64,000 bases of DNA from Bacteroidetes bacterium GWF2_38_335 (GTDB lineage Bacteria > Bacteroidota > Bacteroidia > Bacteroidales > GWF2-38-335), in assembly GCA_001769535.1 (NCBI GenBank), contig MEOH01000022.1, positions 186,001 through 250,000 on the forward strand, written 5' to 3'. Position 1 is the stretch's first letter. Each line of letters starts with the position of its first letter. This document shows positions 1 through 64,000 of this stretch, one piece after another. The notes under the pieces were generated by a model. The model did not search any database and was not told the origin of the DNA. It worked only from the letters and a program-made list of their open reading frames with translations. The position numbers were made by a program, and so were the translations under genes.

Positions 1-3000
1 TCAGCGATGGTACTGCTCCTTTCTCATTCTTCTGGTCTTCAGCTGCTGCTGAATCAAATGATACCGCTGTGCTGCTCGAATTCGGATGGAACTATGTTAC
101 CATCGTCGATGCCTGCCGCACAATTATTGACTCTGTTTACATTCCCAGCGATCCTTTAATGACCACCGATGTTATGGCTGCCACTACCGCAACTTGTGCT
201 GCCATAAACGACGGTTCGGCCACTGCCACTACAACGGGAGCCACCGCTCCTGTTACCTACACCTGGCAGGCCCCGTCAACTTCGGTTACCTCCAGTGCCA
301 ATGACCTGCAGGTGGGATGGAATTACGTAATTATTGCCGACGCTTGTACATCAATTCTGGATTCTGTTGAAATTGAATCTGATCCTTTGATGACCATAGA
401 TATTACCTCATCAACCAATGCCACCTGCGCCGCCATCAATGACGGAACGGCTTCTGTAAGTGTTTTCGGTTCAACGGCTCCAATTACCTACGCATGGTCA
501 GCCCCGTCAATATCTGTTGCCAACAGTGCCAATGACCTTGATGTGGGATGGAATTACGTGACTGTTACCGATGCGTGTATCGCTTTGGTTGACTCTGTTA
601 ACATCCTCAGCAATCCGCTGATGACAATAGATATTACTTCATCTGATAACGCAACCTGTGCTGCCATCAATGATGGTTCGGCTTCGGTTTCTGTTTTCGG
701 ATCCACCGCTCCGGTTTCCTATGCATGGTCATTGCCATCAACTTCAATTACAAATTCTGCAAACGATTTACCTGTTGGCTGGAATTATGTCACTGTGACT
801 GATGCATGTACATCTGTTGTGGATTCTGTTGATATCCTAAGTGATCCACTTATGACCACCAGTATCACTTTCTCAAGCGGTGCAACCTGTACCGGACTTC
901 AGGATGGTGAGGCAACCGTAACTGCATTTGGCGCAACCGCACCAATTAGCTATGCATGGAGCCTGCCTTCGACATCAACTGCTGCCTATGCTGGTGATCT
1001 GCCAACCGGCTGGAGTTATGTCACTGTGACTGATGCTTGTACATCTAACAGGGATTCGGTTAACATTGGTTCCGACCCATTGATGACAATTGATATTACC
1101 TCATCCAACCCTGCCACCTGTGCTGCCATTAATGATGGTACTGCCCACGTTACCCTTACTGGTGCTGTGGCTCCTTTTACCATTGCCTGGTCAGCTCCTT
1201 CTACTTCAACTTTAGAAGATGCTACAGATCTGCACGTTGGATGGAACTACGTAACTGTTACTGATGCTTGTACAGCGGTTGTTGATTCTGTAAATATCGC
1301 CAGTGATCCTACAATTTCTTCGGATATTGCTTCTTCAACTGCTGCGACCTGTATTGCCATTAATGACGGTACTGCCTCAGTGGTAGTATACAGTGCGACC
1401 GGCACAGTTACCTATTTATGGGGTGCACCGTCAATAAGCACACTGGCTTCGGCAACAGACCTTGAAGTGGGATGGAACTACATCACCATTACCGATGCCT
1501 GTACCGCAATCGTTGATTCGGTTGATATACCAAGTGCTCCGGCTACCCTCGCCACATCAATAATTTCCTCAACGGTTGCTTCATGTGCTGGTGTAAACAA
1601 TGGTTCTGCTGAAGTTTCTGCATCCGGAACCAATGGCGCAGTGACCTATGCATGGTCTGCTCCTTCAGTATCCGTGGCTGCTACCGCTGCCGATTTGCAG
1701 GTTGGATGGAATTATGTCACCGTAACCGATATCTGTACTTTTAAAGTTGATTCAGTAGATATCGGAAGTGCTCCGCTCATGACCATCGACATAACCGATT
1801 CACTGGATGCATCCTGTGCTGCCGTTAACAATGGTTATGCTGTTGTTTTGGCATCAGGCGCCACTGCACCGATAACCTATGTTTGGTCAGCTCCATCGGT
1901 TACACTTAACGATACAGCTTATGATCTTGCAGTGGGATGGAACTATGTAACTGTTACAGATGCGTGTACTTCATTGATTGATTCGGTTGAGCTGTTTAGC
2001 TTGCCTTTAATGACAATAGATATTATTGACTCTACCGATGCTTCATGCCCCGGTCTTGCCAACGGATCAGCAGAAATTGCTGCAACCGGAGCTACTGCTC
2101 CAATTACCTACCTCTGGGAAGCTCCTTCAACCGCTGTTACAGCTATTGCAGCTGATCTTCCAATTGGATGGAATTATGTTACTGTCACCGACGCTTGTAC
2201 CTCATTGGTTGATTCGGTTGAGATTTTCAACCTGCCACTGATGACAATTAATATTATTGACTCCACAGATGCTACATGTGCTGCCATCAACGACGGTTCT
2301 GCGGTTATTGAAGTCACCGATGGCGCCGCCCCGTTTACATTTGTATGGTCAGCTCCGTCAGTTTCGACAAACGATACCGCTACTGATCTTTCTGTTGGAA
2401 TTAACTATGTTACCGTTACCGATTTATGCGGTTCTTTGATCGACTCGGTTGATATTCTCAGCTTGCCTTTAATGACAATAAATATTATTGATTCTACTTC
2501 AGCCACCTGTCCTGCCATCAGCGACGGTTCTGCAGTGATCGAGGCAACAGGAAGCACCGGCGCGTTATCATATGTTTGGTCAGCACCATCAGTTTCTGTT
2601 AATGACACTGCCCTTGACCTGTCGGTTGGATGGAATCACGTGACTGTAACCGATGCATGTATTTCATTGGTCGATTCAGTTGAGATATTAAGTCTGCCGC
2701 TAATGACCATCAGCATCATTGACTCTACCAATGCTACCTGCCCCACTTCAACAAACGGTGGTGCCGAAGTAGATACTACCGGTGGTGTGGCTCCGTTTAC
2801 ATTTGTATGGTCGGCTCCATCTACCTCTGTCACAACAATTGCAAATGACCTTGGTGTTGGCATGGCATACGTCACCGTTACGGATGCTTGTATATCACTG
2901 ATCGACTCGGTTGAAATCCTTTCATTACCTGTAATGAACTTTGAGTTTACCGATTCTACATACACCTCATGTGCCGCAACATTCGACGGAATGGCAACAA

Positions 3001-3881
3001 TCACAGTATCCGACGGGGTTGAACCTTTCGTTTACGATTGGTCAATTTCTGCCAGTGATACGGCTGTGGCAAGCGGACTGAATGCCGGATGGCATCATGT
3101 TACCGTTACTGATGTCTGCGGATCACTTACCGATTCAATTTTAATAGGTACACTCCCTGCACTGGGCGTGATGCACCTGTCGACCGATATTATTTGTTAT
3201 GGCGACTCAACCGGAGCTGTTAATCTTTCGATTACCGATGGTGTTGCTCCAATAACTTATCTGTGGTCTGTTACTGACAGTATTGGCAGTCAGCTTACCG
3301 GAATTCCGGCCGGCACATACAACTATTCAGTAACCGATTTCTGCGGAACCATCACCAACTCGGTAACCATCATCGAACCGGGTGCCATCTCAGTAACCCT
3401 GCTGCCCGAAAACGTTACCTTCACGGGAATGGACGACGGTGCCATCGACCTCATCGCTTCAGGCGGTACAATGCCTTACTCTTATCTGTGGTCGAACGGA
3501 ATGACATCTGAAGACCTGGCCATGATTGTTGAGGGCGTTTATACAATCACCCTGACAGATGAAAACTCCTGTGTGTTTATCGACTCGGTGACCATCATCG
3601 CCGCAGGAAAATACATCGAAATCATGAACGTGCTCACTCCAAATGCCGACGGACAAAACGACACCTGGATGATCAAGTTTATTGAATCTTATCCCGACGC
3701 AATTATCACTGTGTTTAACCAGTGGGGACAGATTGTTTACAACTCAACCGGTTATACCGATCCGTGGAACGGTAAAAAAGATAACACCGGAAAAGAGCTG
3801 CCTGCAGGTACGTATTATTATATTATAGACCTTCAGGATAACGATATGAAATATTCTGGTTCAGTGACTATTTTACGTTAA
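1..3881 (+). CDS. Giant tandem-repeat adhesin with gliding-motility C-terminal domain (5' end outside window)
   Basis: The reading frame is open from the first bases, and the residues before any start codon match the repeat unit, so the true start lies upstream of the window. The visible part is about 1,290 residues. It holds thirteen units of about 77 residues (consensus pieces LMTIDI, DGSA, YVWSAPS, VGWNYVTVTDAC, DSV), then two shorter SprB/PKD-like repeats, then a C-terminal domain of about 85 residues with LTPNADGQNDTW, FNQWGQIVY, WNGK and LPAGTYYY. That last domain is the CHU_C/gliding-motility C-terminal family, a T9SS export signal. I infer a surface-exposed adhesin carried by T9SS, SprB-like in architecture. 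The PorP/SprF gene 26 bp downstream fits, because SprB-type adhesins are commonly paired with SprF. Ligand and total length cannot be seen. Confidence 0.9.
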   Translation, partial: SDGTAPFSFFWSSAAAESNDTAVLLEFGWNYVTIVDACRTIIDSVYIPSDPLMTTDVMAATTATCAAINDGSATATTTGATAPVTYTWQAPSTSVTSSANDLQVGWNYVIIADACTSILDSVEIESDPLMTIDITSSTNATCAAINDGTASVSVFGSTAPITYAWSAPSISVANSANDLDVGWNYVTVTDACIALVDSVNILSNPLMTIDITSSDNATCAAINDGSASVSVFGSTAPVSYAWSLPSTSITNSANDLPVGWNYVTVTDACTSVVDSVDILSDPLMTTSITFSSGATCTGLQDGEATVTAFGATAPISYAWSLPSTSTAAYAGDLPTGWSYVTVTDACTSNRDSVNIGSDPLMTIDITSSNPATCAAINDGTAHVTLTGAVAPFTIAWSAPSTSTLEDATDLHVGWNYVTVTDACTAVVDSVNIASDPTISSDIASSTAATCIAINDGTASVVVYSATGTVTYLWGAPSISTLASATDLEVGWNYITITDACTAIVDSVDIPSAPATLATSIISSTVASCAGVNNGSAEVSASGTNGAVTYAWSAPSVSVAATAADLQVGWNYVTVTDICTFKVDSVDIGSAPLMTIDITDSLDASCAAVNNGYAVVLASGATAPITYVWSAPSVTLNDTAYDLAVGWNYVTVTDACTSLIDSVELFSLPLMTIDIIDSTDASCPGLANGSAEIAATGATAPITYLWEAPSTAVTAIAADLPIGWNYVTVTDACTSLVDSVEIFNLPLMTINIIDSTDATCAAINDGSAVIEVTDGAAPFTFVWSAPSVSTNDTATDLSVGINYVTVTDLCGSLIDSVDILSLPLMTINIIDSTSATCPAISDGSAVIEATGSTGALSYVWSAPSVSVNDTALDLSVGWNHVTVTDACISLVDSVEILSLPLMTISIIDSTNATCPTSTNGGAEVDTTGGVAPFTFVWSAPSTSVTTIANDLGVGMAYVTVTDACISLIDSVEILSLPVMNFEFTDSTYTSCAATFDGMATITVSDGVEPFVYDWSISASDTAVASGLNAGWHHVTVTDVCGSLTDSILIGTLPALGVMHLSTDIICYGDSTGAVNLSITDGVAPITYLWSVTDSIGSQLTGIPAGTYNYSVTDFCGTITNSVTIIEPGAISVTLLPENVTFTGMDDGAIDLIASGGTMPYSYLWSNGMTSEDLAMIVEGVYTITLTDENSCVFIDSVTIIAAGKYIEIMNVLTPNADGQNDTWMIKFIESYPDAIITVFNQWGQIVYNSTGYTDPWNGKKDNTGKELPAGTYYYIIDLQDNDMKYSGSVTILR
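156..3167 (+). repeat. Thirteen tandem 231-bp coding repeats
   Basis: Units begin at 156, 387, 618, 849, 1080, 1311, 1542, 1776, 2007, 2238, 2469, 2700 and 2931. All are 231 bp, except the seventh (234 bp) and the divergent last one (about 237 bp). Each contains two Cys residues at fixed places (ATCA and TDAC) that could form an intradomain disulfide. The DNA before position 156 is the end of another unit, so the array continues upstream. Units differ at many bases, so the array is old or evolving rather than a fresh expansion. Confidence 0.93.
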
Positions 3882-3907
3882 TTATTGACTTTTTAAAAAA
3901 ACAAGAT

Positions 3908-4804
3908 ATGAAAAAGTTATTTTTCACTCTGATTTTAGCCGGGTTTGCAATCCAGGGATTTTCACAACAGCTGTCAACATACAGCCAGTACATGCTCAAT
4001 AAGTATGACATCAACCCTGCCGTTGCCGGAACAACCAATTACAATCCCATCACACTTGCTTACAGGCAGCTGTGGACAGGTTTGGATGAAGCTCCGTCAA
4101 CTCAGACAGCCAGCTCGCACATTGCTCTTTCAGAAAAAGTTGGAGTTGGCGGAAAAATTTTCAACATTTCAACCGGACCAATAACCAAAACAGGCATGGA
4201 AGCCACTTATGCATACAGTATCCCTGTTGGCACTGATGGTACAAGATTGTCTTTCGGTTTATCGGGAATGTTATATCAGTTCCATCTTGATAAATCAAAG
4301 CTGGTTTTTAATGACATGGACGATCCCATTATCCTTTTCGGATCAGAAAAGCTGATGGTGCCCGATGCCTCTTTCGGTACTTACATTTACAACGAGCGTT
4401 ACTATGGCGGATTTGCCATTTACCAGTTGTTTAACCGTCAGGTTGACCTGATGAATGATGCTTATATTGATCAGAGACAGGTAAGGCATTATTTCCTGCA
4501 TGGAGGATATGATTACATCATTAATGAGATGTGGTCGGTTGAACCATCATTGCTTTTAAAATTCATCGAAGCCGGAAAAATGCAGGTTGATATTAACGTA
4601 AAAGGAACTTACAAACAAATGCTTTGGGCAGGATTGTCATACCGCACCCAGGATGCAGTGGTTATCATGGTTGGAGCCGGTAAAAAGCGTTTTGAATTTG
4701 GATATTCATACGATATCGTGCTTTCAGATATGAAATATTACTGCAACGGCACCCATGGCATCCTTTTCACCTACAAGCTGAGCGCCTCAAAACCAAAATT
4801 ATAA
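3908..4804 (+). CDS. PorP/SprF family T9SS outer-membrane protein
   Basis: This 298-residue protein starts with a signal peptide ending near GFSQQ. It then shows the family opening LSTYSQYMLNKYDINPAVAG and alternating beta-barrel-like segments up to a C-terminal strand. PorP/SprF proteins are outer-membrane components of the type IX system. Family members encoded next to a large adhesin are thought to help secrete or anchor that adhesin, as SprF does for SprB. The gene lies 26 bp after the adhesin stop codon on the same strand and is followed by a hairpin terminator, so the two probably form one transcript. Bacteroidota usually carry several paralogs, so I do not assign porP itself. Confidence 0.93.
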   Translation: MKKLFFTLILAGFAIQGFSQQLSTYSQYMLNKYDINPAVAGTTNYNPITLAYRQLWTGLDEAPSTQTASSHIALSEKVGVGGKIFNISTGPITKTGMEATYAYSIPVGTDGTRLSFGLSGMLYQFHLDKSKLVFNDMDDPIILFGSEKLMVPDASFGTYIYNERYYGGFAIYQLFNRQVDLMNDAYIDQRQVRHYFLHGGYDYIINEMWSVEPSLLLKFIEAGKMQVDINVKGTYKQMLWAGLSYRTQDAVVIMVGAGKKRFEFGYSYDIVLSDMKYYCNGTHGILFTYKLSASKPKL

Positions 4805-4826
4805 TTGGTAAAAAGATATTCTAAGG

Positions 4827-4852
4827 AAACGGGCTTCGGTCCGTTTTTTTTT
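4827..4852 (+). terminator. Rho-independent terminator after the PorP/SprF gene
   Basis: A six-base stem (AAACGG pairing with CCGTTT) encloses an eight-base loop containing CTTCGG. It is followed by a run of nine T. It lies 22 bp after the stop codon of the upstream gene. Confidence 0.8.
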
Positions 4853-5023
4853 GCTCACTCTGTCCGAATTGTGCTGAAGAGTTATGTTAAGGCCTGTTGG
4901 TTAAGTCAAAAGATAAATTGATAAAATGAAATGGCACGGTCCCGAATTGCATTCGAGGATAAATGCTCTGCACATAATCGTCAGGCTTATTTTTCAACAA
5001 AATGATTATCAATTCATAACAAA

Positions 5024-5173
5024 GAGATCCCTCGCTGCACTCGGGATGACAATTCATGTTTTGGATTGGTCAGATGGGATGGGGAAGGCGGCTTTACCGC
5101 CTTCCCCATCCCATCTGACACTATCTCATAGAGACCATTGTCATCCCGAACCGCCCAAAGCGGTGAGGGATCT
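5024..5173. repeat. Intergenic palindromic repeat element in a 539-bp gene-free stretch
   Basis: The spacer 4805-5343 holds no convincing gene. Its core is a nested inverted repeat. The outer arms, 5024-5050 (ATCCCTCGCTGCACTCGGGA) and 5140-5173 (reverse orientation, GTGAGGGATC), are similar and inverted. The inner arms, 5070-5091 and 5097-5118, are a perfect 22-bp inverted repeat with a five-base loop. The outer sequence resembles the dispersed intergenic element that often causes spurious small proteins reading SLAALGMT or CHPE. A non-autonomous repeat (REP/MITE-like) is the likeliest explanation. The remainder up to 5310 shows nothing else. Confidence 0.7.
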
Positions 5174-5316
5174 TACTGGAAATTAACTAAGTTTAATACA
5201 GAAAAACCTTAACCTGACGACTATGGGCCTTAAAGCCGGGGTTATTTGCAGAGCGAAGACCCTCTATCAATTTTTAACTTTTGTATAAAAATCGCCAATC
5301 ATCTACCACCTTTTTA

Positions 5317-5324
5317 TAATTTTG
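5317..5324 (+). promoter_or_regulatory. Bacteroidota -7 box upstream of the M28 peptidase
   Basis: TAATTTTG matches the TAnnTTTG consensus of the Bacteroidota primary sigma factor. It lies 19 bp before the ATG, predicting a leader of only about 13 nt. No good -33 TTTG lies at 19-21 bp, so the call rests on the -7 box and its position. Confidence 0.45.
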
Positions 5325-5343
5325 CCATATAAAAAACAAAACC

Positions 5344-6915
5344 ATGAGCAAATTCATTCTCACACTGTTCTCTGCACTCTTAACTGTAATCTCCTTAAAT
5401 GCACAAAACGATCCCGTGGTCGATTCCATCATCAAATTCGGGAAAGCCGACAATCAGGCCATGAAACATCTGGATGTTTTGTGTAACCGAATTGGAGGAA
5501 GGCCTATCGGATCGGATGCCTATCAGAATGCCGAAGAATGGACCGCCGGTAAATTCGAAGAATGGGGCATGGAAGTAATCATGGACGACGCCGGCGAACT
5601 GCCTGTGGGTTTCAACCGCGGACCTTGGTTTGGCAGACTTCTCAGCGATAACGGTTTTCAACTTCATTTTGTCACGCCTTCATATACCTCCGGAACAAAG
5701 GGATTACAAAAGGGACATGTGCTCATTGAACCCATGACTCAGGGCGAATTCGACCGCATGAAAGGGAAACTTAAAGGTGCCTGGGTACTTGTTGGCGGTA
5801 CCAGCGACGGATGGCCTCTGGATTATTCGGATAAAGGTGCTCACAGACGCGATTCCATTAAAAAATTAAATCAGGAAATTGAATTGAAAAACAATGATAT
5901 CCGTCACTGGAACTGGGAACACAAAAAAGAGGAACAGAAAGAAATGCTCGAGATGGTGAAAGAACCCGGATTGTTTTATAATGAGATGAAGGAAGCAGGA
6001 ATTCTGGGAATCATACAATCAGCAACTCTTCCCCTGAAAGCTTATTCTGACAGAAAAAATATTGCTAAAATGAGCTTTGATAATCTGCCAACAGTCCCCG
6101 ATATCAAACTCGATGAACACCAGTATAAAATCATCGAACAAATGGCAAAGGAAAGGCAATCTTTCGAACTGGAATTTGACATCCGCAACCATTTTAATCC
6201 CGGTCCCATCAAATACCACAATGTGATCGGAGTGATTCCCGGCACCGAATTCCCCGATGAATATGTGATCATGGGCGGCCATCTGGATTCGTATGATGTG
6301 GCTACGGGCGGAGTGGATGACGGATCGGGGGCGACTCCCGCTATGGAAGCAGCCCGGTTGATCATGAAAGCAGGTGGAAAACCAAAAAGAACCATACTTG
6401 TTTGCCTTTGGGCAGGAGAGGAGTTCGGATTGCTTGGATCGACCAGCTGGATTGAACGTCACAAAGATAAACTGCCGAAAATTTCCAATATGTTTAACCG
6501 TGACGGAGGACCATTGGCTATATCCGGAATCAGCGTGACCGAAGCCATGATGAAGGATTTTGAAAAAATATGTGCCCCGCTGAACAGCATCAATCCCGAT
6601 TTTCCTTTTAAACTCGAAAAACGCGAACCCTCCGAAAAACCAAAAGAAGCATGGGGAACCGATAGTGGTCCGTTTGCCGTTGAGGGCGTTACAACCGTGG
6701 AATTCTCACAAAAGGATTTTTACGGACTGGATTTCAATTATCGTGAGATATGGCATACCGAAAGAGATTTATATACAAAAAGCATTCCGGCTTACCAGGA
6801 ACATTCGGCCATAGTGACTGCTGTGGTGGTTTATGGTGTAGCCTGTCTGGATCATTTGCTGTCGAAGGAGGGGTATTTTTTGCCGGAGGTTAAGGAAACG
6901 GGTAAGAAGAAGTGA
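5344..6915 (+). CDS. Secreted M28 family zinc aminopeptidase/carboxypeptidase Q-like
   Basis: The 523-residue protein has a signal peptide (cleavage near LNAQ, residue 21) and a C-terminal M28 catalytic domain. Visible metal and catalytic residues are H313 and D315 in GGHLDS, D326 in VDDGSG, the Glu pair 359-360 in WAGEEFG, D387 in FNRDGG, and a late His in IWHTERD. This set matches co-catalytic di-zinc exopeptidases. Residues 120-240 form an inserted segment that may correspond to a protease-associated-type lid. The likely role is peptide degradation in the periplasm or outside the cell. It stands alone, after the repeat element and with its own -7 box. M28 family membership is firm; substrate is not known. 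Confidence 0.93.
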   Translation: MSKFILTLFSALLTVISLNAQNDPVVDSIIKFGKADNQAMKHLDVLCNRIGGRPIGSDAYQNAEEWTAGKFEEWGMEVIMDDAGELPVGFNRGPWFGRLLSDNGFQLHFVTPSYTSGTKGLQKGHVLIEPMTQGEFDRMKGKLKGAWVLVGGTSDGWPLDYSDKGAHRRDSIKKLNQEIELKNNDIRHWNWEHKKEEQKEMLEMVKEPGLFYNEMKEAGILGIIQSATLPLKAYSDRKNIAKMSFDNLPTVPDIKLDEHQYKIIEQMAKERQSFELEFDIRNHFNPGPIKYHNVIGVIPGTEFPDEYVIMGGHLDSYDVATGGVDDGSGATPAMEAARLIMKAGGKPKRTILVCLWAGEEFGLLGSTSWIERHKDKLPKISNMFNRDGGPLAISGISVTEAMMKDFEKICAPLNSINPDFPFKLEKREPSEKPKEAWGTDSGPFAVEGVTTVEFSQKDFYGLDFNYREIWHTERDLYTKSIPAYQEHSAIVTAVVVYGVACLDHLLSKEGYFLPEVKETGKKK

Positions 6916-6952
6916 TTTTGCCGCTAATGTGAATTATTATAGGAACGCTTGG

Positions 6953-6991
6953 ATTTTGCCGCTTCCCGATAACTATCGGGAGCGCGAATGA
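6953..6991. repeat. Small palindromic repeat (TTTTGCCGC...GCGCGAATG), copy A
   Basis: The element has outer pieces TTTTGCCGC and GCGCGAATG around a palindromic core TCCCGATAACTATCGGGA. Two further copies lie at 14864-14901 and 14924-14958. Flanks of all three are intergenic. It is probably a dispersed non-coding repeat. Confidence 0.6.
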
Positions 6992-7077
6992 TGGGGTGAA
7001 TGATTTTCGGGTAATTGGAATCAATTCAGTTGATTGGAAATAAACAGTAGTTTTTTTCGTTTTAATGAAAAAAGTCC

Positions 7078-7749
7078 ATGAAAAAGCTATTTCTATTGTC
7101 TGTAATTACAGGAATTGTTGTGCTCCTCTCATGCTCTGTTTCAGATGGTCCGGAGGGTGTGCGTGAAAAACGCCTTGAGGATCCCGATTATATTGCAAAA
7201 GTAGGCTTGCAGCCCATCGGCAAATTTGAAAAAACCTATCTGGACACAATCAAAAAAGTTATTGAAGATATTTACGGACTTAAGGTGTTCATCCTTCCCG
7301 AAATGGCCTTGCCTAAATCGGCTTATACCACAGTAAGATTTCCGAGATACCGTGCGGACAGTCTGCTCCATATTCTCGACCGTGAAATTCCCGATTCGCT
7401 TGATTTTATTATGGGACTGACATCAGTAGATATTTCCACCACAAAAACCGATAAGGATGGAAATATCAAGAAACCTGAAAGCAAATATATTGATTTTGGA
7501 ATATTCGGATTGGGTTATTGTCCGGGCAACGCAACCGTTATATCAGTTTTTCGGTTGGAAAACAAAAACCGAAAAATATTTTTCGAGAGAATCAAAAAAG
7601 TCTGTGTCCATGAACTGGGCCATAACTTTGGATTGCCTCATTGTCCCACAATTACGTGTGTTATGGAAGATGCAAAGGAAACGATTAAAACTATTGATAA
7701 TGAAGAGTTGAGACTATGTGAAAAGTGTCTGGCTAAAATTTCAAAATAA
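7078..7749 (+). CDS. Lipoprotein archaemetzincin (M54 metalloprotease)
   Basis: This is a 223-residue protein. The first 19 residues form a lipoprotein signal (VVLLSC, Cys19), so the enzyme is predicted to be membrane-anchored outside the cytoplasm. Residues 178-217 carry the complete archaemetzincin signature: H178-E-L-G-H182, G185, H188, C189, C194, M196, then exactly 17 residues to C214 and C217. The family uses the His residues for catalytic zinc and the four Cys for a second structural zinc. The physiological substrate of archaemetzincins is not established. The gene is alone, with a 162-bp spacer upstream containing repeat copy A. Confidence in the family is high because every ligand and spacing fits. 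Confidence 0.93.
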   Translation: MKKLFLLSVITGIVVLLSCSVSDGPEGVREKRLEDPDYIAKVGLQPIGKFEKTYLDTIKKVIEDIYGLKVFILPEMALPKSAYTTVRFPRYRADSLLHILDREIPDSLDFIMGLTSVDISTTKTDKDGNIKKPESKYIDFGIFGLGYCPGNATVISVFRLENKNRKIFFERIKKVCVHELGHNFGLPHCPTITCVMEDAKETIKTIDNEELRLCEKCLAKISK

Positions 7750-7935
7750 CATTGAAAAATATAAGAATAATTATTACACTGATGCTACTGATTTTCATGA
7801 TCAACACTGATTTTTTCTCGAATACATCAGTGAAAACCAGTCCAACCAGTTTAATCAGTGTAAACCATTAAATGAAAATTAATACACTGATATTACCGAT
7901 CAACATGATTTATTTGCAAAAGGTATATGGGAATT
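7750..7935. other. AT-rich spacer with degenerate short repeats
   Basis: The convergent spacer contains imperfect direct repeats of the type CACTGATGCTACTGAT / CACTGATATTACCGAT, and CAGTCCAACCAGTTTAATCAG. These look like decayed dispersed repeats. No clear hairpin terminator is seen. Confidence 0.35.
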
Positions 7936-10083
7936 TCAAATCCTTACCCCAATAACTAAAACATCATCCACCTGATCAAGAGTTCCCTTCCAGTTTACAA
8001 ATGTTTCTTTTAATAAAGCTTGCTGTCCGGTAAGTGGCAGGTGCGTATTTTTGACCAAAAGTTCTTTAAACGGTTTATATTTGAATTTCTTTCCTTGTGG
8101 TCCGCCAAACTGATCGGCAAAACCGTCAGTAAAAATGTAGATGTTATCGCCTTTGTTTATTGACATCTCATGATTGACAAAGGATTCCATTTTATCATGA
8201 ATGGCCACAGGCATTTTATCGCCTTTTATCTCAACAAGATCATTGTTTCTTATCAGATACAAGGGATTGTTGGCACCCGAAAACTGCAGGTGGTTATGAG
8301 TGGGATCAATGGTTATTACTGAAATATCCATACCGTCTTTTTGCTCTCCCGATTTTCCCTGTTGCTTCAGCGCTTTTACAATTTTATTTCGCAGTTCATT
8401 GAGAATCTCTGCCGGAGAAGTAATATTTTCCTTGCTGACGATTTCATTCAAAAAAGCTATTCCCAGCATGCTCATGAAAGCACCCGGAACCCCATGACCG
8501 GTGCAGTCGGCAGCCAGAATGATAATTTTATGATCCTGTTCGCCGATCCAGTAAAAATCTCCGCTGACAATATCTCGGGGCACATGAAAAATAAAGCTGT
8601 CTGCTACCACATTGTTCAGAACCGAAATTTCAGGTATTATGGCAGACTGAATGCGAAATGCATAATGGATGCTGTCGGTGATTTCCTGTTTTTGTTCAGA
8701 TATGAGATCACGCTGTTCGGCGGCAAGGTTACGCTGGGCTTCGATTTCGTCACGTTGTGCAGTGATTTCCTCCTTTTGTTGTGAAAGAATGGCGTTGGCA
8801 ATTTTCTTATCCCGAAACATCTTGAAAACGATCAGCAAAAGCAATACAAGCAATGCAAGTCCGGCAATCACCGAATAAATGATAATTCTCTGGTTGCGGT
8901 TTTCCACATCCTTTTTTTCAAGTTCCAGATTTTTTTTCTGTATCTGTGCCTCCTTTTTCTCAGTTTCGTATTTAGTCTGCATTTCAGAAATCTGCCCGGT
9001 CATTTCTGAATTAAAAATACTGTCTTTATAATTAAAAAGTACCGTCTGCATTTTTGAAGCAGATTTATAGTCGCCCATATAAAAATAATTTTCCGCGACA
9101 GACAGCATTAGTTCGATTTTAAACTTAGCATCACTTATTGAGTCGGCCATTATCATTGAATAATTGAGAAATTCACCGGCTTTCTTATAGTTTTTCTTTT
9201 GCTGTTCTACAAAAGCAAGATTTTCGCTGATTATGGCCTTCCCCCTTCGGTCGCCAAGCTGTTCTTTTATTTTAAATGATTTCAGATAATATTCTTCAGC
9301 TTTTTTCCAATCTCCCAAATCGTAATAAACAGCCCCGATGTTATTCAGGCAGGTGGCCTGGCCACTCAGGACGGAAATCTCAATATTGATATCGAGCGCT
9401 TTGAAATAATATTCTAAAGCTTTTTTCTTGGACAATTCATCTCCATCAGAATAAATATTGGCCATATTTTGCATAGCTCGAGCAATCTGCATTTTATTAT
9501 TTAGATTTTTTGCAATATCAAGTGATTTTTGAAGGTTCTGCATGGCGAGGGAATCCTTTCCAAGATCGTCATATAACAGACCAATATTCAATAAGGCATC
9601 TGCAATACTTTCATTTTCATTGATCTTTTCGGCAACTTTCAGAGCTTTCAGCAGATAGTCAAGTGCTTTTGCATAATCACCTTTCGATTTGTAAACATTG
9701 CCCATGTTGTTGTAAACCATTCCGCGCTCGCTTTCATCATCAGTATTATCGAGTGATTCAAGGGCCAGATTGTAGTATTCAAGGGCTTTATTATAATTGC
9801 CGGATAGTTTTTCAATAATACCCATTTTATTGTATGCATTGGCCAGATTTTCAAAATCACGGACACTCTTCGCCATAGTGATTGATTTTTTAAGATATTC
9901 CTTCGCCAATGCAGGTTCATTGTCAATAATAGCCCAGGCAAATTCGTTATATAAGCCGATTATCTCATTTACTTTTTTTTCTTTTGAAATAAGGTTCTGC
10001 AATGAGTCTTTTTCCGAATAATCCTGGGATGATGCGATTATTGCAATCAAAAAAAGAATACTAAACTGAAATAATTTTTTCAT
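7936..10083 (-). CDS. TPR/coiled-coil/SpoIIE-type PP2C phosphatase, paralog 1
   Basis: The 715-residue protein starts with a signal peptide (cut near ASSQ, residue 20). Tetratricopeptide repeats follow from about 35 to 350, then a charged coiled coil, one transmembrane helix at 401-422, a second coiled coil at 425-470, and a SpoIIE/PP2C phosphatase domain at about 495-715. Putative metal ligands are D508 (SGDFYW), D526 (ADCTGHG), D583/D586 (KDGMD), D653 (FTDGFAD) and D706/D707 (VDDV). The topology suggests a periplasmic TPR sensor and a cytoplasmic Ser/Thr phosphatase, perhaps in a partner-switching (anti-sigma/anti-anti-sigma) pathway; no partner is visible here. It is the last of three tandem paralogs, 6 bp after the second. 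Its phosphatase domain is nearly identical to that of paralog 3. Confidence 0.9.
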   Translation of the reverse strand: MKKLFQFSILFLIAIIASSQDYSEKDSLQNLISKEKKVNEIIGLYNEFAWAIIDNEPALAKEYLKKSITMAKSVRDFENLANAYNKMGIIEKLSGNYNKALEYYNLALESLDNTDDESERGMVYNNMGNVYKSKGDYAKALDYLLKALKVAEKINENESIADALLNIGLLYDDLGKDSLAMQNLQKSLDIAKNLNNKMQIARAMQNMANIYSDGDELSKKKALEYYFKALDINIEISVLSGQATCLNNIGAVYYDLGDWKKAEEYYLKSFKIKEQLGDRRGKAIISENLAFVEQQKKNYKKAGEFLNYSMIMADSISDAKFKIELMLSVAENYFYMGDYKSASKMQTVLFNYKDSIFNSEMTGQISEMQTKYETEKKEAQIQKKNLELEKKDVENRNQRIIIYSVIAGLALLVLLLLIVFKMFRDKKIANAILSQQKEEITAQRDEIEAQRNLAAEQRDLISEQKQEITDSIHYAFRIQSAIIPEISVLNNVVADSFIFHVPRDIVSGDFYWIGEQDHKIIILAADCTGHGVPGAFMSMLGIAFLNEIVSKENITSPAEILNELRNKIVKALKQQGKSGEQKDGMDISVITIDPTHNHLQFSGANNPLYLIRNNDLVEIKGDKMPVAIHDKMESFVNHEMSINKGDNIYIFTDGFADQFGGPQGKKFKYKPFKELLVKNTHLPLTGQQALLKETFVNWKGTLDQVDDVLVIGVRI

Positions 10084-10089
10084 GGGTTT

Positions 10090-12375
10090 TTAGATTTTAA
10101 TTCCTAATACCAAAACATCATCTACCTGATCAAGTTTTCCCTTCCAGTTCAAAAAGGTTTCCATTAAAACAGACTGCTGTTCAGACATAGGCCTGGATGT
10201 ATTTTTGGTTAGTAATTCTTTAAAAGGTTTGTATTTGAATTTTTTCCCCTGAGGGCCTCCAAACTGATCGGCAAAACCGTCAGTAAACATATAAATTCTA
10301 TCTCCTTTTTGCAATACAAATCCATGATTTGTAAAATCTTTCATTGTTGGGTAAATGGCGATCGGCATTTTGTCGCCATGCAATTCAGTTAATTCGCCCT
10401 TTGCAATGATATACAAAGGATTGTTTGCTCCTGCCCATTGACATTCATGGGTATCTGAATTAACAATTAACAGGGAAATATCCATCCCGTCCTTTTGCTC
10501 TCCATCCAAACCTTTTTGCTGAAGTGCATTAATGATTTCCATTCTTAAGATATTTAATATCTGATTGGCTTTTTTTATTTCCTGTTTTTGCACAATTTCA
10601 TTTAAGAAACTGATTCCCAGCATGCTCATAAACGCCCCGGGCACTCCATGACCTGTACAATCTGCCACAGCAACAAACAACTGATTTTCTATCTTTGTTG
10701 TCCAGTAAAAATCACCCGAAACAATATTTTTTGGTTTAAAAAGAACAAAATGTTCTCCTAAGACAGATCTTGATAATTCGCTTATTGGCAATACTGCCTC
10801 CTGAATTCTTTTTGCATAATTAATGCTATCGGTCACCTCTTTATGCACTTCTTCAATTTCTTCTTTCTGAATGGTTACCAGATCCCTTTGCGATTCAATT
10901 TCGTCGCGCTGGCTTGATATTTCCTCTTTTTGTTGATAAATCTCAATATTCTTTTGTTCAAGTAATATATTTGCTTTCTTCTTATTTTTAAATGCTCTAT
11001 ATGATATAAAAGCAACAAATATCATTAAAATAAATCCTATCAGTCCGCCAATAGTATACATCCTTTGCTCACTAATTGCCTTCTCGTGTTTATACTTTTC
11101 TTCCTTTTCTTTTGTGATATGTGTTATACTGTCTTTCGCAAACTGAATCTCATATTCTATCTGAAATTGTTTTTTATATGTTGCTTTTCTATTTTCCTGG
11201 TTTATGATACTATCCCGCATTTGAATATACAATTCATGCATTTCCAGAGCTTCCTTATATTCTCCTTTCTTCTCATGAATTTTTTTCAATAAAATTGCGG
11301 CATTCTGAATATTCTCAGGGTATCCCAATTCCTTTGCTGTTTGCAAACTCAAATCTGCAAACCTAAACGCTTCACCAATTTTATTTTGCTTCAACAATAA
11401 AGATGAAAGACATTCATAAGAAATAGTGATACCTACTTTATTATTAATTTCCTGGCGTAAAACAAGTGATTTTGTATATAAATCCAAAGCTTTCTTCTGA
11501 CCAAGTTCATAACATTCATCAGGAGACTCAGAGCAATATGGGTCTCCAAAAGTCTCATATAAACTACCAAGACTATTTAGGGAAGATGCGATTCCTGATT
11601 TATCATTAATTTCTTCTTGTAATTTAATTGATTTATTTAGATATTCAATAGCTTTTATATGACCATTTCTCATGCATTCATCCTTAGAGCCATTGAAAAA
11701 CAATTCATTATGAAAACTGTAAAGAAAAGCAATATTAGTATAGCATATTGCAATGCTGCTTTTATCCTTCAATAGAAAATTTATATTCAAGGCTTTATTG
11801 TAATACTCGTATGCCTTTAAATACTCACCCTGACTATCATAAACAAATCCGATATTATTATAAGAGGTTGCAATTCCTGATTTATTATCTATCAATATTT
11901 GCAGCTTCAATGCCCGATGATAGTATTCAAGTGCTTTTGGTATATTTCCCTGTTGGCGAAATATCATGCCAAGATTTAATAAAGAACCGGCCATTCCAAG
12001 CTTATCATCGATTTCTTCCTGTATAGGTAATGATTTATTAAAATATTCAAAAGCTTTAGAAATATCGCCTTGTTTTTCATACAAATAACCAAAATTATTT
12101 AATGCTAATGCATAATAAGCTAAATAGTATTCTCTTTCTTCATTCTTTGCTGTTTTTAAATTTTTCTGCGAAATATCCAGCAACTGTTGATTGTATTTGG
12201 GCCAGATATTTTCATCATATTCGGCTGAAATCATTTCATTTAGAATACTGCATTTAATTGTGTCGTGTTTTGCATTTTCAAAGACCAGTTTAAGCGAATC
12301 AATAGTATCTGAGCCTTGAGTCATCGCAGATAACATATTAACAAGCATTAAAAAAAGAATTATTTGAACACGCAT
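10090..12375 (-). CDS. TPR/coiled-coil/SpoIIE-type PP2C phosphatase, paralog 2
   Basis: I chose the ATG at 12375 rather than an upstream in-frame TTG at 12417. The ATG gives a clean signal peptide (MRVQIILFLMLVNMLSA) and avoids overlap with the upstream stop codon. The 761-residue product has TPRs, some interrupted by Cys-containing loops (SKDECMRNG and SPDECYELG), a coiled coil, a single transmembrane helix (GGLIGFILMIFVAFISY), a second coiled coil and a C-terminal SpoIIE phosphatase domain with SGDFYWT, ADCTGHG, KDGMD, FTDGFAD and VDDV. It is the middle gene of the triplet, starting 25 bp after paralog 3. Its phosphatase domain is clearly more divergent than the other two. Confidence 0.9.
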   Translation of the reverse strand: MRVQIILFLMLVNMLSAMTQGSDTIDSLKLVFENAKHDTIKCSILNEMISAEYDENIWPKYNQQLLDISQKNLKTAKNEEREYYLAYYALALNNFGYLYEKQGDISKAFEYFNKSLPIQEEIDDKLGMAGSLLNLGMIFRQQGNIPKALEYYHRALKLQILIDNKSGIATSYNNIGFVYDSQGEYLKAYEYYNKALNINFLLKDKSSIAICYTNIAFLYSFHNELFFNGSKDECMRNGHIKAIEYLNKSIKLQEEINDKSGIASSLNSLGSLYETFGDPYCSESPDECYELGQKKALDLYTKSLVLRQEINNKVGITISYECLSSLLLKQNKIGEAFRFADLSLQTAKELGYPENIQNAAILLKKIHEKKGEYKEALEMHELYIQMRDSIINQENRKATYKKQFQIEYEIQFAKDSITHITKEKEEKYKHEKAISEQRMYTIGGLIGFILMIFVAFISYRAFKNKKKANILLEQKNIEIYQQKEEISSQRDEIESQRDLVTIQKEEIEEVHKEVTDSINYAKRIQEAVLPISELSRSVLGEHFVLFKPKNIVSGDFYWTTKIENQLFVAVADCTGHGVPGAFMSMLGISFLNEIVQKQEIKKANQILNILRMEIINALQQKGLDGEQKDGMDISLLIVNSDTHECQWAGANNPLYIIAKGELTELHGDKMPIAIYPTMKDFTNHGFVLQKGDRIYMFTDGFADQFGGPQGKKFKYKPFKELLTKNTSRPMSEQQSVLMETFLNWKGKLDQVDDVLVLGIKI

Positions 12376-12400
12376 ATTGGTCCTGTCTGTTTGTATTTTT

Positions 12401-14788
12401 TTAAATTTTAATTCCAATTACCAAAACATCATCCACCTGGTCAAGACTTCCCTTCCAATTTACAAATGTTTCTTTTAATAGTGCTTGCTGTCCGGTAAGT
12501 GGCAGGTGCGTATTTTTGACCAAAAGTTCTTTAAACGGTTTATATTTGAATTTTTTCCCCTGAGGGCCTCCAAACTGATCGGCAAAACCGTCAGTAAAAA
12601 TGTAGATGTTATCGCCTTTGTTTATTGCCATCTCATGATTGACAAAAGATTCCATTTTATCATGAATGGCCACAGGCATTTTATCTCCTTTTATCTCTAC
12701 CAGATCATTGTTTCGTATCAGATACAAAGGATTGTTTGCTCCCGAAAACTGCAGGTGATTATGGGTGGGATCAATGGTTATAACCGAAATATCCATACCG
12801 TCTTTTTGCTCTCCCGATTTTCCCTGTTGCTTCAGCGCTTTTACAATTTTATTTCGCAGTTCGTTGAGAATCTCTGCCGGAGAAGTAATATTTTCCTTGC
12901 TAACGATTTCATTCAAAAAAGCTATTCCCAGCATGCTCATAAATGCCCCCGGAACGCCATGACCGGTGCAATCGGCAGCCAGAATGATTATTTTGTTGTC
13001 CTGTTCACCAATCCAGTAAAAATCGCCGCTTACAATATCACGGGGCATGTGAAGGATAAAACTGTCGGATACCACATGGTTTAATATGGCGATATCGGGA
13101 ATTACAGCTGATTGTATTCTGAATGCATAATGGATGCTGTCGGTGATTTCCTGTTTTTGTTCAGAGATGAGATCGCGTTGATCGGCAGCAAGGTTTCGCT
13201 GGGCTTCGATCTCATCTCGCTGGGCCGATATCTCTTCGTTTTTCATCTCAAGGTCAATATTGGCCTGGCGTTTTTGTCTGAACATCCTGAAAATGATAAA
13301 CAATATCACCAGCAACAACACCAAACCTCCAATAACGGAAAAAATAACCGTCTGCTGCCTTTTGTTTTCAAGCGATTGGGTTTTTATAAGCTCGTCATCA
13401 AGCAGCTTTTCATTTTTGAGCTTTTCGTTTTCAAGTTGTTTTTTCTCTGTCTGGTATTTGGTATCCATTTCTGCCAGAGCATTTGCCTTTTCTTCGGTGT
13501 ACATGCTGTCGCGCGCTTCGATGTATATCTCGGCATAATTCAATGCCTTTGATACGTTTCCTGTAAACTTATAGGCGGTCATCAGGACTTTTGCTGCTTC
13601 TCCTTTTCTGCGCGGACTGCCGGTTTCAAGAGCAATTGTATAAGCTTTTTCGCCAAATTCAAGGGCTTTCAGGTAGAGATTTCTTTTTTCGGATGATGAA
13701 ATTCCTGTTGAATCGGCCATTGCTCCGTAAAGGTTGGCCAGATTTCCATACAATGAGCTGGCGCCGTCCTTGTTTCCGATTTCTTCATGCAATGAAAGAG
13801 CTCTTGTGAAATATTCAGTTGCTTTTTTAAATTGCTTTGTATCAAGATACAATTCGGCAATATTATTGCAAATTTCTGCGGTTCCGTATTTGTCTCCAAC
13901 ACCTTCGATAATCTTTAGACACTCGAAATAATTAACCAGCGCCTTATCATACATTTTCTTTTCATTGTAAACGCTTCCGATGTTTGCATTGGCATAATAT
14001 TCACCTTGCAGAAAATTATATTTCTTTGAAATGGCAAGTGATTTTTGGAAATAAGTAAGTGCTTTATCAAAATCACCCTGGAGCGAATGAATGTTTCCAA
14101 TGTTGTTCAAAATATAAGCTACCCCTTCGTAATCCTCAATTTCCTCAGCAATCTTTAATGCTTTTAGGTAATTTTCCAGAGCAAGTTTATAATCTCCCAA
14201 ATCGGAATAAGTGCTGCCAATATAAGTGTAGCACATATTTTGTCCACGCTTGTTATCAAATTTTTTGGACACTTCAAGAGATTTTTTAAAATATTCCATG
14301 GCCGGTTTAAAATCACCTTTGTTAGATAATGTGGTGCCTGTGTTATAATATGCGGGAGCCAGTTCCTTATGTGCATCTGTCGAAATATCCTTAAATGCTG
14401 ATTTTTTCAGTTTTTCAAGAATGACAATGGCTTTTTTAAAACTCTCAAAGGCTTTGTCGTATTCGCCTATCCTGTTGTATATAAGTCCTATATATCTTTC
14501 ACCTGTTGCCGCTAAAATATCCAGTCGGCCCGAAACAACACTTTTCCCGTTATTTGCCTGCGAGGTTGAAGCAAGGTTTTTTGCTTTCAGATAATAGTAA
14601 ATACATGAGTCGGGATTGCTTTCTTCAAAAACATCTCCCATATCCAGATAAATCATTGCGCGGGTGGTGTCGTGTTTTGCTGATTCAAGCTGTTTTTTCA
14701 GTGAATTTAGTTTTTCCTGGGGATCCTGGGAAAAGAGGTTGATCATTGCGAAAAAAAGGACAATTGCGAGAGAGAAAAAATGTTTCAT
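12401..14788 (-). CDS. TPR/coiled-coil/SpoIIE-type PP2C phosphatase, paralog 3
   Basis: The 795-residue protein has the same plan as its two neighbours: signal peptide (INLFSQ), many TPR units, coiled coil, transmembrane helix (SVIGGLVLLLVILFIIF), coiled coil and SpoIIE phosphatase domain with all Asp ligands kept. It is first in the minus-strand triplet, so the promoter should lie upstream of 14788. I did not find a full TAnnTTTG box there. From DIVSGDFYW to the stop its residues differ from paralog 1 at about five positions in about 210. Its TPR region is much less similar, which points to gene conversion of the phosphatase end. Substrate is unknown. Confidence 0.9.
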   Translation of the reverse strand: MKHFFSLAIVLFFAMINLFSQDPQEKLNSLKKQLESAKHDTTRAMIYLDMGDVFEESNPDSCIYYYLKAKNLASTSQANNGKSVVSGRLDILAATGERYIGLIYNRIGEYDKAFESFKKAIVILEKLKKSAFKDISTDAHKELAPAYYNTGTTLSNKGDFKPAMEYFKKSLEVSKKFDNKRGQNMCYTYIGSTYSDLGDYKLALENYLKALKIAEEIEDYEGVAYILNNIGNIHSLQGDFDKALTYFQKSLAISKKYNFLQGEYYANANIGSVYNEKKMYDKALVNYFECLKIIEGVGDKYGTAEICNNIAELYLDTKQFKKATEYFTRALSLHEEIGNKDGASSLYGNLANLYGAMADSTGISSSEKRNLYLKALEFGEKAYTIALETGSPRRKGEAAKVLMTAYKFTGNVSKALNYAEIYIEARDSMYTEEKANALAEMDTKYQTEKKQLENEKLKNEKLLDDELIKTQSLENKRQQTVIFSVIGGLVLLLVILFIIFRMFRQKRQANIDLEMKNEEISAQRDEIEAQRNLAADQRDLISEQKQEITDSIHYAFRIQSAVIPDIAILNHVVSDSFILHMPRDIVSGDFYWIGEQDNKIIILAADCTGHGVPGAFMSMLGIAFLNEIVSKENITSPAEILNELRNKIVKALKQQGKSGEQKDGMDISVITIDPTHNHLQFSGANNPLYLIRNNDLVEIKGDKMPVAIHDKMESFVNHEMAINKGDNIYIFTDGFADQFGGPQGKKFKYKPFKELLVKNTHLPLTGQQALLKETFVNWKGSLDQVDDVLVIGIKI

Positions 14789-14863
14789 AGGCCAAATTTT
14801 TAAATAACTTTTGTTTTTACGGGAAATGAGGGGATTTGGTTTTGTGATTTGATGGGTTTGCAG

Positions 14864-14958
14864 ATTTTGCCGCTATCCGATAGTTATCGGATGCGCGAAT
14901 GTATTGTTGATGGTGGGGGTTGGTTGCCGCTATCCGAAAGTTATCGGATGCGCGAATG
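14864..14958. repeat. Palindromic repeat copies B and C in a 303-bp spacer
   Basis: Copy B (14864-14901) and copy C (14924-14958) share TTGCCGCTATCCGA and TTATCGGATGCGCGAATG with copy A at 6953. A degenerate fourth version follows near 14985-15010. The spacer 14789-15091 otherwise holds only this and the first copy of a longer repeat at 15018. No gene is seen. Confidence 0.65.
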
Positions 14959-15017
14959 GGAGGATGAAAGGGTGGGGTTTGAATGTTGTTATCTGAAATT
15001 ATCGGATGGGTAAGTGA

Positions 15018-15078
15018 CCCCGGATTGAAATCCGGGGTTATGGTTGGGAAACTCCTTCGGAGTTGGGATTGACCTTAT
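15018..15078. repeat. 61-bp direct repeat, copy 1 (two hairpins)
   Basis: This stretch is identical over 61 bp to 15947-16007. It contains two self-complementary pieces, CCCCGGATTGAAATCCGGGG and AACTCCTTCGGAGTT. It ends 13 bp beyond the stop codon of the minus-strand gene at 15092, and could act as that gene's transcript end. Confidence 0.8.
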
Positions 15079-15091
15079 TGAAAGATGCTAA

Positions 15092-15661
15092 TTAAAAAGT
15101 AGCATTATGAAGTGAATCAATAAAGCGTTCATTTATCATTCCGGTAAATCCAGTTTTGATTATCTTATCATTGAACACAAAGATTTGTGAAGAATAGGTT
15201 GCTTCTTTTGGCACATCTTTTCCGAAAATTTCCTCAACAAAAAGCTGTGAGTTTTTTGTTCTCATCCAGTGATTGGTATGATCAATAAAAAATATTGGGT
15301 GACCGACTTTTCTTTCTTCTGCTTTTATTTTGTCAACATCATAGTTTTCACTGATAACAAGAAAGTTAAAATCATCTTTATATTTTTTATATAGATTATA
15401 TGAGTCGTAAATGCTCCCCATACAATCATAATATAGGATTATTATCCAGGTTATTTTATTATTTCCGATAAGATAACAATTCCTGACATCTTGTGCCTTA
15501 ATCTCAATTATGCCTTTTGTAGAACTTTCGTTTTTCATTTCGCAATTAAATGGAGAAGTTCCTGCTTTTTTTACATTTTTGTAATGAGTAGTCAAACCAG
15601 GCATATAGCAATTACATAATACAACAGAGGTAAAAATGAAAAGGGCTATTTTGTATTTCAT
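15092..15661 (-). CDS. Hypothetical lipoprotein, possibly thioredoxin-fold
   Basis: I chose the ATG at 15661 over a TTG six codons upstream because it gives a compact lipoprotein signal (FIFTSVVLCNC). The product is 189 residues. The segment WIIILYYDCMGSIYDSY followed by FNFLVISENYDVDKI, then HPIFFID and SSQIFVFNDKIIKTGFTG, has the strand-helix-strand order of a redoxin-like fold. Only a single Cys sits where CxxC would be, so a normal disulfide reductase is unlikely. I do not recognise a named family. The gene is flanked by direct repeats at 15018 and 15947. Confidence 0.7.
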   Translation of the reverse strand: MKYKIALFIFTSVVLCNCYMPGLTTHYKNVKKAGTSPFNCEMKNESSTKGIIEIKAQDVRNCYLIGNNKITWIIILYYDCMGSIYDSYNLYKKYKDDFNFLVISENYDVDKIKAEERKVGHPIFFIDHTNHWMRTKNSQLFVEEIFGKDVPKEATYSSQIFVFNDKIIKTGFTGMINERFIDSLHNATF

Positions 15662-15946
15662 ACATATTTTTTTAATCAAGATTACTGAGAACAGTCAAAC
15701 TCAGTAATCACAATATTACTAATTATTGTTAATATAATCCACAACCAGAAAATAATTTCTTATACCCGGTTGTTTTGTGAAATATTAACTTTACAACAGG
15801 CGGTCTGATCACAACTTATCTAGCTCCGGTCAATCAGTTGGGCTGAATTGACATGGCCTTTCAGGCCGTTTGTCCTTTGGGATTTAAGGGAATAATTTGC
15901 GCAGTAAAAGTATATTTCGTTCTTAGGGGTTGATGGACGGTAGACC
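15662..15946. other. Gene-free spacer with small inverted repeats
   Basis: A short inverted repeat (ATTACTGAG at 15681 and CTCAGTAAT at 15700) lies just upstream of the minus-strand lipoprotein. It could be an operator or a hairpin. Further on, GGCCTTTCAGGCC (15857-15869) is another small palindrome. No open reading frame or RNA gene is convincing. Confidence 0.3.
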
Positions 15947-16007
15947 CCCCGGATTGAAATCCGGGGTTATGGTTGGGAAACTCCTTCGGAGTTGGGATTG
16001 ACCTTAT
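15947..16007. repeat. 61-bp direct repeat, copy 2
   Basis: Identical to 15018-15078. Beyond the exact match the similarity continues weakly (GCTAATTAAAA, then CATTATGAAGT), so the copied unit once included the 3' end of the lipoprotein gene. The remaining spacer to leuS (16008-16204) contains two ACTTGGAACA words, also seen in the hairpin at 19050, and no gene. Confidence 0.8.
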
Positions 16008-16204
16008 GGAAGTCGCTAATTAAAAGTTTCATTATGAAGTTGTTTATAAAAAATGGCTGTGGGAAATAAATAAATGAGCAACTTGGAACAGTGTTTGCAA
16101 CTTGGAACATTAATTAATTACCAGCCGCTCTTTACCAAATTATTCACCGGCATCCCCACTTTTTCCCCTATTTTTCCTATTTTCGCAAATCAAATTTTTT
16201 AGAT

Positions 16205-19027
16205 ATGGATTACAATTTCAGGGAAATAGAAAAGAAATGGCAAAGCCACTGGCAAAACAGCAAAACCTATAAAGTTGAGGTTGATCCCTCAAAACCAAAA
16301 TATTACGTGCTCGATATGTTTCCGTATCCTTCGGGAGCCGGACTGCATGTTGGTCACCCGCTGGGATACATTGCTTCGGATATCTATTCAAGATACAAAA
16401 AACTGTGCGGATTTAACGTGCTGCATCCCATGGGATACGATGCATTCGGATTGCCGGCGGAACAATACGCCATTCAAACCGGACAGCATCCGGCCATCAC
16501 CACAACAAAAAACATTGCCCGTTACCGCGAACAGCTCGATAAAATCGGATTTTGTTACGACTGGGACCGTGAAGTAAAAACCTGCGACCCCGATTATTAC
16601 CATTGGACACAATGGGCATTTCTGCAGATGTTCAACCACTGGTACAACAACAAAACCCAAAAAGCCGAGCATGTTAAAAACCTTATCGCTGTTTTTGAAA
16701 AAGAAGGCAATGGCTCTGTTGAAGCAGCATGCTCACAAAAAGATGTTTTTTCGGCGGATGAGTGGAAAAAAATGTCTGAAAAGGAACAGCAGCTTGTTCT
16801 GCTTAACTACCGCCTGGCCTACCTTGCCGACACCATGGTGAACTGGTGTCCGGCCCTGGGAACCGTCCTTGCAAATGACGAGGTGGTCAACGGGGTTTCG
16901 GTGCGCGGCGGACATGAGGTGGTGCAGAAGGAGATGAAGCAGTGGTCACTAAGAATATCTGCCTACGCCCAGCGCATGCTCGAAGATATTGAAGAAATCG
17001 AATGGACCGACTCCCTGAAAGAAATCCAGCGCAACTGGATCGGCCGCAGCGAAGGTGCCGAAATGGTTTTTAAAGTGAAAGATTCTGAAGTCGAGCTGAA
17101 CATTTTCACCACCCGTCCGGATACCTCCTGGGGCGTCTCTTTTATGGTGCTGGCACCCGAAAGCAAATATGTGGACATGATCACCACTGCCGGACAAAAA
17201 GCTGCGGTTCAGACTTACCTCGAAGAAACCAAAAAACGCAGCGAGCGCGACCGCATGGCCGATGTGAAAAAAGTTACCGGCGTGTTTACAGGAGCTTATG
17301 CCATCAATCCGATTACAAATAAAGAAATTCCGGTTTATGTAGCCGACTACGTCCTTGCCGGATATGGCACCGGAGCCATCATGGCTGTGCCCGGACATGA
17401 CAGCCGCGATTTTAAGTTTGCCCGTCATTTTAACCTTCCCGTGATTCAGGTTGTGAAAGGAAAAGATGAAGAACCGTCGGATACCAATACCTGGGAAGAT
17501 GCCAATGAGTCGAAGGACGGAATCATGATCAACTCGGGATTTATTGACGGACTCGAAGTAAAGGAATCCATCAGGAAAACCATTGATTTTATTGAGCAAA
17601 ACAATATAGGAAAAGGCAAAATCAATTACCGCTTGCGCGATGCTATTTTCAGTCGCCAACGATACTGGGGCGAACCATTCCCGGTATATTTCAAGGAAGA
17701 TGTTCCTAATGCGCTTGATGAAAAAGACCTTCCACTGCTGCTTCCTGAAGTGGATAAATTTTTACCCACCGAAGACGGTCAGCCCCCCCTCGGCCGAGCC
17801 ACCAACTGGTCGTGGAACGAAAAAGAACATAAAGTGATTTCTAATAGCGAACCCGGAGCCTGCCCGCTCGAGCTCAGCACCATGCCCGGTTTTGCAGGAT
17901 CATCAGCATACTATTACCGCTACATGGATCCCAAAAACAACAAGGAACTGGTATCCAAAGAAGCCAATAATTATTGGCAGGATGTGGATTTGTATATTGG
18001 CGGCACCGAGCATGCAACCGGACATCTGGTTTATGCACGTTTCTGGAATAAATTCCTGTATGACATGGGACTGGTTTGCAAAAAAGAACCTTTCAAAAAA
18101 CTCATCAACCAGGGAATGATTCAGGGACGGTCGAGCTTTGTTTACAGGGTAAAAAACACCAACAAATTTGTATCGGTTGAGAAAAAAGATGACCATGAAG
18201 TAACCGAAATTCATGCCGACATCAGTCTGGTCTCCAATGACATCCTCGACACTGAAGCTTTCAAAAACTGGAACCCCGAGTACAAAAACGCCGAGTTCAT
18301 CCTCAACGAAAATGGTCAATACAAATGTGGCTGGGCAGTGGAAAAAATGTCCAAATCCATGTACAACGTAGTAAATCCAGATGACATCGTAGAAAATTAC
18401 GGAGCCGACACCTTAAGGATGTACGAAATGTTCCTTGGTCCGCTCGAGCAGTCAAAACCCTGGGACACCAACGGCATTGACGGTGTGTTTAAGTTTTTCA
18501 GAAAAACCTGGCGTTTGTTTTACGACAAAGACAGCAATTTCCTGGTGAGCAATGATGATCCCACAAAAGCCGAACTGAAAATACTTCACAAAACAATTAA
18601 GAAAATAAAATCGGATATTGAGGGATTTTCGTTCAATACTTCGGTGAGTGCTTTCATGATCTGTGTAAACGAATTGGGAGAGCTCAAATGCAATAAAAAA
18701 GCCATTCTTGAACCATTAATGGTGATTTTATCACCCTTTGCCCCACACATTGCCGAAGAACTTTGGAACAAAATGGGAAATACAGACAGTATAACCGGAG
18801 CAAAATTTCCTGAGTTTAAAGAAGAATATCTGGTTGAGAGCAGTTTTGAATATCCCGTATCCTTCAACGGAAAAATGAGGTTTAAAATTGAATTTCCTTT
18901 GGATATGTCCAAAGAGGAGGTAGAAAAAGCAGTTTTGGCCGATGAAAAAACCATCAAATGGCTCGAAGGAAAACCCGTGAAAAAAATCATCGTGGTCCCC
19001 AATAAAATTATTAATGTTGTAATGTAG
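16205..19027 (+). CDS. leuS: Leucyl-tRNA synthetase
   Basis: This class I aminoacyl-tRNA synthetase charges tRNA-Leu in the cytoplasm. The 940-residue length fits the family. The HIGH-type motif is at about 46-52 (GLHVGHP) and KMSKS at 714-718. The CP1 editing domain shows TTRPDTSWG and [16 protein letters not shown], the regions that hydrolyse misacylated tRNA. The anticodon-binding part includes the typical [13 protein letters not shown]. The ATG at 16205 begins [13 protein letters not shown], the usual start of this enzyme. It stands alone on the plus strand, followed by a hairpin and the M23 peptidase gene. Confidence 0.98.
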
Positions 19028-19049
19028 AGACGCAAAAATGTGCGCCTCC

Positions 19050-19082
19050 CTTATGTTCCAAGTCAAAGACTTGGAACATAAG
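19050..19082. repeat. Perfect 15-bp hairpin between leuS and the M23 peptidase
   Basis: CTTATGTTCCAAGTC pairs perfectly with GACTTGGAACATAAG across an AAA loop. It is followed on the plus strand by an A run instead of T, so it is not a standard terminator for leuS. The word ACTTGGAACA recurs at 16080-16110. Confidence 0.6.
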
Positions 19083-19096
19083 AAAAAAAAATAAAA

Positions 19097-20329
19097 ATGA
19101 AATTAGCATTATTTATAGCAGTAGTTTTGTCATTTCTGATCAGTTCATGCACCACAGAGGAGGTTAAGGAACAAGAGGTTATGAAAAAGAAATCGGAGTT
19201 TCTTTATGAGATCAATATTGACAGTCTGGATGTTGAGCGTGACACCATTCTGAACAACCAAAGCTTGTCGGATATTCTTGGACATCACGGGATATCGGTA
19301 AATGATATCGATAAAATCGTAAAAAAATCCGAAGGAATTTTCGACCTCAGGAAAATGCGTGCAGGAAATCCTTATGTGCTCTTGTGTGCAAGAGATTCGG
19401 CAAAAACCGTGAAATATTTTATTTATGAGCATAACCCGATTGAATATCTGGTTTTTGATTTTACCGATTCGATAAAAGTTTACAAGGGCGAAAAAGAAGT
19501 CACGGTTAAGGTAAAAACTCTATACGGTGAGATTGAATCCTCCTTATGGAATGCCATGACCGACCGCGGATATGATCCCATGCTGTCGAATGCCCTTTCG
19601 GATATTTATGCATGGAGCATCGACTTTTTTGGTTTGCAGGTTGGCGACAAATTTAAAATGATTTACGAGGAGCAGTTTGTTGATACGGTATCCGTAGGTT
19701 TTGGAAAAATCCATGCCGCGTGGTTTTACCATATGGATTCGGCTTATTATGCCATTCCTTTTTTCCAGGACTCGGTTGAGAGCTATTATGACATTGCCGG
19801 TAACAGCTTGAGAAAAGCGTTTTTAAAGGCGCCTCTATCATTTTCGCGCATCAGTTCACATTTTTCCAACAGTCGTTTGCATCCAATATTAAAAATATAT
19901 CGTCCGCACCACGGAGTTGATTATTCGGCGCCGTCGGGTACACCGGTCATGTCCATTGGTGATGGAAAAGTCCTGAGTGCCGGTTATAGTGGAGGAGCAG
20001 GACGCATGGTAAAAATCAGGCACAACAGCAATTATGAAACTGTATACATGCATCTTTCGGGGTTTGCAGACGGAATAAAAGCCGGTGCAATGGTAAAGCA
20101 GGGAGATGTTATCGGATATGTGGGCAGTTCGGGTTTATCAACCGGTCCGCACCTCGATTTCAGGTTTTACAAAAACGGTCAGCCCATCGATCCCTTAAAG
20201 GTTGAAGCGCCACCCGTTGAGCCGGTTAAGAAGGAACTGTTCGATAAATATACGGTCATCAGAGACTCTCTGGTAAGCAAGCTTGATGGAATTAAAGCGG
20301 TTAATCCGAAAAAAACCGAAAAAAAGTAA
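19097..20329 (+). CDS. M23 family (LytM-like) peptidase lipoprotein
   Basis: The 410-residue protein starts with a lipoprotein signal (LISSC, Cys18). The N-terminal half contains a NQSLSDIL...GISVNDI segment like the OapA/LysM-type domain of periplasmic M23 proteins. The peptidase domain at about 250-370 has HHGVDYSAPSGTPV (H-x3-D zinc ligands) and VYMHLSG. The final motif reads GPHLDF, with Asp where many M23 enzymes have the second His of HxH. The likely role is cleavage of peptidoglycan cross-bridges, or activation of an amidase if the site is inactive. It lies 69 bp downstream of leuS and is probably expressed separately. Confidence 0.92.
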   Translation: MKLALFIAVVLSFLISSCTTEEVKEQEVMKKKSEFLYEINIDSLDVERDTILNNQSLSDILGHHGISVNDIDKIVKKSEGIFDLRKMRAGNPYVLLCARDSAKTVKYFIYEHNPIEYLVFDFTDSIKVYKGEKEVTVKVKTLYGEIESSLWNAMTDRGYDPMLSNALSDIYAWSIDFFGLQVGDKFKMIYEEQFVDTVSVGFGKIHAAWFYHMDSAYYAIPFFQDSVESYYDIAGNSLRKAFLKAPLSFSRISSHFSNSRLHPILKIYRPHHGVDYSAPSGTPVMSIGDGKVLSAGYSGGAGRMVKIRHNSNYETVYMHLSGFADGIKAGAMVKQGDVIGYVGSSGLSTGPHLDFRFYKNGQPIDPLKVEAPPVEPVKKELFDKYTVIRDSLVSKLDGIKAVNPKKTEKK

Positions 20330-20361
20330 TTCAATTCTAAAATCAACGCAAAGTCCCGGAA

Positions 20362-21918
20362 CTACATTTTTCCTTTTAAGACAGCCACCGGAATAAGCAT
20401 TTCCTCAAGTGAAATGCCACCGTGCTGGAATGTATTTTTGTAATACTTTACGTAATGGTTATAGTTGTTTGGATAAGCAAAGAAATCATCACCAGTGGCA
20501 AAAATATACACCGAACTGATATTTGTTTTTGGCAAGCGGGCATCAGCAGGATTGGTAATTTCAAAAACTTCTTTCGGGTTATAGTTTAGATTGCGTCCCT
20601 GTTTATAGCGAAGGTTTGTGGTGGTATTTTTGTCTCCAACAACTTTAATGGGATTATTTACCCTGATGGTTCCGTGATCGGTGGTAAGCACTACGGTAAC
20701 TCCTTTTTCAGCAAGTCCTTTTAGCAGCTCAATAAGCGGACTGTGCTCGAACCAGGAAAGTGTAAGCGAACGGTAAGCCGATTCATCATCTGCCAGCTCA
20801 CGGATCATTTTCATTTCAGTACGTGAGTGGGAGAGCATGTCAACAAAATTGTACACCACAACTGATAATTTATTGGATGAAATTTCATTGATATTTTCTA
20901 CCAGTTTTTGGCCTTCGCGCAGACTGTTTATTTTGTTGTACGAGAATTTATCTTTGATTCCGAATCTTTGAAGCTGACTCTGAATGAGATCTTCCTCATG
21001 CATGTTTTTTCCGCCTTCCTCTTCGTCGTCAAGCCACAGGTCGGGATATTTTAAATCTATATCCGCAGGCATCAGTCCGGCAAAAATTGAATTACGGGCA
21101 TATTGTGTTGCTGTTGGCAGGATGCTGCAAAAAATAGTATCATCTTCTATGGTAAAATAGTCCCTGATTGCAGGCTGGATAACTTTCCACTGATCATATC
21201 TGAGGTTGTCAATGAGAATGACTGCCACTTTCCGGTTGTTGTTGAGAAGCGGAATCACTTTATCTTTAAAGATATTGGGTGATAGGAGCGGGCGGTTTTT
21301 ATTTAATGGTTCAAACCAGCTGAAATAGTTTCTCTTGATAAATTTGGCAAATGAAGAATTGGCATCATTTTTTTGCATTTTCAGCACCTCATCCATGGTT
21401 CTGTCATTGGCTTTATCCATCTCAATTTCCCAATAAACCAATTCTTTGTATACAGCCACCCAATCATCAAACGAACTGGCACTGTTAATCTGCATACCCA
21501 GTTTTCCGAATTCGGTTTGGTATGACCTGGTTGTTTGTTCGGTAATCAGACGTTTGTTGTCAATAAGCTTTTTAATGGTCAGCAGAATCTGTTTGGGATT
21601 TACGGGCTTGATCAGGTAATCAGAAATTTTTGATCCGATGGCCTGCTCCATAATATCTTCCTCTTCGCTTTTTGTCACCATCACAATGGGAATTCCCGGA
21701 AACAGTTTGTTAATTTCAGTGAGCACTTCAAGTCCGCTTTTCCCGGGCATATTTTCATCCAGAAAGATGATGTCATAGGCATTTTGTTTAACCATTTGAA
21801 TGGCATCAGAGCCATTGCTGGCAGTTGAAACAACAAATCCTTTTTCTTCAAGAAACATGATGTGGGGTTTCAGGAATTCAATTTCATCATCGGTCCACAG
21901 GATGTGTATTTTGCGCAT
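20362..21918 (-). CDS. porX: PorX, T9SS response regulator with PglZ domain
   Basis: The 518-residue cytoplasmic protein has an N-terminal receiver domain (D10/D11 acidic pocket, phosphoacceptor D54 in IIFLDENMPG, T82, K104 in YLIKP) and a C-terminal PglZ/alkaline-phosphatase-superfamily domain. In the latter, metal and nucleophile motifs are visible: VILIDNLRYDQW, ILPTATQYARN and VVLTTDHGTIRV. This receiver-PglZ fusion is characteristic of PorX, which regulates type IX secretion in Porphyromonas and relatives, downstream of the kinase PorY and with the sigma factor SigP. It follows porW on the same strand with a 73-bp spacer that carries a heptamer repeat. Identification is confident from architecture and neighbour. 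Confidence 0.95.
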   Translation of the reverse strand: MRKIHILWTDDEIEFLKPHIMFLEEKGFVVSTASNGSDAIQMVKQNAYDIIFLDENMPGKSGLEVLTEINKLFPGIPIVMVTKSEEEDIMEQAIGSKISDYLIKPVNPKQILLTIKKLIDNKRLITEQTTRSYQTEFGKLGMQINSASSFDDWVAVYKELVYWEIEMDKANDRTMDEVLKMQKNDANSSFAKFIKRNYFSWFEPLNKNRPLLSPNIFKDKVIPLLNNNRKVAVILIDNLRYDQWKVIQPAIRDYFTIEDDTIFCSILPTATQYARNSIFAGLMPADIDLKYPDLWLDDEEEGGKNMHEEDLIQSQLQRFGIKDKFSYNKINSLREGQKLVENINEISSNKLSVVVYNFVDMLSHSRTEMKMIRELADDESAYRSLTLSWFEHSPLIELLKGLAEKGVTVVLTTDHGTIRVNNPIKVVGDKNTTTNLRYKQGRNLNYNPKEVFEITNPADARLPKTNISSVYIFATGDDFFAYPNNYNHYVKYYKNTFQHGGISLEEMLIPVAVLKGKM

Positions 21919-21940
21919 GTTGGTTAGTTATAAATTATAA

Positions 21941-21968
21941 GTTATGGGTTATGGGTTATGGGTTATGG
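21941..21968. repeat. Four tandem GTTATGG heptamers upstream of porX
   Basis: Four perfect copies of a 7-bp unit (CCATAAC on the coding strand) lie 23-50 bp before the porX ATG, between porW and porX. Such repeats can change copy number by slippage, and here that would alter spacing in the leader or promoter of porX. Confidence 0.85.
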
Positions 21969-21991
21969 GTTGTTGTGGGACAGGCATATAT

Positions 21992-24757
21992 TTATTCTCC
22001 AAGATAGTTTTTCTTGAAAAACTTCATATAGGTTGTGACATTTTTATCGGAGAAGAAAACAGGATAATTTTCGGCTGAGATCACAAATTGTCGGTATTGT
22101 GTGGGCTGTAGTCCGGAGTAAATATCAGGGTTGGCAAGAACCGACCGGTAATATTTCATGGCCTGTTCCTTATCAATGAAAGTTTTCACTGAAATCATCT
22201 GCACGTTACCGTCAAGGATGATTGGCCTGCTGATGGTAAAATCAAACATGCTAAAGAAGTCAATATTGTAACTTGAGATGTTAAATCTTATTCTGTTTAC
22301 ATCCACATCGTTTTTGTCAACCACAACAATATAGAAGTGGGCGTCCTTTTCGTTGGTTTTGTAAAGTTCCTTTTCAACTGTTTGTGAGGATGTGGTATCC
22401 GGATTAACCGAATTGTTAATTAAATTTGTGTAATTGGTTGTATTATTGTTGTTTGTGTTGTTGTTTGTGAGCTGCAGTGAGGCAAGGTGGTTTTGCAGAC
22501 TGTCTAATTTAACGTTGCTAACATAGTCAAGATAGTGCTGGGCTTCAGTTTTTTCCTCGGTATCAGGATATTTGTTTATGACACCGTTCAAGGCCATTTT
22601 AAAATTATCAATGCTTGAAACTTTACCGATGGCAAGAGCCCGGAGCAGGGCAAATTTAGGAATAAGAACATGTTCCTTGTAAGCTGAATCAGCGTAATTG
22701 CAGCCGGTTAAAACGCTTTTATAGTCACCTTGCAGGTAGCTCACATAAGTTTGGGTATACAGTTTGTTCGCCAATGCTTTTTCGGCTTCAAGTTCGGCTA
22801 TGTAATTGGGATTTGTGAGCATACTTGCGTAACTGCTTTCAGGGAATTTTGTGACAATCAGATTTTTATAATATTCAGCCCGATCTTCATTTTTTATCAG
22901 TTTGTTAATTTTATACAGATAATAAAAAGTTGAAAGAGTAAAATCGGTATTTTCATTACGTGCAATCAGGCCCTCAAAACTTTTTATTGATTCAGGATAA
23001 TCATAGAGTTTGTCTTTATAAACCCTTCCTGCATTGTACATTGCTTCGTAGATTCTTTCATTGGATGCCAATAAAGCTGTGTCAGAGAAAGGAATTCCTT
23101 TCATGTAATAATCTTTGCTTTTTTTGTCAACTTTGGTGGTTTTTTTGGTTGAATCAGCAGGGTTTCCTGAATCATCGGCCAAAACATCAACAGATATAAC
23201 GGTTTTGTTTTTTCTCCTCCAATTGTCCTCCAGTTTACGTGTTCCCCATTTTCTTTTAAACTCAGCAATACCGCTTCCAACAGTCATTTGATTATAGAAA
23301 TACCACTTTCCGCCTTGATTGTCGCCGCTTCCATTCGCAAAACCTCCTTTATTCTGCTGGTTTTGCATTAACAGCAAGCGGTCCATCTGTTGTTGTTCAA
23401 GAAGTTCTTTTTGCTTTTCTTCCTCCCGGATGACTTCGGCAATGCGGTCTTCAATAATTTTATCCAATTCCTTTTGCGGAAGGTTTCTCAGTTTTTGTAC
23501 GCTGTCCTCATAATATATAATGTTGAGGTTTTCAATCAGCTCGTTCAGATGTACAGTTTTTGTATGCAATTCATCATAACCCGGATAGGTATTGTTGAGA
23601 AAAGTCATCGTGCTGTCGTAATACTGCTGGGCTTTTGGATAATCGGGACGAACAAAATAAATGTCAGCCAGGGCCAGATAAGAAAGGGCCTGCTGATTGG
23701 GGTTTGAAATACTTGTTTTAGCCGAAAGCAGGTAATATTTAATTGCCTGATCGGTATTTTTCTCTTTCAGTTCGATGTTGGCGAGGGAGTAATAAATCTG
23801 ATCCTGATAGTCAATATTTTTATCATCCCTGAGCATTTTCGTGAGCTGTTTTTTAATCTCATTTTTATCGCCGTTGCCTGATGAAAAAGATTCGGCCCTG
23901 TTGATCTTGGCATTGAAGGCCATTTCGTAGGGCGGATTGCGTTTTATAACTTCGGCGTAGAGGTTTGAAGCACTGTTATACTCTTTTTTTCTTTGGTAAA
24001 TTTGGGCAAGAATAAATTTGAGTCGTGTTTTTTCAGTTTTATTCTTTGACTTTTCGATGGCTTTAAGTAAACGGGGTACAGCATCCTCATATTTTTCCTG
24101 TTTGGTGAAAAAATCGGCATATACCAACTCAAGTTCGCCCTTTAACCGTTTGGGAAATTCTTTATCACCTTCAAGGCGGTCGAACATTTCCTTAGCCAGG
24201 TCGTATTTTTTTTCTTCGATATATACGCGTGCCATCCAAAGCATTGCGTCATAAATAATCTCATCTTTATCGAAGCGTGAAATGATATATTCAAAATTCT
24301 GTGTTGCCTGAAAATAATCCTGCCTGAAAAAATGGGCTTTGCCCATAAGCATATAACTGTTATCGACCCATTTACAAAACTCGGGCCTCTGATAAAACTC
24401 CTTTTTCTTTTTGGACATCTTGCTGGTCTTCCGCTTCGGCTTGGCAGTGATCGAATGCAATTTGATAACCTTGGATGCTTTTTTTATGGAGTTGTCCATG
24501 TCGGGGAAAGCCGAGGAAACATTTTCGGATTTGCTGTATGTGGTAACGGGCAAAATCCTGTCAAAGTCATCTTTGTTGGCATCATTGATTTTTTTAACGC
24601 CTGTCTTCATGGATTCTTTTCCGTTGAAATAGGCATTGAAATGAGCTGTTAAGTTATGATAGGAGCGGCTCATCCGGGTGTTTTTTTCGGTAGAGCAGCC
24701 CGCCATAACTACTATAGCGGCAAAAAAACCAATTATATATTTGTATACTGAATTCAA
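21992..24757 (-). CDS. porW: PorW/SprE, T9SS lipoprotein with TPRs
   Basis: The 921-residue protein begins with a lipoprotein signal (VVMAGC, Cys21). It continues with the characteristic opening RSYHNLTAHFNAYFNGKES, and is then mostly TPR-like helices, with a Q-rich coiled region near 450-480 (KQKELLEQQQMDRL) and an N/T-rich linker near 790. This is the SprE (Flavobacterium) / PorW (Porphyromonas) family, required for type IX secretion and gliding. The only start giving the whole signal is TTG at 24757, since an in-frame stop lies just upstream. Two TATTTTTG boxes at 24793 and 24813 (minus strand) could be its promoter. porX follows, making a T9SS regulatory pair. Confidence 0.93.
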   Translation of the reverse strand: MNSVYKYIIGFFAAIVVMAGCSTEKNTRMSRSYHNLTAHFNAYFNGKESMKTGVKKINDANKDDFDRILPVTTYSKSENVSSAFPDMDNSIKKASKVIKLHSITAKPKRKTSKMSKKKKEFYQRPEFCKWVDNSYMLMGKAHFFRQDYFQATQNFEYIISRFDKDEIIYDAMLWMARVYIEEKKYDLAKEMFDRLEGDKEFPKRLKGELELVYADFFTKQEKYEDAVPRLLKAIEKSKNKTEKTRLKFILAQIYQRKKEYNSASNLYAEVIKRNPPYEMAFNAKINRAESFSSGNGDKNEIKKQLTKMLRDDKNIDYQDQIYYSLANIELKEKNTDQAIKYYLLSAKTSISNPNQQALSYLALADIYFVRPDYPKAQQYYDSTMTFLNNTYPGYDELHTKTVHLNELIENLNIIYYEDSVQKLRNLPQKELDKIIEDRIAEVIREEEKQKELLEQQQMDRLLLMQNQQNKGGFANGSGDNQGGKWYFYNQMTVGSGIAEFKRKWGTRKLEDNWRRKNKTVISVDVLADDSGNPADSTKKTTKVDKKSKDYYMKGIPFSDTALLASNERIYEAMYNAGRVYKDKLYDYPESIKSFEGLIARNENTDFTLSTFYYLYKINKLIKNEDRAEYYKNLIVTKFPESSYASMLTNPNYIAELEAEKALANKLYTQTYVSYLQGDYKSVLTGCNYADSAYKEHVLIPKFALLRALAIGKVSSIDNFKMALNGVINKYPDTEEKTEAQHYLDYVSNVKLDSLQNHLASLQLTNNNTNNNNTTNYTNLINNSVNPDTTSSQTVEKELYKTNEKDAHFYIVVVDKNDVDVNRIRFNISSYNIDFFSMFDFTISRPIILDGNVQMISVKTFIDKEQAMKYYRSVLANPDIYSGLQPTQYRQFVISAENYPVFFSDKNVTTYMKFFKKNYLGE

Positions 24758-24792
24758 AACTTACAATTATAATGCAATTAACTCAAATTGAG

Positions 24793-24820
24793 CAAAAATA
24801 TTATATATTTTGCAAAAATA
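24793..24820 (-). promoter_or_regulatory. Two TATTTTTG boxes upstream of porW
   Basis: Reading the minus strand, TATTTTTG occurs twice, at 24800-24793 and 24820-24813, exactly 20 bp apart. Both match TAnnTTTG. The nearer box would start transcription about 30 nt before the TTG start codon of porW. Confidence 0.4.
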
Positions 24821-24958
24821 TCTCAAATATTTTAAAAAGCGGTCATAGTTTGGTAAAAAAAACCATATAGTTATTACTGACACGATGTAAATAAGAGGGA
24901 TTTTTCGAAACACAGGGGTTTTCAACATATTTAATTATATTTACCGCAAATTTCTTAG

Positions 24959-26458
24959 ATGAAGAGAATTTTTTTCATATTGGCTGTTACAATGGTTTTT
25001 ACGGGATATTTTTCCCGCTCACAGGAAATTATTCCCATGAACCAGGATGCCTTGTTTTTCTTTGAAAAAAATATTGTAAAGGATAGTTTATGCAGTCATC
25101 CTTCAATAAAACCTTTTATCGTTTCCAATGATTCGCTTTTTTCAAACGATTCAAACTATGTGAGGTTCGGAAAAGAAAAAAGCAGACTGGCCATTAACCC
25201 GGTAATAAATTTTTCTGCTGATTTTGATAAAACCTCCGGCATACCCTTTCACTTTTCTTACGGATTGAGTTTGTACGGCAGATTAAACCAAAAGCTTTTT
25301 GTTCAGGGCTTTTTGGTAGATTGTATGCAGCGGTATGAAAATTATATGGCCAACTCCACGGTTGTACCTCATTTTGGGGAGTATTACCGGAAAAAATCCT
25401 TTGATGATGTGTATCATTATTTGATTCCGGCCGGAGTAATTTCCTTTGCTCCCTCACAACATTTTAACTTTATGATTGGCAGGCAAAAGAACTTTCTGGG
25501 CGAAGGATATCGCTCGCTGTTTTTGTCTGACAACTCAAATTACAGCAACGCACTTCGCGGAACGCTCGATATATGGCATTTTAAATATATGATTCTGTAC
25601 TCATGGTTCAGAGATATTTTCACCACTACCGGAACCAACCAATTGCATAATAAATTCACCACAACCCATTACCTGAGTTGGAATGTTACCAAATGGATGA
25701 ATCTGAACTTTTTTGAAGCCATTATCTGGCCGGGTGAAGATTCGCTGGGCAACCGCGGATTTGATGTGAATTATGCAAACCCTATTATTTTTTTCAGACC
25801 GGTTGAGTTTTCCCTGGGGTCACCCGACAATGCCATGATGGGCATCGGAGGAACCATTAAAATAAAAAAGAAAATACATTTTTACGGCCAGTTTCTGATC
25901 GACGAGTTCAAAATTGGCGAAGTAAGAGCCAATACAGGTTGGTGGGGAAATAAATATGGCCTTCAAACCGGAGCGAAATATGTTTCGGAAAAGTTTTTTG
26001 CAAGAGTGGAACATAATCAGGTAAGGCCATATACTTATTCGCATCAGAGTTCCTATTCCAATTATGGAAGTTATTGCCAGCCCTTTGCACATCCCATGGG
26101 TGCAAATTTTAAAGAATGGGTGCTTCAATCGCAGTACAATGTTGACAGATGGCTTTTCTCGGCAAAAGTTTTTTTGATAAAATATGGTCTGGATACCTCA
26201 AGCTTAAGCTATGGGCAGGATATTTACCGGTCATATAACGACAAAGTGTCTGAATATGGAAATTTTACCACCCAGGGATTGCTGACCACAAAAAATTTTA
26301 CTGAAATAAAAGTGGCTTATTTCCTGAATAAAAGAGCCCTCATAGGTGTGGAAACCGGTTTGAGGATACGCAATATTATCAATGCGCTGAACGAGTCAAA
26401 ACAGGTATTTGTTTTTTTTGGGTTAAGGACTTATTTGTTTAATAATGAGTCGGAATAG
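24959..26458 (+). CDS. Wzi/RemB-like outer-membrane beta-barrel protein, copy 1
   Basis: The 499-residue protein has a signal peptide (FSRSQ) and repeated amphipathic strands typical of an outer-membrane barrel. Key words are NFLGEGYRSLFLSDNSNY, ANPIIFFRPVEFSLGSPDN and a late HPMGANFKEW. Related Bacteroidota proteins are annotated as capsule-assembly Wzi family or gliding protein RemB, and I cannot separate the two by eye. A paralog with the same landmarks in the same order is encoded at 61577-63160. It lies divergently from porW, with 201 bp between them. The role is inferred as surface polysaccharide or adhesin display. Confidence 0.75.
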   Translation: MKRIFFILAVTMVFTGYFSRSQEIIPMNQDALFFFEKNIVKDSLCSHPSIKPFIVSNDSLFSNDSNYVRFGKEKSRLAINPVINFSADFDKTSGIPFHFSYGLSLYGRLNQKLFVQGFLVDCMQRYENYMANSTVVPHFGEYYRKKSFDDVYHYLIPAGVISFAPSQHFNFMIGRQKNFLGEGYRSLFLSDNSNYSNALRGTLDIWHFKYMILYSWFRDIFTTTGTNQLHNKFTTTHYLSWNVTKWMNLNFFEAIIWPGEDSLGNRGFDVNYANPIIFFRPVEFSLGSPDNAMMGIGGTIKIKKKIHFYGQFLIDEFKIGEVRANTGWWGNKYGLQTGAKYVSEKFFARVEHNQVRPYTYSHQSSYSNYGSYCQPFAHPMGANFKEWVLQSQYNVDRWLFSAKVFLIKYGLDTSSLSYGQDIYRSYNDKVSEYGNFTTQGLLTTKNFTEIKVAYFLNKRALIGVETGLRIRNIINALNESKQVFVFFGLRTYLFNNESE

Positions 26459-26487
26459 TTGTTTTTAAAAAAGCTTATTCATTGAAG

Positions 26488-27789
26488 ATGGAAAGGACGG
26501 GAGAAATAATTTCTTATTCAACAGTAATTTTTCTTTTATTGCTTTTTATTTGGATTACCTATCAGGCAATATATAGAACTTTTATTATTCCATTCCCCAA
26601 TATCCCCTTATTCTTTTATATCCGCAAAAAGAAGTTTTATAAAAAAAACATTAATGAAATAAAACGGCATCTGAATAATCACCCTTTTTTTATAAAACTG
26701 ACAATTCAGCAACAAGAAGTATTTGCATCAAGAGTTTCGGATTTTTTATTCCTGAAAAAATTTATTCCCAAAAAAATGGATTCTGTTTCTTTTGAATATA
26801 AAACTTTAATTGCAGCAACCGCAATCCAATTGACTTTTGGACTGGATCATTATTTTTTAGCACACTTTTCAAAAATATATGTGTATCCCAGTAAATATTA
26901 TTCAAGGCAAAAACATCAATATCATAAGGGGGAAATAAATTTGAGAGGGGCGATTGTTTTATCATTGGAAGATTTTATTTCCGGACTGAAAAACGAGAAT
27001 GACGGAATTAACCTTGGACTGCATGAGATGGCCCATGCGCTTAAATTTAATAATATCCTGACAAAAGACACAGATGATATGTTCAGGTATCATTATAACC
27101 GATGGCAACAGGAAGCGGAAGTTCAACTTATTAAAATCGAAGAATTATTCTGCGGAAATAGTGTTTTGCGAGATTACGCAAGAGAAAATATAGATGAGTT
27201 TTTTTCGGTTTTTATTGAGAATTTTTTTGAGAGACCTGCCTCACTTAAAAAGGAATTTCCCGTATTATTCGAGAAACTCAAACTGGTATTAAATATTGAT
27301 CCTGAAAATCCGCAAGCTCCGGGCCCCCGAAATTCAGTAATGGAAAAAAAATACGAGAAAGTTATCCCTGTTGATCTTAAGCTTGAATTCAATCCAACTG
27401 TTATTTTGCCATTTGCAATGGCATTACCTATACTTATTACAGGAGTCATGATGATTTCATTAAATCCATACAGTATTTTTTCGTATTTTGTTTTAATATT
27501 TTTGTTTATCCCTCTTTCGTTTTTGATCAAATACAAAAAATATTTGCTTTACGGAAACTGTTTAGTTGTTAAATCATTTCTTTTTAGAAATTTGAAAATG
27601 GAAGTTTTTGATTTCAGAAAAATAGATTATATATGTTTCCGAAATGCAAGGGGAGGCGAACTGATGATAAAATACTACGAGGACAATCAGATTTCAGATT
27701 ATAAGTTTATTTGGACATCAGATACTGAAAACACAGCTCTTTTCATCGAAACAATTAAAAAAGAAGGAGTCTTACTGGCAGTAAAATAA
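26488..27789 (+). CDS. Membrane-anchored MtfA-like (M90) zinc peptidase
   Basis: I chose ATG 26488 over the TTG two codons earlier. The 433-residue protein has an N-terminal transmembrane helix (STVIFLLLLFIWITYQAIY). An MtfA-type peptidase domain follows, with HEMAH at about 179-183 and a downstream DEFFSVFIENFFE Glu. After that come two transmembrane helices (about 300-350) and a C-terminal PH-like cytoplasmic segment of about 80 residues. E. coli MtfA is a soluble protease that binds the Mlc repressor and has HExxH with a distant Glu as third ligand. The membrane segments and the extra C-terminal part are not in that enzyme. Substrate is unknown. It follows the barrel gene by 29 bp. Confidence 0.82.
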   Translation: MERTGEIISYSTVIFLLLLFIWITYQAIYRTFIIPFPNIPLFFYIRKKKFYKKNINEIKRHLNNHPFFIKLTIQQQEVFASRVSDFLFLKKFIPKKMDSVSFEYKTLIAATAIQLTFGLDHYFLAHFSKIYVYPSKYYSRQKHQYHKGEINLRGAIVLSLEDFISGLKNENDGINLGLHEMAHALKFNNILTKDTDDMFRYHYNRWQQEAEVQLIKIEELFCGNSVLRDYARENIDEFFSVFIENFFERPASLKKEFPVLFEKLKLVLNIDPENPQAPGPRNSVMEKKYEKVIPVDLKLEFNPTVILPFAMALPILITGVMMISLNPYSIFSYFVLIFLFIPLSFLIKYKKYLLYGNCLVVKSFLFRNLKMEVFDFRKIDYICFRNARGGELMIKYYEDNQISDYKFIWTSDTENTALFIETIKKEGVLLAVK

Positions 27790-27860
27790 CTGAAGTGCCG
27801 GTACAACCTTTTCATCTTTTTTTGCATTTTATTATCAGAACATTATTAATTCTGATAACC

Positions 27861-29177
27861 ATGTCACGCTTAATTTTTATTTTCCTGCTCTTGTCTGCTT
27901 TATCAGGCTTTTCTCAGATAAATCAATCGGTCTATTTTGAATCAGACAGCTATCTTTTAACACCTTCCGAGAAGGAAAAACTTGAGTTGTTTTTGAAAAA
28001 AGCCGGCGATTTGCCCAATGTTAAAATCTATTTAACCGGACATACCGACAGTGATGGCAGTGTTGATTACAATAATTCTCTTAGTTTTAACAGAACCCGT
28101 GCAGTGTATAATTTTTTTACTGAGAATGGCGCACGCCCGGCGAACATTTTAATGAAATGGAAAGGCGAAAACAACCCACTTGCTCAAAATTCTGATGAGC
28201 AAGGGAAATCAATGAACCGCCGTGTGGAAATTATGGTGGATGAGTATGACGAAGTAACAGGATTTATCCCCGATAAATCATTTATGGATATTATAAACCC
28301 TGATTATACCGAAACGCAGCTTTTTACTGAATATGGGGGAATTGATATTAAAATTCAAGGAAAAAAAGGAACAAAAATCAGCATTCCGGCCAACGCACTC
28401 GTTGATGAAAACGGAAACGATTATAAGGGAAACGTGGAATTAAGATTAAAAGAATTTTATTCAATGACAGATTTTGCATTTTCGGGATTGCAAACGATGT
28501 CGGGCGATGAGATTCTTGAATCGGGCGGGATGTTTCATATTGAAGTTACCGGTGAAGGAATCCCCCTGAGTTTAAAACCCGGTTCCGAAGCTCAAATTGA
28601 AATGCCTGCTGATACTGCGTTTAATGATATGCAGGTTTTTTACGGTAATAATGCAAACGGAAATGTCGACTGGATGATCAAAGAAGAAAATATGGCCAAG
28701 ATATCGGTTAAAGAGGAAATCCCAGATTTTTACCACCGACAGATAAGTAAGGATTTGAATGAGGGTTGGCAATTGAATGTAAAGGGAATATTAAGCGGAG
28801 AAACCAATATAATGAAAAAGAAGTATTCATTTGCCATTGATGGATTTGGCTGGATAAATTGCGACAGATTTAAAAAATCAGGCAACAGATCAAATGTATT
28901 GGTATGTCTGCCCGATATGGGAAACTATTCTGTTTTCGCAGCATTTGTCGAAAGCAAGTCACTCCTTAAAGCAGATTATATTGACAAACAAAATGTCTAT
29001 CGTTTTCCACAAATGCCCGTAAATGATGAAATAATAATCTTCGCTGTAAAAATTGAAGGTGACAAGACTTTCGGTTGTACCTGCCCGTTTATTGTTGGAT
29101 CTTCACCTGTGCAGAATCTTACCCCGGAAGAAATTACCCTTGGTCAACTTGAGGCTGAACTTGCTAAACTACAGTAG
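27861..29177 (+). CDS. OmpA-domain envelope protein with ZU5-like C-terminal region
   Basis: The ATG at 27861 gives a good signal peptide (LLLSALSGFSQ). The longer frame from a GTG at 27795 adds 22 unlikely residues. The 438-residue protein has an OmpA C-terminal-type peptidoglycan-binding domain directly after the signal (about 25-130: VYFESDSYLLT, GHTDSDGSVDYN, LSFNRTRAV, NRRVEIMV). About 300 residues follow, with GTKISIPANALVDENGN, VELRLKEFYS and LESGGMFHIEV, a beta-rich region common in Bacteroidota surface proteins. Having the OmpA domain at the N-terminal end is the reverse of classical OmpA. It probably tethers a periplasmic beta domain to peptidoglycan. Confidence 0.85.
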   Translation: MSRLIFIFLLLSALSGFSQINQSVYFESDSYLLTPSEKEKLELFLKKAGDLPNVKIYLTGHTDSDGSVDYNNSLSFNRTRAVYNFFTENGARPANILMKWKGENNPLAQNSDEQGKSMNRRVEIMVDEYDEVTGFIPDKSFMDIINPDYTETQLFTEYGGIDIKIQGKKGTKISIPANALVDENGNDYKGNVELRLKEFYSMTDFAFSGLQTMSGDEILESGGMFHIEVTGEGIPLSLKPGSEAQIEMPADTAFNDMQVFYGNNANGNVDWMIKEENMAKISVKEEIPDFYHRQISKDLNEGWQLNVKGILSGETNIMKKKYSFAIDGFGWINCDRFKKSGNRSNVLVCLPDMGNYSVFAAFVESKSLLKADYIDKQNVYRFPQMPVNDEIIIFAVKIEGDKTFGCTCPFIVGSSPVQNLTPEEITLGQLEAELAKLQ

Positions 29178-29267
29178 TTTGCGGCTTAAAGGGTTGTGCC
29201 CGATTTCTCTTGTTAAAAATATTTTGACATAAATTTTTCATTTATGCTGCAAATTATTGGGTATTCC

Positions 29268-29298
29268 TTTGCAGAAATTTAAAACAAAGTTAATTTTG
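29268..29298 (+). promoter_or_regulatory. Promoter of gatE-gatD
   Basis: TTTG (29268-29271) and TAATTTTG (29291-29298) are separated by 19 bp, which is the canonical Bacteroidota -33/-7 arrangement. Transcription should start near 29305, leaving a leader of about 165 nt before the GTG of gatE. Confidence 0.65.
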
Positions 29299-29334
29299 AG
29301 AGGATGTATTTTTAAAATAAGTAAAACGTTTTAA

Positions 29335-29460
29335 ATGGAAAGTGCGCAAAAAAGAAGAACCTCTGTTAACCCAACCCTGGTGCAGTACGTGCCTTCTTTT
29401 GCTTGCAAAACCTCCCCTGATACATCAAAAATCTTAATTCATTTTTCATTAATAAACTAA
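29335..29460 (+). other. Possible 41-codon leader ORF before gatE
   Basis: An ATG-initiated frame of 41 codons (starting MESAQKRRTSVNPTLVQYVP) lies inside the predicted gatE leader. It stops 9 nt before the gatE start. AAAGAAG near 29350 can pair with CTTCTTTT near 29393, inside this ORF. It could be a translated leader or chance. There is no family match, and no run of Gln or Glu codons that would suggest attenuation. Confidence 0.25.
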
Positions 29461-29469
29461 TCTTTACCC

Positions 29470-31437
29470 GTGAAAAAATCATTTGATCCTTCTCAGAATT
29501 ACGAAAAAACCAAAAAGGCCATAGGGTACGTACCCCGAAAAAAAGCAAAACAGAAAGATTATGACCGCATCGGTTTTATGTCAGGTCTCGAAGTGCACCA
29601 GCAACTTTTGACTAAAAGCAAATTGTTCTGCCGCTGCCCTGCAGGTGTTTTCCATGATCATGAGGATTATGATGCCGAAGTTATTCGCCACATGCGTCCA
29701 ACCCTCAGTGAACTGGGCGAGTACGACGGTACTGCATTGATGGAATTTAAAACCCGTAAGGAAATTATTTACAGGGTAAACAATAAAACCGCTTGTACCT
29801 ACGAGGTGGATGATACACCCCCGTTTAAAATCGACCCCGAGGCGCTCGAAATAGCACTTGAAATTTCCATTTTGAGTAAATTAAATGTTGTGGGCGAAGT
29901 TCACATTACCCGCAAGCAATATCTCGACGGAAGTATTCCAACCGGTTTCCAGCGTACCGCCATTTTAGGCGTTGAAGGTGAATTCCCCATTAAAAATAAA
30001 ACCATCAGGTTAATACAGCTTTCCATCGAGGAAGATTCATGCCGCGAAGTTTCAGATATCGGTCACACCCGCATATATAAGACCGATCGCCTGGGTATGC
30101 CTCTTATCGAAACAGTGACCTACCCCGACATGAAAAATCCTGACGAAGTGAAGGAAGCCTGCAACTATATCCGCTTTCTTAACAGAAGTACCGGAAAAGT
30201 TAGAACTGGTATTGGTGCCGGACGAGAAGATGTCAATGTCAGCTGCAAAGGTGGTACCCGCGTTGAAATTAAAGGTGTTGCCCATACAAAATGGATTCCC
30301 GAACTTACCCACAACGAATGTTTCAGACAGTGGGCTTTGCTTGCCATCAGAGATGAACTGAATAAACGCATTGATGAGAAAAAATGGAAAATGAACCATC
30401 TTAATCTGGATTGGGATGCAGTGGATAGTTCAGTGGAACCATTGAAATCTTCACATGAAAGAGGTGAAAAGATTTTATGCATCAGTTTGCCCGAGTTTAA
30501 TGGATTGATGTCACATTTTACCCAACCCGGAAAAATGTTTGCCGATGAGTTTAGCGACAGATTAAAAGTGATTGCTTGTATCGAAAAACCAAATTTAATT
30601 CATACTGAACAATTAAAACCGGTTGTAAAGGAAAAAACCTGGGATGTTCTGAAAAAGAAAATGAAAGCTGGTGAAAATGATGCACTCCTTATTATTTTCT
30701 GCCCTGAAGCTGATGTGAAAACAGCCCTTGATACTATTGAAGAGCGCTGTCACATGGCCTTTAACGGCGTGCCAAACGAAACAAGAAAATCTTTCGAAGA
30801 CGGAACAACCATCTTTGAAAGGGTGCTCCCCGGTGCCGACAGAATGTATCCCGATACCGATTCTGCACCAATTCCACTTGAAGACTCTTATATTAAAAAA
30901 TTAAGTAAAAATCTTCCGGTTGATGTGATCGATCGATTCAATCAACTCAATAAATGGGGTGTTCCCGATGACGCCTTTACCTATATCCTGAAGAAAAACC
31001 TGGTTCCCGTAATCGAAGAAATTGCTGAAAAACTGAAGTACAATCCAAAGTTTATTGGTACGTTCTTTGGCCATCAAATGAAATTCGTTGAGGGACATAA
31101 CACTTCTTCATCAGACTTTTCATACCACCGTGTTTTTGAAATGTTTGAATTCATAAAAAAACAAAAACTTGAGGTTGAAATTGCAAGGGATATGCTTCCT
31201 GTAATATATACCCATCCTCAAATGGACTTTGATTCGGTTCTGACCATCATTGGTTTTAAAAAGAAATCAAAAGAATCATTGCTGGCTCCCATTAGCTTCC
31301 TGAAAGATAAATTCAAGGAGACAGGGCGCAAACAAACACCCAAAACAACAAACGACTGGGTTATGGGTCAGTTGCGCAAACAGGCAGTTGGAAACATGAG
31401 CCTGAAAGAGCTTAAAAAAGCCGTTGAGAAAAATTAA
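29470..31437 (+). CDS. gatE: Glu-tRNA(Gln) amidotransferase subunit E (archaeal type)
   Basis: GatE is the tRNA-binding and kinase subunit of GatDE. It phosphorylates Glu on misacylated Glu-tRNA(Gln) and accepts ammonia from GatD. The 655-residue protein has the GatB/E cradle (GLEVHQQLLTKSKLFCRCP near 39-57, ITRKQYLDGSIPTGFQRT, SIEEDSCRE, DRLGMPLIETVTYPDM), an AspRS-like GAD insertion around 370-450, then GADRMYPDTDSAPIPL and a C-terminal YqeY-like tail (NDWVMGQLRKQAVGNMSLKE). The Cys pair FCRCP, the GAD insertion and the length distinguish it from bacterial GatB (about 480 residues). It starts with GTG and has an N-terminal extension of about 30 residues. gatD follows by 32 bp. Finding GatDE in a Bacteroidota context is unexpected. 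Confidence 0.95.
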   Translation: MKKSFDPSQNYEKTKKAIGYVPRKKAKQKDYDRIGFMSGLEVHQQLLTKSKLFCRCPAGVFHDHEDYDAEVIRHMRPTLSELGEYDGTALMEFKTRKEIIYRVNNKTACTYEVDDTPPFKIDPEALEIALEISILSKLNVVGEVHITRKQYLDGSIPTGFQRTAILGVEGEFPIKNKTIRLIQLSIEEDSCREVSDIGHTRIYKTDRLGMPLIETVTYPDMKNPDEVKEACNYIRFLNRSTGKVRTGIGAGREDVNVSCKGGTRVEIKGVAHTKWIPELTHNECFRQWALLAIRDELNKRIDEKKWKMNHLNLDWDAVDSSVEPLKSSHERGEKILCISLPEFNGLMSHFTQPGKMFADEFSDRLKVIACIEKPNLIHTEQLKPVVKEKTWDVLKKKMKAGENDALLIIFCPEADVKTALDTIEERCHMAFNGVPNETRKSFEDGTTIFERVLPGADRMYPDTDSAPIPLEDSYIKKLSKNLPVDVIDRFNQLNKWGVPDDAFTYILKKNLVPVIEEIAEKLKYNPKFIGTFFGHQMKFVEGHNTSSSDFSYHRVFEMFEFIKKQKLEVEIARDMLPVIYTHPQMDFDSVLTIIGFKKKSKESLLAPISFLKDKFKETGRKQTPKTTNDWVMGQLRKQAVGNMSLKELKKAVEKN

Positions 31438-31469
31438 TTACTGATTAAGAATTTAGAAATATTACAGAC

Positions 31470-32855
31470 ATGAGCGACGATATTTTCCAAGGATACAAAG
31501 GCAAAGCATTAGAAATGCTTAAAAAATATAATGTCAGGGTATGGGGACAAGCAGTTATTGACACCACTCGTGGTGAGTTTAAAGGCACTGTGCTTCCAAG
31601 ATCTGAAAATGATGATGACCAGCATATTGTAGTAAAAATCATTACCGGCTATAATATTGGTATTGACATTAAAACCATTAAGCTGATGAAGGAAGTAGGC
31701 TATAAAAAAGCCAACTACCAGATTCCCGAAAAACAGTTTCCATACACCAAAGGCTTACCTAAGGTAAAACTTATCGGTACTGGCGGAACCATAGCTTCAC
31801 GCCTCGACTACAGAACTGGTGCGGTTATTCCTGCATTTTCTCCGGGCGAATTGTATGGAGCGGTTCCCGAACTTGCAGATATCTGTAATCTGGAAACAGA
31901 AAAAATCTTCGCCGTTTTCAGCGAAAATATGGGTCCGTCTCAGTATATCGGCCTTGCCAAAGCAATTAAAAAGGAAATTGAAAATGGTGTCGATGGCATC
32001 GTAATTGGTCATGGAACCGATACTTTGCATCATACCGGAGCTGCACTAACTTTTATGGTTCAGAATCCACCTGTTCCCATCGTATTGGTTGGCTCGCAGC
32101 GATCATCCGACCGTCCTAGCTCCGATGCAGCACTTAACCTGATGCATGCAATGACCACCGCCGGCTATTCTGATATTGCCGAGGTTATGGTTTGTATGTT
32201 TGGTCCTACTTCTGATGAATATGGTTTACTGCATAAAGGAACCAGGGTAAGGAAAATGCACTCGTCGTACCGCTCTACTTTCCGTACTATTGGTGACATA
32301 CCTTTGGCTACTGTTACAAGAAAAGGAGTTACTCCGATTCATAAAACCTACAACCACAGACGAAAAGACCGCAAAGTGGATATTTTTCCATATTTCTCGG
32401 ATAAAGTAACCATGCTGTATTATTATCCCGGAATGAAACCCGATACTTTGAATTCTATTATTGACAATGGCTACAAGGGCGTTGTATGGGTTGGAACCGG
32501 ACTGGGCCATGTTAACAAGGAAATGTATCCTGCCATTGAACGCGCCAAAGCAAACGGCGTTCACCAATATATGACTTTGCAGACAATCTGGGGATATGTT
32601 CACATGTTTGTATATGATACAGGCAGGGACATGATGGCCAAGGGAATTATTCCGGCCGGAAATATGCTCCCCGAAGTGGCTTATATTAAACTGGGCTGGG
32701 CTCTCGGACAGTCAGATGATCCTGAAGAAGTGAAGAGATTGATGCTTACCCCGATCAACGATGAAATTACCAAACGCGAACCTTATAACGGTTACCTGAT
32801 TTATCAGGGTGGAGTTCCGGAGGTTGAGGAGTTTATTAGGAAGGTTCATAAATAG
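31470..32855 (+). CDS. gatD: Glu-tRNA(Gln) amidotransferase subunit D (archaeal type)
   Basis: GatD is the glutaminase of GatDE and belongs to the type I asparaginase fold. The 461-residue protein has the GatD-specific N-terminal beta-barrel domain (about 20-70: VRVWGQAVIDTTRGEFKGTV). The asparaginase core follows, with TGGTIAS at 104-110, GHGTDT at 180-185, SQRSSDRPSSDA and a Lys in VRKMHSSYRSTF, which together match the catalytic Thr/Thr-Asp/Lys set. Ordinary L-asparaginases lack the N-terminal domain, and the pairing with gatE settles the call. Both genes probably share one transcript, from the promoter at 29268 to the terminator at 32869. Confidence 0.95.
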   Translation: MSDDIFQGYKGKALEMLKKYNVRVWGQAVIDTTRGEFKGTVLPRSENDDDQHIVVKIITGYNIGIDIKTIKLMKEVGYKKANYQIPEKQFPYTKGLPKVKLIGTGGTIASRLDYRTGAVIPAFSPGELYGAVPELADICNLETEKIFAVFSENMGPSQYIGLAKAIKKEIENGVDGIVIGHGTDTLHHTGAALTFMVQNPPVPIVLVGSQRSSDRPSSDAALNLMHAMTTAGYSDIAEVMVCMFGPTSDEYGLLHKGTRVRKMHSSYRSTFRTIGDIPLATVTRKGVTPIHKTYNHRRKDRKVDIFPYFSDKVTMLYYYPGMKPDTLNSIIDNGYKGVVWVGTGLGHVNKEMYPAIERAKANGVHQYMTLQTIWGYVHMFVYDTGRDMMAKGIIPAGNMLPEVAYIKLGWALGQSDDPEEVKRLMLTPINDEITKREPYNGYLIYQGGVPEVEEFIRKVHK

Positions 32856-32868
32856 AAGAAAAATATTT

Positions 32869-32909
32869 GCCGCGAATGCGCGAATTATTAGCGCATTCGC
32901 GGCTTTTTT
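32869..32909. terminator. Strong bidirectional terminator after gatD
   Basis: A perfect 13-bp stem (GCCGCGAATGCGC / GCGCATTCGCGGC) with a nine-base loop is followed by TTTTTT on the plus strand. On the minus strand an AT-rich T stretch follows it. It separates gatD from the convergent VWA gene. Confidence 0.88.
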
Positions 32910-32929
32910 ATTTCTACCAGCCATAATGG

Positions 32930-34552
32930 CTATTCATTTTTAGCAGTACTTTTACTGATCTCATCAGCCTTTTCAATCAAAGTCAGAAACTCATTCCTGT
33001 AACCCTCTTTGTCTTTTCCCTGGCTTTTTTTAGCAATATTCATTACATCATCAAAAGTAAGATTGCCTTTATATTCCGAATTTCTCAGAAGCATTCCAAA
33101 CCCGGCTACTGCAGCTGAAAATCTGAAGTTTTCCGAAGCAGTATTGAATTTGTTGTCAGCTTTTTCAACAGTCTCTTTAATAAGAACGCTTTCTTCCTTG
33201 TCAATGGGTTTGTATCTGAAACTTAATGACATCATTTCGTTTTCCGAACCTTTTTTAGGTTTAATTTCCTGATATTTAAGGTTAAAGGCTTTGGTGTATT
33301 TTGACTGAACGCCTGTCGGAATGATTTCGTAGATGGCAGTGACTGTATGTCCGGCCCCAATTTCACCCGCATCCTTGGTGTCATCATCAAAATCTTCGTT
33401 GTTCATTACCCGGTTTTCATAACCAATTAAACGGTATGCCTGAACGTTGGCCGGATTGAATTCGACCTGTATTTTTACATCTTTGGCAATGGTAAACAAA
33501 TTGGCGCGCAATTCGGTGACAAACACTTTCTCGGCTTCTTTTTCATTGTCAATATAAAAATAGTTGCCATTTCCTGCATTGCTGATTTCTTCCATGCGAC
33601 TGTCTTTGTAGTTGCCCATGCCAAAACCACAAATGGTAAGATAAATGTCATCTTTGCGTTTTTCTTCGATTAACCTTACTAAATCACCTGATGATGACAT
33701 GCCCACGTTGAAATCACCATCGGTAGCAAGAATCACCCTGTTGTTGCCGCCTTTGATATAATTTTCTTTGGCAACTTTGTAAGCAAGTTCAATTCCTTCG
33801 CCTCCAGCAGTTGATCCGCCTGCCATTAATTTATCCAGCGCATCATTTATTTCAAAAATACTGGTTGCAGGTACCGATGGAAGAACCAATCCGGCTGCTC
33901 CCGCATAAGTAACAATAGCCACTTTGTCGTTTTTACTGAGACCTTTAACAAGCATTCTGAAAGCCTGTTTTAATAGCGGAAGTTTGTTCGAATCTTCCAT
34001 TGAGCCCGAAGCATCAATGAGAAACACCAGGTTGCAAGGCTTCAGATTATTATAATCAAGAGATTTACCCTGAATTCCGATGTGTACCAGTTTATTGTCT
34101 TTATTCCATGGGCATTCGGCCATCTCGGTAACCACTGAAAAAGGATGTTCACCCTTTGGCTCTTTGTAGTCGTAATCAAAATAATTGATCATTTCTTCTA
34201 TTCTTACCGCATCGGCCGGAGGAAGCTGTCCCATTTCAAGAAAACGGCGTACATTGCTGTAAGAAGCATTGTCAACATCAATTGAAAAGGTTGAAAGTGG
34301 TTCGTTTGCCGGATTTTTAAATGCGTTTTCAGTGATTTTGGTGTACTCTTCAGTATTAAATTCCACTTCACCTTCAATAATTTCAGGTAAGCCATCTGCT
34401 GCATATGCTTCTTCAGCTTTACAGGCTTTAGTGGCGTCCATGGGTTCTGTACCCGATTTTTCGTCATGTTTTGCATTCTCTGAACATGAAACAAAATACA
34501 TTGTTAATATTGCAGCTGCAAAAAACTTCAGATTTTTAATTAATTTTTTCAT
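32930..34552 (-). CDS. VWA-domain lipoprotein, YfbK type
   Basis: The 540-residue protein has a lipoprotein signal (MYFVSC, Cys23). A YfbK-type N-terminal region follows (EPLSTFSIDVDNASYSNVRRF, DAVRIEEMINYFDYDY), then a von Willebrand A domain with the MIDAS motif DASGS (about residues 180-184) and LATDGDFNVG, and a C-terminal DUF3520-like region. VWA proteins bind ligands through the metal site, and the partner here is unknown. It is divergent from two envelope genes, and the spacer between them carries an 11-bp periodic repeat array that could control both sides. Confidence 0.9.
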   Translation of the reverse strand: MKKLIKNLKFFAAAILTMYFVSCSENAKHDEKSGTEPMDATKACKAEEAYAADGLPEIIEGEVEFNTEEYTKITENAFKNPANEPLSTFSIDVDNASYSNVRRFLEMGQLPPADAVRIEEMINYFDYDYKEPKGEHPFSVVTEMAECPWNKDNKLVHIGIQGKSLDYNNLKPCNLVFLIDASGSMEDSNKLPLLKQAFRMLVKGLSKNDKVAIVTYAGAAGLVLPSVPATSIFEINDALDKLMAGGSTAGGEGIELAYKVAKENYIKGGNNRVILATDGDFNVGMSSSGDLVRLIEEKRKDDIYLTICGFGMGNYKDSRMEEISNAGNGNYFYIDNEKEAEKVFVTELRANLFTIAKDVKIQVEFNPANVQAYRLIGYENRVMNNEDFDDDTKDAGEIGAGHTVTAIYEIIPTGVQSKYTKAFNLKYQEIKPKKGSENEMMSLSFRYKPIDKEESVLIKETVEKADNKFNTASENFRFSAAVAGFGMLLRNSEYKGNLTFDDVMNIAKKSQGKDKEGYRNEFLTLIEKADEISKSTAKNE

Positions 34553-34626
34553 AATTTTAGAATTTAAATGAATAATTGTTTTTTTTGTTTTTGATTCAAA
34601 ATTATGACCATGATGACCCCTTAGGG

Positions 34627-34670
34627 TTGTAAAAGGGTTGTAAAGAGAATGTAAAGTTCTTGTAAATCAT
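34627..34670 (+). promoter_or_regulatory. Four 11-bp phased TGTAAA repeats (operator-like array)
   Basis: TGTAAA occurs at 34628, 34639, 34650 and 34661, exactly 11 bp apart, in units TTGTAAAAGGG, TTGTAAAGAGA, ATGTAAAGTTC and TTGTAAATCAT. An inverted TTTACA follows at 34670. Direct repeats on an 11-bp period are the hallmark of OmpR/PhoB-type regulator sites. A weak -7 box (TACAATTG, 34672-34679; consensus TAnnTTTG) lies immediately downstream. The array would then replace the -33 element for the plus-strand gene at 34709, as a pho box does for PhoB-activated promoters. The regulator is not identified. Confidence 0.6.
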
Positions 34671-34708
34671 TTACAATTGTGCAAAGAGCAGAAAATCTGC
34701 ATGTTATA

Positions 34709-35671
34709 ATGGAAGATCTGTACCTGAAATATTATCGGGAATTAAAGCTTGAGGTAGAAAAAACTTATAAAAAGACCTACCCTTCATGCGCTTTGCCAAT
34801 TGAGGAATGGAAAGGCCAGCAGATAGTAAATTTGCAGGAAGAGCTTATCAGCAGGGCAGGGGGCAGCATTTCAGAGAAATGGTTTTACACCCACATAAAA
34901 GGTGGTACCGGAAAAGTGCCGAGGACCGATATGCTCGAAATTCTTTCAAAGTACTGCGGATACAGAGGTTGGGAAGATTTTATTTCTAAAAAATCAGACA
35001 ATTCGCAGGAATTTCAGGAAATGCATCTGGCAGAAAAAGGAAAAAAAAGCAGAAAGAAAATCCATTTTCTTGCTTTGGCTCTCACTCTATCTGTGCTGCT
35101 GATTCTGGGTATTTTCTTTATATTTATTCCTTCAGAAAAAGTGATTCCTGAATATGTCTTTTGCTTTATTGATGCCGATAATAAAAAACCGGTCAGGGAC
35201 TCACTCATTGAAATTAATATCATTAAAGAAGGGGAATCAGGTTTTTATAAAAACTGTGATAAAAATGGTTGTTTCTCCCTTTCAACTGAAGCTGAAAAAA
35301 TCACTTTTATCGTAAAAGCGCCCTATTATAAAACCGATACTGTTGTCAGGGTTTTGAGCGGAAACGGGGGATCTGAAAAAATTAAGCTACACACCGACGA
35401 CTATGCCCTGATGATACATATTTTTTCTACCTCCAAAATAGAAGACTGGAAAAGAAGGCGCGCCCAGCTTGATGAAATGATTGCCGATAATGCGAAAATT
35501 ATTCAGGTGAGCAGCGACTACGATAACCACAGCATGGAATTATATAATAAAAGCGGGTTTATCAACAAAATGACAATTCCGGCTAAAAGTTTGAAAAATA
35601 TCAGGGTAATTGAAACAGTTTATGAAAAAGGTAAAATTTCTGTACTAAGATTTATGCAAATGTCCGAATGA
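34709..35671 (+). CDS. Unrecognised single-pass membrane protein
   Basis: I chose ATG 34709 over a GTG ten codons upstream. The 320-residue protein has a soluble N-terminal domain of about 100 residues (WKGQQIVNLQEEL, WFYTHIK, KVPRTDMLEILSKYCGY, WEDF). One transmembrane helix follows at about 117-140 (ALALTLSVLLILGIFFIFI), then a beta-rich part starting FCFIDADNKKPVRDSLIEI, which resembles a carboxypeptidase-regulatory-like fold. The N-terminal pattern (PR-D-L--LS-Y-GY--W--F) recurs, from memory, in other Bacteroidota signalling proteins, but I do not know its function. It overlaps the next gene by 4 bp, so the two are translationally coupled. The phased TGTAAA array sits just upstream. Confidence 0.75.
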   Translation: MEDLYLKYYRELKLEVEKTYKKTYPSCALPIEEWKGQQIVNLQEELISRAGGSISEKWFYTHIKGGTGKVPRTDMLEILSKYCGYRGWEDFISKKSDNSQEFQEMHLAEKGKKSRKKIHFLALALTLSVLLILGIFFIFIPSEKVIPEYVFCFIDADNKKPVRDSLIEINIIKEGESGFYKNCDKNGCFSLSTEAEKITFIVKAPYYKTDTVVRVLSGNGGSEKIKLHTDDYALMIHIFSTSKIEDWKRRRAQLDEMIADNAKIIQVSSDYDNHSMELYNKSGFINKMTIPAKSLKNIRVIETVYEKGKISVLRFMQMSE

Positions 35672-36297
35672 AAAGAAAGTTATTACATATTGCTATTATA
35701 TCTGTTCTTTCAGGACTGGTTTTTGCTTGTTCGGATTCCCGAAAAGAAAAGCAAATGCAGGAAGATAAAAAGGAAGCAGTGGCTGAAGAAGCAGAATGCA
35801 CCGAAGCAAAATATGCTTCAGACTCATCGGATATAATGGTTACCGAAGTGCTTTCAGACGATTATCTCCGGGATTTTGAAAACCGTGCCCTGCAAAAAAC
35901 ACAGGATTTGGCCTCTTACCTTGAAATCATCAGTGACTCAACTATAGACATATATCTCAGAGAACAAACTATTGAACAGGCTCTGGAATATTTCGATGAA
36001 AGTATCAGACCAACGGCTCAGGAAGTTTTAAAAAATATCCTTGACTTCCAACAGCCATTAATTTTATCTGTCAAAGAATTGGCAGTGGACGAGTCATTCA
36101 TCAGAAATAGTGATAATAGTTATTTTGGTAAAATATCCTTTAAATCGAAGGTTCCGCTTTCATTTTTCACTCAGGGTGGAGAAAAACAATCGCAGTTTGA
36201 AGTACAAATTATTCTCAAACAGGTTGAGAAAGATTTTGGTGGTGAAAAGGAACTTGTATGGGAAGTGTTTCTGGGAGAGGTTTCTGCGAAAAAATAA
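35668..36297 (+). CDS. Unrecognised lipoprotein coupled to the upstream membrane protein
   Basis: The 209-residue protein starts at an ATGA overlap with the preceding stop codon. It has a lipoprotein signal (LSGLVFAC, Cys21), a charged linker rich in Glu and Lys, a helical segment (ISDSTIDIYLREQTIEQALEYFDES), and a C-terminal beta region ending GGEKELVWEVFLGEVSAKK. No named family is recognised. Coupling with the gene before it suggests a two-part envelope complex. The divergent VWA lipoprotein may belong to the same system, because all three share one upstream region. Confidence 0.7.
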   Translation: MKRKLLHIAIISVLSGLVFACSDSRKEKQMQEDKKEAVAEEAECTEAKYASDSSDIMVTEVLSDDYLRDFENRALQKTQDLASYLEIISDSTIDIYLREQTIEQALEYFDESIRPTAQEVLKNILDFQQPLILSVKELAVDESFIRNSDNSYFGKISFKSKVPLSFFTQGGEKQSQFEVQIILKQVEKDFGGEKELVWEVFLGEVSAKK

Positions 36298-36465
36298 ATT
36301 TTCCCTGTTAATATAGATTTATGAACTTTCATACTTTGAAAACTTTCACCCAATTACTTGTCTGTTTTTCTAAAATGTCGTAATTTCGAATATCAAAAAT
36401 TTATTGATACAATTTGATTCCTGAATAAGTTTTTGTTTTTGTTCAATTTGAAAAATTACAATGAA

Positions 36466-37674
36466 ATGCAGGAAAAAACTACACCATTTACAAAAGAAGC
36501 TCTACTGCCACAGGAAGAAAAACTTGAAATTTTAAAAAAGAAAAAACAACTGATTATCGGTGTTCCAAAAGAAACCCATCCAGATGAAGGAAGGGTGGCG
36601 ATTACACCGCTGGGGGTTGAGGTGCTGGTAAATAACGGACATAAAGTATTGATCGAATCGCGTGCCGGTAAATCGGCAAATTTTGATGACCTCGATTACA
36701 GTGATAAAGGTGCTGATGTTACTGAAAACAAAGCTGAAGTATACCAGTGCGATATCATTATCAAGGTGGCACCATTTACACAGGAGGAAATTAACCTGTT
36801 CAAGGGTAACCAGATTGTTATTTCAGCCACACATATTGCTGCTCAGGACGAAAATTTTATTCTGGGATTAATCAAAAAGCGTGTTTCTGCCATCGGGTTT
36901 GAATATCTGAAAGACAGAAATGACTGCTTTCCGGTTATCCGTTCCATGAGCGAAATTGCAGGAAAAACATCGGTGCTTATTGCCGCAGAGTACCTTAGTA
37001 ATGTCCATGACGGAAAAGGTGAGATGCTGGGCGGAATTACCGGTATTAACCCAACCGAAGTTGTAATTCTGGGCGCAGGGACTGCCGGAGAATATGCTGC
37101 ACGTGCAGCAATGGGTCTCGGTGCACTGGTTAAAGTTTTTGATGCTTCTGTTTTTAAACTCCGAAGACTGCAATCGAATTTGGGACAGGTAATTTTTACC
37201 TCCGTCATGCAGCCAAAAGTCTTGCTGAATGCACTAAAATCGGCCGATGTGGCTATTGGCGCCATCAGGCAGGGTGACCCGGCATCAAAATATATGGTTT
37301 CCGAAGATGTGGTCAGGCAAATGAAACGTGGCTCAATCATTGTTGACATCAGTATAGATCAGGGAGGCTGCTTTGAAACCTCCAGACTCACTACCCACAG
37401 CAATCCGGTTTACAGAGAGTATGGTGTGATTCATTATTGTGTACCCAACTGTGCTTCGCGGGTTGCCCGCACTGCGTCATATGCCCTGAGTAATATTTTT
37501 GTGCCCATGCTGCTTGAACTTGCTGAGTCGGGCGACCTGAAAACATATATCAGGGAAAAACCCTGGATGAGAAGCGGTATATATGTTTATAACGGTATCC
37601 TTACCAACAGTCATATTGGCGATTTGTTCGATATACAGGCAAAAGACATTGACTTATTACTTGCTGCATTTTAA
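36466..37674 (+). CDS. ald: Alanine dehydrogenase
   Basis: The enzyme interconverts L-alanine and pyruvate plus ammonia with NAD. I chose ATG 36466 over a TTG eleven codons upstream. The 402-residue protein shows the substrate region IGVPKETHPDEGRVAITP, SMSEIAGKTSV, the nucleotide-binding VVILGAGTAGEYAARAAMGLG, and RGSIIVDISIDQGGCFETS, HYCVPNCASRVARTAS. The N-terminal extension of about 35 residues is common in Bacteroidota members. It lies 168 bp after the previous gene, so it probably has its own promoter. The closest candidate is a TACAATTTG at about 36410-36418, with three bases instead of two between TA and TTTG. Confidence 0.95.
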   Translation: MQEKTTPFTKEALLPQEEKLEILKKKKQLIIGVPKETHPDEGRVAITPLGVEVLVNNGHKVLIESRAGKSANFDDLDYSDKGADVTENKAEVYQCDIIIKVAPFTQEEINLFKGNQIVISATHIAAQDENFILGLIKKRVSAIGFEYLKDRNDCFPVIRSMSEIAGKTSVLIAAEYLSNVHDGKGEMLGGITGINPTEVVILGAGTAGEYAARAAMGLGALVKVFDASVFKLRRLQSNLGQVIFTSVMQPKVLLNALKSADVAIGAIRQGDPASKYMVSEDVVRQMKRGSIIVDISIDQGGCFETSRLTTHSNPVYREYGVIHYCVPNCASRVARTASYALSNIFVPMLLELAESGDLKTYIREKPWMRSGIYVYNGILTNSHIGDLFDIQAKDIDLLLAAF

Positions 37675-37680
37675 TCCATT

Positions 37681-39060
37681 ATGAAGTATTTATTTTCTGT
37701 AATAATTACGGTTTTCCTGTTTCAGTGCAATTATAGCCAGGGACACAAAATAAAGATTAAAATAAACAACCTTCGGGATACTTCAGTTTTATTTGGGTAT
37801 CATTTCAGGGACAAGCTGTACATGCTTGATTCAGTGAAATTAAATTCAAAGGGAATCGGCTATGTGACAGGTGAAAAAGCTTTAATACCCGGTCAGTACT
37901 TTCTTTACTTTCCAAACACAAAATCATTTGATATCCTGATTGATGAAGACCAGAAGTTTTTTATCAGAAACAATGCAGATGAGTTTGTAAGTGAATTTAA
38001 AGCCAAGGGATCTGTTTCCAATAAACTTATGGCAGCTTTTTATAAGAAAATAGATGAATCGAACAAAGATATCAATCGGATAAGACTGCTTCAAACATTG
38101 ACAAAAAATGCCGACTCTGTAAAAATTTATAAAGCGGAGCTTGATAAGAAATTTGACGAACAAAGAAAACTACAGGCCGAGATATTAGCCGGCGACAGTA
38201 AAATATTTTTCTACAGTTGGATGAAGTCCTCCTTTGAGCCACCCCTCCCTGAAAACATCAGTAAGAAAGATACCGCAGCTATTTTGGGCTATTACAGGGA
38301 CCATTATCTCGATAACATTGATTTTTCAGATAATCGGCTCATACGTACCGATAACCTTTACCGAATGATCAACCAGTATCTCACAAATATTATTTTTCCC
38401 CATTACGACTCAATAAACAGGGCGGTGGACCAAATCATCGAAAAGGCATCACCGGATAAGGAAATGAAACAGTTTATAACTGAACACATGATGGGTTATT
38501 TTGCAGTTTCAAAATATATGACACACAAAAACGTGTTTGTACATCTTGCTGAAAAATACTATTTTACGGGTATTGCCGATTGGGTTGAGGAGGAAAAACT
38601 AAAAAAGATTCGGGAAAGGGTACAATCAATAAAACCCACCATGGTTGACCAGATTGCTCCCGACCTTGAGGTTTTCAGAAACGACATGTCACCTTTTAGT
38701 CTGCACGAACTGGTAGCCGATTACACCATACTTTTTATTTACGAACCCGAATGTGGACATTGCAGGGAAGCAACGCCTCAGATAAAGAAAATTGCTGAGG
38801 ATTACTGGAGCAAAGGTGTAGAGGTTTTTGCCATGTATTCTCTGATTGATAAACCAGAATGGGATAAATTCATTGAGGAGCAGGGACTTGAAGAATGGAA
38901 TAATGTTTTTGACCCCTACCGTACCACAAACTTTTATGATCTTTATAATGTAATTACCACTCCTAGGATATTTTTGCTTGATAAGGATAAAAAAATAATA
39001 TTAAGTGATGTGGGCGTTGAACAGATAAGGGATTTCTTAAAGCTCACCTTTAAAAAGTAA
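37681..39060 (+). CDS. Periplasmic thioredoxin-like (TlpA/DUF4369-type) protein
   Basis: The 459-residue protein has a signal peptide (FLFQCNYSQG, perhaps a lipobox at Cys16). A DUF4369-like beta domain follows (INNLRDTSVLFGYHF, LIPGQYFLYFPN), then a helical middle part and a C-terminal thioredoxin fold with active site CGHC at 358-361 (YEPECGHCREATPQIKK) and a cis-Pro in TTPRIFLLD. It probably acts in periplasmic disulfide reduction or cytochrome maturation. It starts 6 bp after ald, so it may be cotranscribed with it. Confidence 0.88.
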   Translation: MKYLFSVIITVFLFQCNYSQGHKIKIKINNLRDTSVLFGYHFRDKLYMLDSVKLNSKGIGYVTGEKALIPGQYFLYFPNTKSFDILIDEDQKFFIRNNADEFVSEFKAKGSVSNKLMAAFYKKIDESNKDINRIRLLQTLTKNADSVKIYKAELDKKFDEQRKLQAEILAGDSKIFFYSWMKSSFEPPLPENISKKDTAAILGYYRDHYLDNIDFSDNRLIRTDNLYRMINQYLTNIIFPHYDSINRAVDQIIEKASPDKEMKQFITEHMMGYFAVSKYMTHKNVFVHLAEKYYFTGIADWVEEEKLKKIRERVQSIKPTMVDQIAPDLEVFRNDMSPFSLHELVADYTILFIYEPECGHCREATPQIKKIAEDYWSKGVEVFAMYSLIDKPEWDKFIEEQGLEEWNNVFDPYRTTNFYDLYNVITTPRIFLLDKDKKIILSDVGVEQIRDFLKLTFKK

Positions 39061-39099
39061 TAATATACTGGTTTATATAAATAAAAACTTTAAAATAAT

Positions 39100-39253
39100 C
39101 GTCATTGCGAAGAGCTTGATCAAGTTAATCGGTTATAAGAGATGGCTATGCGAAGAAGCAATCTCCCATTCAAAGACAAAGAATCGATAAGGAGATTGCT
39201 TCGTTGCAATTATTAATTGAAGAGCGAGGTTTACATAGATGCTCGCAAAGACG
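39100..39253. repeat. Intergenic palindromic repeat element
   Basis: Outer arms CGTCATTGCGA (39100-39110) and TCGCAAAGACG (39243-39253), and inner arms GCGAAGAAGCAATCTCC (39150-39166) and GGAGATTGCTTCGTTGC (39191-39207), are inverted near-copies. The words match a dispersed intergenic repeat widely seen in bacterial draft genomes (GTCATTGCGA...GAAGCAATCTC). It is a different family from the element at 5024. Confidence 0.75.
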
Positions 39254-39271
39254 GTTTGTATAAGGTTTTTT

Positions 39272-39697
39272 TTATTTCAGAATAAACCTTAATTCGTGGT
39301 CTTTATACATTGATCCGTCGTTTTTGTCGATTAACCAAAGTTCATCTCCTGATAAACGGTCAATAGTGTAATTTTCGTGAGTGGTTACAACACCAATGCC
39401 CAAATCAGTTGTATAGGTAAGGGTTAAGTTTGCACCGTCAATCTCTCTGGTTCCGGTGGTGGTTGTAATAAAAGTTTTTTCAAAAGCGCCTTCTTTTGTA
39501 AATGAAAATGTGAAAACAGGAATATAGCTTTCTTCTTTGCCGTCTTCATCATATATTTTATAAAGCGTCCAGTCTTTGCTTATTTTTGATTTGGCAGATA
39601 AAATACTGATTTTTGGTCCGTCTTCATATTTAGTGCATCCCGAAAAGATCAATGAAAAGGCAGCAAAAGCAATTGTAATTAAAAATAGGTTTCTCAT
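39272..39697 (-). CDS. Small KYEDGP-type lipoprotein, paralog 1
   Basis: The start at ATG 39697 gives a lipoprotein signal with Cys21 (SLIFSGC). The longer frame to 39772 adds a non-signal extension. The 141-residue protein begins its mature part CTKYEDGPKISILSAKSKI and ends with LSGDELWLIDKN...HELRFIL. The conserved start, an IxRLxxxELW motif and the beta-rich middle place it with four neighbours and resemble lipocalin-like lipoproteins of Bacteroidota. A terminator at 39841 separates it from the other four, so it has its own transcript. Confidence 0.8.
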   Translation of the reverse strand: MRNLFLITIAFAAFSLIFSGCTKYEDGPKISILSAKSKISKDWTLYKIYDEDGKEESYIPVFTFSFTKEGAFEKTFITTTTGTREIDGANLTLTYTTDLGIGVVTTHENYTIDRLSGDELWLIDKNDGSMYKDHELRFILK

Positions 39698-39840
39698 AAC
39701 TTGTGTTTTAAATTTCATCAATAATAACAAATATTTGTAAAAGTTGTTTTCAATTTTATTAATATACACCAAAATCAGGATTGTCCCTAATGAAGTTTTT
39801 AAAAATCGAAAAAAGTTTGGGATAAGAAGTTGAAATAATA

Positions 39841-39866
39841 AAAAAGCCTGCGAGTGCAGGCTTTTT
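39841..39866 (-). terminator. Terminator after the lipoprotein run
   Basis: AAAAAGCCTGC and GCAGGCTTTTT form an 11-bp stem with loop GAGT, with T runs on both strands. It lies just beyond the stop codon of the minus-strand gene at 39877. Confidence 0.85.
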
Positions 39867-39876
39867 TTTATAGTTG

Positions 39877-40650
39877 TTATTTTTTCTCGAATGTCAGAAT
39901 CATTTCATATGATTCAACAGTTTTATCGGTACTTGTATAATCGAAAGAACCGGTTGAATGGTAAGTTGAATTTGAAGTAGAGGAGTAAGAGTATTTAAGT
40001 TTCAATTCCTTGGAAGAAAGTCTTAACACATCATAGGTTCCCATTTCTTCAATAACAATGGTTGATTTATTTTTTCCGCTATTACCCCAATACCAAAGGC
40101 TTTCCTCTGTATCAGTGTCAGATGAGGTGTAGTCAGTTTCAATAGTTTCGTTATAAGTACCATCAGTTTTTCCACCTCCATAAGGATTTGAAAATGAAAA
40201 ACTGGTTCCTGAATTGGCAGGACTTGATGAGATAACAAATGTTCCGGCAGTGGTATTTTGTGTTGCTCCATTAGTTGTAATTACTGAGCCATTCTTGTCA
40301 AAAGTCATACTGTAGGTTGCAGGTTCATAATATGTGTGAACAGTTCTGCAGGTTACAGTTTCATCTGAAATGGAGGTGAAGTCGGTTGTTTCGACATATT
40401 TAAATTTTGAACCGTCATAAGTAATTATTGTTGTATAAGTTTCCCTATCGGTATCAGTAGGCTTGTAAGTGGCTGTTGATTCATCAGTTCCGGTTTGAGT
40501 TCCTTCAACTGATTTCAGCACCCATTCGCCTTCCAGACGACCATCTCTTGATTTTAAAGATAAGAATGGATCATCTTCACCTTTTTTACAACTGTTTAAA
40601 ACAGGGGCAATAATCATTGCCACCAAAATGTAAGTTAGAATTTTTTTCAT
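39877..40650 (-). CDS. KYEDGP-related lipoprotein, paralog 2 (longest)
   Basis: The 257-residue protein has a lipobox (PVLNSC, Cys21) and a mature start CKKGEDDPFLSLKSRDGRLEGEWVLK. That start aligns with the shorter neighbours but is more diverged. The middle is very rich in Thr and Ser and probably forms beta strands. The end again carries VLRLSSKELKLKYSYS. It is an enlarged member of the array. It is 47 bp downstream of paralog 3 and upstream of the terminator. Function unknown. Confidence 0.8.
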   Translation of the reverse strand: MKKILTYILVAMIIAPVLNSCKKGEDDPFLSLKSRDGRLEGEWVLKSVEGTQTGTDESTATYKPTDTDRETYTTIITYDGSKFKYVETTDFTSISDETVTCRTVHTYYEPATYSMTFDKNGSVITTNGATQNTTAGTFVISSSPANSGTSFSFSNPYGGGKTDGTYNETIETDYTSSDTDTEESLWYWGNSGKNKSTIVIEEMGTYDVLRLSSKELKLKYSYSSTSNSTYHSTGSFDYTSTDKTVESYEMILTFEKK

Positions 40651-40697
40651 GTTTTTATTATTTTATTGGTTAAATCGCCTAAAGGAAGGCTGTTAAA

Positions 40698-41183
40698 TTA
40701 ATTTCTCTTAAAATGAATTTCAGTTTCCACATTACCGCCATCTTCAACTTCGGTATATGAAAACCACATTTCCTTATTTGTTAGTCTGGTTATGGTAAAC
40801 CATTCATTCCAATCTTGCCAGGTACTTGAGGTTTCATTATACAAGCGGGTTCTGATATTTTCCTTTTTATCATCGAATTCCCATTCCATTTGAATTTCGT
40901 CGGCCTCAAATACAAAAGGCACATCATCAATTACCAATGTATATTCATCATTTACAAAAGCACCCGAACCATCTTTTTCAAAAACGTAACGACAATTTTG
41001 CTGATAAACGTTTAGCGAATCCTCCACGCCGTTTGTATAGCTTTTTTCGATTACCCATTCTCCGGCAACCCGGCCTTTTTTTGATCTCAGACTCATGCCC
41101 GGACCATCTTCATATTTTCCGCAACTTGACAGTATTAGTGTAATTGCAGCTGCAATAATTGAAATATTTAATATTTTTTTCAT
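40698..41183 (-). CDS. KYEDGP-type lipoprotein, paralog 3
   Basis: ATG 41183 gives a lipobox (LILSSC, Cys21); the longer frame runs into the upstream gene. The 161-residue protein reads CGKYEDGPGMSLRSKKGRV, then GEWVIEKSY, and ends ITRLTNKEMWFSYTE. The start codon lies one base after the stop codon of paralog 4, so translation is probably coupled. Lipocalin-like fold inferred from size and beta pattern; no ligand known. Confidence 0.82.
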   Translation of the reverse strand: MKKILNISIIAAAITLILSSCGKYEDGPGMSLRSKKGRVAGEWVIEKSYTNGVEDSLNVYQQNCRYVFEKDGSGAFVNDEYTLVIDDVPFVFEADEIQMEWEFDDKKENIRTRLYNETSSTWQDWNEWFTITRLTNKEMWFSYTEVEDGGNVETEIHFKRN

Positions 41184-41184
41184 T

Positions 41185-41655
41185 TTATTTGGTTTTGTAA
41201 TGTAATTCATACAGTATGGTACTACTGCCATCTTCTTCGGTGTATTTTAACCACATTTCGTTTTCAGTAAGTCTGATAATATCAACCCAAATTTCCCAGT
41301 CAGAGTCTCCTTCATACTTGGTTCTGATTTGTTCCTTATTTTCACTTAATTCCCATACCAGGTTAATTTCACTGGCAGCCATGGTTAACTCAGCTCCGCT
41401 GACAGTGTATTTAAATTCGTCGTTACCTGATTTGCCGGTGCCATCTTTTTTTAATTCAAGAAAAAAGTATGAATTGAAGGGGCTCAACTCTTTCTCTTCC
41501 CCATTTTCATACTCCTTTTCCATTACCCATAAATTATCAATACGGGCGCTTTTTGATCTTAAGCTAAAACCAGGGCCTTCTTCATATTTTCCACAGTTTT
41601 GAAAGACCAGAGCTACAATTGAAAGGATTAATATGGGTTTGATTAAATTTTTCAT
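41185..41655 (-). CDS. KYEDGP-type lipoprotein, paralog 4
   Basis: ATG 41655 gives a lipobox (ALVFQNC, Cys21). The 156-residue protein begins CGKYEEGPGFSLRSKSARI and ends IIRLTENEMWLKYTEEDG. It closely matches paralogs 3 and 5. Between it and paralog 5 there is a 174-bp spacer with a long perfect hairpin at 41741. Confidence 0.82.
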   Translation of the reverse strand: MKNLIKPILILSIVALVFQNCGKYEEGPGFSLRSKSARIDNLWVMEKEYENGEEKELSPFNSYFFLELKKDGTGKSGNDEFKYTVSGAELTMAASEINLVWELSENKEQIRTKYEGDSDWEIWVDIIRLTENEMWLKYTEEDGSSTILYELHYKTK

Positions 41656-41740
41656 GACGACCTGAATCAAATAGAAAGGAAATGGGTTAATGTTTTTTTT
41701 AAATTCTTTTCAAAGGATGTAGCATTTTTACTGATGAAAA

Positions 41741-41791
41741 TCCTTGAAAATCTGATTTCCTATAAGAACAGGCAAATCAGATTTTCAAGGA
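41741..41791. other. Perfect 18-bp stem-loop between lipoprotein genes
   Basis: An 18-bp arm at 41741-41758 pairs perfectly with 41774-41791 over a 15-base loop. It lies between the coding regions of paralogs 5 and 4 on the minus strand. No T run follows on that strand, so it may stabilise or process the mRNA rather than terminate it. Confidence 0.7.
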
Positions 41792-41829
41792 TAAACCGGG
41801 TAGCCTAAAATATGAAGGCTATTTCCAAT

Positions 41830-42300
41830 TTATTTTTTCACATAATGTACTTCATAAACAGAAGTTACACCGCCAAATTCTTCAGTGTCCTTTGTCCAAA
41901 GTTCATTTTCTTTAAGGCGTGTAATTTCAGTGTAATCTCCCCAATCAGACCATGCATCACCAAATTTCATTCTGGTTCTGATTTTCAAGTTATCTTCATC
42001 AAATTCCCATTCAATTTCTGCTTCACCTCCGGCTACAGCATTTCCTTCGCTATCGGTATGAGCTTCGACAATATATTTTCCTGTACCGTCTTTTTCAAGA
42101 GCCATGATATAATATTGTTCATCACCATCAAGGGTTTGTTCAGTATCATTGAAATAAGTTTTTTCAACAACCCATTCTGCAGCAACTCTTGCTTTTTTTG
42201 ATTTCAGACTAATTTTTGGTCCGTCTTCATATTTGCCACAACTCGAAAAAATAATTGCAACACCGGCTAATAAAACAGCGATAGATAATAACTTTTTCAT
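41830..42300 (-). CDS. KYEDGP-type lipoprotein, paralog 5
   Basis: This first gene of the array encodes 156 residues with a lipobox (AIIFSSC, Cys21), mature start CGKYEDGPKISLKSKKARV, and ending ITRLKENELWTKDTEEFG. In the upstream region TATTTTTA, one base from TAnnTTTG, lies about 35 bp before the ATG. Paralogs 5-4-3-2 run on one strand to the terminator at 39841. The array probably arose by tandem duplication of one lipocalin-like lipoprotein. Confidence 0.82.
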   Translation of the reverse strand: MKKLLSIAVLLAGVAIIFSSCGKYEDGPKISLKSKKARVAAEWVVEKTYFNDTEQTLDGDEQYYIMALEKDGTGKYIVEAHTDSEGNAVAGGEAEIEWEFDEDNLKIRTRMKFGDAWSDWGDYTEITRLKENELWTKDTEEFGGVTSVYEVHYVKK

Positions 42301-42416
42301 AAAAATAAATTTTTGGTTTATAATAAGGTAAAAATAGAATAAAATACTTAATCGAATAAGATGATATAGCAGAAAAATTGTAATTAATTGTTAAAATGAC
42401 CATTGGCTTTGATAAA

Positions 42417-42456
42417 CAACAAAAAAAAGCGCAGTAATCTGCGCTTTTTTTTGTTG
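42417..42456 (-). terminator. Terminator between the hydrolase and the lipoprotein array
   Basis: GCGCAG and CTGCGC form the core of an 18-bp stem extended by A/T runs and CAAC/GTTG ends, with loop TAAT. T runs exist on both sides. It lies 13 bp beyond the stop codon of the minus-strand hydrolase gene. Confidence 0.88.
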
Positions 42457-42468
42457 TTTTCTTTGAAA

Positions 42469-43200
42469 TTATTTCAATTTTCTGAAAAACATCAGCAATT
42501 CGAGCCAGTATTCATCGCTTGAATCACATTCGTCGGTAAGGCTTTTTGTGCCATAAGCACCCTCACCCTTCATGGGCTTGAAAATAGTTTTATATTCACT
42601 TGAAACATTCACAAAAAGTTCAAGCATGTAAGGATATTCCTTTACAGAGGAGGCAACAAAAACAGGCTTTTTCAATCCTTTGATTTCATATTTTATTTCG
42701 GTGTCGGGAAGGAAAAATTCTCCCGGACTAAAAGCTACCACTGCTTTAATTTTAGGGTTTCCCTTAGCAGTTTTCAGACATAAGGATGCAGAAAAGGAAC
42801 TGCCAAATAAAATAACCTCTCTGTAATTTTTATAAAAAATATAATCAATGGCAGCCAGGATATCATTTTGGGTGTCTTCAAGACCGCAGGGCACTTTTTT
42901 TTCTTTTGCTTTTTCAGCGGTTTCGTTTTTAACAAAATTTGATTCCTCACCGTTTCTCAGGTCAACAGCCAGACAGTTATATCCCAGTTTTACAAGGCGT
43001 TTGGCAAGGACATTATATTCTCCGCGACTGCCTCCAACCTGATGAAACAAAATGATGTAAGGATAGTTTTTGTCAATTTCATAAAGATCAGCGGTAATTT
43101 CAAGACTATCAATAGAATAAAAGGTAACTTTCTCCTGGGCATTTGATATAACCGGAGCCAGAAAAATTAAAAAACACAATATTTTAAAAAGTACCTTCAT
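42469..43200 (-). CDS. Exported alpha/beta hydrolase, dienelactone-hydrolase-like
   Basis: ATG 43200 gives a signal peptide (LIFLAPVISNAQ). The 243-residue protein has the alpha/beta-hydrolase order: IILFHQVGGSRGEY (oxyanion strand), YNCLAVDLRNG, nucleophile elbow LFGSSFSASL, and PVFVASSVKEYP. The region expected to hold the catalytic His reads KGEGAYGTKSL, where relatives have a His in a GxHG-like turn. The enzyme may therefore be inactive or use another His. It starts one base after the atpC stop, so it is the last gene of the atpD-atpC transcript. Confidence 0.82.
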   Translation of the reverse strand: MKVLFKILCFLIFLAPVISNAQEKVTFYSIDSLEITADLYEIDKNYPYIILFHQVGGSRGEYNVLAKRLVKLGYNCLAVDLRNGEESNFVKNETAEKAKEKKVPCGLEDTQNDILAAIDYIFYKNYREVILFGSSFSASLCLKTAKGNPKIKAVVAFSPGEFFLPDTEIKYEIKGLKKPVFVASSVKEYPYMLELFVNVSSEYKTIFKPMKGEGAYGTKSLTDECDSSDEYWLELLMFFRKLK

Positions 43201-43201
43201 A

Positions 43202-43441
43202 TTAAGTTTCAATCAAAACAATAATCTTGTTTTTAAGAACTTCAATAACACCGGATTTAATTTGGAAAGAATCTTCTTTTTTCCCTTCAGAAACCACTTT
43301 AATTTTTCCTTCACCCAAAGTTGAAATAATGGGAGCATGGTTGTTGAGGATTTCAAAAGAACCGTTGCTGCCCGGTACCTGAACCAGTTCAGCTTCTCCT
43401 TCAAAAATCTTTTTGTCGGGTGTTAAAATTTCAATAAACAT
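43202..43441 (-). CDS. atpC: ATP synthase epsilon subunit, short form
   Basis: The 79-residue protein corresponds only to the N-terminal beta-sandwich of epsilon (LTPDKKIFEGEAELVQVPGSNGSFEILNNHAPIISTLGEG). The C-terminal helical hairpin that inhibits rotation in E. coli is absent. Short epsilon subunits are usual in Bacteroidota. It follows atpD by 45 bp. It belongs to the F1 central stalk. Confidence 0.95.
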   Translation of the reverse strand: MFIEILTPDKKIFEGEAELVQVPGSNGSFEILNNHAPIISTLGEGKIKVVSEGKKEDSFQIKSGVIEVLKNKIIVLIET

Positions 43442-43486
43442 CAGTTCAGTTTTTATATAACAAAAATCAGACCGTAATATATTTTA

Positions 43487-45016
<1,530 letters not shown>

Positions 45017-45037
45017 TTAATTAATTTACAAAGAATA

Positions 45038-45067
45038 CAAATTTAATATAAATTCACAATTTATCAA
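45038..45067 (-). promoter_or_regulatory. Promoter of atpD-atpC
   Basis: On the minus strand TTG (45067-45065) and TAAATTTG (45045-45038) are 19 bp apart, a full Bacteroidota -33/-7 pair. The leader to the atpD ATG is about 30 nt. Confidence 0.65.
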
Positions 45068-45104
45068 TTTTTAAAAGACATATCTTAAAAAAAAATCAAA
45101 AAAA

Positions 45105-46079
45105 CTAAAAACTCCTGTCTATAAGCTGCCCAATGAGGTTTTCAAGCTCTTTTTTCCTGTTTTTTTCAACTGTTAATTCGTTCAGTATATTTTTTGATTT
45201 TTCTGAAAAATCCAATATTTTTTTCTTTGCCAGTTCCCTGATTCCAAGTTTTTTATAAATTTCTGTAACAGCAACGACTTTCCTGTTTAAGTCTTCTCCC
45301 GAAAATGAAAGCCATTTTTCGAGTTCCATCTTCTCGTCATGATCAGCCAAAGCAAGGGCTTTTATTAACAGGTAGGTTTTTTTGTTTGAAGCAATATCCC
45401 CGCCGATATTTTTCCCAAAAGTCTGAGTATTACCAAACACATCAAGGTAGTCATCCTGCAGTTGGAATGCCAGTCCGAGGTTGATCCCAGCTTCATAAAG
45501 TTTATCACATTCATCAATAGGAGCACCTGCGGCCAGAGCACCGATCTTGAGGCAGGCTGCCAGCAAAACAGCCGTTTTCAGTCTGATCATTTCAAGGTAC
45601 TGCTCTTCAGTTACAACATTCAGTTTTTCAAAATCCATGTCGTACTGTTGTCCTTCACAAACCTTTAACGCAGTGTCATTAAAAACGCTGAAAATATCAT
45701 TGCTTCGGGGGTTTTTACTTCCAATAAAAAAACCATAAGCCACAATCATCATAGCGTCTCCTGAAAGAATTGCAGTGTTTTCGTTCCATTTTTTGTGGAC
45801 AGTGGGCATATTTCTTCTAAGATCTGCTTTATCCATAATGTCATCATGAAGCAATGTGAAATTATGGAAAATTTCCAGTCCGGTTGCCTCTTTTAAAGCA
45901 ATTTCCGGATTATCACTATACAAGTTGGCGCTCATCATGGTAAGAACAGGTCTGAGTCTTTTTCCACCCACTTCGAGCACGTATTTTACAGGGGTATATA
46001 ACGCCAAGGGTTCCTTTTCAAAATTGAGGTTTTTCAAAGTTTCATTGGCAATATTCTGCAGTTCTTTGAAAGAGTACAT
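45105..46079 (-). CDS. Polyprenyl (prenyl diphosphate) synthase
   Basis: The 324-residue trans-isoprenyl diphosphate synthase condenses IPP with allylic diphosphates. The first Asp-rich motif is HDDIMD (79-83) after GGKRLRPVL, and the second is QLQDDYLDVFG. Product length (C15, C20 or longer) cannot be decided by eye. It starts one base after the stop codon of the epimerase gene, which suggests a coupled pair. It may supply quinone or undecaprenyl-carrier synthesis. Confidence 0.92.
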   Translation of the reverse strand: MYSFKELQNIANETLKNLNFEKEPLALYTPVKYVLEVGGKRLRPVLTMMSANLYSDNPEIALKEATGLEIFHNFTLLHDDIMDKADLRRNMPTVHKKWNENTAILSGDAMMIVAYGFFIGSKNPRSNDIFSVFNDTALKVCEGQQYDMDFEKLNVVTEEQYLEMIRLKTAVLLAACLKIGALAAGAPIDECDKLYEAGINLGLAFQLQDDYLDVFGNTQTFGKNIGGDIASNKKTYLLIKALALADHDEKMELEKWLSFSGEDLNRKVVAVTEIYKKLGIRELAKKKILDFSEKSKNILNELTVEKNRKKELENLIGQLIDRSF

Positions 46080-46080
46080 A

Positions 46081-47028
46081 TTACAGATTGTGTTTCATTT
46101 CAAAAAGGCCATTGTCAAGGATGTTTTTGATTCCGGTTTCAAGTGGTATCAATGGTTTATTGAGTATGGCGCGCATCTTTCTGGTATCTGGAAGTCGGCC
46201 GCTCATATCACCTTCTTTAAGGGGTGGCAGATGGACAATTTTGGATTTTGATCCCGTTAAACGGATAACAGTCTGAGCCAGTTCATATATAGTTGTTTCG
46301 ATGTTACTGCCAATATTGGCCACATCGTTGATGAGTTTGCTGTTGTTAAAAGCACTAATGCAAGTTTCAATATTGTCATCAATAAAACAGAAAGTACGGG
46401 TTTGTTTGCCATCGCCATATACCGTAATATCTTCATTATTAAGAGCGCTTATAAGGAATTTGGAGATTACAAAATGTCTGCTTTGCTTTGGTCCGTATGT
46501 ATTGAAAAACCTGAAAATTGTGTAATCCAGGCCAAACTCCTGCTGGTATGCTTTTAAAAAAGCTTCACCAAGGTTTTTCACGATGGCATAAGGAAGTCGG
46601 GAATTTAACGGAGTGGTGTATTCATTCTGAGGATATTCAACAGGTTCACCGTATATTTCAGAAGAGGATGAAAAATAAATTCTTTGCACCCCGGTGTTTT
46701 TTGAAAGGGTGAGGATGTTCTTGATCCCTTCAACATCCTGAAGAACAAGCAAAGGATGCATGAGTGTTTTCTGGACTCCCACAACTGCAGCATAATGAAA
46801 AACGAAATCAAAGCGGTAAGCCATCATTATTTCTGAAATATCCCTGCGGTTGTTCACATCACATTTAATGAATTTCCAGTTTTCTTTTTTTTCAACAGGA
46901 AGTTTTTTTACATGTCCCGTTGATAGATCATCAACAATTATTACAAAGTTGTCATCGTCTTCAATCAGTTTTTCGGCCAGTGAACTGGCAATAAAACCTG
47001 CTCCACCCGTAATTAATATTTTTCTCAT
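46081..47028 (-). CDS. NAD-dependent sugar-nucleotide epimerase/dehydratase
   Basis: The 315-residue extended short-chain dehydrogenase has the NAD motif TGGAGFIAS (7-15), VDDLSTG, FSSSSEIYG (Ser at about 121-123), and catalytic Y147 and K151 in YAIVK. RFFNTYGPKQ and VYGDGKQTRTFCFIDD also match UDP-glucose 4-epimerase, dTDP-glucose dehydratase and UDP-glucuronate decarboxylase relatives. I do not choose among them. It follows the atpG terminator and precedes the prenyl synthase by one base. Confidence 0.9.
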   Translation of the reverse strand: MRKILITGGAGFIASSLAEKLIEDDDNFVIIVDDLSTGHVKKLPVEKKENWKFIKCDVNNRRDISEIMMAYRFDFVFHYAAVVGVQKTLMHPLLVLQDVEGIKNILTLSKNTGVQRIYFSSSSEIYGEPVEYPQNEYTTPLNSRLPYAIVKNLGEAFLKAYQQEFGLDYTIFRFFNTYGPKQSRHFVISKFLISALNNEDITVYGDGKQTRTFCFIDDNIETCISAFNNSKLINDVANIGSNIETTIYELAQTVIRLTGSKSKIVHLPPLKEGDMSGRLPDTRKMRAILNKPLIPLETGIKNILDNGLFEMKHNL

Positions 47029-47053
47029 TTAATTCAGCTTAATTGTAAATCTA

Positions 47054-47087
47054 AAAAAAGAAAGCTTCCCGGGAAGCTTTCTTTTTT
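47054..47087 (-). terminator. Perfect palindromic terminator overlapping the atpG stop codon
   Basis: A 34-bp perfect palindrome centred on CCCGGG (AAGAAAGCTTCCC / GGGAAGCTTTCTT with A/T ends) ends inside the TAA of atpG. The T run follows on the minus strand. It closes the bactofilin-atpB-E-F-H-A-G unit. Confidence 0.82.
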
Positions 47088-47961
47088 ATCCTTTAAGGGC
47101 TTCAGCGCCACTGACTATTTCAAGAATTTCATTTGTAATGGATGCCTGTCTGGCTTTATTGTAGTGCAGACGAAGTTCCTTAATCAACTCGGTAGCGTTA
47201 TCTGTGGCCTTATGCATTGCTGTCATTCGGGCGCCGTGTTCAGCAGCATTCGAATCAAGCAGTGCTTTATAGAACTGGATCTTAAGTGATTTTGGGATCA
47301 GTTCTTTCATGATGTAGTCCTTTGTAGGTTCAAAAATATAATCGTTTACAATTTTTGATTTTCCGGTATTTATTTGCACCGGTAAAAATTGCTCTTCGGT
47401 AAGAATCTGAACAGCAGCATTTTTAAACTCATTGTAAACCAAAATGATTGTATCAAATTTGCCGGTAGTGAAATCATTCATTAATTCTTCGGCAAGAGGA
47501 GTGGTGCGCTCGAATGTCAGCTTATCGAAAATCGCATTGTTTCCCTGAATAAGGTTTAGTCCTTTGCCTTTTAGTCCGTCATATGATTTTTTACCAAGGG
47601 TAAGAAATGAAACTTTTCCTTTGGCAAGCAGGTCGCTGTATTTTTCAGCTGCAATTGACTGTGCTTTTTTGATGACATTTGCATTAAATGCACCACAAAG
47701 TCCTTTATTTGAGGTGATGGCAACAATCAGGATATTTTTTGCTTCCCGTTGTACGGCATATGGGTTGTCTAAAGCAGAATCGGTTGCATTGCTCAGGTTA
47801 CCAAGAATTTCATGAAGCTTAATGGCATAAGGACGCATGCGGACAATGGCATCCTGGGCTTTGCGAAGCTTGGCTGCAGACACCATTTTCATAGCACTTG
47901 TAATCTGTTTTGTTGAGTTAACAGATGTAATCCTTGTGCGTATTTCTTTTAAACTTGCCAT
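47086..47961 (-). CDS. atpG: ATP synthase gamma subunit
   Basis: The 291-residue central-stalk subunit begins MASLKEIRTRITSVNSTKQI and has SAAKLRKAQ, TSNKGLCGAFNANV, and the C-terminal NKARQASITNEILEIVSGAEAL. These are the conserved terminal coiled-coil helices that turn inside the alpha3beta3 ring. It follows atpA by 10 bp and is the last gene of the main atp operon. Confidence 0.97.
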   Translation of the reverse strand: MASLKEIRTRITSVNSTKQITSAMKMVSAAKLRKAQDAIVRMRPYAIKLHEILGNLSNATDSALDNPYAVQREAKNILIVAITSNKGLCGAFNANVIKKAQSIAAEKYSDLLAKGKVSFLTLGKKSYDGLKGKGLNLIQGNNAIFDKLTFERTTPLAEELMNDFTTGKFDTIILVYNEFKNAAVQILTEEQFLPVQINTGKSKIVNDYIFEPTKDYIMKELIPKSLKIQFYKALLDSNAAEHGARMTAMHKATDNATELIKELRLHYNKARQASITNEILEIVSGAEALKG

Positions 47962-47971
47962 TTGTCAGTAA

Positions 47972-49546
47972 TTATTGTTTCGAAATAAGGTCAAGGGCAA
48001 CTTTTTCAAGGGTAGCAGTTACTTCATCAGTAAGCTGACCGGCTTTTAAAGATTCCATTACGTCAGGGTGTTTAACCTTCAAAAATTCAACATACTGGCT
48101 TTCAAATTCCCTTACTTTATTTTTTGGTAATTTTGAAAGGAGGCCTTTGGTACCGCAGAAAATAATTGCGATTTGTTCTTCAACCGGCATGGGTGAATAT
48201 TGGCCTTGTTTCAAAATCTCAACGTTTTTGGATCCTTTGTCAAGTACTGCAAGGGTTGCAGCATCAAGGTCAGAACCAAATTTTGCAAACGCTTCAAGTT
48301 CACGGTACTGCGCCTGGTCAAGTTTAAGCGTACCGGCAACTTTTTTCATTGCTTTAATTTGTGCGTTACCTCCAACACGGCTCACCGAGATACCTACGTT
48401 GATGGCAGGACGAACCCCCGAGTTAAACAGATTGGATTCAAGGAATATCTGTCCGTCGGTAATTGAGATCACGTTGGTCGGAATGTAAGCAGAAACGTCA
48501 CCGGCTTGTGTTTCAATGATGGGGAGAGCGGTTAGAGATCCACCTCCTTTAACCAAATGCCGGATACTTTCGGGAACGTTGTTCATTTTTTTGGCAATCA
48601 CATCAGATTCGATGATTTTTGAAGCTCTTTCGAGAAGTCTGGAGTGAAGATAAAAAACGTCACCAGGGTAAGCTTCACGTCCGGGGGGTCTCCTTAGCAA
48701 AAGAGAAACTTCCCTGTAAGAAACAGCTTGTTTTGACAAATCATCATATATAATTAATGCGTGTCTTCCTGTATCCCTGAAAAATTCACCGATGGCACAT
48801 CCGGCAAATGGTGCGTAGAACTGGAGGGCTGCGGGGTCAGATGCAGTTGCGGTAACGATGGTTGTGTACATCATGGCACCGTGTTCCTCAAGAATTTTTG
48901 CTATGTTGGCAACAGTTGAACCTTTCTGTCCGATTGCAACATAAATACAATAAACCGGTTTTCCGGTTGAATAAAAATGCTTTTGATTGATGATGGTATC
49001 AATGGCGATGGCAGTTTTACCGGTTTGGCGGTCGCCGATGATCAGCTCGCGCTGACCTCTTCCGATTGGAATCATGGCGTCGATCGCTTTGAGACCTGTT
49101 TGAAGGGGTTCTTTAACGGGCTGACGGAAAATGACGGAAGGAGCAATTCTTTCAAGAGGCATCTCGTAAAGTTCGCCTTTTATTTCACCTTTACCATCAA
49201 TGGGATGGCCAAGCGTGTTGACAACCCTTCCAAGCAATCCTTCACCCACATGAATGGACGCGATGTGCTTGGTTCTTTTTACTGTTCCACCTTCTTTAAG
49301 ACCTTCTGAATTGCCCAGGAGCACAGCACCAACGTTATCTTCTTCAAGGTTGAGCACGATGCCTTTTACGCCGTTTTCAAACTCGATCATTTCGTTAGCC
49401 TGAACATTTGACAATCCATAAATGCGGGCAATACCGTCGCCAACCTGAAGAATGGTTCCTACTTCTTCAAGTTCTGCTTTGGTTTTGAAGCCCTCAATTT
49501 GTTGTTTTAAAATTTCAGATACTTCTGCAGGTTTAATATCAGCCAT
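47972..49546 (-). CDS. atpA: ATP synthase alpha subunit
   Basis: The 524-residue F1 subunit has Walker A GDRQTGKT at 171-178, [41 protein letters not shown] in pieces, and the alpha-type [14 protein letters not shown]. It binds nucleotide at the regulatory sites and forms the ring with beta. atpH lies 19 bp upstream and atpG 10 bp downstream. Confidence 0.98.
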
Positions 49547-49565
49547 TATTATAAGTTTTAGTCAA

Positions 49566-50120
49566 TTATAATTTTTTTTCGAATGTTGTATTTATTAAGT
49601 CCCTTTTCAGACTCTTGAGTTTTCCTGAGACACTGGTGTCAATTTGCTTATCATCAATTTGTAAAATGTAACCGCCAATTAAATCCTTGTCAATTTTCTC
49701 ATTCAGTTCAACACCGGTTTTGAAATTGCTTTTAATTAATTCGATCAGTTTTTTTCTCAGTGTTTCATCGATTTCAGCAGCCGTGATAAAAGTAACGGTT
49801 TTAATTCCGTGTTCTTTTTTATGCAGGTCGATGAAATACCTTGAAATATCGGTAAGAAAAATCTCACGTTTGTTTTCAATAACCAGCATAAGAAAAGACA
49901 TGGTTATCTGGTCAACCTTTTTTTCATATAAGGATGCCATGGCTTTCTTTTTTTCAGTGGTACTGATAACAGGTGAATTAAGCAATCCGGCCATTTCAGG
50001 AATGCGCCCCGAATTACTTATCAGAACCATATCCTGATAAATTTTCTCAAGGATATTTTTTTCCAAAGCAATTGAAAATAGTGCTTTGGCGTATCTTACC
50101 GAAATTTTACTCTGATTCAT
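49566..50120 (-). CDS. atpH: ATP synthase delta subunit
   Basis: The 184-residue peripheral-stalk subunit (OSCP family) starts ISVRYAKALFSIALE and ends with the conserved GGYILQIDDKQIDTSVSGKL. It connects F1 to the b dimer. Spacing to atpF is 13 bp. Confidence 0.95.
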   Translation of the reverse strand: MNQSKISVRYAKALFSIALEKNILEKIYQDMVLISNSGRIPEMAGLLNSPVISTTEKKKAMASLYEKKVDQITMSFLMLVIENKREIFLTDISRYFIDLHKKEHGIKTVTFITAAEIDETLRKKLIELIKSNFKTGVELNEKIDKDLIGGYILQIDDKQIDTSVSGKLKSLKRDLINTTFEKKL

Positions 50121-50133
50121 ACTTTAAATTTTC

Positions 50134-50628
50134 CTAGTTTAGGTTGATGTCTTTTAATAATGAATCAACGTATTCTTTCTGTTTGCCTGGTTCACTGAGT
50201 TCTTTCATAAGAATTTTTTCGGCAATTTCAATTGAAATAATAGCTACCTGATTTTTTATATCATTCATGGCAGCATCTTTTTCATTGGATATGGCTTCGC
50301 GTGCGGACAAAATTATTTTTTCAGCTTCTTCATTGGCCTGTTTTTTGGCCGTAGAAATCAGTTGTTCCTTAACTTCACGGGCTTCCTTCATGAGGCGGTC
50401 ACGTTCGGCTTTGGCTTCCAGAATAATTTTTTCATTGTCAGATTGCAGTTTAGCCATCTCTTCCTTTGCTTTCTCGGCCGATTTAAGAGCTCCTTCTATG
50501 GATTCTTCACGGTCTTTCAGCATTTTCAGGATGGGTTTCCAGGCAAATTTTTTCAGAAGGAACAACAGGACTGTAAAGGATAACAACATCCAAAATAACA
50601 GGCCTATTCCAGGGGTTACTAATTCCAT
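50134..50628 (-). CDS. atpF: ATP synthase b subunit
   Basis: The 164-residue protein has one N-terminal transmembrane helix (LLFWMLLSFTVLLFLLKKF) and a long charged amphipathic helix (about 30-150) that forms the peripheral stalk dimer. It follows atpE after a 78-bp spacer holding a hairpin. Only one b gene is visible, so the stalk should be a homodimer. Confidence 0.95.
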   Translation of the reverse strand: MELVTPGIGLLFWMLLSFTVLLFLLKKFAWKPILKMLKDREESIEGALKSAEKAKEEMAKLQSDNEKIILEAKAERDRLMKEAREVKEQLISTAKKQANEEAEKIILSAREAISNEKDAAMNDIKNQVAIISIEIAEKILMKELSEPGKQKEYVDSLLKDINLN

Positions 50629-50662
50629 ATATTAATATTTTAAATGTTAAAATTTAAATCAG

Positions 50663-50687
50663 CGGGTTCAGCCAACCGCTGAACCCG
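50663..50687 (-). other. Stem-loop between atpE and atpF
   Basis: CGGGTTCAGC (50663-50672) pairs with GCTGAACCCG (50678-50687) across a five-base loop, 20 nt after the atpE stop codon. On the minus strand no T run follows, so it may be an mRNA-processing or stabilising element rather than a terminator. Confidence 0.6.
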
Positions 50688-50706
50688 TTGAAAGTTTTTT
50701 TCTGAT

Positions 50707-50955
<249 letters not shown>

Positions 50956-50976
50956 TTATTAAATTTAACTTACAAA

Positions 50977-52077
50977 TTAATGTGCTTTCCCATGTGCTGC
51001 ATGTGCTTCGGAATGATGTTCCTCAGTGGCCATGCCAAAGTACAATGCTGAAAGCAGGGTAAAAACGTATGCCTGAATGAATGCCACCAGAAGTTCCAGT
51101 ACACTCATAAACAAGGCAAAACCAACTGATAATGGTGAAATACCAAATCCGCCTGCAGCACCCATTTCGCCAAAAATAAAGATCAGACTAAAGAATCCAA
51201 GCGCAATGATATGTCCGGCAGTTATATTGGCAAAGAGACGGACCATCAGGACGAAGGGCTTTGTAAACACTCCGATTATTTCCACAATTGGCATCAGGGG
51301 AAGAGGAAACTTAAGCCACCAGGGAACTCCGGGGGCATTGATAATATGTTTCCAGTATCCTTTGTTGCCGCTAAAGGTGGTAATGATAAAGGTGAAAAGA
51401 GCCAAAACCATCGTTACAGCAATATTTCCTGTAAGGTTTGCACCGCCTGGGAAAATGGGTATTAATCCCAAAAGGTTGTTTATGAAAATAAAAAAGAAAA
51501 TAGTCAGCAGATAGGGCATATACTTTTCATATTTTTTCTCACCAATGGAGGCTTTTGCCACATCATCCCTGACAAAAAGTATAAGTGGTTCAAGCAAAGA
51601 CTGCAGTCCTTTGGGGGCTTTTCCCTGTCGTCTGGTGTATGAGCGGGCTACCGATATAAAAACCCAAAGAATAAGTGCAAAACTGAATAACAATGCAACA
51701 ACATTTTTGGTAATTGAAAAATCATAGACTGCGCTTCCGTCCTTTGCTTTTATTTTTCCCTCTTCAAGGAGGTAATCGCCGTATTGCTTTGGACCATGTC
51801 CTTCGCCTTCAAATTTATTTGACATGAAAAATACCAATCCGTTTTTCTCTGTAAAAAGGATAACAGGCAGGGGTATACTCACTTCCTGTTCTCCAAACTT
51901 ACCAATATGCCATTCGTGGGCATCAAGAATATGATGCAGGATGAATGAGCCGGGCTGGAACTTATTTTCCTCACCGTGTCCTTTTTTATCATTTTTCTCG
52001 TTGGAAAAAGCGTTTAAACTGAAGAACATCAGTGTGATTATAAAAAATATACCAATGAAATTTTGTCTGTAGTGCAT
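50977..52077 (-). CDS. atpB: ATP synthase a subunit with long N-terminal exported region
   Basis: The 366-residue Fo subunit has the stator Arg in MVRLFANITAGHI and the typical last helices. Before the first membrane helix it carries a signal-like segment (FIITLMFFSLNAFS) and about 100 periplasmic residues with HHILDAHEWHIG. This extension is a feature of Bacteroidota a subunits. It ends in a His-rich tail (EEHHSEAHAAHGKAH). It precedes atpE by 30 bp. Confidence 0.96.
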   Translation of the reverse strand: MHYRQNFIGIFFIITLMFFSLNAFSNEKNDKKGHGEENKFQPGSFILHHILDAHEWHIGKFGEQEVSIPLPVILFTEKNGLVFFMSNKFEGEGHGPKQYGDYLLEEGKIKAKDGSAVYDFSITKNVVALLFSFALILWVFISVARSYTRRQGKAPKGLQSLLEPLILFVRDDVAKASIGEKKYEKYMPYLLTIFFFIFINNLLGLIPIFPGGANLTGNIAVTMVLALFTFIITTFSGNKGYWKHIINAPGVPWWLKFPLPLMPIVEIIGVFTKPFVLMVRLFANITAGHIIALGFFSLIFIFGEMGAAGGFGISPLSVGFALFMSVLELLVAFIQAYVFTLLSALYFGMATEEHHSEAHAAHGKAH

Positions 52078-52207
52078 TATTTTCCGCTTTTAAATTGGAA
52101 CCTAACAAAAATAGAAAAATATTACAAATTACCTATACAAATTGATTTTTTTTTTAGGAATGGTTTTTTTGTTGATGATGTTTGGATGTTGATTGTTGAT
52201 ATTAGTA

Positions 52208-52597
52208 TCAATTTTGTGCTTTTCTGGCTTCGGGAAGGATTGAAATTACTTCAAAAATAGTGTAAACAAAGTAAAGGAGCAGAAAAAGAATCAGAAAGGG
52301 CACTGCATTTTCCCTGTCGGAAAACACATAGGCAACAATAAAAATGATATATGCCATCAGTTTGACAAAAACCGAAAGCATAAAAACCGGTACAAAGCGG
52401 GCTGTTTTCTTTTTATTGGCATCAAGTACTATCTTTTGGGTAACTATTGATAGTACCATACAAAAAAGAAAAACGAAATTCATTACGGGAATAAACCAGT
52501 CTTTGAGCACAGTCAGGAACAGGATTGCTGAAACAGTCCAAATGAAAAGACTCAGCAGGATATTTTTGATTAGAAATTTTTTAAAAGCTGGGTTCAT
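52208..52597 (-). CDS. Small four-helix membrane protein in the atp operon
   Basis: The 129-residue protein has about four transmembrane helices and no enzymatic motif. It starts in a TAATG overlap with the atpZ stop codon, so the two are translationally coupled. Its place before atpB is that of AtpI in other bacteria. A role in Fo assembly or ion supply is inferred only from position. There is a 130-bp spacer before atpB. Confidence 0.78.
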   Translation of the reverse strand: MNPAFKKFLIKNILLSLFIWTVSAILFLTVLKDWFIPVMNFVFLFCMVLSIVTQKIVLDANKKKTARFVPVFMLSVFVKLMAYIIFIVAYVFSDRENAVPFLILFLLLYFVYTIFEVISILPEARKAQN

Positions 52598-52818
52598 TAT
52601 TTATTTATATTTATCAAATCTTTTATTGCAAAGTAAACTGCAAGAACTACTGAAACAACAGAAAGCACAAGGGTAAAAACGGGAAACCCATTTTCAAGCC
52701 ACTTGTCAAGTTCGCGGCCGCCAAAAACCCCTGCAAGGATGATTGCAGCCATTTGGAATGCCAGGGAGGAATATCGGGCGTAATTATCTAACTGCTTTTT
52801 CGTCTGGTTCTTTTTCAA
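52597..52818 (-). CDS. AtpZ/AtpI-type small membrane protein
   Basis: I placed the start at TTG 52818 (MKKNQTKKQLDNYARYSS), giving 73 residues with two helices (AFQMAAIILAGVFGGRELDKW and a second one ending VYFAIKDL). The open frame extends to 52944, but that part lies inside the bactofilin gene and looks like out-of-frame noise. AtpZ proteins belong to the same gene position as AtpI and were linked to Mg/Ca transport and ATP synthase function in alkaliphilic Bacillus. The 3' end of the bactofilin gene overlaps this start by 35 bp. Confidence 0.78.
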   Translation of the reverse strand: MKKNQTKKQLDNYARYSSLAFQMAAIILAGVFGGRELDKWLENGFPVFTLVLSVVSVVLAVYFAIKDLININK

Positions 52819-53212
52819 GGGAAATATGTTTGCCTGTTGAAAACGCAGGCGTTGATTGCGATTGACTTCCAACCGACATGTTACAGGTTCCTGAAAATAC
52901 TGCTCCGGGCTCAATGGAAATCTTATTGGTGTTTTTAATTTCACCTGTTAGTTTGGCAGTTGACTTAAGCGAAAGAAGTTCATGAATAACAATTTTTCCT
53001 TCAAGTTTTCCTGAGATGTCGCAATTTCTGCAGGTCACTTCACCTTTAATACTTCCGGATTGACCAATAACCAGTTTGCCTTTGGCATTTAAATTACCTG
53101 TAAGATTTCCATCTATTCTGATGTTGCCTTCACAGTTAATATCACCGGTAATGGTAGTTCCGGTAAGGATGATATTCACCTCAGTTGTTTCGTTTGGTAG
53201 ATTTTTTGCCAT
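52784..53212 (-). CDS. Bactofilin (polymer-forming cytoskeletal protein)
   Basis: The 142-residue protein is a right-handed beta-helix with short repeating strands (ITGDINCEGNIRIDGNLTGN, KLVIGQSGSIKGEV, CDISGKLEGKI, STAKLTGEI, ISIEPGAVFSG), flanked by flexible ends. Bactofilins self-assemble into filaments that help organise cell shape or wall enzymes. Here it is the first gene of the F1Fo operon, with a promoter at 53239. Two Cys (TCRNCD) are conserved-looking but not diagnostic. Confidence 0.92.
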   Translation of the reverse strand: MAKNLPNETTEVNIILTGTTITGDINCEGNIRIDGNLTGNLNAKGKLVIGQSGSIKGEVTCRNCDISGKLEGKIVIHELLSLKSTAKLTGEIKNTNKISIEPGAVFSGTCNMSVGSQSQSTPAFSTGKHISLEKEPDEKAVR

Positions 53213-53238
53213 TTTGTTTTTTTTTAATCCCTAAAAAG

Positions 53239-53267
53239 CAAATATAATCCAAAATGATTAAAATCAA
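53239..53267 (-). promoter_or_regulatory. Promoter of the bactofilin-atp operon
   Basis: On the minus strand TTG (53267-53265) and TATATTTG (53246-53239) are 18 bp apart, close to the Bacteroidota consensus. The leader to the bactofilin ATG is about 20 nt. The remaining spacer to 53558 holds a C-run (53275-53280 on the complementary strand) and a possible small ORF at 53489. Confidence 0.6.
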
Positions 53268-53488
53268 GCATGGCGGGGGGTAAAAATAATTAATGTAAAG
53301 AAATGAGCTTTTCATCAGGTGATTTATTGGGTTCGCCAAAACAATTTTAGACTTTATACTTAATACGAAATGTTGTCGTTTAAATAGCAACCCTGAACAT
53401 TAACCTGTCAGATAAAAGTTTGACAAAAAGAAAAATATACGCATGGAGCAATTGTACTTCTAAAGTAACAATTTAAAAGTAAAACGTA

Positions 53489-53572
53489 ATGAAAGAATCT
53501 GTTTTGAAAGAACTATCAAAAAAGGTTCCTGCTTTGTCAAACTTAAAAAACCAACATCATGAAGGCGAGTGA
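53489..53572 (+). other. Possible 27-codon ORF overlapping the next gene start
   Basis: An ATG frame (MKESVLKELSKKVPALSNLK...) runs into the start of the gene at 53559 and overlaps it by 14 bp. It could couple translation, or be chance in an AT-rich leader. Together with the promoter at 53239 it is the only candidate content in the 346-bp spacer. Confidence 0.2.
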
Positions 53573-54092
53573 ATTATTATCCAATCCTTCGGCCGGAATG
53601 ATATATTTTGCATCAAAAAAGGCAATTGATGACAAAAGTTTTGGTGAAGAAATAGCAGGTCATATTTTCTCTGAAAATACTGAAATCTCCAGAAATGCAT
53701 TAAGTATTGCATTGCACTCTTCCATTATCGGTAAGGATTTTATAGGCAAGAATTTTTACCGGATTCTTGAGAACTACAACGAATACAATGACGATGATTT
53801 TCGGTCGTTGACTTTATCACTTTTCAATAAGGCAGGGGTTCCTGAAAAGAAGGAGATGCTTGAAAAGTTAATGATATTGTGTTTTTCTGAGATGAGAAGA
53901 AAAACCAAACACACAATATTAAAAATAAATGCGATGGATGTTTTGTTAAAAATTTCCGAGCAACTTCATGAAATCAGGGGCGAATTATTTTGGCAGATAA
54001 ACGAACAAATATTTCTTAATCAACCTGAATTCAGAGAGAAAGCAGAGATTGTGCTTGATAAATTACTTAGTATGGAGCACGAACAAAAATAA
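53559..54092 (+). CDS. Hypothetical alpha-helical (HEAT-like) protein
   Basis: The 177-residue protein has no signal or membrane segment. It consists of paired helices (NALSIALHSSIIGKDFIG, DFRSLTLSLFNKAGV, INAMDVLLKISEQLHEI) like a short HEAT/ARM repeat scaffold. No family name is recognised. It is alone on the plus strand between the bactofilin and fabH genes and ends at a bidirectional terminator. Confidence 0.65.
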   Translation: MKASELLSNPSAGMIYFASKKAIDDKSFGEEIAGHIFSENTEISRNALSIALHSSIIGKDFIGKNFYRILENYNEYNDDDFRSLTLSLFNKAGVPEKKEMLEKLMILCFSEMRRKTKHTILKINAMDVLLKISEQLHEIRGELFWQINEQIFLNQPEFREKAEIVLDKLLSMEHEQK

Positions 54093-54120
54093 CAAGATGA
54101 GTTTTGTTTATCGTAAAAAG

Positions 54121-54155
54121 AAAAGGTCTGATTGAGTTTCTCAATCAGACCTTTT
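54121..54155. terminator. Bidirectional terminator between convergent genes
   Basis: A perfect 16-bp stem (AAAAGGTCTGATTGAG with CTCAATCAGACCTTTT) has a TTT loop. It serves the plus-strand hypothetical gene and minus-strand fabH. Confidence 0.88.
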
Positions 54156-54179
54156 CCTTGAATATTTTCTAATTACTGA

Positions 54180-55178
54180 TTATTTAGGATCATAGCCCCA
54201 TTTAAGGTACAGAGCGCCCCAGGTAAAACCTGCTCCGAAAGAAGCCAGAATAATGTTATCTCCCTTATGGAGTTTAGATTCCCATTCCCATAAGCAAAGC
54301 GGGAGGGTAGCTGCTGTGGTATTTCCGTATTTTTCAATATTGATCATTACCTGTTCTTTATTGATTCCCATTCGTTTTGCAGTAGCTTCAATAATTCTCA
54401 TGTTTGCCTGATGAGGAACCAGCCAGTTTAGTGTTTCGGGTGTGAGTCCGTGTTTCTCCATCATTTCGACAGATACGTCGGCCATTTTTGAAACGGCCCA
54501 TTTGAACACATGCTGTCCATCCTGGAAAATATAATGTTCGCGTGCATCAATTGATTCGTGACAGGCAGGTCTGACCGAGCCCCCGGATTTCATGTGCAGG
54601 TAAACACGGCCAACGCCATCGGACTGCATTTTCATGTCGATAACGCCAATATTTTCGGTTGTAGGTTCGAGGAGGACAACACCTGCGCCATCGCCAAAGA
54701 TCGGACAGGTTGCGCGGTCGGTGTAGTCAACAATGGATGACATTTTTTCTGCACCGATCACAAGAGCCTTTTTAACACGTCCGGTTTCAATAAACTGAGA
54801 GGCAGTTGAAAGTGCGTAAAGAAATCCTGAGCATCCCGCATTTAGGTCGAAATGAAAGGCGTTTTTAATTCCGGCTTTATCAGCAATGATGCTGGCAGTT
54901 GCGGGAAACTGCATGTCAGGAGTAACAGTTGCACAAAGTACAAAGTCAATTTCATCGGGTGAGGTTCCGGTTTTTTCCAACAAACGGGTTACGGCAACAA
55001 GGGCGATATCAGAAGTGCCTTTTCCGGGCTCCCTTAAAATTCTTCGCTCCCTGATGCCAATGCGGGTCATGATCCATTCGTCGCTGGTATCAACCATTTT
55101 GCTCAGTTCCGAATTATCGAGGATATATTCCGGTAAATAACCCTCAATACCTGTGATTACTGCATTAATCTTTGACAT
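54180..55178 (-). CDS. fabH: 3-oxoacyl-ACP synthase III
   Basis: FabH condenses acetyl-CoA with malonyl-ACP to start fatty acid synthesis. The 332-residue protein has the catalytic Cys116 in [10 protein letters not shown], His in [11 protein letters not shown] and Asn in [11 protein letters not shown]. The ATG overlaps the plsX stop codon (TAATG), so the pair is coupled. It is the last gene of the yceD-rpmF-plsX-fabH operon. Confidence 0.97.
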
Positions 55179-56122
55179 TACTTAAAAGCTTCTTTTATTT
55201 TATCTGAAATTTTTGCTTCAACGACTTCAACAGTCTGAAGAACCATATTCTTTATAGCATTGGCATTAGAAATGCCATGCCCGATAATAACAGTTGAGTT
55301 GATACCCAGAACCGGGGTTCCGCCGTATTTTTCAAAATTGAAATTTTCATCGATAAAAGGATCATTGATCCTTCTTTTTTTCAGCAAATTATAAAAACCT
55401 TCGGCTTCTTTTAGAATAACATTTCCGGTGAAACCGTCGCAGACAAATACATCTGCCTTGTCGTCAGAGAAAAGGTCGTTTCCTTCAACATTGCCCACGA
55501 AATTGAAATGGGGGTTGTCTTTCATCAGCTCGTAGGTTGATTTGGTGAGCAGACTACCTTTTTCTTCTTCTTCGCCAATGTTAACCAATCCAACGCGGGG
55601 TCTTTTTATTCCGTAAACATACTCGGTATAAATTGAACCGATCAGTCCGTACTGATATAAAACATCCGGTTTGCAATCGGGATTCAGTCCGACATCCAGA
55701 ATGATGCCGAATTTTCCATTGTCTTTTGGCATAGGACTGGCAATGCAAGGGCGGATAACGCCGGGAGCCGATTTAACGGTATACATGGCGCCGACCAGCA
55801 TTGCACCGGTATTGCCTGCACTGGCAAAACCGTCAATTTCTCCGGATTTAAGCAATTCAAATCCTTTGACAATGCTTGAATCTGTTTTTTTAGAAAAGGT
55901 TTTGGCAGGATGATCGCCCATTTCAATTACTTCGCTGGTGTTCACAATATGAAAACCTGAAGGAGAAACGTTTTCCCTTTTTAAAATTTCAAGTATTTTG
56001 TCTTCCCTGCCGATTAGAACAAGTTCCACCTCTGAGGGAACAGCATTACGGGCAAGTATTGCACCCAGAGTAGCAGCTTCCGGGGCATAATCACCACCCA
56101 TAATGTCAAGGCCGATCTTCAT
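55178..56122 (-). CDS. plsX: Phosphate acyltransferase PlsX
   Basis: PlsX converts acyl-ACP to acyl-phosphate for phospholipid synthesis. The 314-residue protein starts [16 protein letters not shown] and shows [35 protein letters not shown] and [13 protein letters not shown], all standard for the family. It follows rpmF by 12 bp. Confidence 0.97.
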
Positions 56123-56134
56123 TCAGCTTGGGTA

Positions 56135-56320
56135 TTAAACTGCAACGTCTTTTTCGATAGCCAGATGACCTCTGTAAAATCCGCACTCGGGACATACCCT
56201 GTGGTATTTTACTGCTGCTCCGCAATTTGAGCAGGTTGAAAGTTGGGGAGCAATTGCTTTATCATGCGTCCTTCTTTTGTCTCTTCTGGTCTTAGAAATC
56301 TTGTGCTTAGGATGTGCCAT
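56135..56320 (-). CDS. rpmF: Ribosomal protein L32 (zinc-binding form)
   Basis: The 61-residue large-subunit protein starts AHPKHKISKTRRDKRRTH and holds CSNC and CPEC pairs, so it is the zinc-ribbon form. Its place between yceD and plsX is the classical bacterial arrangement. Confidence 0.98.
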   Translation of the reverse strand: MAHPKHKISKTRRDKRRTHDKAIAPQLSTCSNCGAAVKYHRVCPECGFYRGHLAIEKDVAV

Positions 56321-56358
56321 TTTAAATCATTTTTTAATTCAACACTTTATCTTCAAAA

Positions 56359-56889
56359 CTAATTTTTATTAAACTTTTTTAATTCGTCCCAACGCGGGTC
56401 GGATTGCGGCTCTTCATCTACAAGGAAATTTTCAAGCAGATCGAGCATTTCGGGATTACAGGTGGAATATCCTTCCTCGTCATCGGGATGGACTTTTTGC
56501 AGGGGCAGACTCAGAATAATGAATTCACGGATATATTCCGACATATCTATTTCATGGGTGTCGTTTGGAACAAAAATGATTTTGTCATCTTCATCCTCTT
56601 CTGCTTCCGTAAACTTCACATATAACTCATAATTGCCTGATAAAGCCAGATTGAATGTGTCAAGACAACGGTCACATTTTACGCTGACAGTACCCGAAAT
56701 ATTAATATTCATGACAGTTATGAGTGTTGATTTTGTCAACTCAACCAACACGTTCAGCGCTGCATCACTAATTTCAGTCCCACCTGTTTCCTCAAAGAAC
56801 CTTTTGTTGACTTCAAAGTCAAAAGTATGCTTTCCATTTTTAATTCCTTTCACAGGAATTTTATATTCAGCCAAGTAATCCAAATTCAA
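56359..56889 (-). CDS. YceD (DUF177) family protein
   Basis: The 176-residue protein has the family landmarks INISGTVSVKCDRCLD (single CxxC) and an acidic middle (TEAEEDEDDKI). The DUF177/YceD family is nearly always next to rpmF and has been linked to 23S rRNA accumulation. No ATG is in frame near the start. TTG at 56889 is the best start and gives a leader of only about 5 nt from the predicted promoter. Confidence 0.9.
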   Translation of the reverse strand: MNLDYLAEYKIPVKGIKNGKHTFDFEVNKRFFEETGGTEISDAALNVLVELTKSTLITVMNINISGTVSVKCDRCLDTFNLALSGNYELYVKFTEAEEDEDDKIIFVPNDTHEIDMSEYIREFIILSLPLQKVHPDDEEGYSTCNPEMLDLLENFLVDEEPQSDPRWDELKKFNKN

Positions 56890-56900
56890 AAAATAAAATG

Positions 56901-56908
56901 CAAAAGTA
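56901..56908 (-). promoter_or_regulatory. -7 box of the yceD-rpmF-plsX-fabH operon
   Basis: TACTTTTG on the minus strand fits TAnnTTTG and lies 12 bp before the TTG start. No clear -33 TTG is seen at 19-21 bp. Confidence 0.45.
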
Positions 56909-56956
56909 TAAATTAATATCAGAATAAAAAAATCTGATATTCAGTTTTGACCACTG

Positions 56957-58477
56957 CTATAATTTTATTCCTGTTTGCTGCTTTTTCAAGGCAATTCGAA
57001 ATGTTGTCCCTTTATTGATTTCAGAAGATTTTACAAAGATTTTACCCTTGTGGTAATACTCTATGATTCTTCTTGTTAGGGATAATCCCAAACCCCATCC
57101 ACGTTTTTTAGTTGTGTAACCGGGTTGAAATACTGTTTTATATTTTGATTTTGGAATTCCTTTTCCTGTGTCTTTAATGTCAATATAAACTACTTGTGTG
57201 TAATCGCTTACGATAATATCAATGGTGCCTTCACCTTCCATGGCATCGATGGCATTTTTAAGCAGATTTTCAATTACCCATTCGAAAAGAGGAACGTTAA
57301 GCGGAACAAAAACCTGTTCAAGCTGGCTTTGAATATTGATCTTAACTTTTTCGGACGATCTGTTGCGGATATACTCTGCCGAGGTTTTCAGAATCTCATT
57401 TAAGTTGATGCTGTCTAATGCGGGTGCTGCGCCAATTTTAGAAAACCTTTCGGTAATGACTTCGAGCCGTGAAACATCCTTTTCTACCTCGCTGATTATT
57501 TCCTGATCAACATTTTTCAGCTTCAACAGTTCAATCCATGCCAATAATGAAGATGTCGGGGTTCCGAGCTGGTGCGCAGTTTCCTTGGCCATGCCCACCC
57601 ACAATTGGTTTTGTTCGGCTTTGCGTGAGCTGTTAAATGCCAGATATGCGATGAATAGAAACACTGCAATAATGGAAATTAAAATTGCAGGATAATATTT
57701 TAATTGCGTAAGCAAAAATGAATCTTCATAATACACATGTTGAACCTGTTCATTTATTACAACCTGTATGGGTTCGTTTTGTGACTCCATATGGCTCAGC
57801 CGCTCTTTTATTTTTTCTTCACTGTTAAGTTCTGAGGAAGAAATATTTCCAAAATTTACAATTTTTGTCCGGGTACTGTCTGTAATGATAACGGGAACTG
57901 AGGCAGAATTTATTACCACCTCTGAAATAAATGACTCAATCAAATCGTTCATGACAACCTGCAACTGGCTAAAAAGCCTGGAGTCTTTATAATATATTTT
58001 CTGAAGGAGTTTGCCTTTGTATTTGACCTCAAGGGGTTCGTATTTTCCAAATTCACGCAATAGTGAATCATTCATTTTTACATTTTTTGGGATTTCCTTT
58101 TCAAGGTTGACGCTTGAAATTACAATATCTTCACTACTTGTAAGAATAATGGGGATGTAATCATTTCCTGAAATAATATTCAGGTAAAAGTCCAGATCAC
58201 TGGTTACATCATCACTCAACAGCCGTTCGGTTGCCAGTTTGTAAAGTTCCACTTTCTTTCGCTCTTCGCCGGCGATTTTGTCAAAAAATTCGCGGGTATA
58301 GTTAACGAGGGTGACTTTTTTATTGATTGCCTGTGCCCAGATTTTGACTTTTTTCTCTTCCTCATCGGCCAGTTTTTTTACCAACCGGTTTGTAAAATAC
58401 AGCGATGAACCGCCAATTGCCAGGGCGATAATAATCAGGAATAACTTCCATCGTTGTTTTTTAGAATAAAAATTCAA
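56957..58477 (-). CDS. Sensor histidine kinase with duplicated extracytoplasmic sensor
   Basis: The 506-residue protein has transmembrane helices at about 12-30 and 262-282 around a periplasmic region. The HisKA helix carries H302 in KETAHQLGTPTSSLLAW, followed by an HATPase domain (N box IENLLKNAIDAM, DTGKGIP, GWGLGLSLTRRI). The sensor consists of two similar halves, about 97-173 and 180-258. Both have an IPIILT/VPVIIT strand, an EPLEV/EPIQV strand and a YYKDS/YYEDS motif. It starts at TTG, since no ATG is available. No response regulator gene is adjacent, so it is an orphan. It could be the PorY-like partner of PorX, but nothing in the sequence proves this. Confidence 0.9.
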   Translation of the reverse strand: MNFYSKKQRWKLFLIIIALAIGGSSLYFTNRLVKKLADEEEKKVKIWAQAINKKVTLVNYTREFFDKIAGEERKKVELYKLATERLLSDDVTSDLDFYLNIISGNDYIPIILTSSEDIVISSVNLEKEIPKNVKMNDSLLREFGKYEPLEVKYKGKLLQKIYYKDSRLFSQLQVVMNDLIESFISEVVINSASVPVIITDSTRTKIVNFGNISSSELNSEEKIKERLSHMESQNEPIQVVINEQVQHVYYEDSFLLTQLKYYPAILISIIAVFLFIAYLAFNSSRKAEQNQLWVGMAKETAHQLGTPTSSLLAWIELLKLKNVDQEIISEVEKDVSRLEVITERFSKIGAAPALDSINLNEILKTSAEYIRNRSSEKVKINIQSQLEQVFVPLNVPLFEWVIENLLKNAIDAMEGEGTIDIIVSDYTQVVYIDIKDTGKGIPKSKYKTVFQPGYTTKKRGWGLGLSLTRRIIEYYHKGKIFVKSSEINKGTTFRIALKKQQTGIKL

Positions 58478-58875
58478 AATCCGCTTTTTTTAATCAGGGA
58501 TGCAAAAATATGAAAATTAGGGGACTATTTTAAAAAAAAGGGAAAAATTATTTGGTGGATGGGTTTCTGGTTTCTGGTTTCGTCTTTTTCGTTCAAAGGG
58601 TTCATTTAGTTTTTTTTGTTCCTTTTTGTTCCTTTTTGTTCTTTTTGTCCCGAAAATGAAATTATCGAGGATGTCTAACCTGTGGTCTCGACTTTAGTCG
58701 GCATTCTTTTAGTTTCTGGTTTCTGGTTTCTGGTTTTCCGGTCTTTGTTCTTGCTAGTTATTTTTGTCCCGAAAATGAAATTTTCGAGGATGCTCGACCT
58801 TAGTCGGCATTCGAAGGGTTTTTTTAGTTCCTTATTGTTCTTTTAGTTCGAAGGGTTTTTGGTTTGGGGTTGATT
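58478..58875. repeat. Repeat-rich 398-bp spacer
   Basis: The first 30 bp carry a TATTTTTG -7 box (58510-58503, minus strand) for the kinase. The rest holds low-complexity repeats: TTTCTGG runs, GTTCCTTTTT repeats, and a direct repeat of about 45 bp at 58643 and 58761 (TTTTTGTCCCGAAAATGAAA, then TCGAGGATG and TAGTCGGCATTC). No gene is seen. Confidence 0.6.
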
Positions 58876-61437
58876 TTATTCATCTTCCCATATGATGGTG
58901 ACAGGGTTTTTTTCTTTTTCTTCTTCCTTTTTCCTGATTAGGGCACTGTCTTTTTTATAGAGTCCGAATTCGCTGTTGAGGATTTCTTTAAGTTTTTTTC
59001 CTTCTTCCTGAAGATTTTCTTTAATTACTTCCCTTACTTTTTTAGTGTCGTAAGTTACTTTGTAATCATCAACAGTTCCTTTCATGGAGAGGTACAGACT
59101 GGTTTTTCCCAATCCGTCGTCTTCAATTTCTCCGAATTCACCGTTTTCTTTTTTATTTGATTTGGCTTTTTTGAAAAGCACTTCGGAAAGCAAAATTTTA
59201 AATTTGTAATCTATCAGATTATCAAAAGTATGTTCTCCTGAAATGTCAAGATTAAGTGCCGAACTGGTTATTTTCATTTCCGGTATTTTAACAGTCCGGT
59301 CCTTAATAATAATGTTATTGCTCAGTCTTTCAAACCTGATGTGTTTTAATTCATTAAGTGAAATAAATGAGGAAAGTCTTTCCATTGGTTCGAAATTGAC
59401 AAGTTCACCGTTATTTATCTCGACTTTTCCGTCGGCAACAATTTTGTCTTCTATTACCTCAAGGTCGTTGGTCCATTCGGCTCTCAGCATAATCAAAGCA
59501 TTAATGCTCCCTTTGAGGTTTTTATCCACGATGAAATCCTGGCTGAAATTATTAAAAGAATAAAACAGTTTGGTTATATCAATGTTGCTGAGTTCTGATT
59601 TGCAAAACACATAAAAATTGAGCAAATCGTTTTGCAAAATGGAAACATCTGCTCTGATGTTGCCTTGCAGTGAGCTGAAAGTGAAATTCCGGGTTTCAAT
59701 TTGCTTGTTTGCATAGATTACTTTCCCCTGAACCCTGTCTGCATCGAATTTTCCAAAACTGAACCGGTCTACTTTGAGGTTTATATTTAAGTTGATATCA
59801 TCAGGAAGGATAATTTTTCCTGATTCTCCCCCAGCCAGTGAAGTTCCTCTTGTTTTGGGGATAACATCCTCAACGTTCAGATTATGGCATTTTATATCAC
59901 CTTCTACACTTATTTTCTGGTCTTCAAGCATAATGTAGGAAATGAGGTTTTTCAGATATCCGGTGGTAAAGAAATCACTTTCGTTTATGGTGAAGGCCAG
60001 ACTGTCAATTTTAAGGTCGTTGTTTTTGAAGAGCAGTTTTCCGTTTAATTCTTTCAGCAGGTAGGAGTATTTTTCCATTTCCATGGTTACTCCCGAAAAC
60101 TCAATAAATCCCTGTGTTTTTGATTTCAGAAATGCATCTTTGCTGATATCTGCAAGGTTGTTCAGATTGCCCAGAAAATTGAGGTTTGCCTTTGCATGCC
60201 CTTTCATACTGCTGACACTTTCAAATTCAAAAAACTCATAAATCTCTTCCAGATCGGCAACCATGTCAAGTTCTATCTGCACTTTGGGTGAAGAAATATT
60301 TTCAGCCATGTAATTGCCTGATATTTTGCTTTTTCCCAGCTCCGAGTTGAAATTGCTTAGCTTCAGATATGATTTTCCGTCTTTGTCCTTACCATTAGAA
60401 TAAATTCCGTCGAGCGAAAGATTTGTGAGTGTAAGATCTGTCCCGGTTTTATTTATTTCCCCGTTTTTGATTCCAAACCTGGTTTCAACGAGCGGTGTTG
60501 AAGTATTGGAAATTTCTCCCTTAACCTTTGCATTTACAAAGAATGTTCCTGAACTGTAATAACCGGCAGTCTGACCGCGATATTCAGCAGGCAGCAAAGA
60601 AAGGAATGACTGGATGTTGATGTCTTTTCCCTTAACTTCCAGATCGATATAGTTTTTTTCAAGCCAGTAGCTTCCATAAACAACAAAACCCAGGTCGGCT
60701 AAAGAAAAGTAGCCATCACTCACTGTTACTTTTTCGTTATCGACATCAAGGTCCATGCTAAGCGAAGCATGGTTGCCATTGACATAATTCACATTGTCAA
60801 CCATTACCTTGTCAATGCTAAGGGTTCCGGTGGTTTCCAGAGTATATGTTTCGGCTGATAAATCGCCTGCTAAAACAAAATCGTCGGTATAGGTTTGAAT
60901 GTCAACGTTTTTAATTTTGTTGACGTAATTCAGTTTCATCTCAGACAGGGTAATTTTTTTCAGGGCAACCTCAAAGTCTGCTTTAGTGGTATCGGATGTT
61001 TCCTTGAAAATATGATAGTTGTCATTGCCTTTTGAATCAACCAGAACATTGGCGGTACCGTCGCTTATATATATTTTTTTTACGGTGTAGTCACCTGTGA
61101 ACACATCCATGATGTTAAACTGCAAAAACAGACTGGCGGAAGTAAACAGCACATTGGCATCGATATTTTTAAATTCGCCTTTTTTTATGCCCTCGGGTGA
61201 ATAAGCGGTCACATTGATGAACTCAATAGAGGCATCGGGAAATTTGGAGAATACTGAAAATTCGATATCTTCTATCTGCACATCTGCTTTAAGGGTTTTA
61301 TTCAGCTCACGTACAAAGTATTGCTCAATTTCATCCTCGTAAAAATAAATGATAATAAACCCCGAAGCCACAAGCAATAAGATCAGCGAAAAAATGCTGA
61401 TCAGGGTCCACTTCAATATTTTTTTAAATCGTTTCAA
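58876..61437 (-). CDS. AsmA-like envelope protein
   Basis: The 853-residue protein has an N-terminal signal anchor (WTLISIFSLILLLVASGFIIIY), the AsmA opening (LKADVQIEDIEFSVFSKFPDASIEF) and long beta-rich repeats. The AsmA C-terminal-like region (about 560-800) contains GTSLAGGESGKI and DRVQGKVIYANKQIETRNF. AsmA/TamB proteins are bridge-like lipid-transfer candidates between inner and outer membranes. The start is TTG at 61437, with a TAATTTTG box at 61455-61462 upstream. The C-terminal charged tail (KEEEKEKNP) is unusual but short. Confidence 0.88.
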   Translation of the reverse strand: MKRFKKILKWTLISIFSLILLLVASGFIIIYFYEDEIEQYFVRELNKTLKADVQIEDIEFSVFSKFPDASIEFINVTAYSPEGIKKGEFKNIDANVLFTSASLFLQFNIMDVFTGDYTVKKIYISDGTANVLVDSKGNDNYHIFKETSDTTKADFEVALKKITLSEMKLNYVNKIKNVDIQTYTDDFVLAGDLSAETYTLETTGTLSIDKVMVDNVNYVNGNHASLSMDLDVDNEKVTVSDGYFSLADLGFVVYGSYWLEKNYIDLEVKGKDINIQSFLSLLPAEYRGQTAGYYSSGTFFVNAKVKGEISNTSTPLVETRFGIKNGEINKTGTDLTLTNLSLDGIYSNGKDKDGKSYLKLSNFNSELGKSKISGNYMAENISSPKVQIELDMVADLEEIYEFFEFESVSSMKGHAKANLNFLGNLNNLADISKDAFLKSKTQGFIEFSGVTMEMEKYSYLLKELNGKLLFKNNDLKIDSLAFTINESDFFTTGYLKNLISYIMLEDQKISVEGDIKCHNLNVEDVIPKTRGTSLAGGESGKIILPDDINLNINLKVDRFSFGKFDADRVQGKVIYANKQIETRNFTFSSLQGNIRADVSILQNDLLNFYVFCKSELSNIDITKLFYSFNNFSQDFIVDKNLKGSINALIMLRAEWTNDLEVIEDKIVADGKVEINNGELVNFEPMERLSSFISLNELKHIRFERLSNNIIIKDRTVKIPEMKITSSALNLDISGEHTFDNLIDYKFKILLSEVLFKKAKSNKKENGEFGEIEDDGLGKTSLYLSMKGTVDDYKVTYDTKKVREVIKENLQEEGKKLKEILNSEFGLYKKDSALIRKKEEEKEKNPVTIIWEDE

Positions 61438-61454
61438 TCAGTTGTCTTAATCTG

Positions 61455-61462
61455 CAAAATTA
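61455..61462 (-). promoter_or_regulatory. -7 box of the AsmA-like gene
   Basis: TAATTTTG on the minus strand matches TAnnTTTG, 17 bp before the TTG start. There is no convincing -33 element. Confidence 0.4.
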
Positions 61463-61576
61463 TTTCAATTATTGCCCTGTTGTTTTCATGTTTATTAAAC
61501 TTATCAATAACATGCTGTTAGCAACTTTAAAACGGAGTTATTCAGTGTTTTGTTGTTTGTGGGGGCAGGTCAGATT

Positions 61577-63160
61577 TTAAAAATCAAAGGAAGAATTGTA
61601 AATCTGTGTTTTGAAGCCAAAATAAATGTAATTGGAGTATGTTTTTCCGGTTTCGTTACTGCTTAAACGCTTGTCATATCCAAAGAAAAAATGCATGTTT
61701 GTGCGGGGGTTCAGCATGTAACCGAATTTTATTCCTGTACTTGTAATGCTGGTTTTTAGTCCCTGCATAAATTCATATCCGGCAGTTGCAGGCATCTGGT
61801 AATTATTGGAAAGAAAAATATTCTGTCCATAATTGAGGTTGGCACTGTCAAGTCCGGTTTCAACATTCATCAGCCTGAATTCAATGAAGAAATCTTTAAA
61901 ATTATATTGCGAAATGATCAGAAACTCCCTGAAGTTTGCTCCCAGCGGATGCGCCAGTGCCTGATTGTAAAAGGAGTAATTTTGTCTGGCTGTCAGGTGC
62001 GAATAGGTGTATGGATTCACCTTGTTATATTCAGCTTGCAGGTAAAAGTTCTTAAATCCAAAGGGATCGAAAATTTTTATTCCAGCCTGTAATCCGTTTT
62101 TTTTGTCCAGTGAGTCCTTTCCCATATCATCAATCACATACTGGGCGTATAATTGCAATGATTTATGGGGAATAATTTTAAGGTTTAACCCCAAAAGCAC
62201 ATTGTGTGTGTTATCAAGGGAATATTGCAGACTGCGCACACCAATTACAGGATTAAATGAATTTGCCGGTACTTTTTTATTAAATGCGCTGTCGGCAACC
62301 TGGAAAATCACACCTTCAAACAAGCCGACCTGAGCATATTTATTAATTGCATAGCTCAAATAGTTAAAAGATCCAGTTTTTCTGGAATGAACAAGGTAGT
62401 TGTTGTCGTAGGCAATAACTTCCTGAAATGAGGTAAACAGGTTGATATATTGAATTTTTTTCAGTGTTGTGGTAATTTTCAGATAGGGATAGAAAAAGCT
62501 GTTGTCACTGAGCAGGAGTGAACGGTATCCTTCACCCACAAAATGTTTTCCGTGGCCCAGTTGCAGACTTAATATCTTCCAGGGAAAATAAGTTACAAAT
62601 CCAGAAGATGAGGAATAGTCAAATTTATCTTCATAGGATTTTGTGCGGCCAAAACCCGGAATTACGTGGTATTTTCTTACATAGGCATTGATGTGCTCTC
62701 TGAAAATACCTTGGTTTTCGAAGAAATCTGAATAAAAATACACGTTACGGCCAACTTTACCGTAAACGCATATACCTCTTGTGTTTATGGTTGGAGTGTA
62801 ATCGATGGCGGTATCGCGTCCTGATTCAAGATTAACAAGGAAATTAGCACCCAGTTTGAAATCTTTTTTATCTACAAGAAAAAAATCTTCTTTGCGAAGT
62901 TTTCTTAAAAACCATGTGTGTCTTATTTTAGAGAGCAAAGCACTGTCTCTGTTGTCAGGAAAAAGTACAGAGTCAATATCTATTTTCCCTCCAACCTGAT
63001 CTTTAAGCAGTGGTTTGAAACCGGTATGAATAATTTCACCCGAAGCATTGATTACTTTGTCAACCTGCCTGTTGTGATAATTGTTGAGGAACACCGAACC
63101 ATTTTGTGATAAGCCGGTCAACAGGATGGAAAAAAATATGGCCGTAACCAGAATTTTCAT
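61577..63160 (-). CDS. Wzi/RemB-like outer-membrane beta-barrel protein, copy 2
   Basis: The 527-residue protein has a signal peptide (LLTGLSQ) and the same landmarks as the protein at 24959: HFVGEGYRSLLLSDNSFF, FNPVIGVRSLQYSL, LYAQYVIDDM, YTYSHL, HPLGANFREFLIISQYN and LNYGQNIF. It overlaps the upstream glycosyltransferase gene by 4 bp. Wzi proteins bind capsule at the cell surface, and RemB is required for gliding. The adjacent WecA-like enzyme favours a polysaccharide role. Confidence 0.78.
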   Translation of the reverse strand: MKILVTAIFFSILLTGLSQNGSVFLNNYHNRQVDKVINASGEIIHTGFKPLLKDQVGGKIDIDSVLFPDNRDSALLSKIRHTWFLRKLRKEDFFLVDKKDFKLGANFLVNLESGRDTAIDYTPTINTRGICVYGKVGRNVYFYSDFFENQGIFREHINAYVRKYHVIPGFGRTKSYEDKFDYSSSSGFVTYFPWKILSLQLGHGKHFVGEGYRSLLLSDNSFFYPYLKITTTLKKIQYINLFTSFQEVIAYDNNYLVHSRKTGSFNYLSYAINKYAQVGLFEGVIFQVADSAFNKKVPANSFNPVIGVRSLQYSLDNTHNVLLGLNLKIIPHKSLQLYAQYVIDDMGKDSLDKKNGLQAGIKIFDPFGFKNFYLQAEYNKVNPYTYSHLTARQNYSFYNQALAHPLGANFREFLIISQYNFKDFFIEFRLMNVETGLDSANLNYGQNIFLSNNYQMPATAGYEFMQGLKTSITSTGIKFGYMLNPRTNMHFFFGYDKRLSSNETGKTYSNYIYFGFKTQIYNSSFDF

Positions 63161-64000
63161 GAGTTGTTGCCGTTGCCGGAATTTTTGTTGCGTCTGAGAA
63201 AATAATAGGGAATATAGGTAAGAATGAGTGATGCTCCGATTAAAATTGCACCCAATATATAATTACCCAAAAAATTTAATGCAAAGGAAAGCACAATAAA
63301 GATTACCGAGAAAAATGAAAGAATTGCAGTGGCCATCATGTGAGAATTGCCAAATTTCAAAAGGATGTGGTGCATGTGTGTTTTATCGGGTCTGAAGGGA
63401 GATCTTTTTCTGAGGATTCTGAAAATGAAAACCCTTACCAGATCAAAAAGCGGAATGAAAATAATTCCGATTGCCACTGCAGGAGCCGATTTTATGAAAT
63501 AAGGAGTGCTTTTTATTTCGGGATTGCCTGTATAATAACCGTTTGCCTTAATAAATTCAACTGCCAGCACAGCAATCAACAGTCCAATAAGCAGAGATCC
63601 TGTATCACCCATAAAAATTTTTGCAGGTGTAACATTGTATCTCAGAAAAGCCAACAGGGCAGCAACTAAAGAAAAGGAAATAATGGCATGCTGATAATCT
63701 TTTACAAGATAAAACCATATTCCGAAAATCAGGGCCGAGATTATTCCCATGCTGGCTGCCAAACCGTTGATGCCATCAACCATATTGAAAGCGTTGATGA
63801 TCACAATCAAGGTTAAAATGGTGAATAAAATGGAAATAATTTCAGGCAGTACCTGCACACCAAAAATACCGTACATTTCTGTAATTCTGATGTTTCCCCA
63901 GATCACAATAATCATTGAGGCAAAGACCATTCCCACTGTTTTTCTGAAAGGACTCAGGCCAACCACATCATCGTTGATGCCAATCAATGTCATTACGGTC
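63157..64000 (-). CDS. WecA/MraY-family undecaprenyl-phosphate glycosyltransferase (5' end outside window)
   Basis: The frame remains open to the window edge. The visible part (about 280 residues) begins after the usual first helices. It holds GINDDVVGLSPF, NAFNMVDGINGLA, AKIFMGDTGSLLIG and DKTHMHHILLKFG, the motifs of polyprenyl-phosphate N-acetylhexosamine-1-phosphate transferases (WecA type; MraY is less likely given the HMHH sequence). It starts a lipid-linked glycan for surface polysaccharide. It overlaps the barrel gene by 4 bp (ATGA). About 80-90 N-terminal residues are missing. Confidence 0.92.
   Translation of the reverse strand, partial: TVMTLIGINDDVVGLSPFRKTVGMVFASMIIVIWGNIRITEMYGIFGVQVLPEIISILFTILTLIVIINAFNMVDGINGLAASMGIISALIFGIWFYLVKDYQHAIISFSLVAALLAFLRYNVTPAKIFMGDTGSLLIGLLIAVLAVEFIKANGYYTGNPEIKSTPYFIKSAPAVAIGIIFIPLFDLVRVFIFRILRKRSPFRPDKTHMHHILLKFGNSHMMATAILSFFSVIFIVLSFALNFLGNYILGAILIGASLILTYIPYYFLRRNKNSGNGNNS

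Follow-up and report, generated by a model that had tools for sequence, protein, structure and literature searches.

According to reviews, the amidotransferase GatDE now occurs in archaea alone and no archaeon has GlnRS; both statements are tied there to the tRNA(Gln) of archaea, which is unusual and has co-evolved with GatDE (PMC9499178, PMC8007984). The window analyzed here, a whole stretch of 64,000 nucleotides from a Bacteroidota genome, contains two adjacent genes that a preliminary description took for archaeal-type GatDE. This locus raises the question of whether the enzyme is truly present in bacteria and, if so, what it does in a cell that has GlnRS. We found no reports of GatDE in bacteria in the literature searched; the names GatD and GatE may already have been given to these proteins in automated databases.

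Identity of the gatE-gatD pair

The two open reading frames are GatE and GatD (Table 1), and the archaeal-type assignment holds: NCBIfam cut-offs are passed, archaeal structures are nearest, and the catalytic residues are intact. The gatE product scores 422.6 bits with TIGR00134 (cut-off, 319.6) and 484.8 bits with NF003107 (cut-off, 456), and every GatB model falls far under its own cut-off. Its best PDB sequence matches are 2D6F_C and 1ZQ1_C, and Foldseek, run on its AlphaFold model (mean pLDDT, 78), places the archaeal structures 2D6F and 1ZQ1 first (E about 1e-35 to 1e-32), with chains of GatB following only at 1e-17 or worse. Residues E41, H43, E187, and E188 are present in all GatE and GatB compared, and GatE-specific residues are conserved from archaea to Bacteroidota. 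Among the landmarks previously ascribed to GatE, the catalytic cradle stands on its PF02934 match, and the GAD insertion matches PF02938 slightly under the Pfam cut-off of 23.4 (20.4 bits; E 6e-4). The YqeY tail has no Pfam YqeY match at E<=0.001 and is read from models: the TIGR00134 and NF003107 alignments reach the ends of their profiles (position 625 of 630 in NF003107), and the tail is helical in the AlphaFold model.

Table 1. Features of the gatE-gatD locus, with positions counted from the first nucleotide of the window
Feature	Position	Strand	Description and basis
gatE–gatD block	gatE 29470..31437; gatD 31470..32855	+	Candidate promoter and terminator at its ends
Candidate promoter, Bacteroidota type	29268..29298	+	TTTG-N19-TAATTTTG; gatE 171 nt downstream; pattern match and conservation in G001
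gatE	29470..31437	+	GTG start, 655 aa; Glu-tRNA(Gln) amidotransferase subunit E; family models, PDB, Foldseek
GatB/GatE catalytic cradle of GatE	29581..30894	+	Residues 38-475, including the insertion; PF02934 (GatB_N)
GAD (AspRS-like) insertion of GatE	30457..30729	+	Residues 330-420; PF02938
Helical C-terminal tail of GatE (YqeY-like position)	30922..31434	+	Residues about 485-655
gatD	31470..32855	+	461 aa; Glu-tRNA(Gln) amidotransferase subunit D, asparaginase-type; TIGR02153, NF003217, PDB
GatD_N domain	31572..31682	+	Residues 35-71; PF18195, 42.6 bits (cut-off, 25.7)
GatD Thr107	31788..31790	+	Aligned with M. thermautotrophicus Thr101; T in 32/32 aligned GatD
GatD Thr183-Asp184 (GHGTDT)	32016..32021	+	Aligned with Thr177-Asp178; TD in 32/32
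GatD Lys262	32253..32255	+	Aligned with Lys254; K in 32/32 aligned GatD
Intrinsic terminator	32869..32909	+	Hairpin 32869-32903, 13-bp perfect stem, 9-nt loop, 6 T (run to 32909)

The gatD product has a TIGR02153 score of 489 bits (cut-off, 324), PF18195 at the N terminus, and a GHGTDT motif whose Thr-Asp is invariant, as are Thr107 and Lys262, in an alignment of 30 Bacteroidota and 2 archaeal sequences; its PDB matches are 2D6F_A (E 6e-112) and 1ZQ1_A (E 1e-110). The catalytic residues T101, T177, D178, and K254, with which these positions align, follow M. thermautotrophicus numbering. Type I L-asparaginases share the catalytic domain of GatD, but the product encoded here has GatD_N, the part that distinguishes GatD from a free L-asparaginase, scores higher with GatD models than with asparaginase models, and has its gene next to gatE.

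The pair resembles archaeal GatDE (M. thermautotrophicus, 2D6F; P. abyssi, 1ZQ1) in its subunits, domain order, GatD_N, catalytic positions, and GatE-specific residues, at an identity of 31-38% for GatE and 43-45% for GatD. It differs in its hosts, which are bacteria with GlnRS and with U1-A72 rather than A1-U72 in tRNA(Gln). GatB of the bacterial GatCAB shares the catalytic fold and key residues with GatE but forms a clade apart, and the ammonia would come from an asparaginase-type GatD here, compared with an amidase-type GatA in GatCAB. Between two species of the genus, dN/dS of gatE is 0.037 with dS near saturation, and dN of gatD is 0.08 with saturated synonymous change.

Of the full Bacteroidota promoter and strong terminator said to bound the pair, the terminator is well supported by its RNA fold (-27.9 kcal/mol; z, -5.85; 0/200 shuffles equally stable). 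The promoter pattern by itself occurs at chance level (8 found in the window versus 5.5 expected), yet 30 of the 31 bases of the element are the same upstream of gatE in G001, a genome of the same genus. The G+C content of gatE (41.0%) and gatD (43.1%), compared with 38.9% for the window, is that of the local DNA, and this composition and the local promoter and terminator signals agree with the claim that the genes are adapted to their host's own expression signals.

Distribution and descent

It is practically inconceivable that the pair reflects archaeal contamination or a chimeric contig. We found nothing in favor of such an origin, and the source contig is large (376,939 bases), its genes are Bacteroidota-like, and the base composition is local. 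The concern that it might be archaeal or chimeric, which came with the preliminary description, is further answered by independent assemblies, including the single-contig genomes G604, G701, G324, G162, and G154, which have GatE or GatD over the cut-off together with GlnRS, and by the gene order: at each of the 30 loci in which the two genes are readable, gatD comes next after gatE and shares its strand.

GatD exceeds the TIGR02153 cut-off in 163/393 sampled genomes of the window's order (~40%), and GatE exceeds the TIGR00134 cut-off in 30/395 sampled genomes of the phylum, mostly outside the window's class; only 2 of these 30 GatE have an in-frame stop within the match. A GatE-like PF02934 protein is present in 77 of 80 good GatD-positive genomes, and a GatB as well in just 3. 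GatDE is missing from over half of the genomes sampled in the order and is therefore dispensable there. Apart from local synteny within one family, we found no conserved gatED neighborhood. Scans for homologues in archaea and other phyla gave a single relative among genome contigs, none among viral contigs, and one haloarchaeal gatE, with a frame change, among plasmids.

In a GatE tree rooted on 13 GatB sequences, GatB separates at 100/100, placing GatE outside the bacterial GatB as the archaeal-type reading expects, and all Bacteroidota GatE form one clade (91/73) that lies beside, not inside, the three archaeal GatE (100/99). These three, one of them half-length, are too few to read a donor or a direction. 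The GatD tree also gives one Bacteroidota clade (99/95), on an asparaginase outgroup with poor rooting and very long branches. A genome of another class, G186, has a gatE-gatD pair nested within the clade of the window's order, by either within-phylum transfer or misbinning of a contig. Because the spread is patchy, lateral acquisition of GatDE by Bacteroidota is plausible and, we think, likely; to this extent the proposal that the lineage acquired the pair by transfer stands, with donor and direction left out of it.

GlnRS and tRNA(Gln) in GatDE-containing genomes

GatDE is known from a setting with no GlnRS and a non-discriminating GluRS, and the GlnRS part of this setting is not matched in the source genome. 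Its two class Ic synthetases are a bacterial GluRS and a full GlnRS (TIGR00440, 764 bits), contrary to the suggestion that it may lack GlnRS, and GlnRS is over the cut-off in 75/80 good GatD-positive relatives and in 36/40 genomes of a second GatDE set. The companion suggestion, that GatCAB may be missing, agrees with our data for the GatB subunit: the only PF02934 match in the source genome is GatE, and no GatB was found by this search.

Several of the genomes without GlnRS appear to be incomplete there. G281 has a fragmentary GluRS as well, G085 of the same genus has GluRS, GlnRS, and AsnRS on one contig, and the absence looks like a contig break; G010, with no GlnRS over the cut-off, is 88% complete; and the absence from G468 looks like an assembly gap, as G569 of the same genus has GlnRS. 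GlnRS seems truly absent from G317 and G344, which belong to another class and are 99% complete; both have GatE and GatB, so that Gln-tRNA(Gln) must be made there by an indirect route. In G428 and G468, GatE is seen with neither GlnRS nor GatB. The glnS gene adjoins gatE-gatD in only 2 of about 111 genomes, against a chance expectation of ~0.06 estimated at 3,500 genes each: in G433, glnS-gatE-gatD lie on one strand with 100 nt between glnS and gatE and with gatE and gatD touching, and in G044, glnS and gatE-gatD are convergent.

AsnRS, which the source genome was predicted to have, is not over the cut-off in its assembly or in G210 and G281, although 37/40 GatDE-positive or candidate genomes have it, G001 included. 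The surroundings of asnS in G001 are not syntenic in the source assembly; the absence is a gap or a loss, and probably a gap, since the sister species has AsnRS. Position Arg358 of GluRS (T. thermophilus numbering) is Arg in the source genome. We dropped this residue as a marker of a discriminating GluRS, as Arg is also found in the GlnRS-less G317 and G344 and the position does not separate the phylum's genomes with GlnRS from those without.

Both tRNA-Gln genes of the source genome have U1-A72, as does the tRNA(Gln) of all relatives read, GatDE-positive or -negative, mostly with A73; no A1-U72 tRNA(Gln) was seen among them. Archaeal GatDE recognizes A1:U72, which archaeal tRNA(Gln) has, and the D-loop (PMC9499178). 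In bacteria, U1-A72 and G73 are among the identity elements for Gln, and the amidotransferases depend on U1-A72 (PMC9976931). With U1-A72 in these hosts, GatDE, if it acts on tRNA(Gln), must therefore read it differently from the archaeal enzyme. We rejected the discriminator A73 as an archaeal-like adaptation, since it is equally usual in GatDE-negative relatives. The length of the tRNA(Gln) D-loop is associated with GatDE (10/17 versus 1/13; Fisher p 0.007), a comparison confounded by kinship, the CUG isoacceptor, and the long-type query and weakened by extra loci (both types in G006 and G025, the long type in GatDE-negative G007), so that it is only a lead. The tRNA-Asn(GUU) of the source genome has U1-A72 and G73.

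A probable role beside GlnRS

Reading from sequence the family, catalytic residues, adjacency, spread, purifying selection, GlnRS company, and tRNA acceptor pair, we consider that gatE-gatD probably encode a working Glu-tRNA(Gln) amidotransferase that provides a second route beside GlnRS, for salvage or for proofreading. Activity, substrate, and role are all inferred here, the role from the company that GatDE keeps with GlnRS. By the chemistry established for the GatDE family, GatD would free ammonia from Gln or Asn, and GatE would use ATP to activate the tRNA(Gln)-bound Glu at its side-chain carboxylate for attack by the ammonia, yielding Gln-tRNA(Gln). Any Glu-tRNA(Gln) that the cell's GluRS forms erroneously or under Gln scarcity would thereby become correct Gln-tRNA(Gln). 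Unlike in archaea, the enzyme would act beside a full GlnRS and on a tRNA(Gln) with the bacterial U1-A72. Its activity on the local tRNA(Gln) is not assured, as the A1:U72 pair read by the archaeal enzyme is absent here, and salvage presupposes a local GluRS that glutamylates tRNA(Gln), of which Arg358 gives no indication. More tentatively, bacterial GatDE might have become an enzyme of proofreading by conversion, re-fitted to U1-A72 tRNA(Gln) and repairing Glu-tRNA(Gln) in cells with GlnRS; we found no description of such a role in the literature searched.

Alternatively, GatDE could have replaced GlnRS and GatCAB as the main Gln-tRNA(Gln) route of the lineage, as the missing GatB of the source genome and the GlnRS-less G317, G344, G428, and G468 might suggest. 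The full GlnRS refutes this for the source genome, and with GlnRS in the great majority of both relative sets, and with the absence from G468 looking like a gap in view of its congener, we regard such a replacement as highly improbable. A change of substrate, for example to Asp-tRNA(Asn), is a less remote but still unlikely alternative. It has a precedent in GatCAB, which is kept beside GlnRS in D. radiodurans, T. thermophilus, and B. bacteriovorus and is retained for Asn in bacteria that contain GlnRS and AsnRS (PMC4206432), and it would fit a tRNA(Gln) without the archaeal signal and a source assembly in which tRNA-Asn(GUU) is present and neither AsnRS nor GatB was found. However, AsnRS is present in nearly all of the 40 GatDE-positive or candidate genomes, G001 among them, the synthetase gene beside the pair in G433 and G044 is glnS, not asnS or aspS, the GatE-specific residues are unchanged from archaea, and archaeal GatDE acts on Glu-tRNA(Gln) (PMC9499178).

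It is slightly less likely again that the pair is a relic, acquired and now drifting out alongside GlnRS with little use. Its patchy distribution, with over half of the sampled order lacking it, would agree with decay, but in-frame stops are rare in GatE, the catalytic residues are invariant, gatD has a low dN at saturated synonymous change, the promoter element is kept in the sister species, and the two genes stay together in all 30 readable loci.

With GatD in ~40% of the sampled order, nearly always in cells that have GlnRS and whose tRNA(Gln) is of the bacterial kind, these results contradict the statement that GatDE is restricted to archaea, and for annotators they mean that gatD and gatE calls in Bacteroidota are real. 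Bacterial GatDE offers a natural test of the link between the absence of GlnRS and the archaeal tRNA(Gln), and it opens to direct question which tRNA features the bacterial enzyme reads and what it contributes in a cell already equipped with GlnRS. If proofreading by conversion is its role, GatDE and GlnRS would be compatible, and the lack of GlnRS in archaea would need another reason.

Asparagine-tRNA genes and the tRNA(Gln) pool

In profile searches of the assembly of the genome carrying the window, no AsnRS was found, and a search with PF02934 found no GatB. AspRS and tRNA-Asn genes are present in the same genome (table). AsnRS is found in the same-genus relative, unlike in this assembly, and its absence here probably reflects an assembly gap.

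Comparing the D-loops of tRNA-Gln loci (L248-L277, L086, L009, L017, and L019), we found two forms, one longer and one shorter. The D-loop is a part of the tRNA contacted by GatDE (PMC9499178), and the longer form is commoner in GatDE-positive genomes in a sample that is both biased and confounded. Bacterial Gln identity lists include G73 (PMC9976931), whereas most tRNA(Gln) of the window's order have A73, in GatDE-positive and GatDE-negative genomes alike (L086, L093, and L248-L277, including that of the window's own genome).

Other genes of the window

The window also carries a receiver-PglZ fusion with the domain arrangement of PorX from type IX secretion. Within the ATP synthase cluster, a polyprenyl synthetase gene (45105-46079) sits between two ATP-synt_ab genes. 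TPR and SpoIIE phosphatase domains were matched by Pfam in both of the two genes scanned in a tandem trio, and 300-nt stretches at the gene ends of this trio are 71-92% alike. Two long ORFs, 58876-61437 (853 codons) and 61577-63160 (527 codons), have no Pfam match at E<=1e-8.

Features located in the window and its genome
Feature	Position	Source
AspRS	L205:2411-4162	G000, genome of the window
tRNA-Asn(GUU), U1-A72	L081:1501-1577	G000
Three related tandem genes (715, 775, and 795 codons)	window 7936-14788	
Response regulator receiver fused to PglZ domain	window 20362-21918	Pfam
ATP synthase gene cluster	window 43487-52077	Pfam

GatDE beyond the window's order

In both GatE and GatD trees, the gatE-gatD pair of a genome from another class (G186, locus L200) is nested within the clade of the window's order; either the pair was transferred laterally between members of the phylum or the contig has been assigned to the wrong bin. 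On a Natrinema plasmid (CP031304.1), gatE (L169:4001-5664) is absent from the listed genes; it shifts frame part-way, with two overlapping reading frames spanning the gene.

Two genomes of a single family in another class (G317 and G344, both 99% complete) have GatB, GatE, and AsnRS, and no GlnRS was found in either. In these two bacteria, the task of making Gln-tRNA may be shared or split between GatDE and GatCAB.
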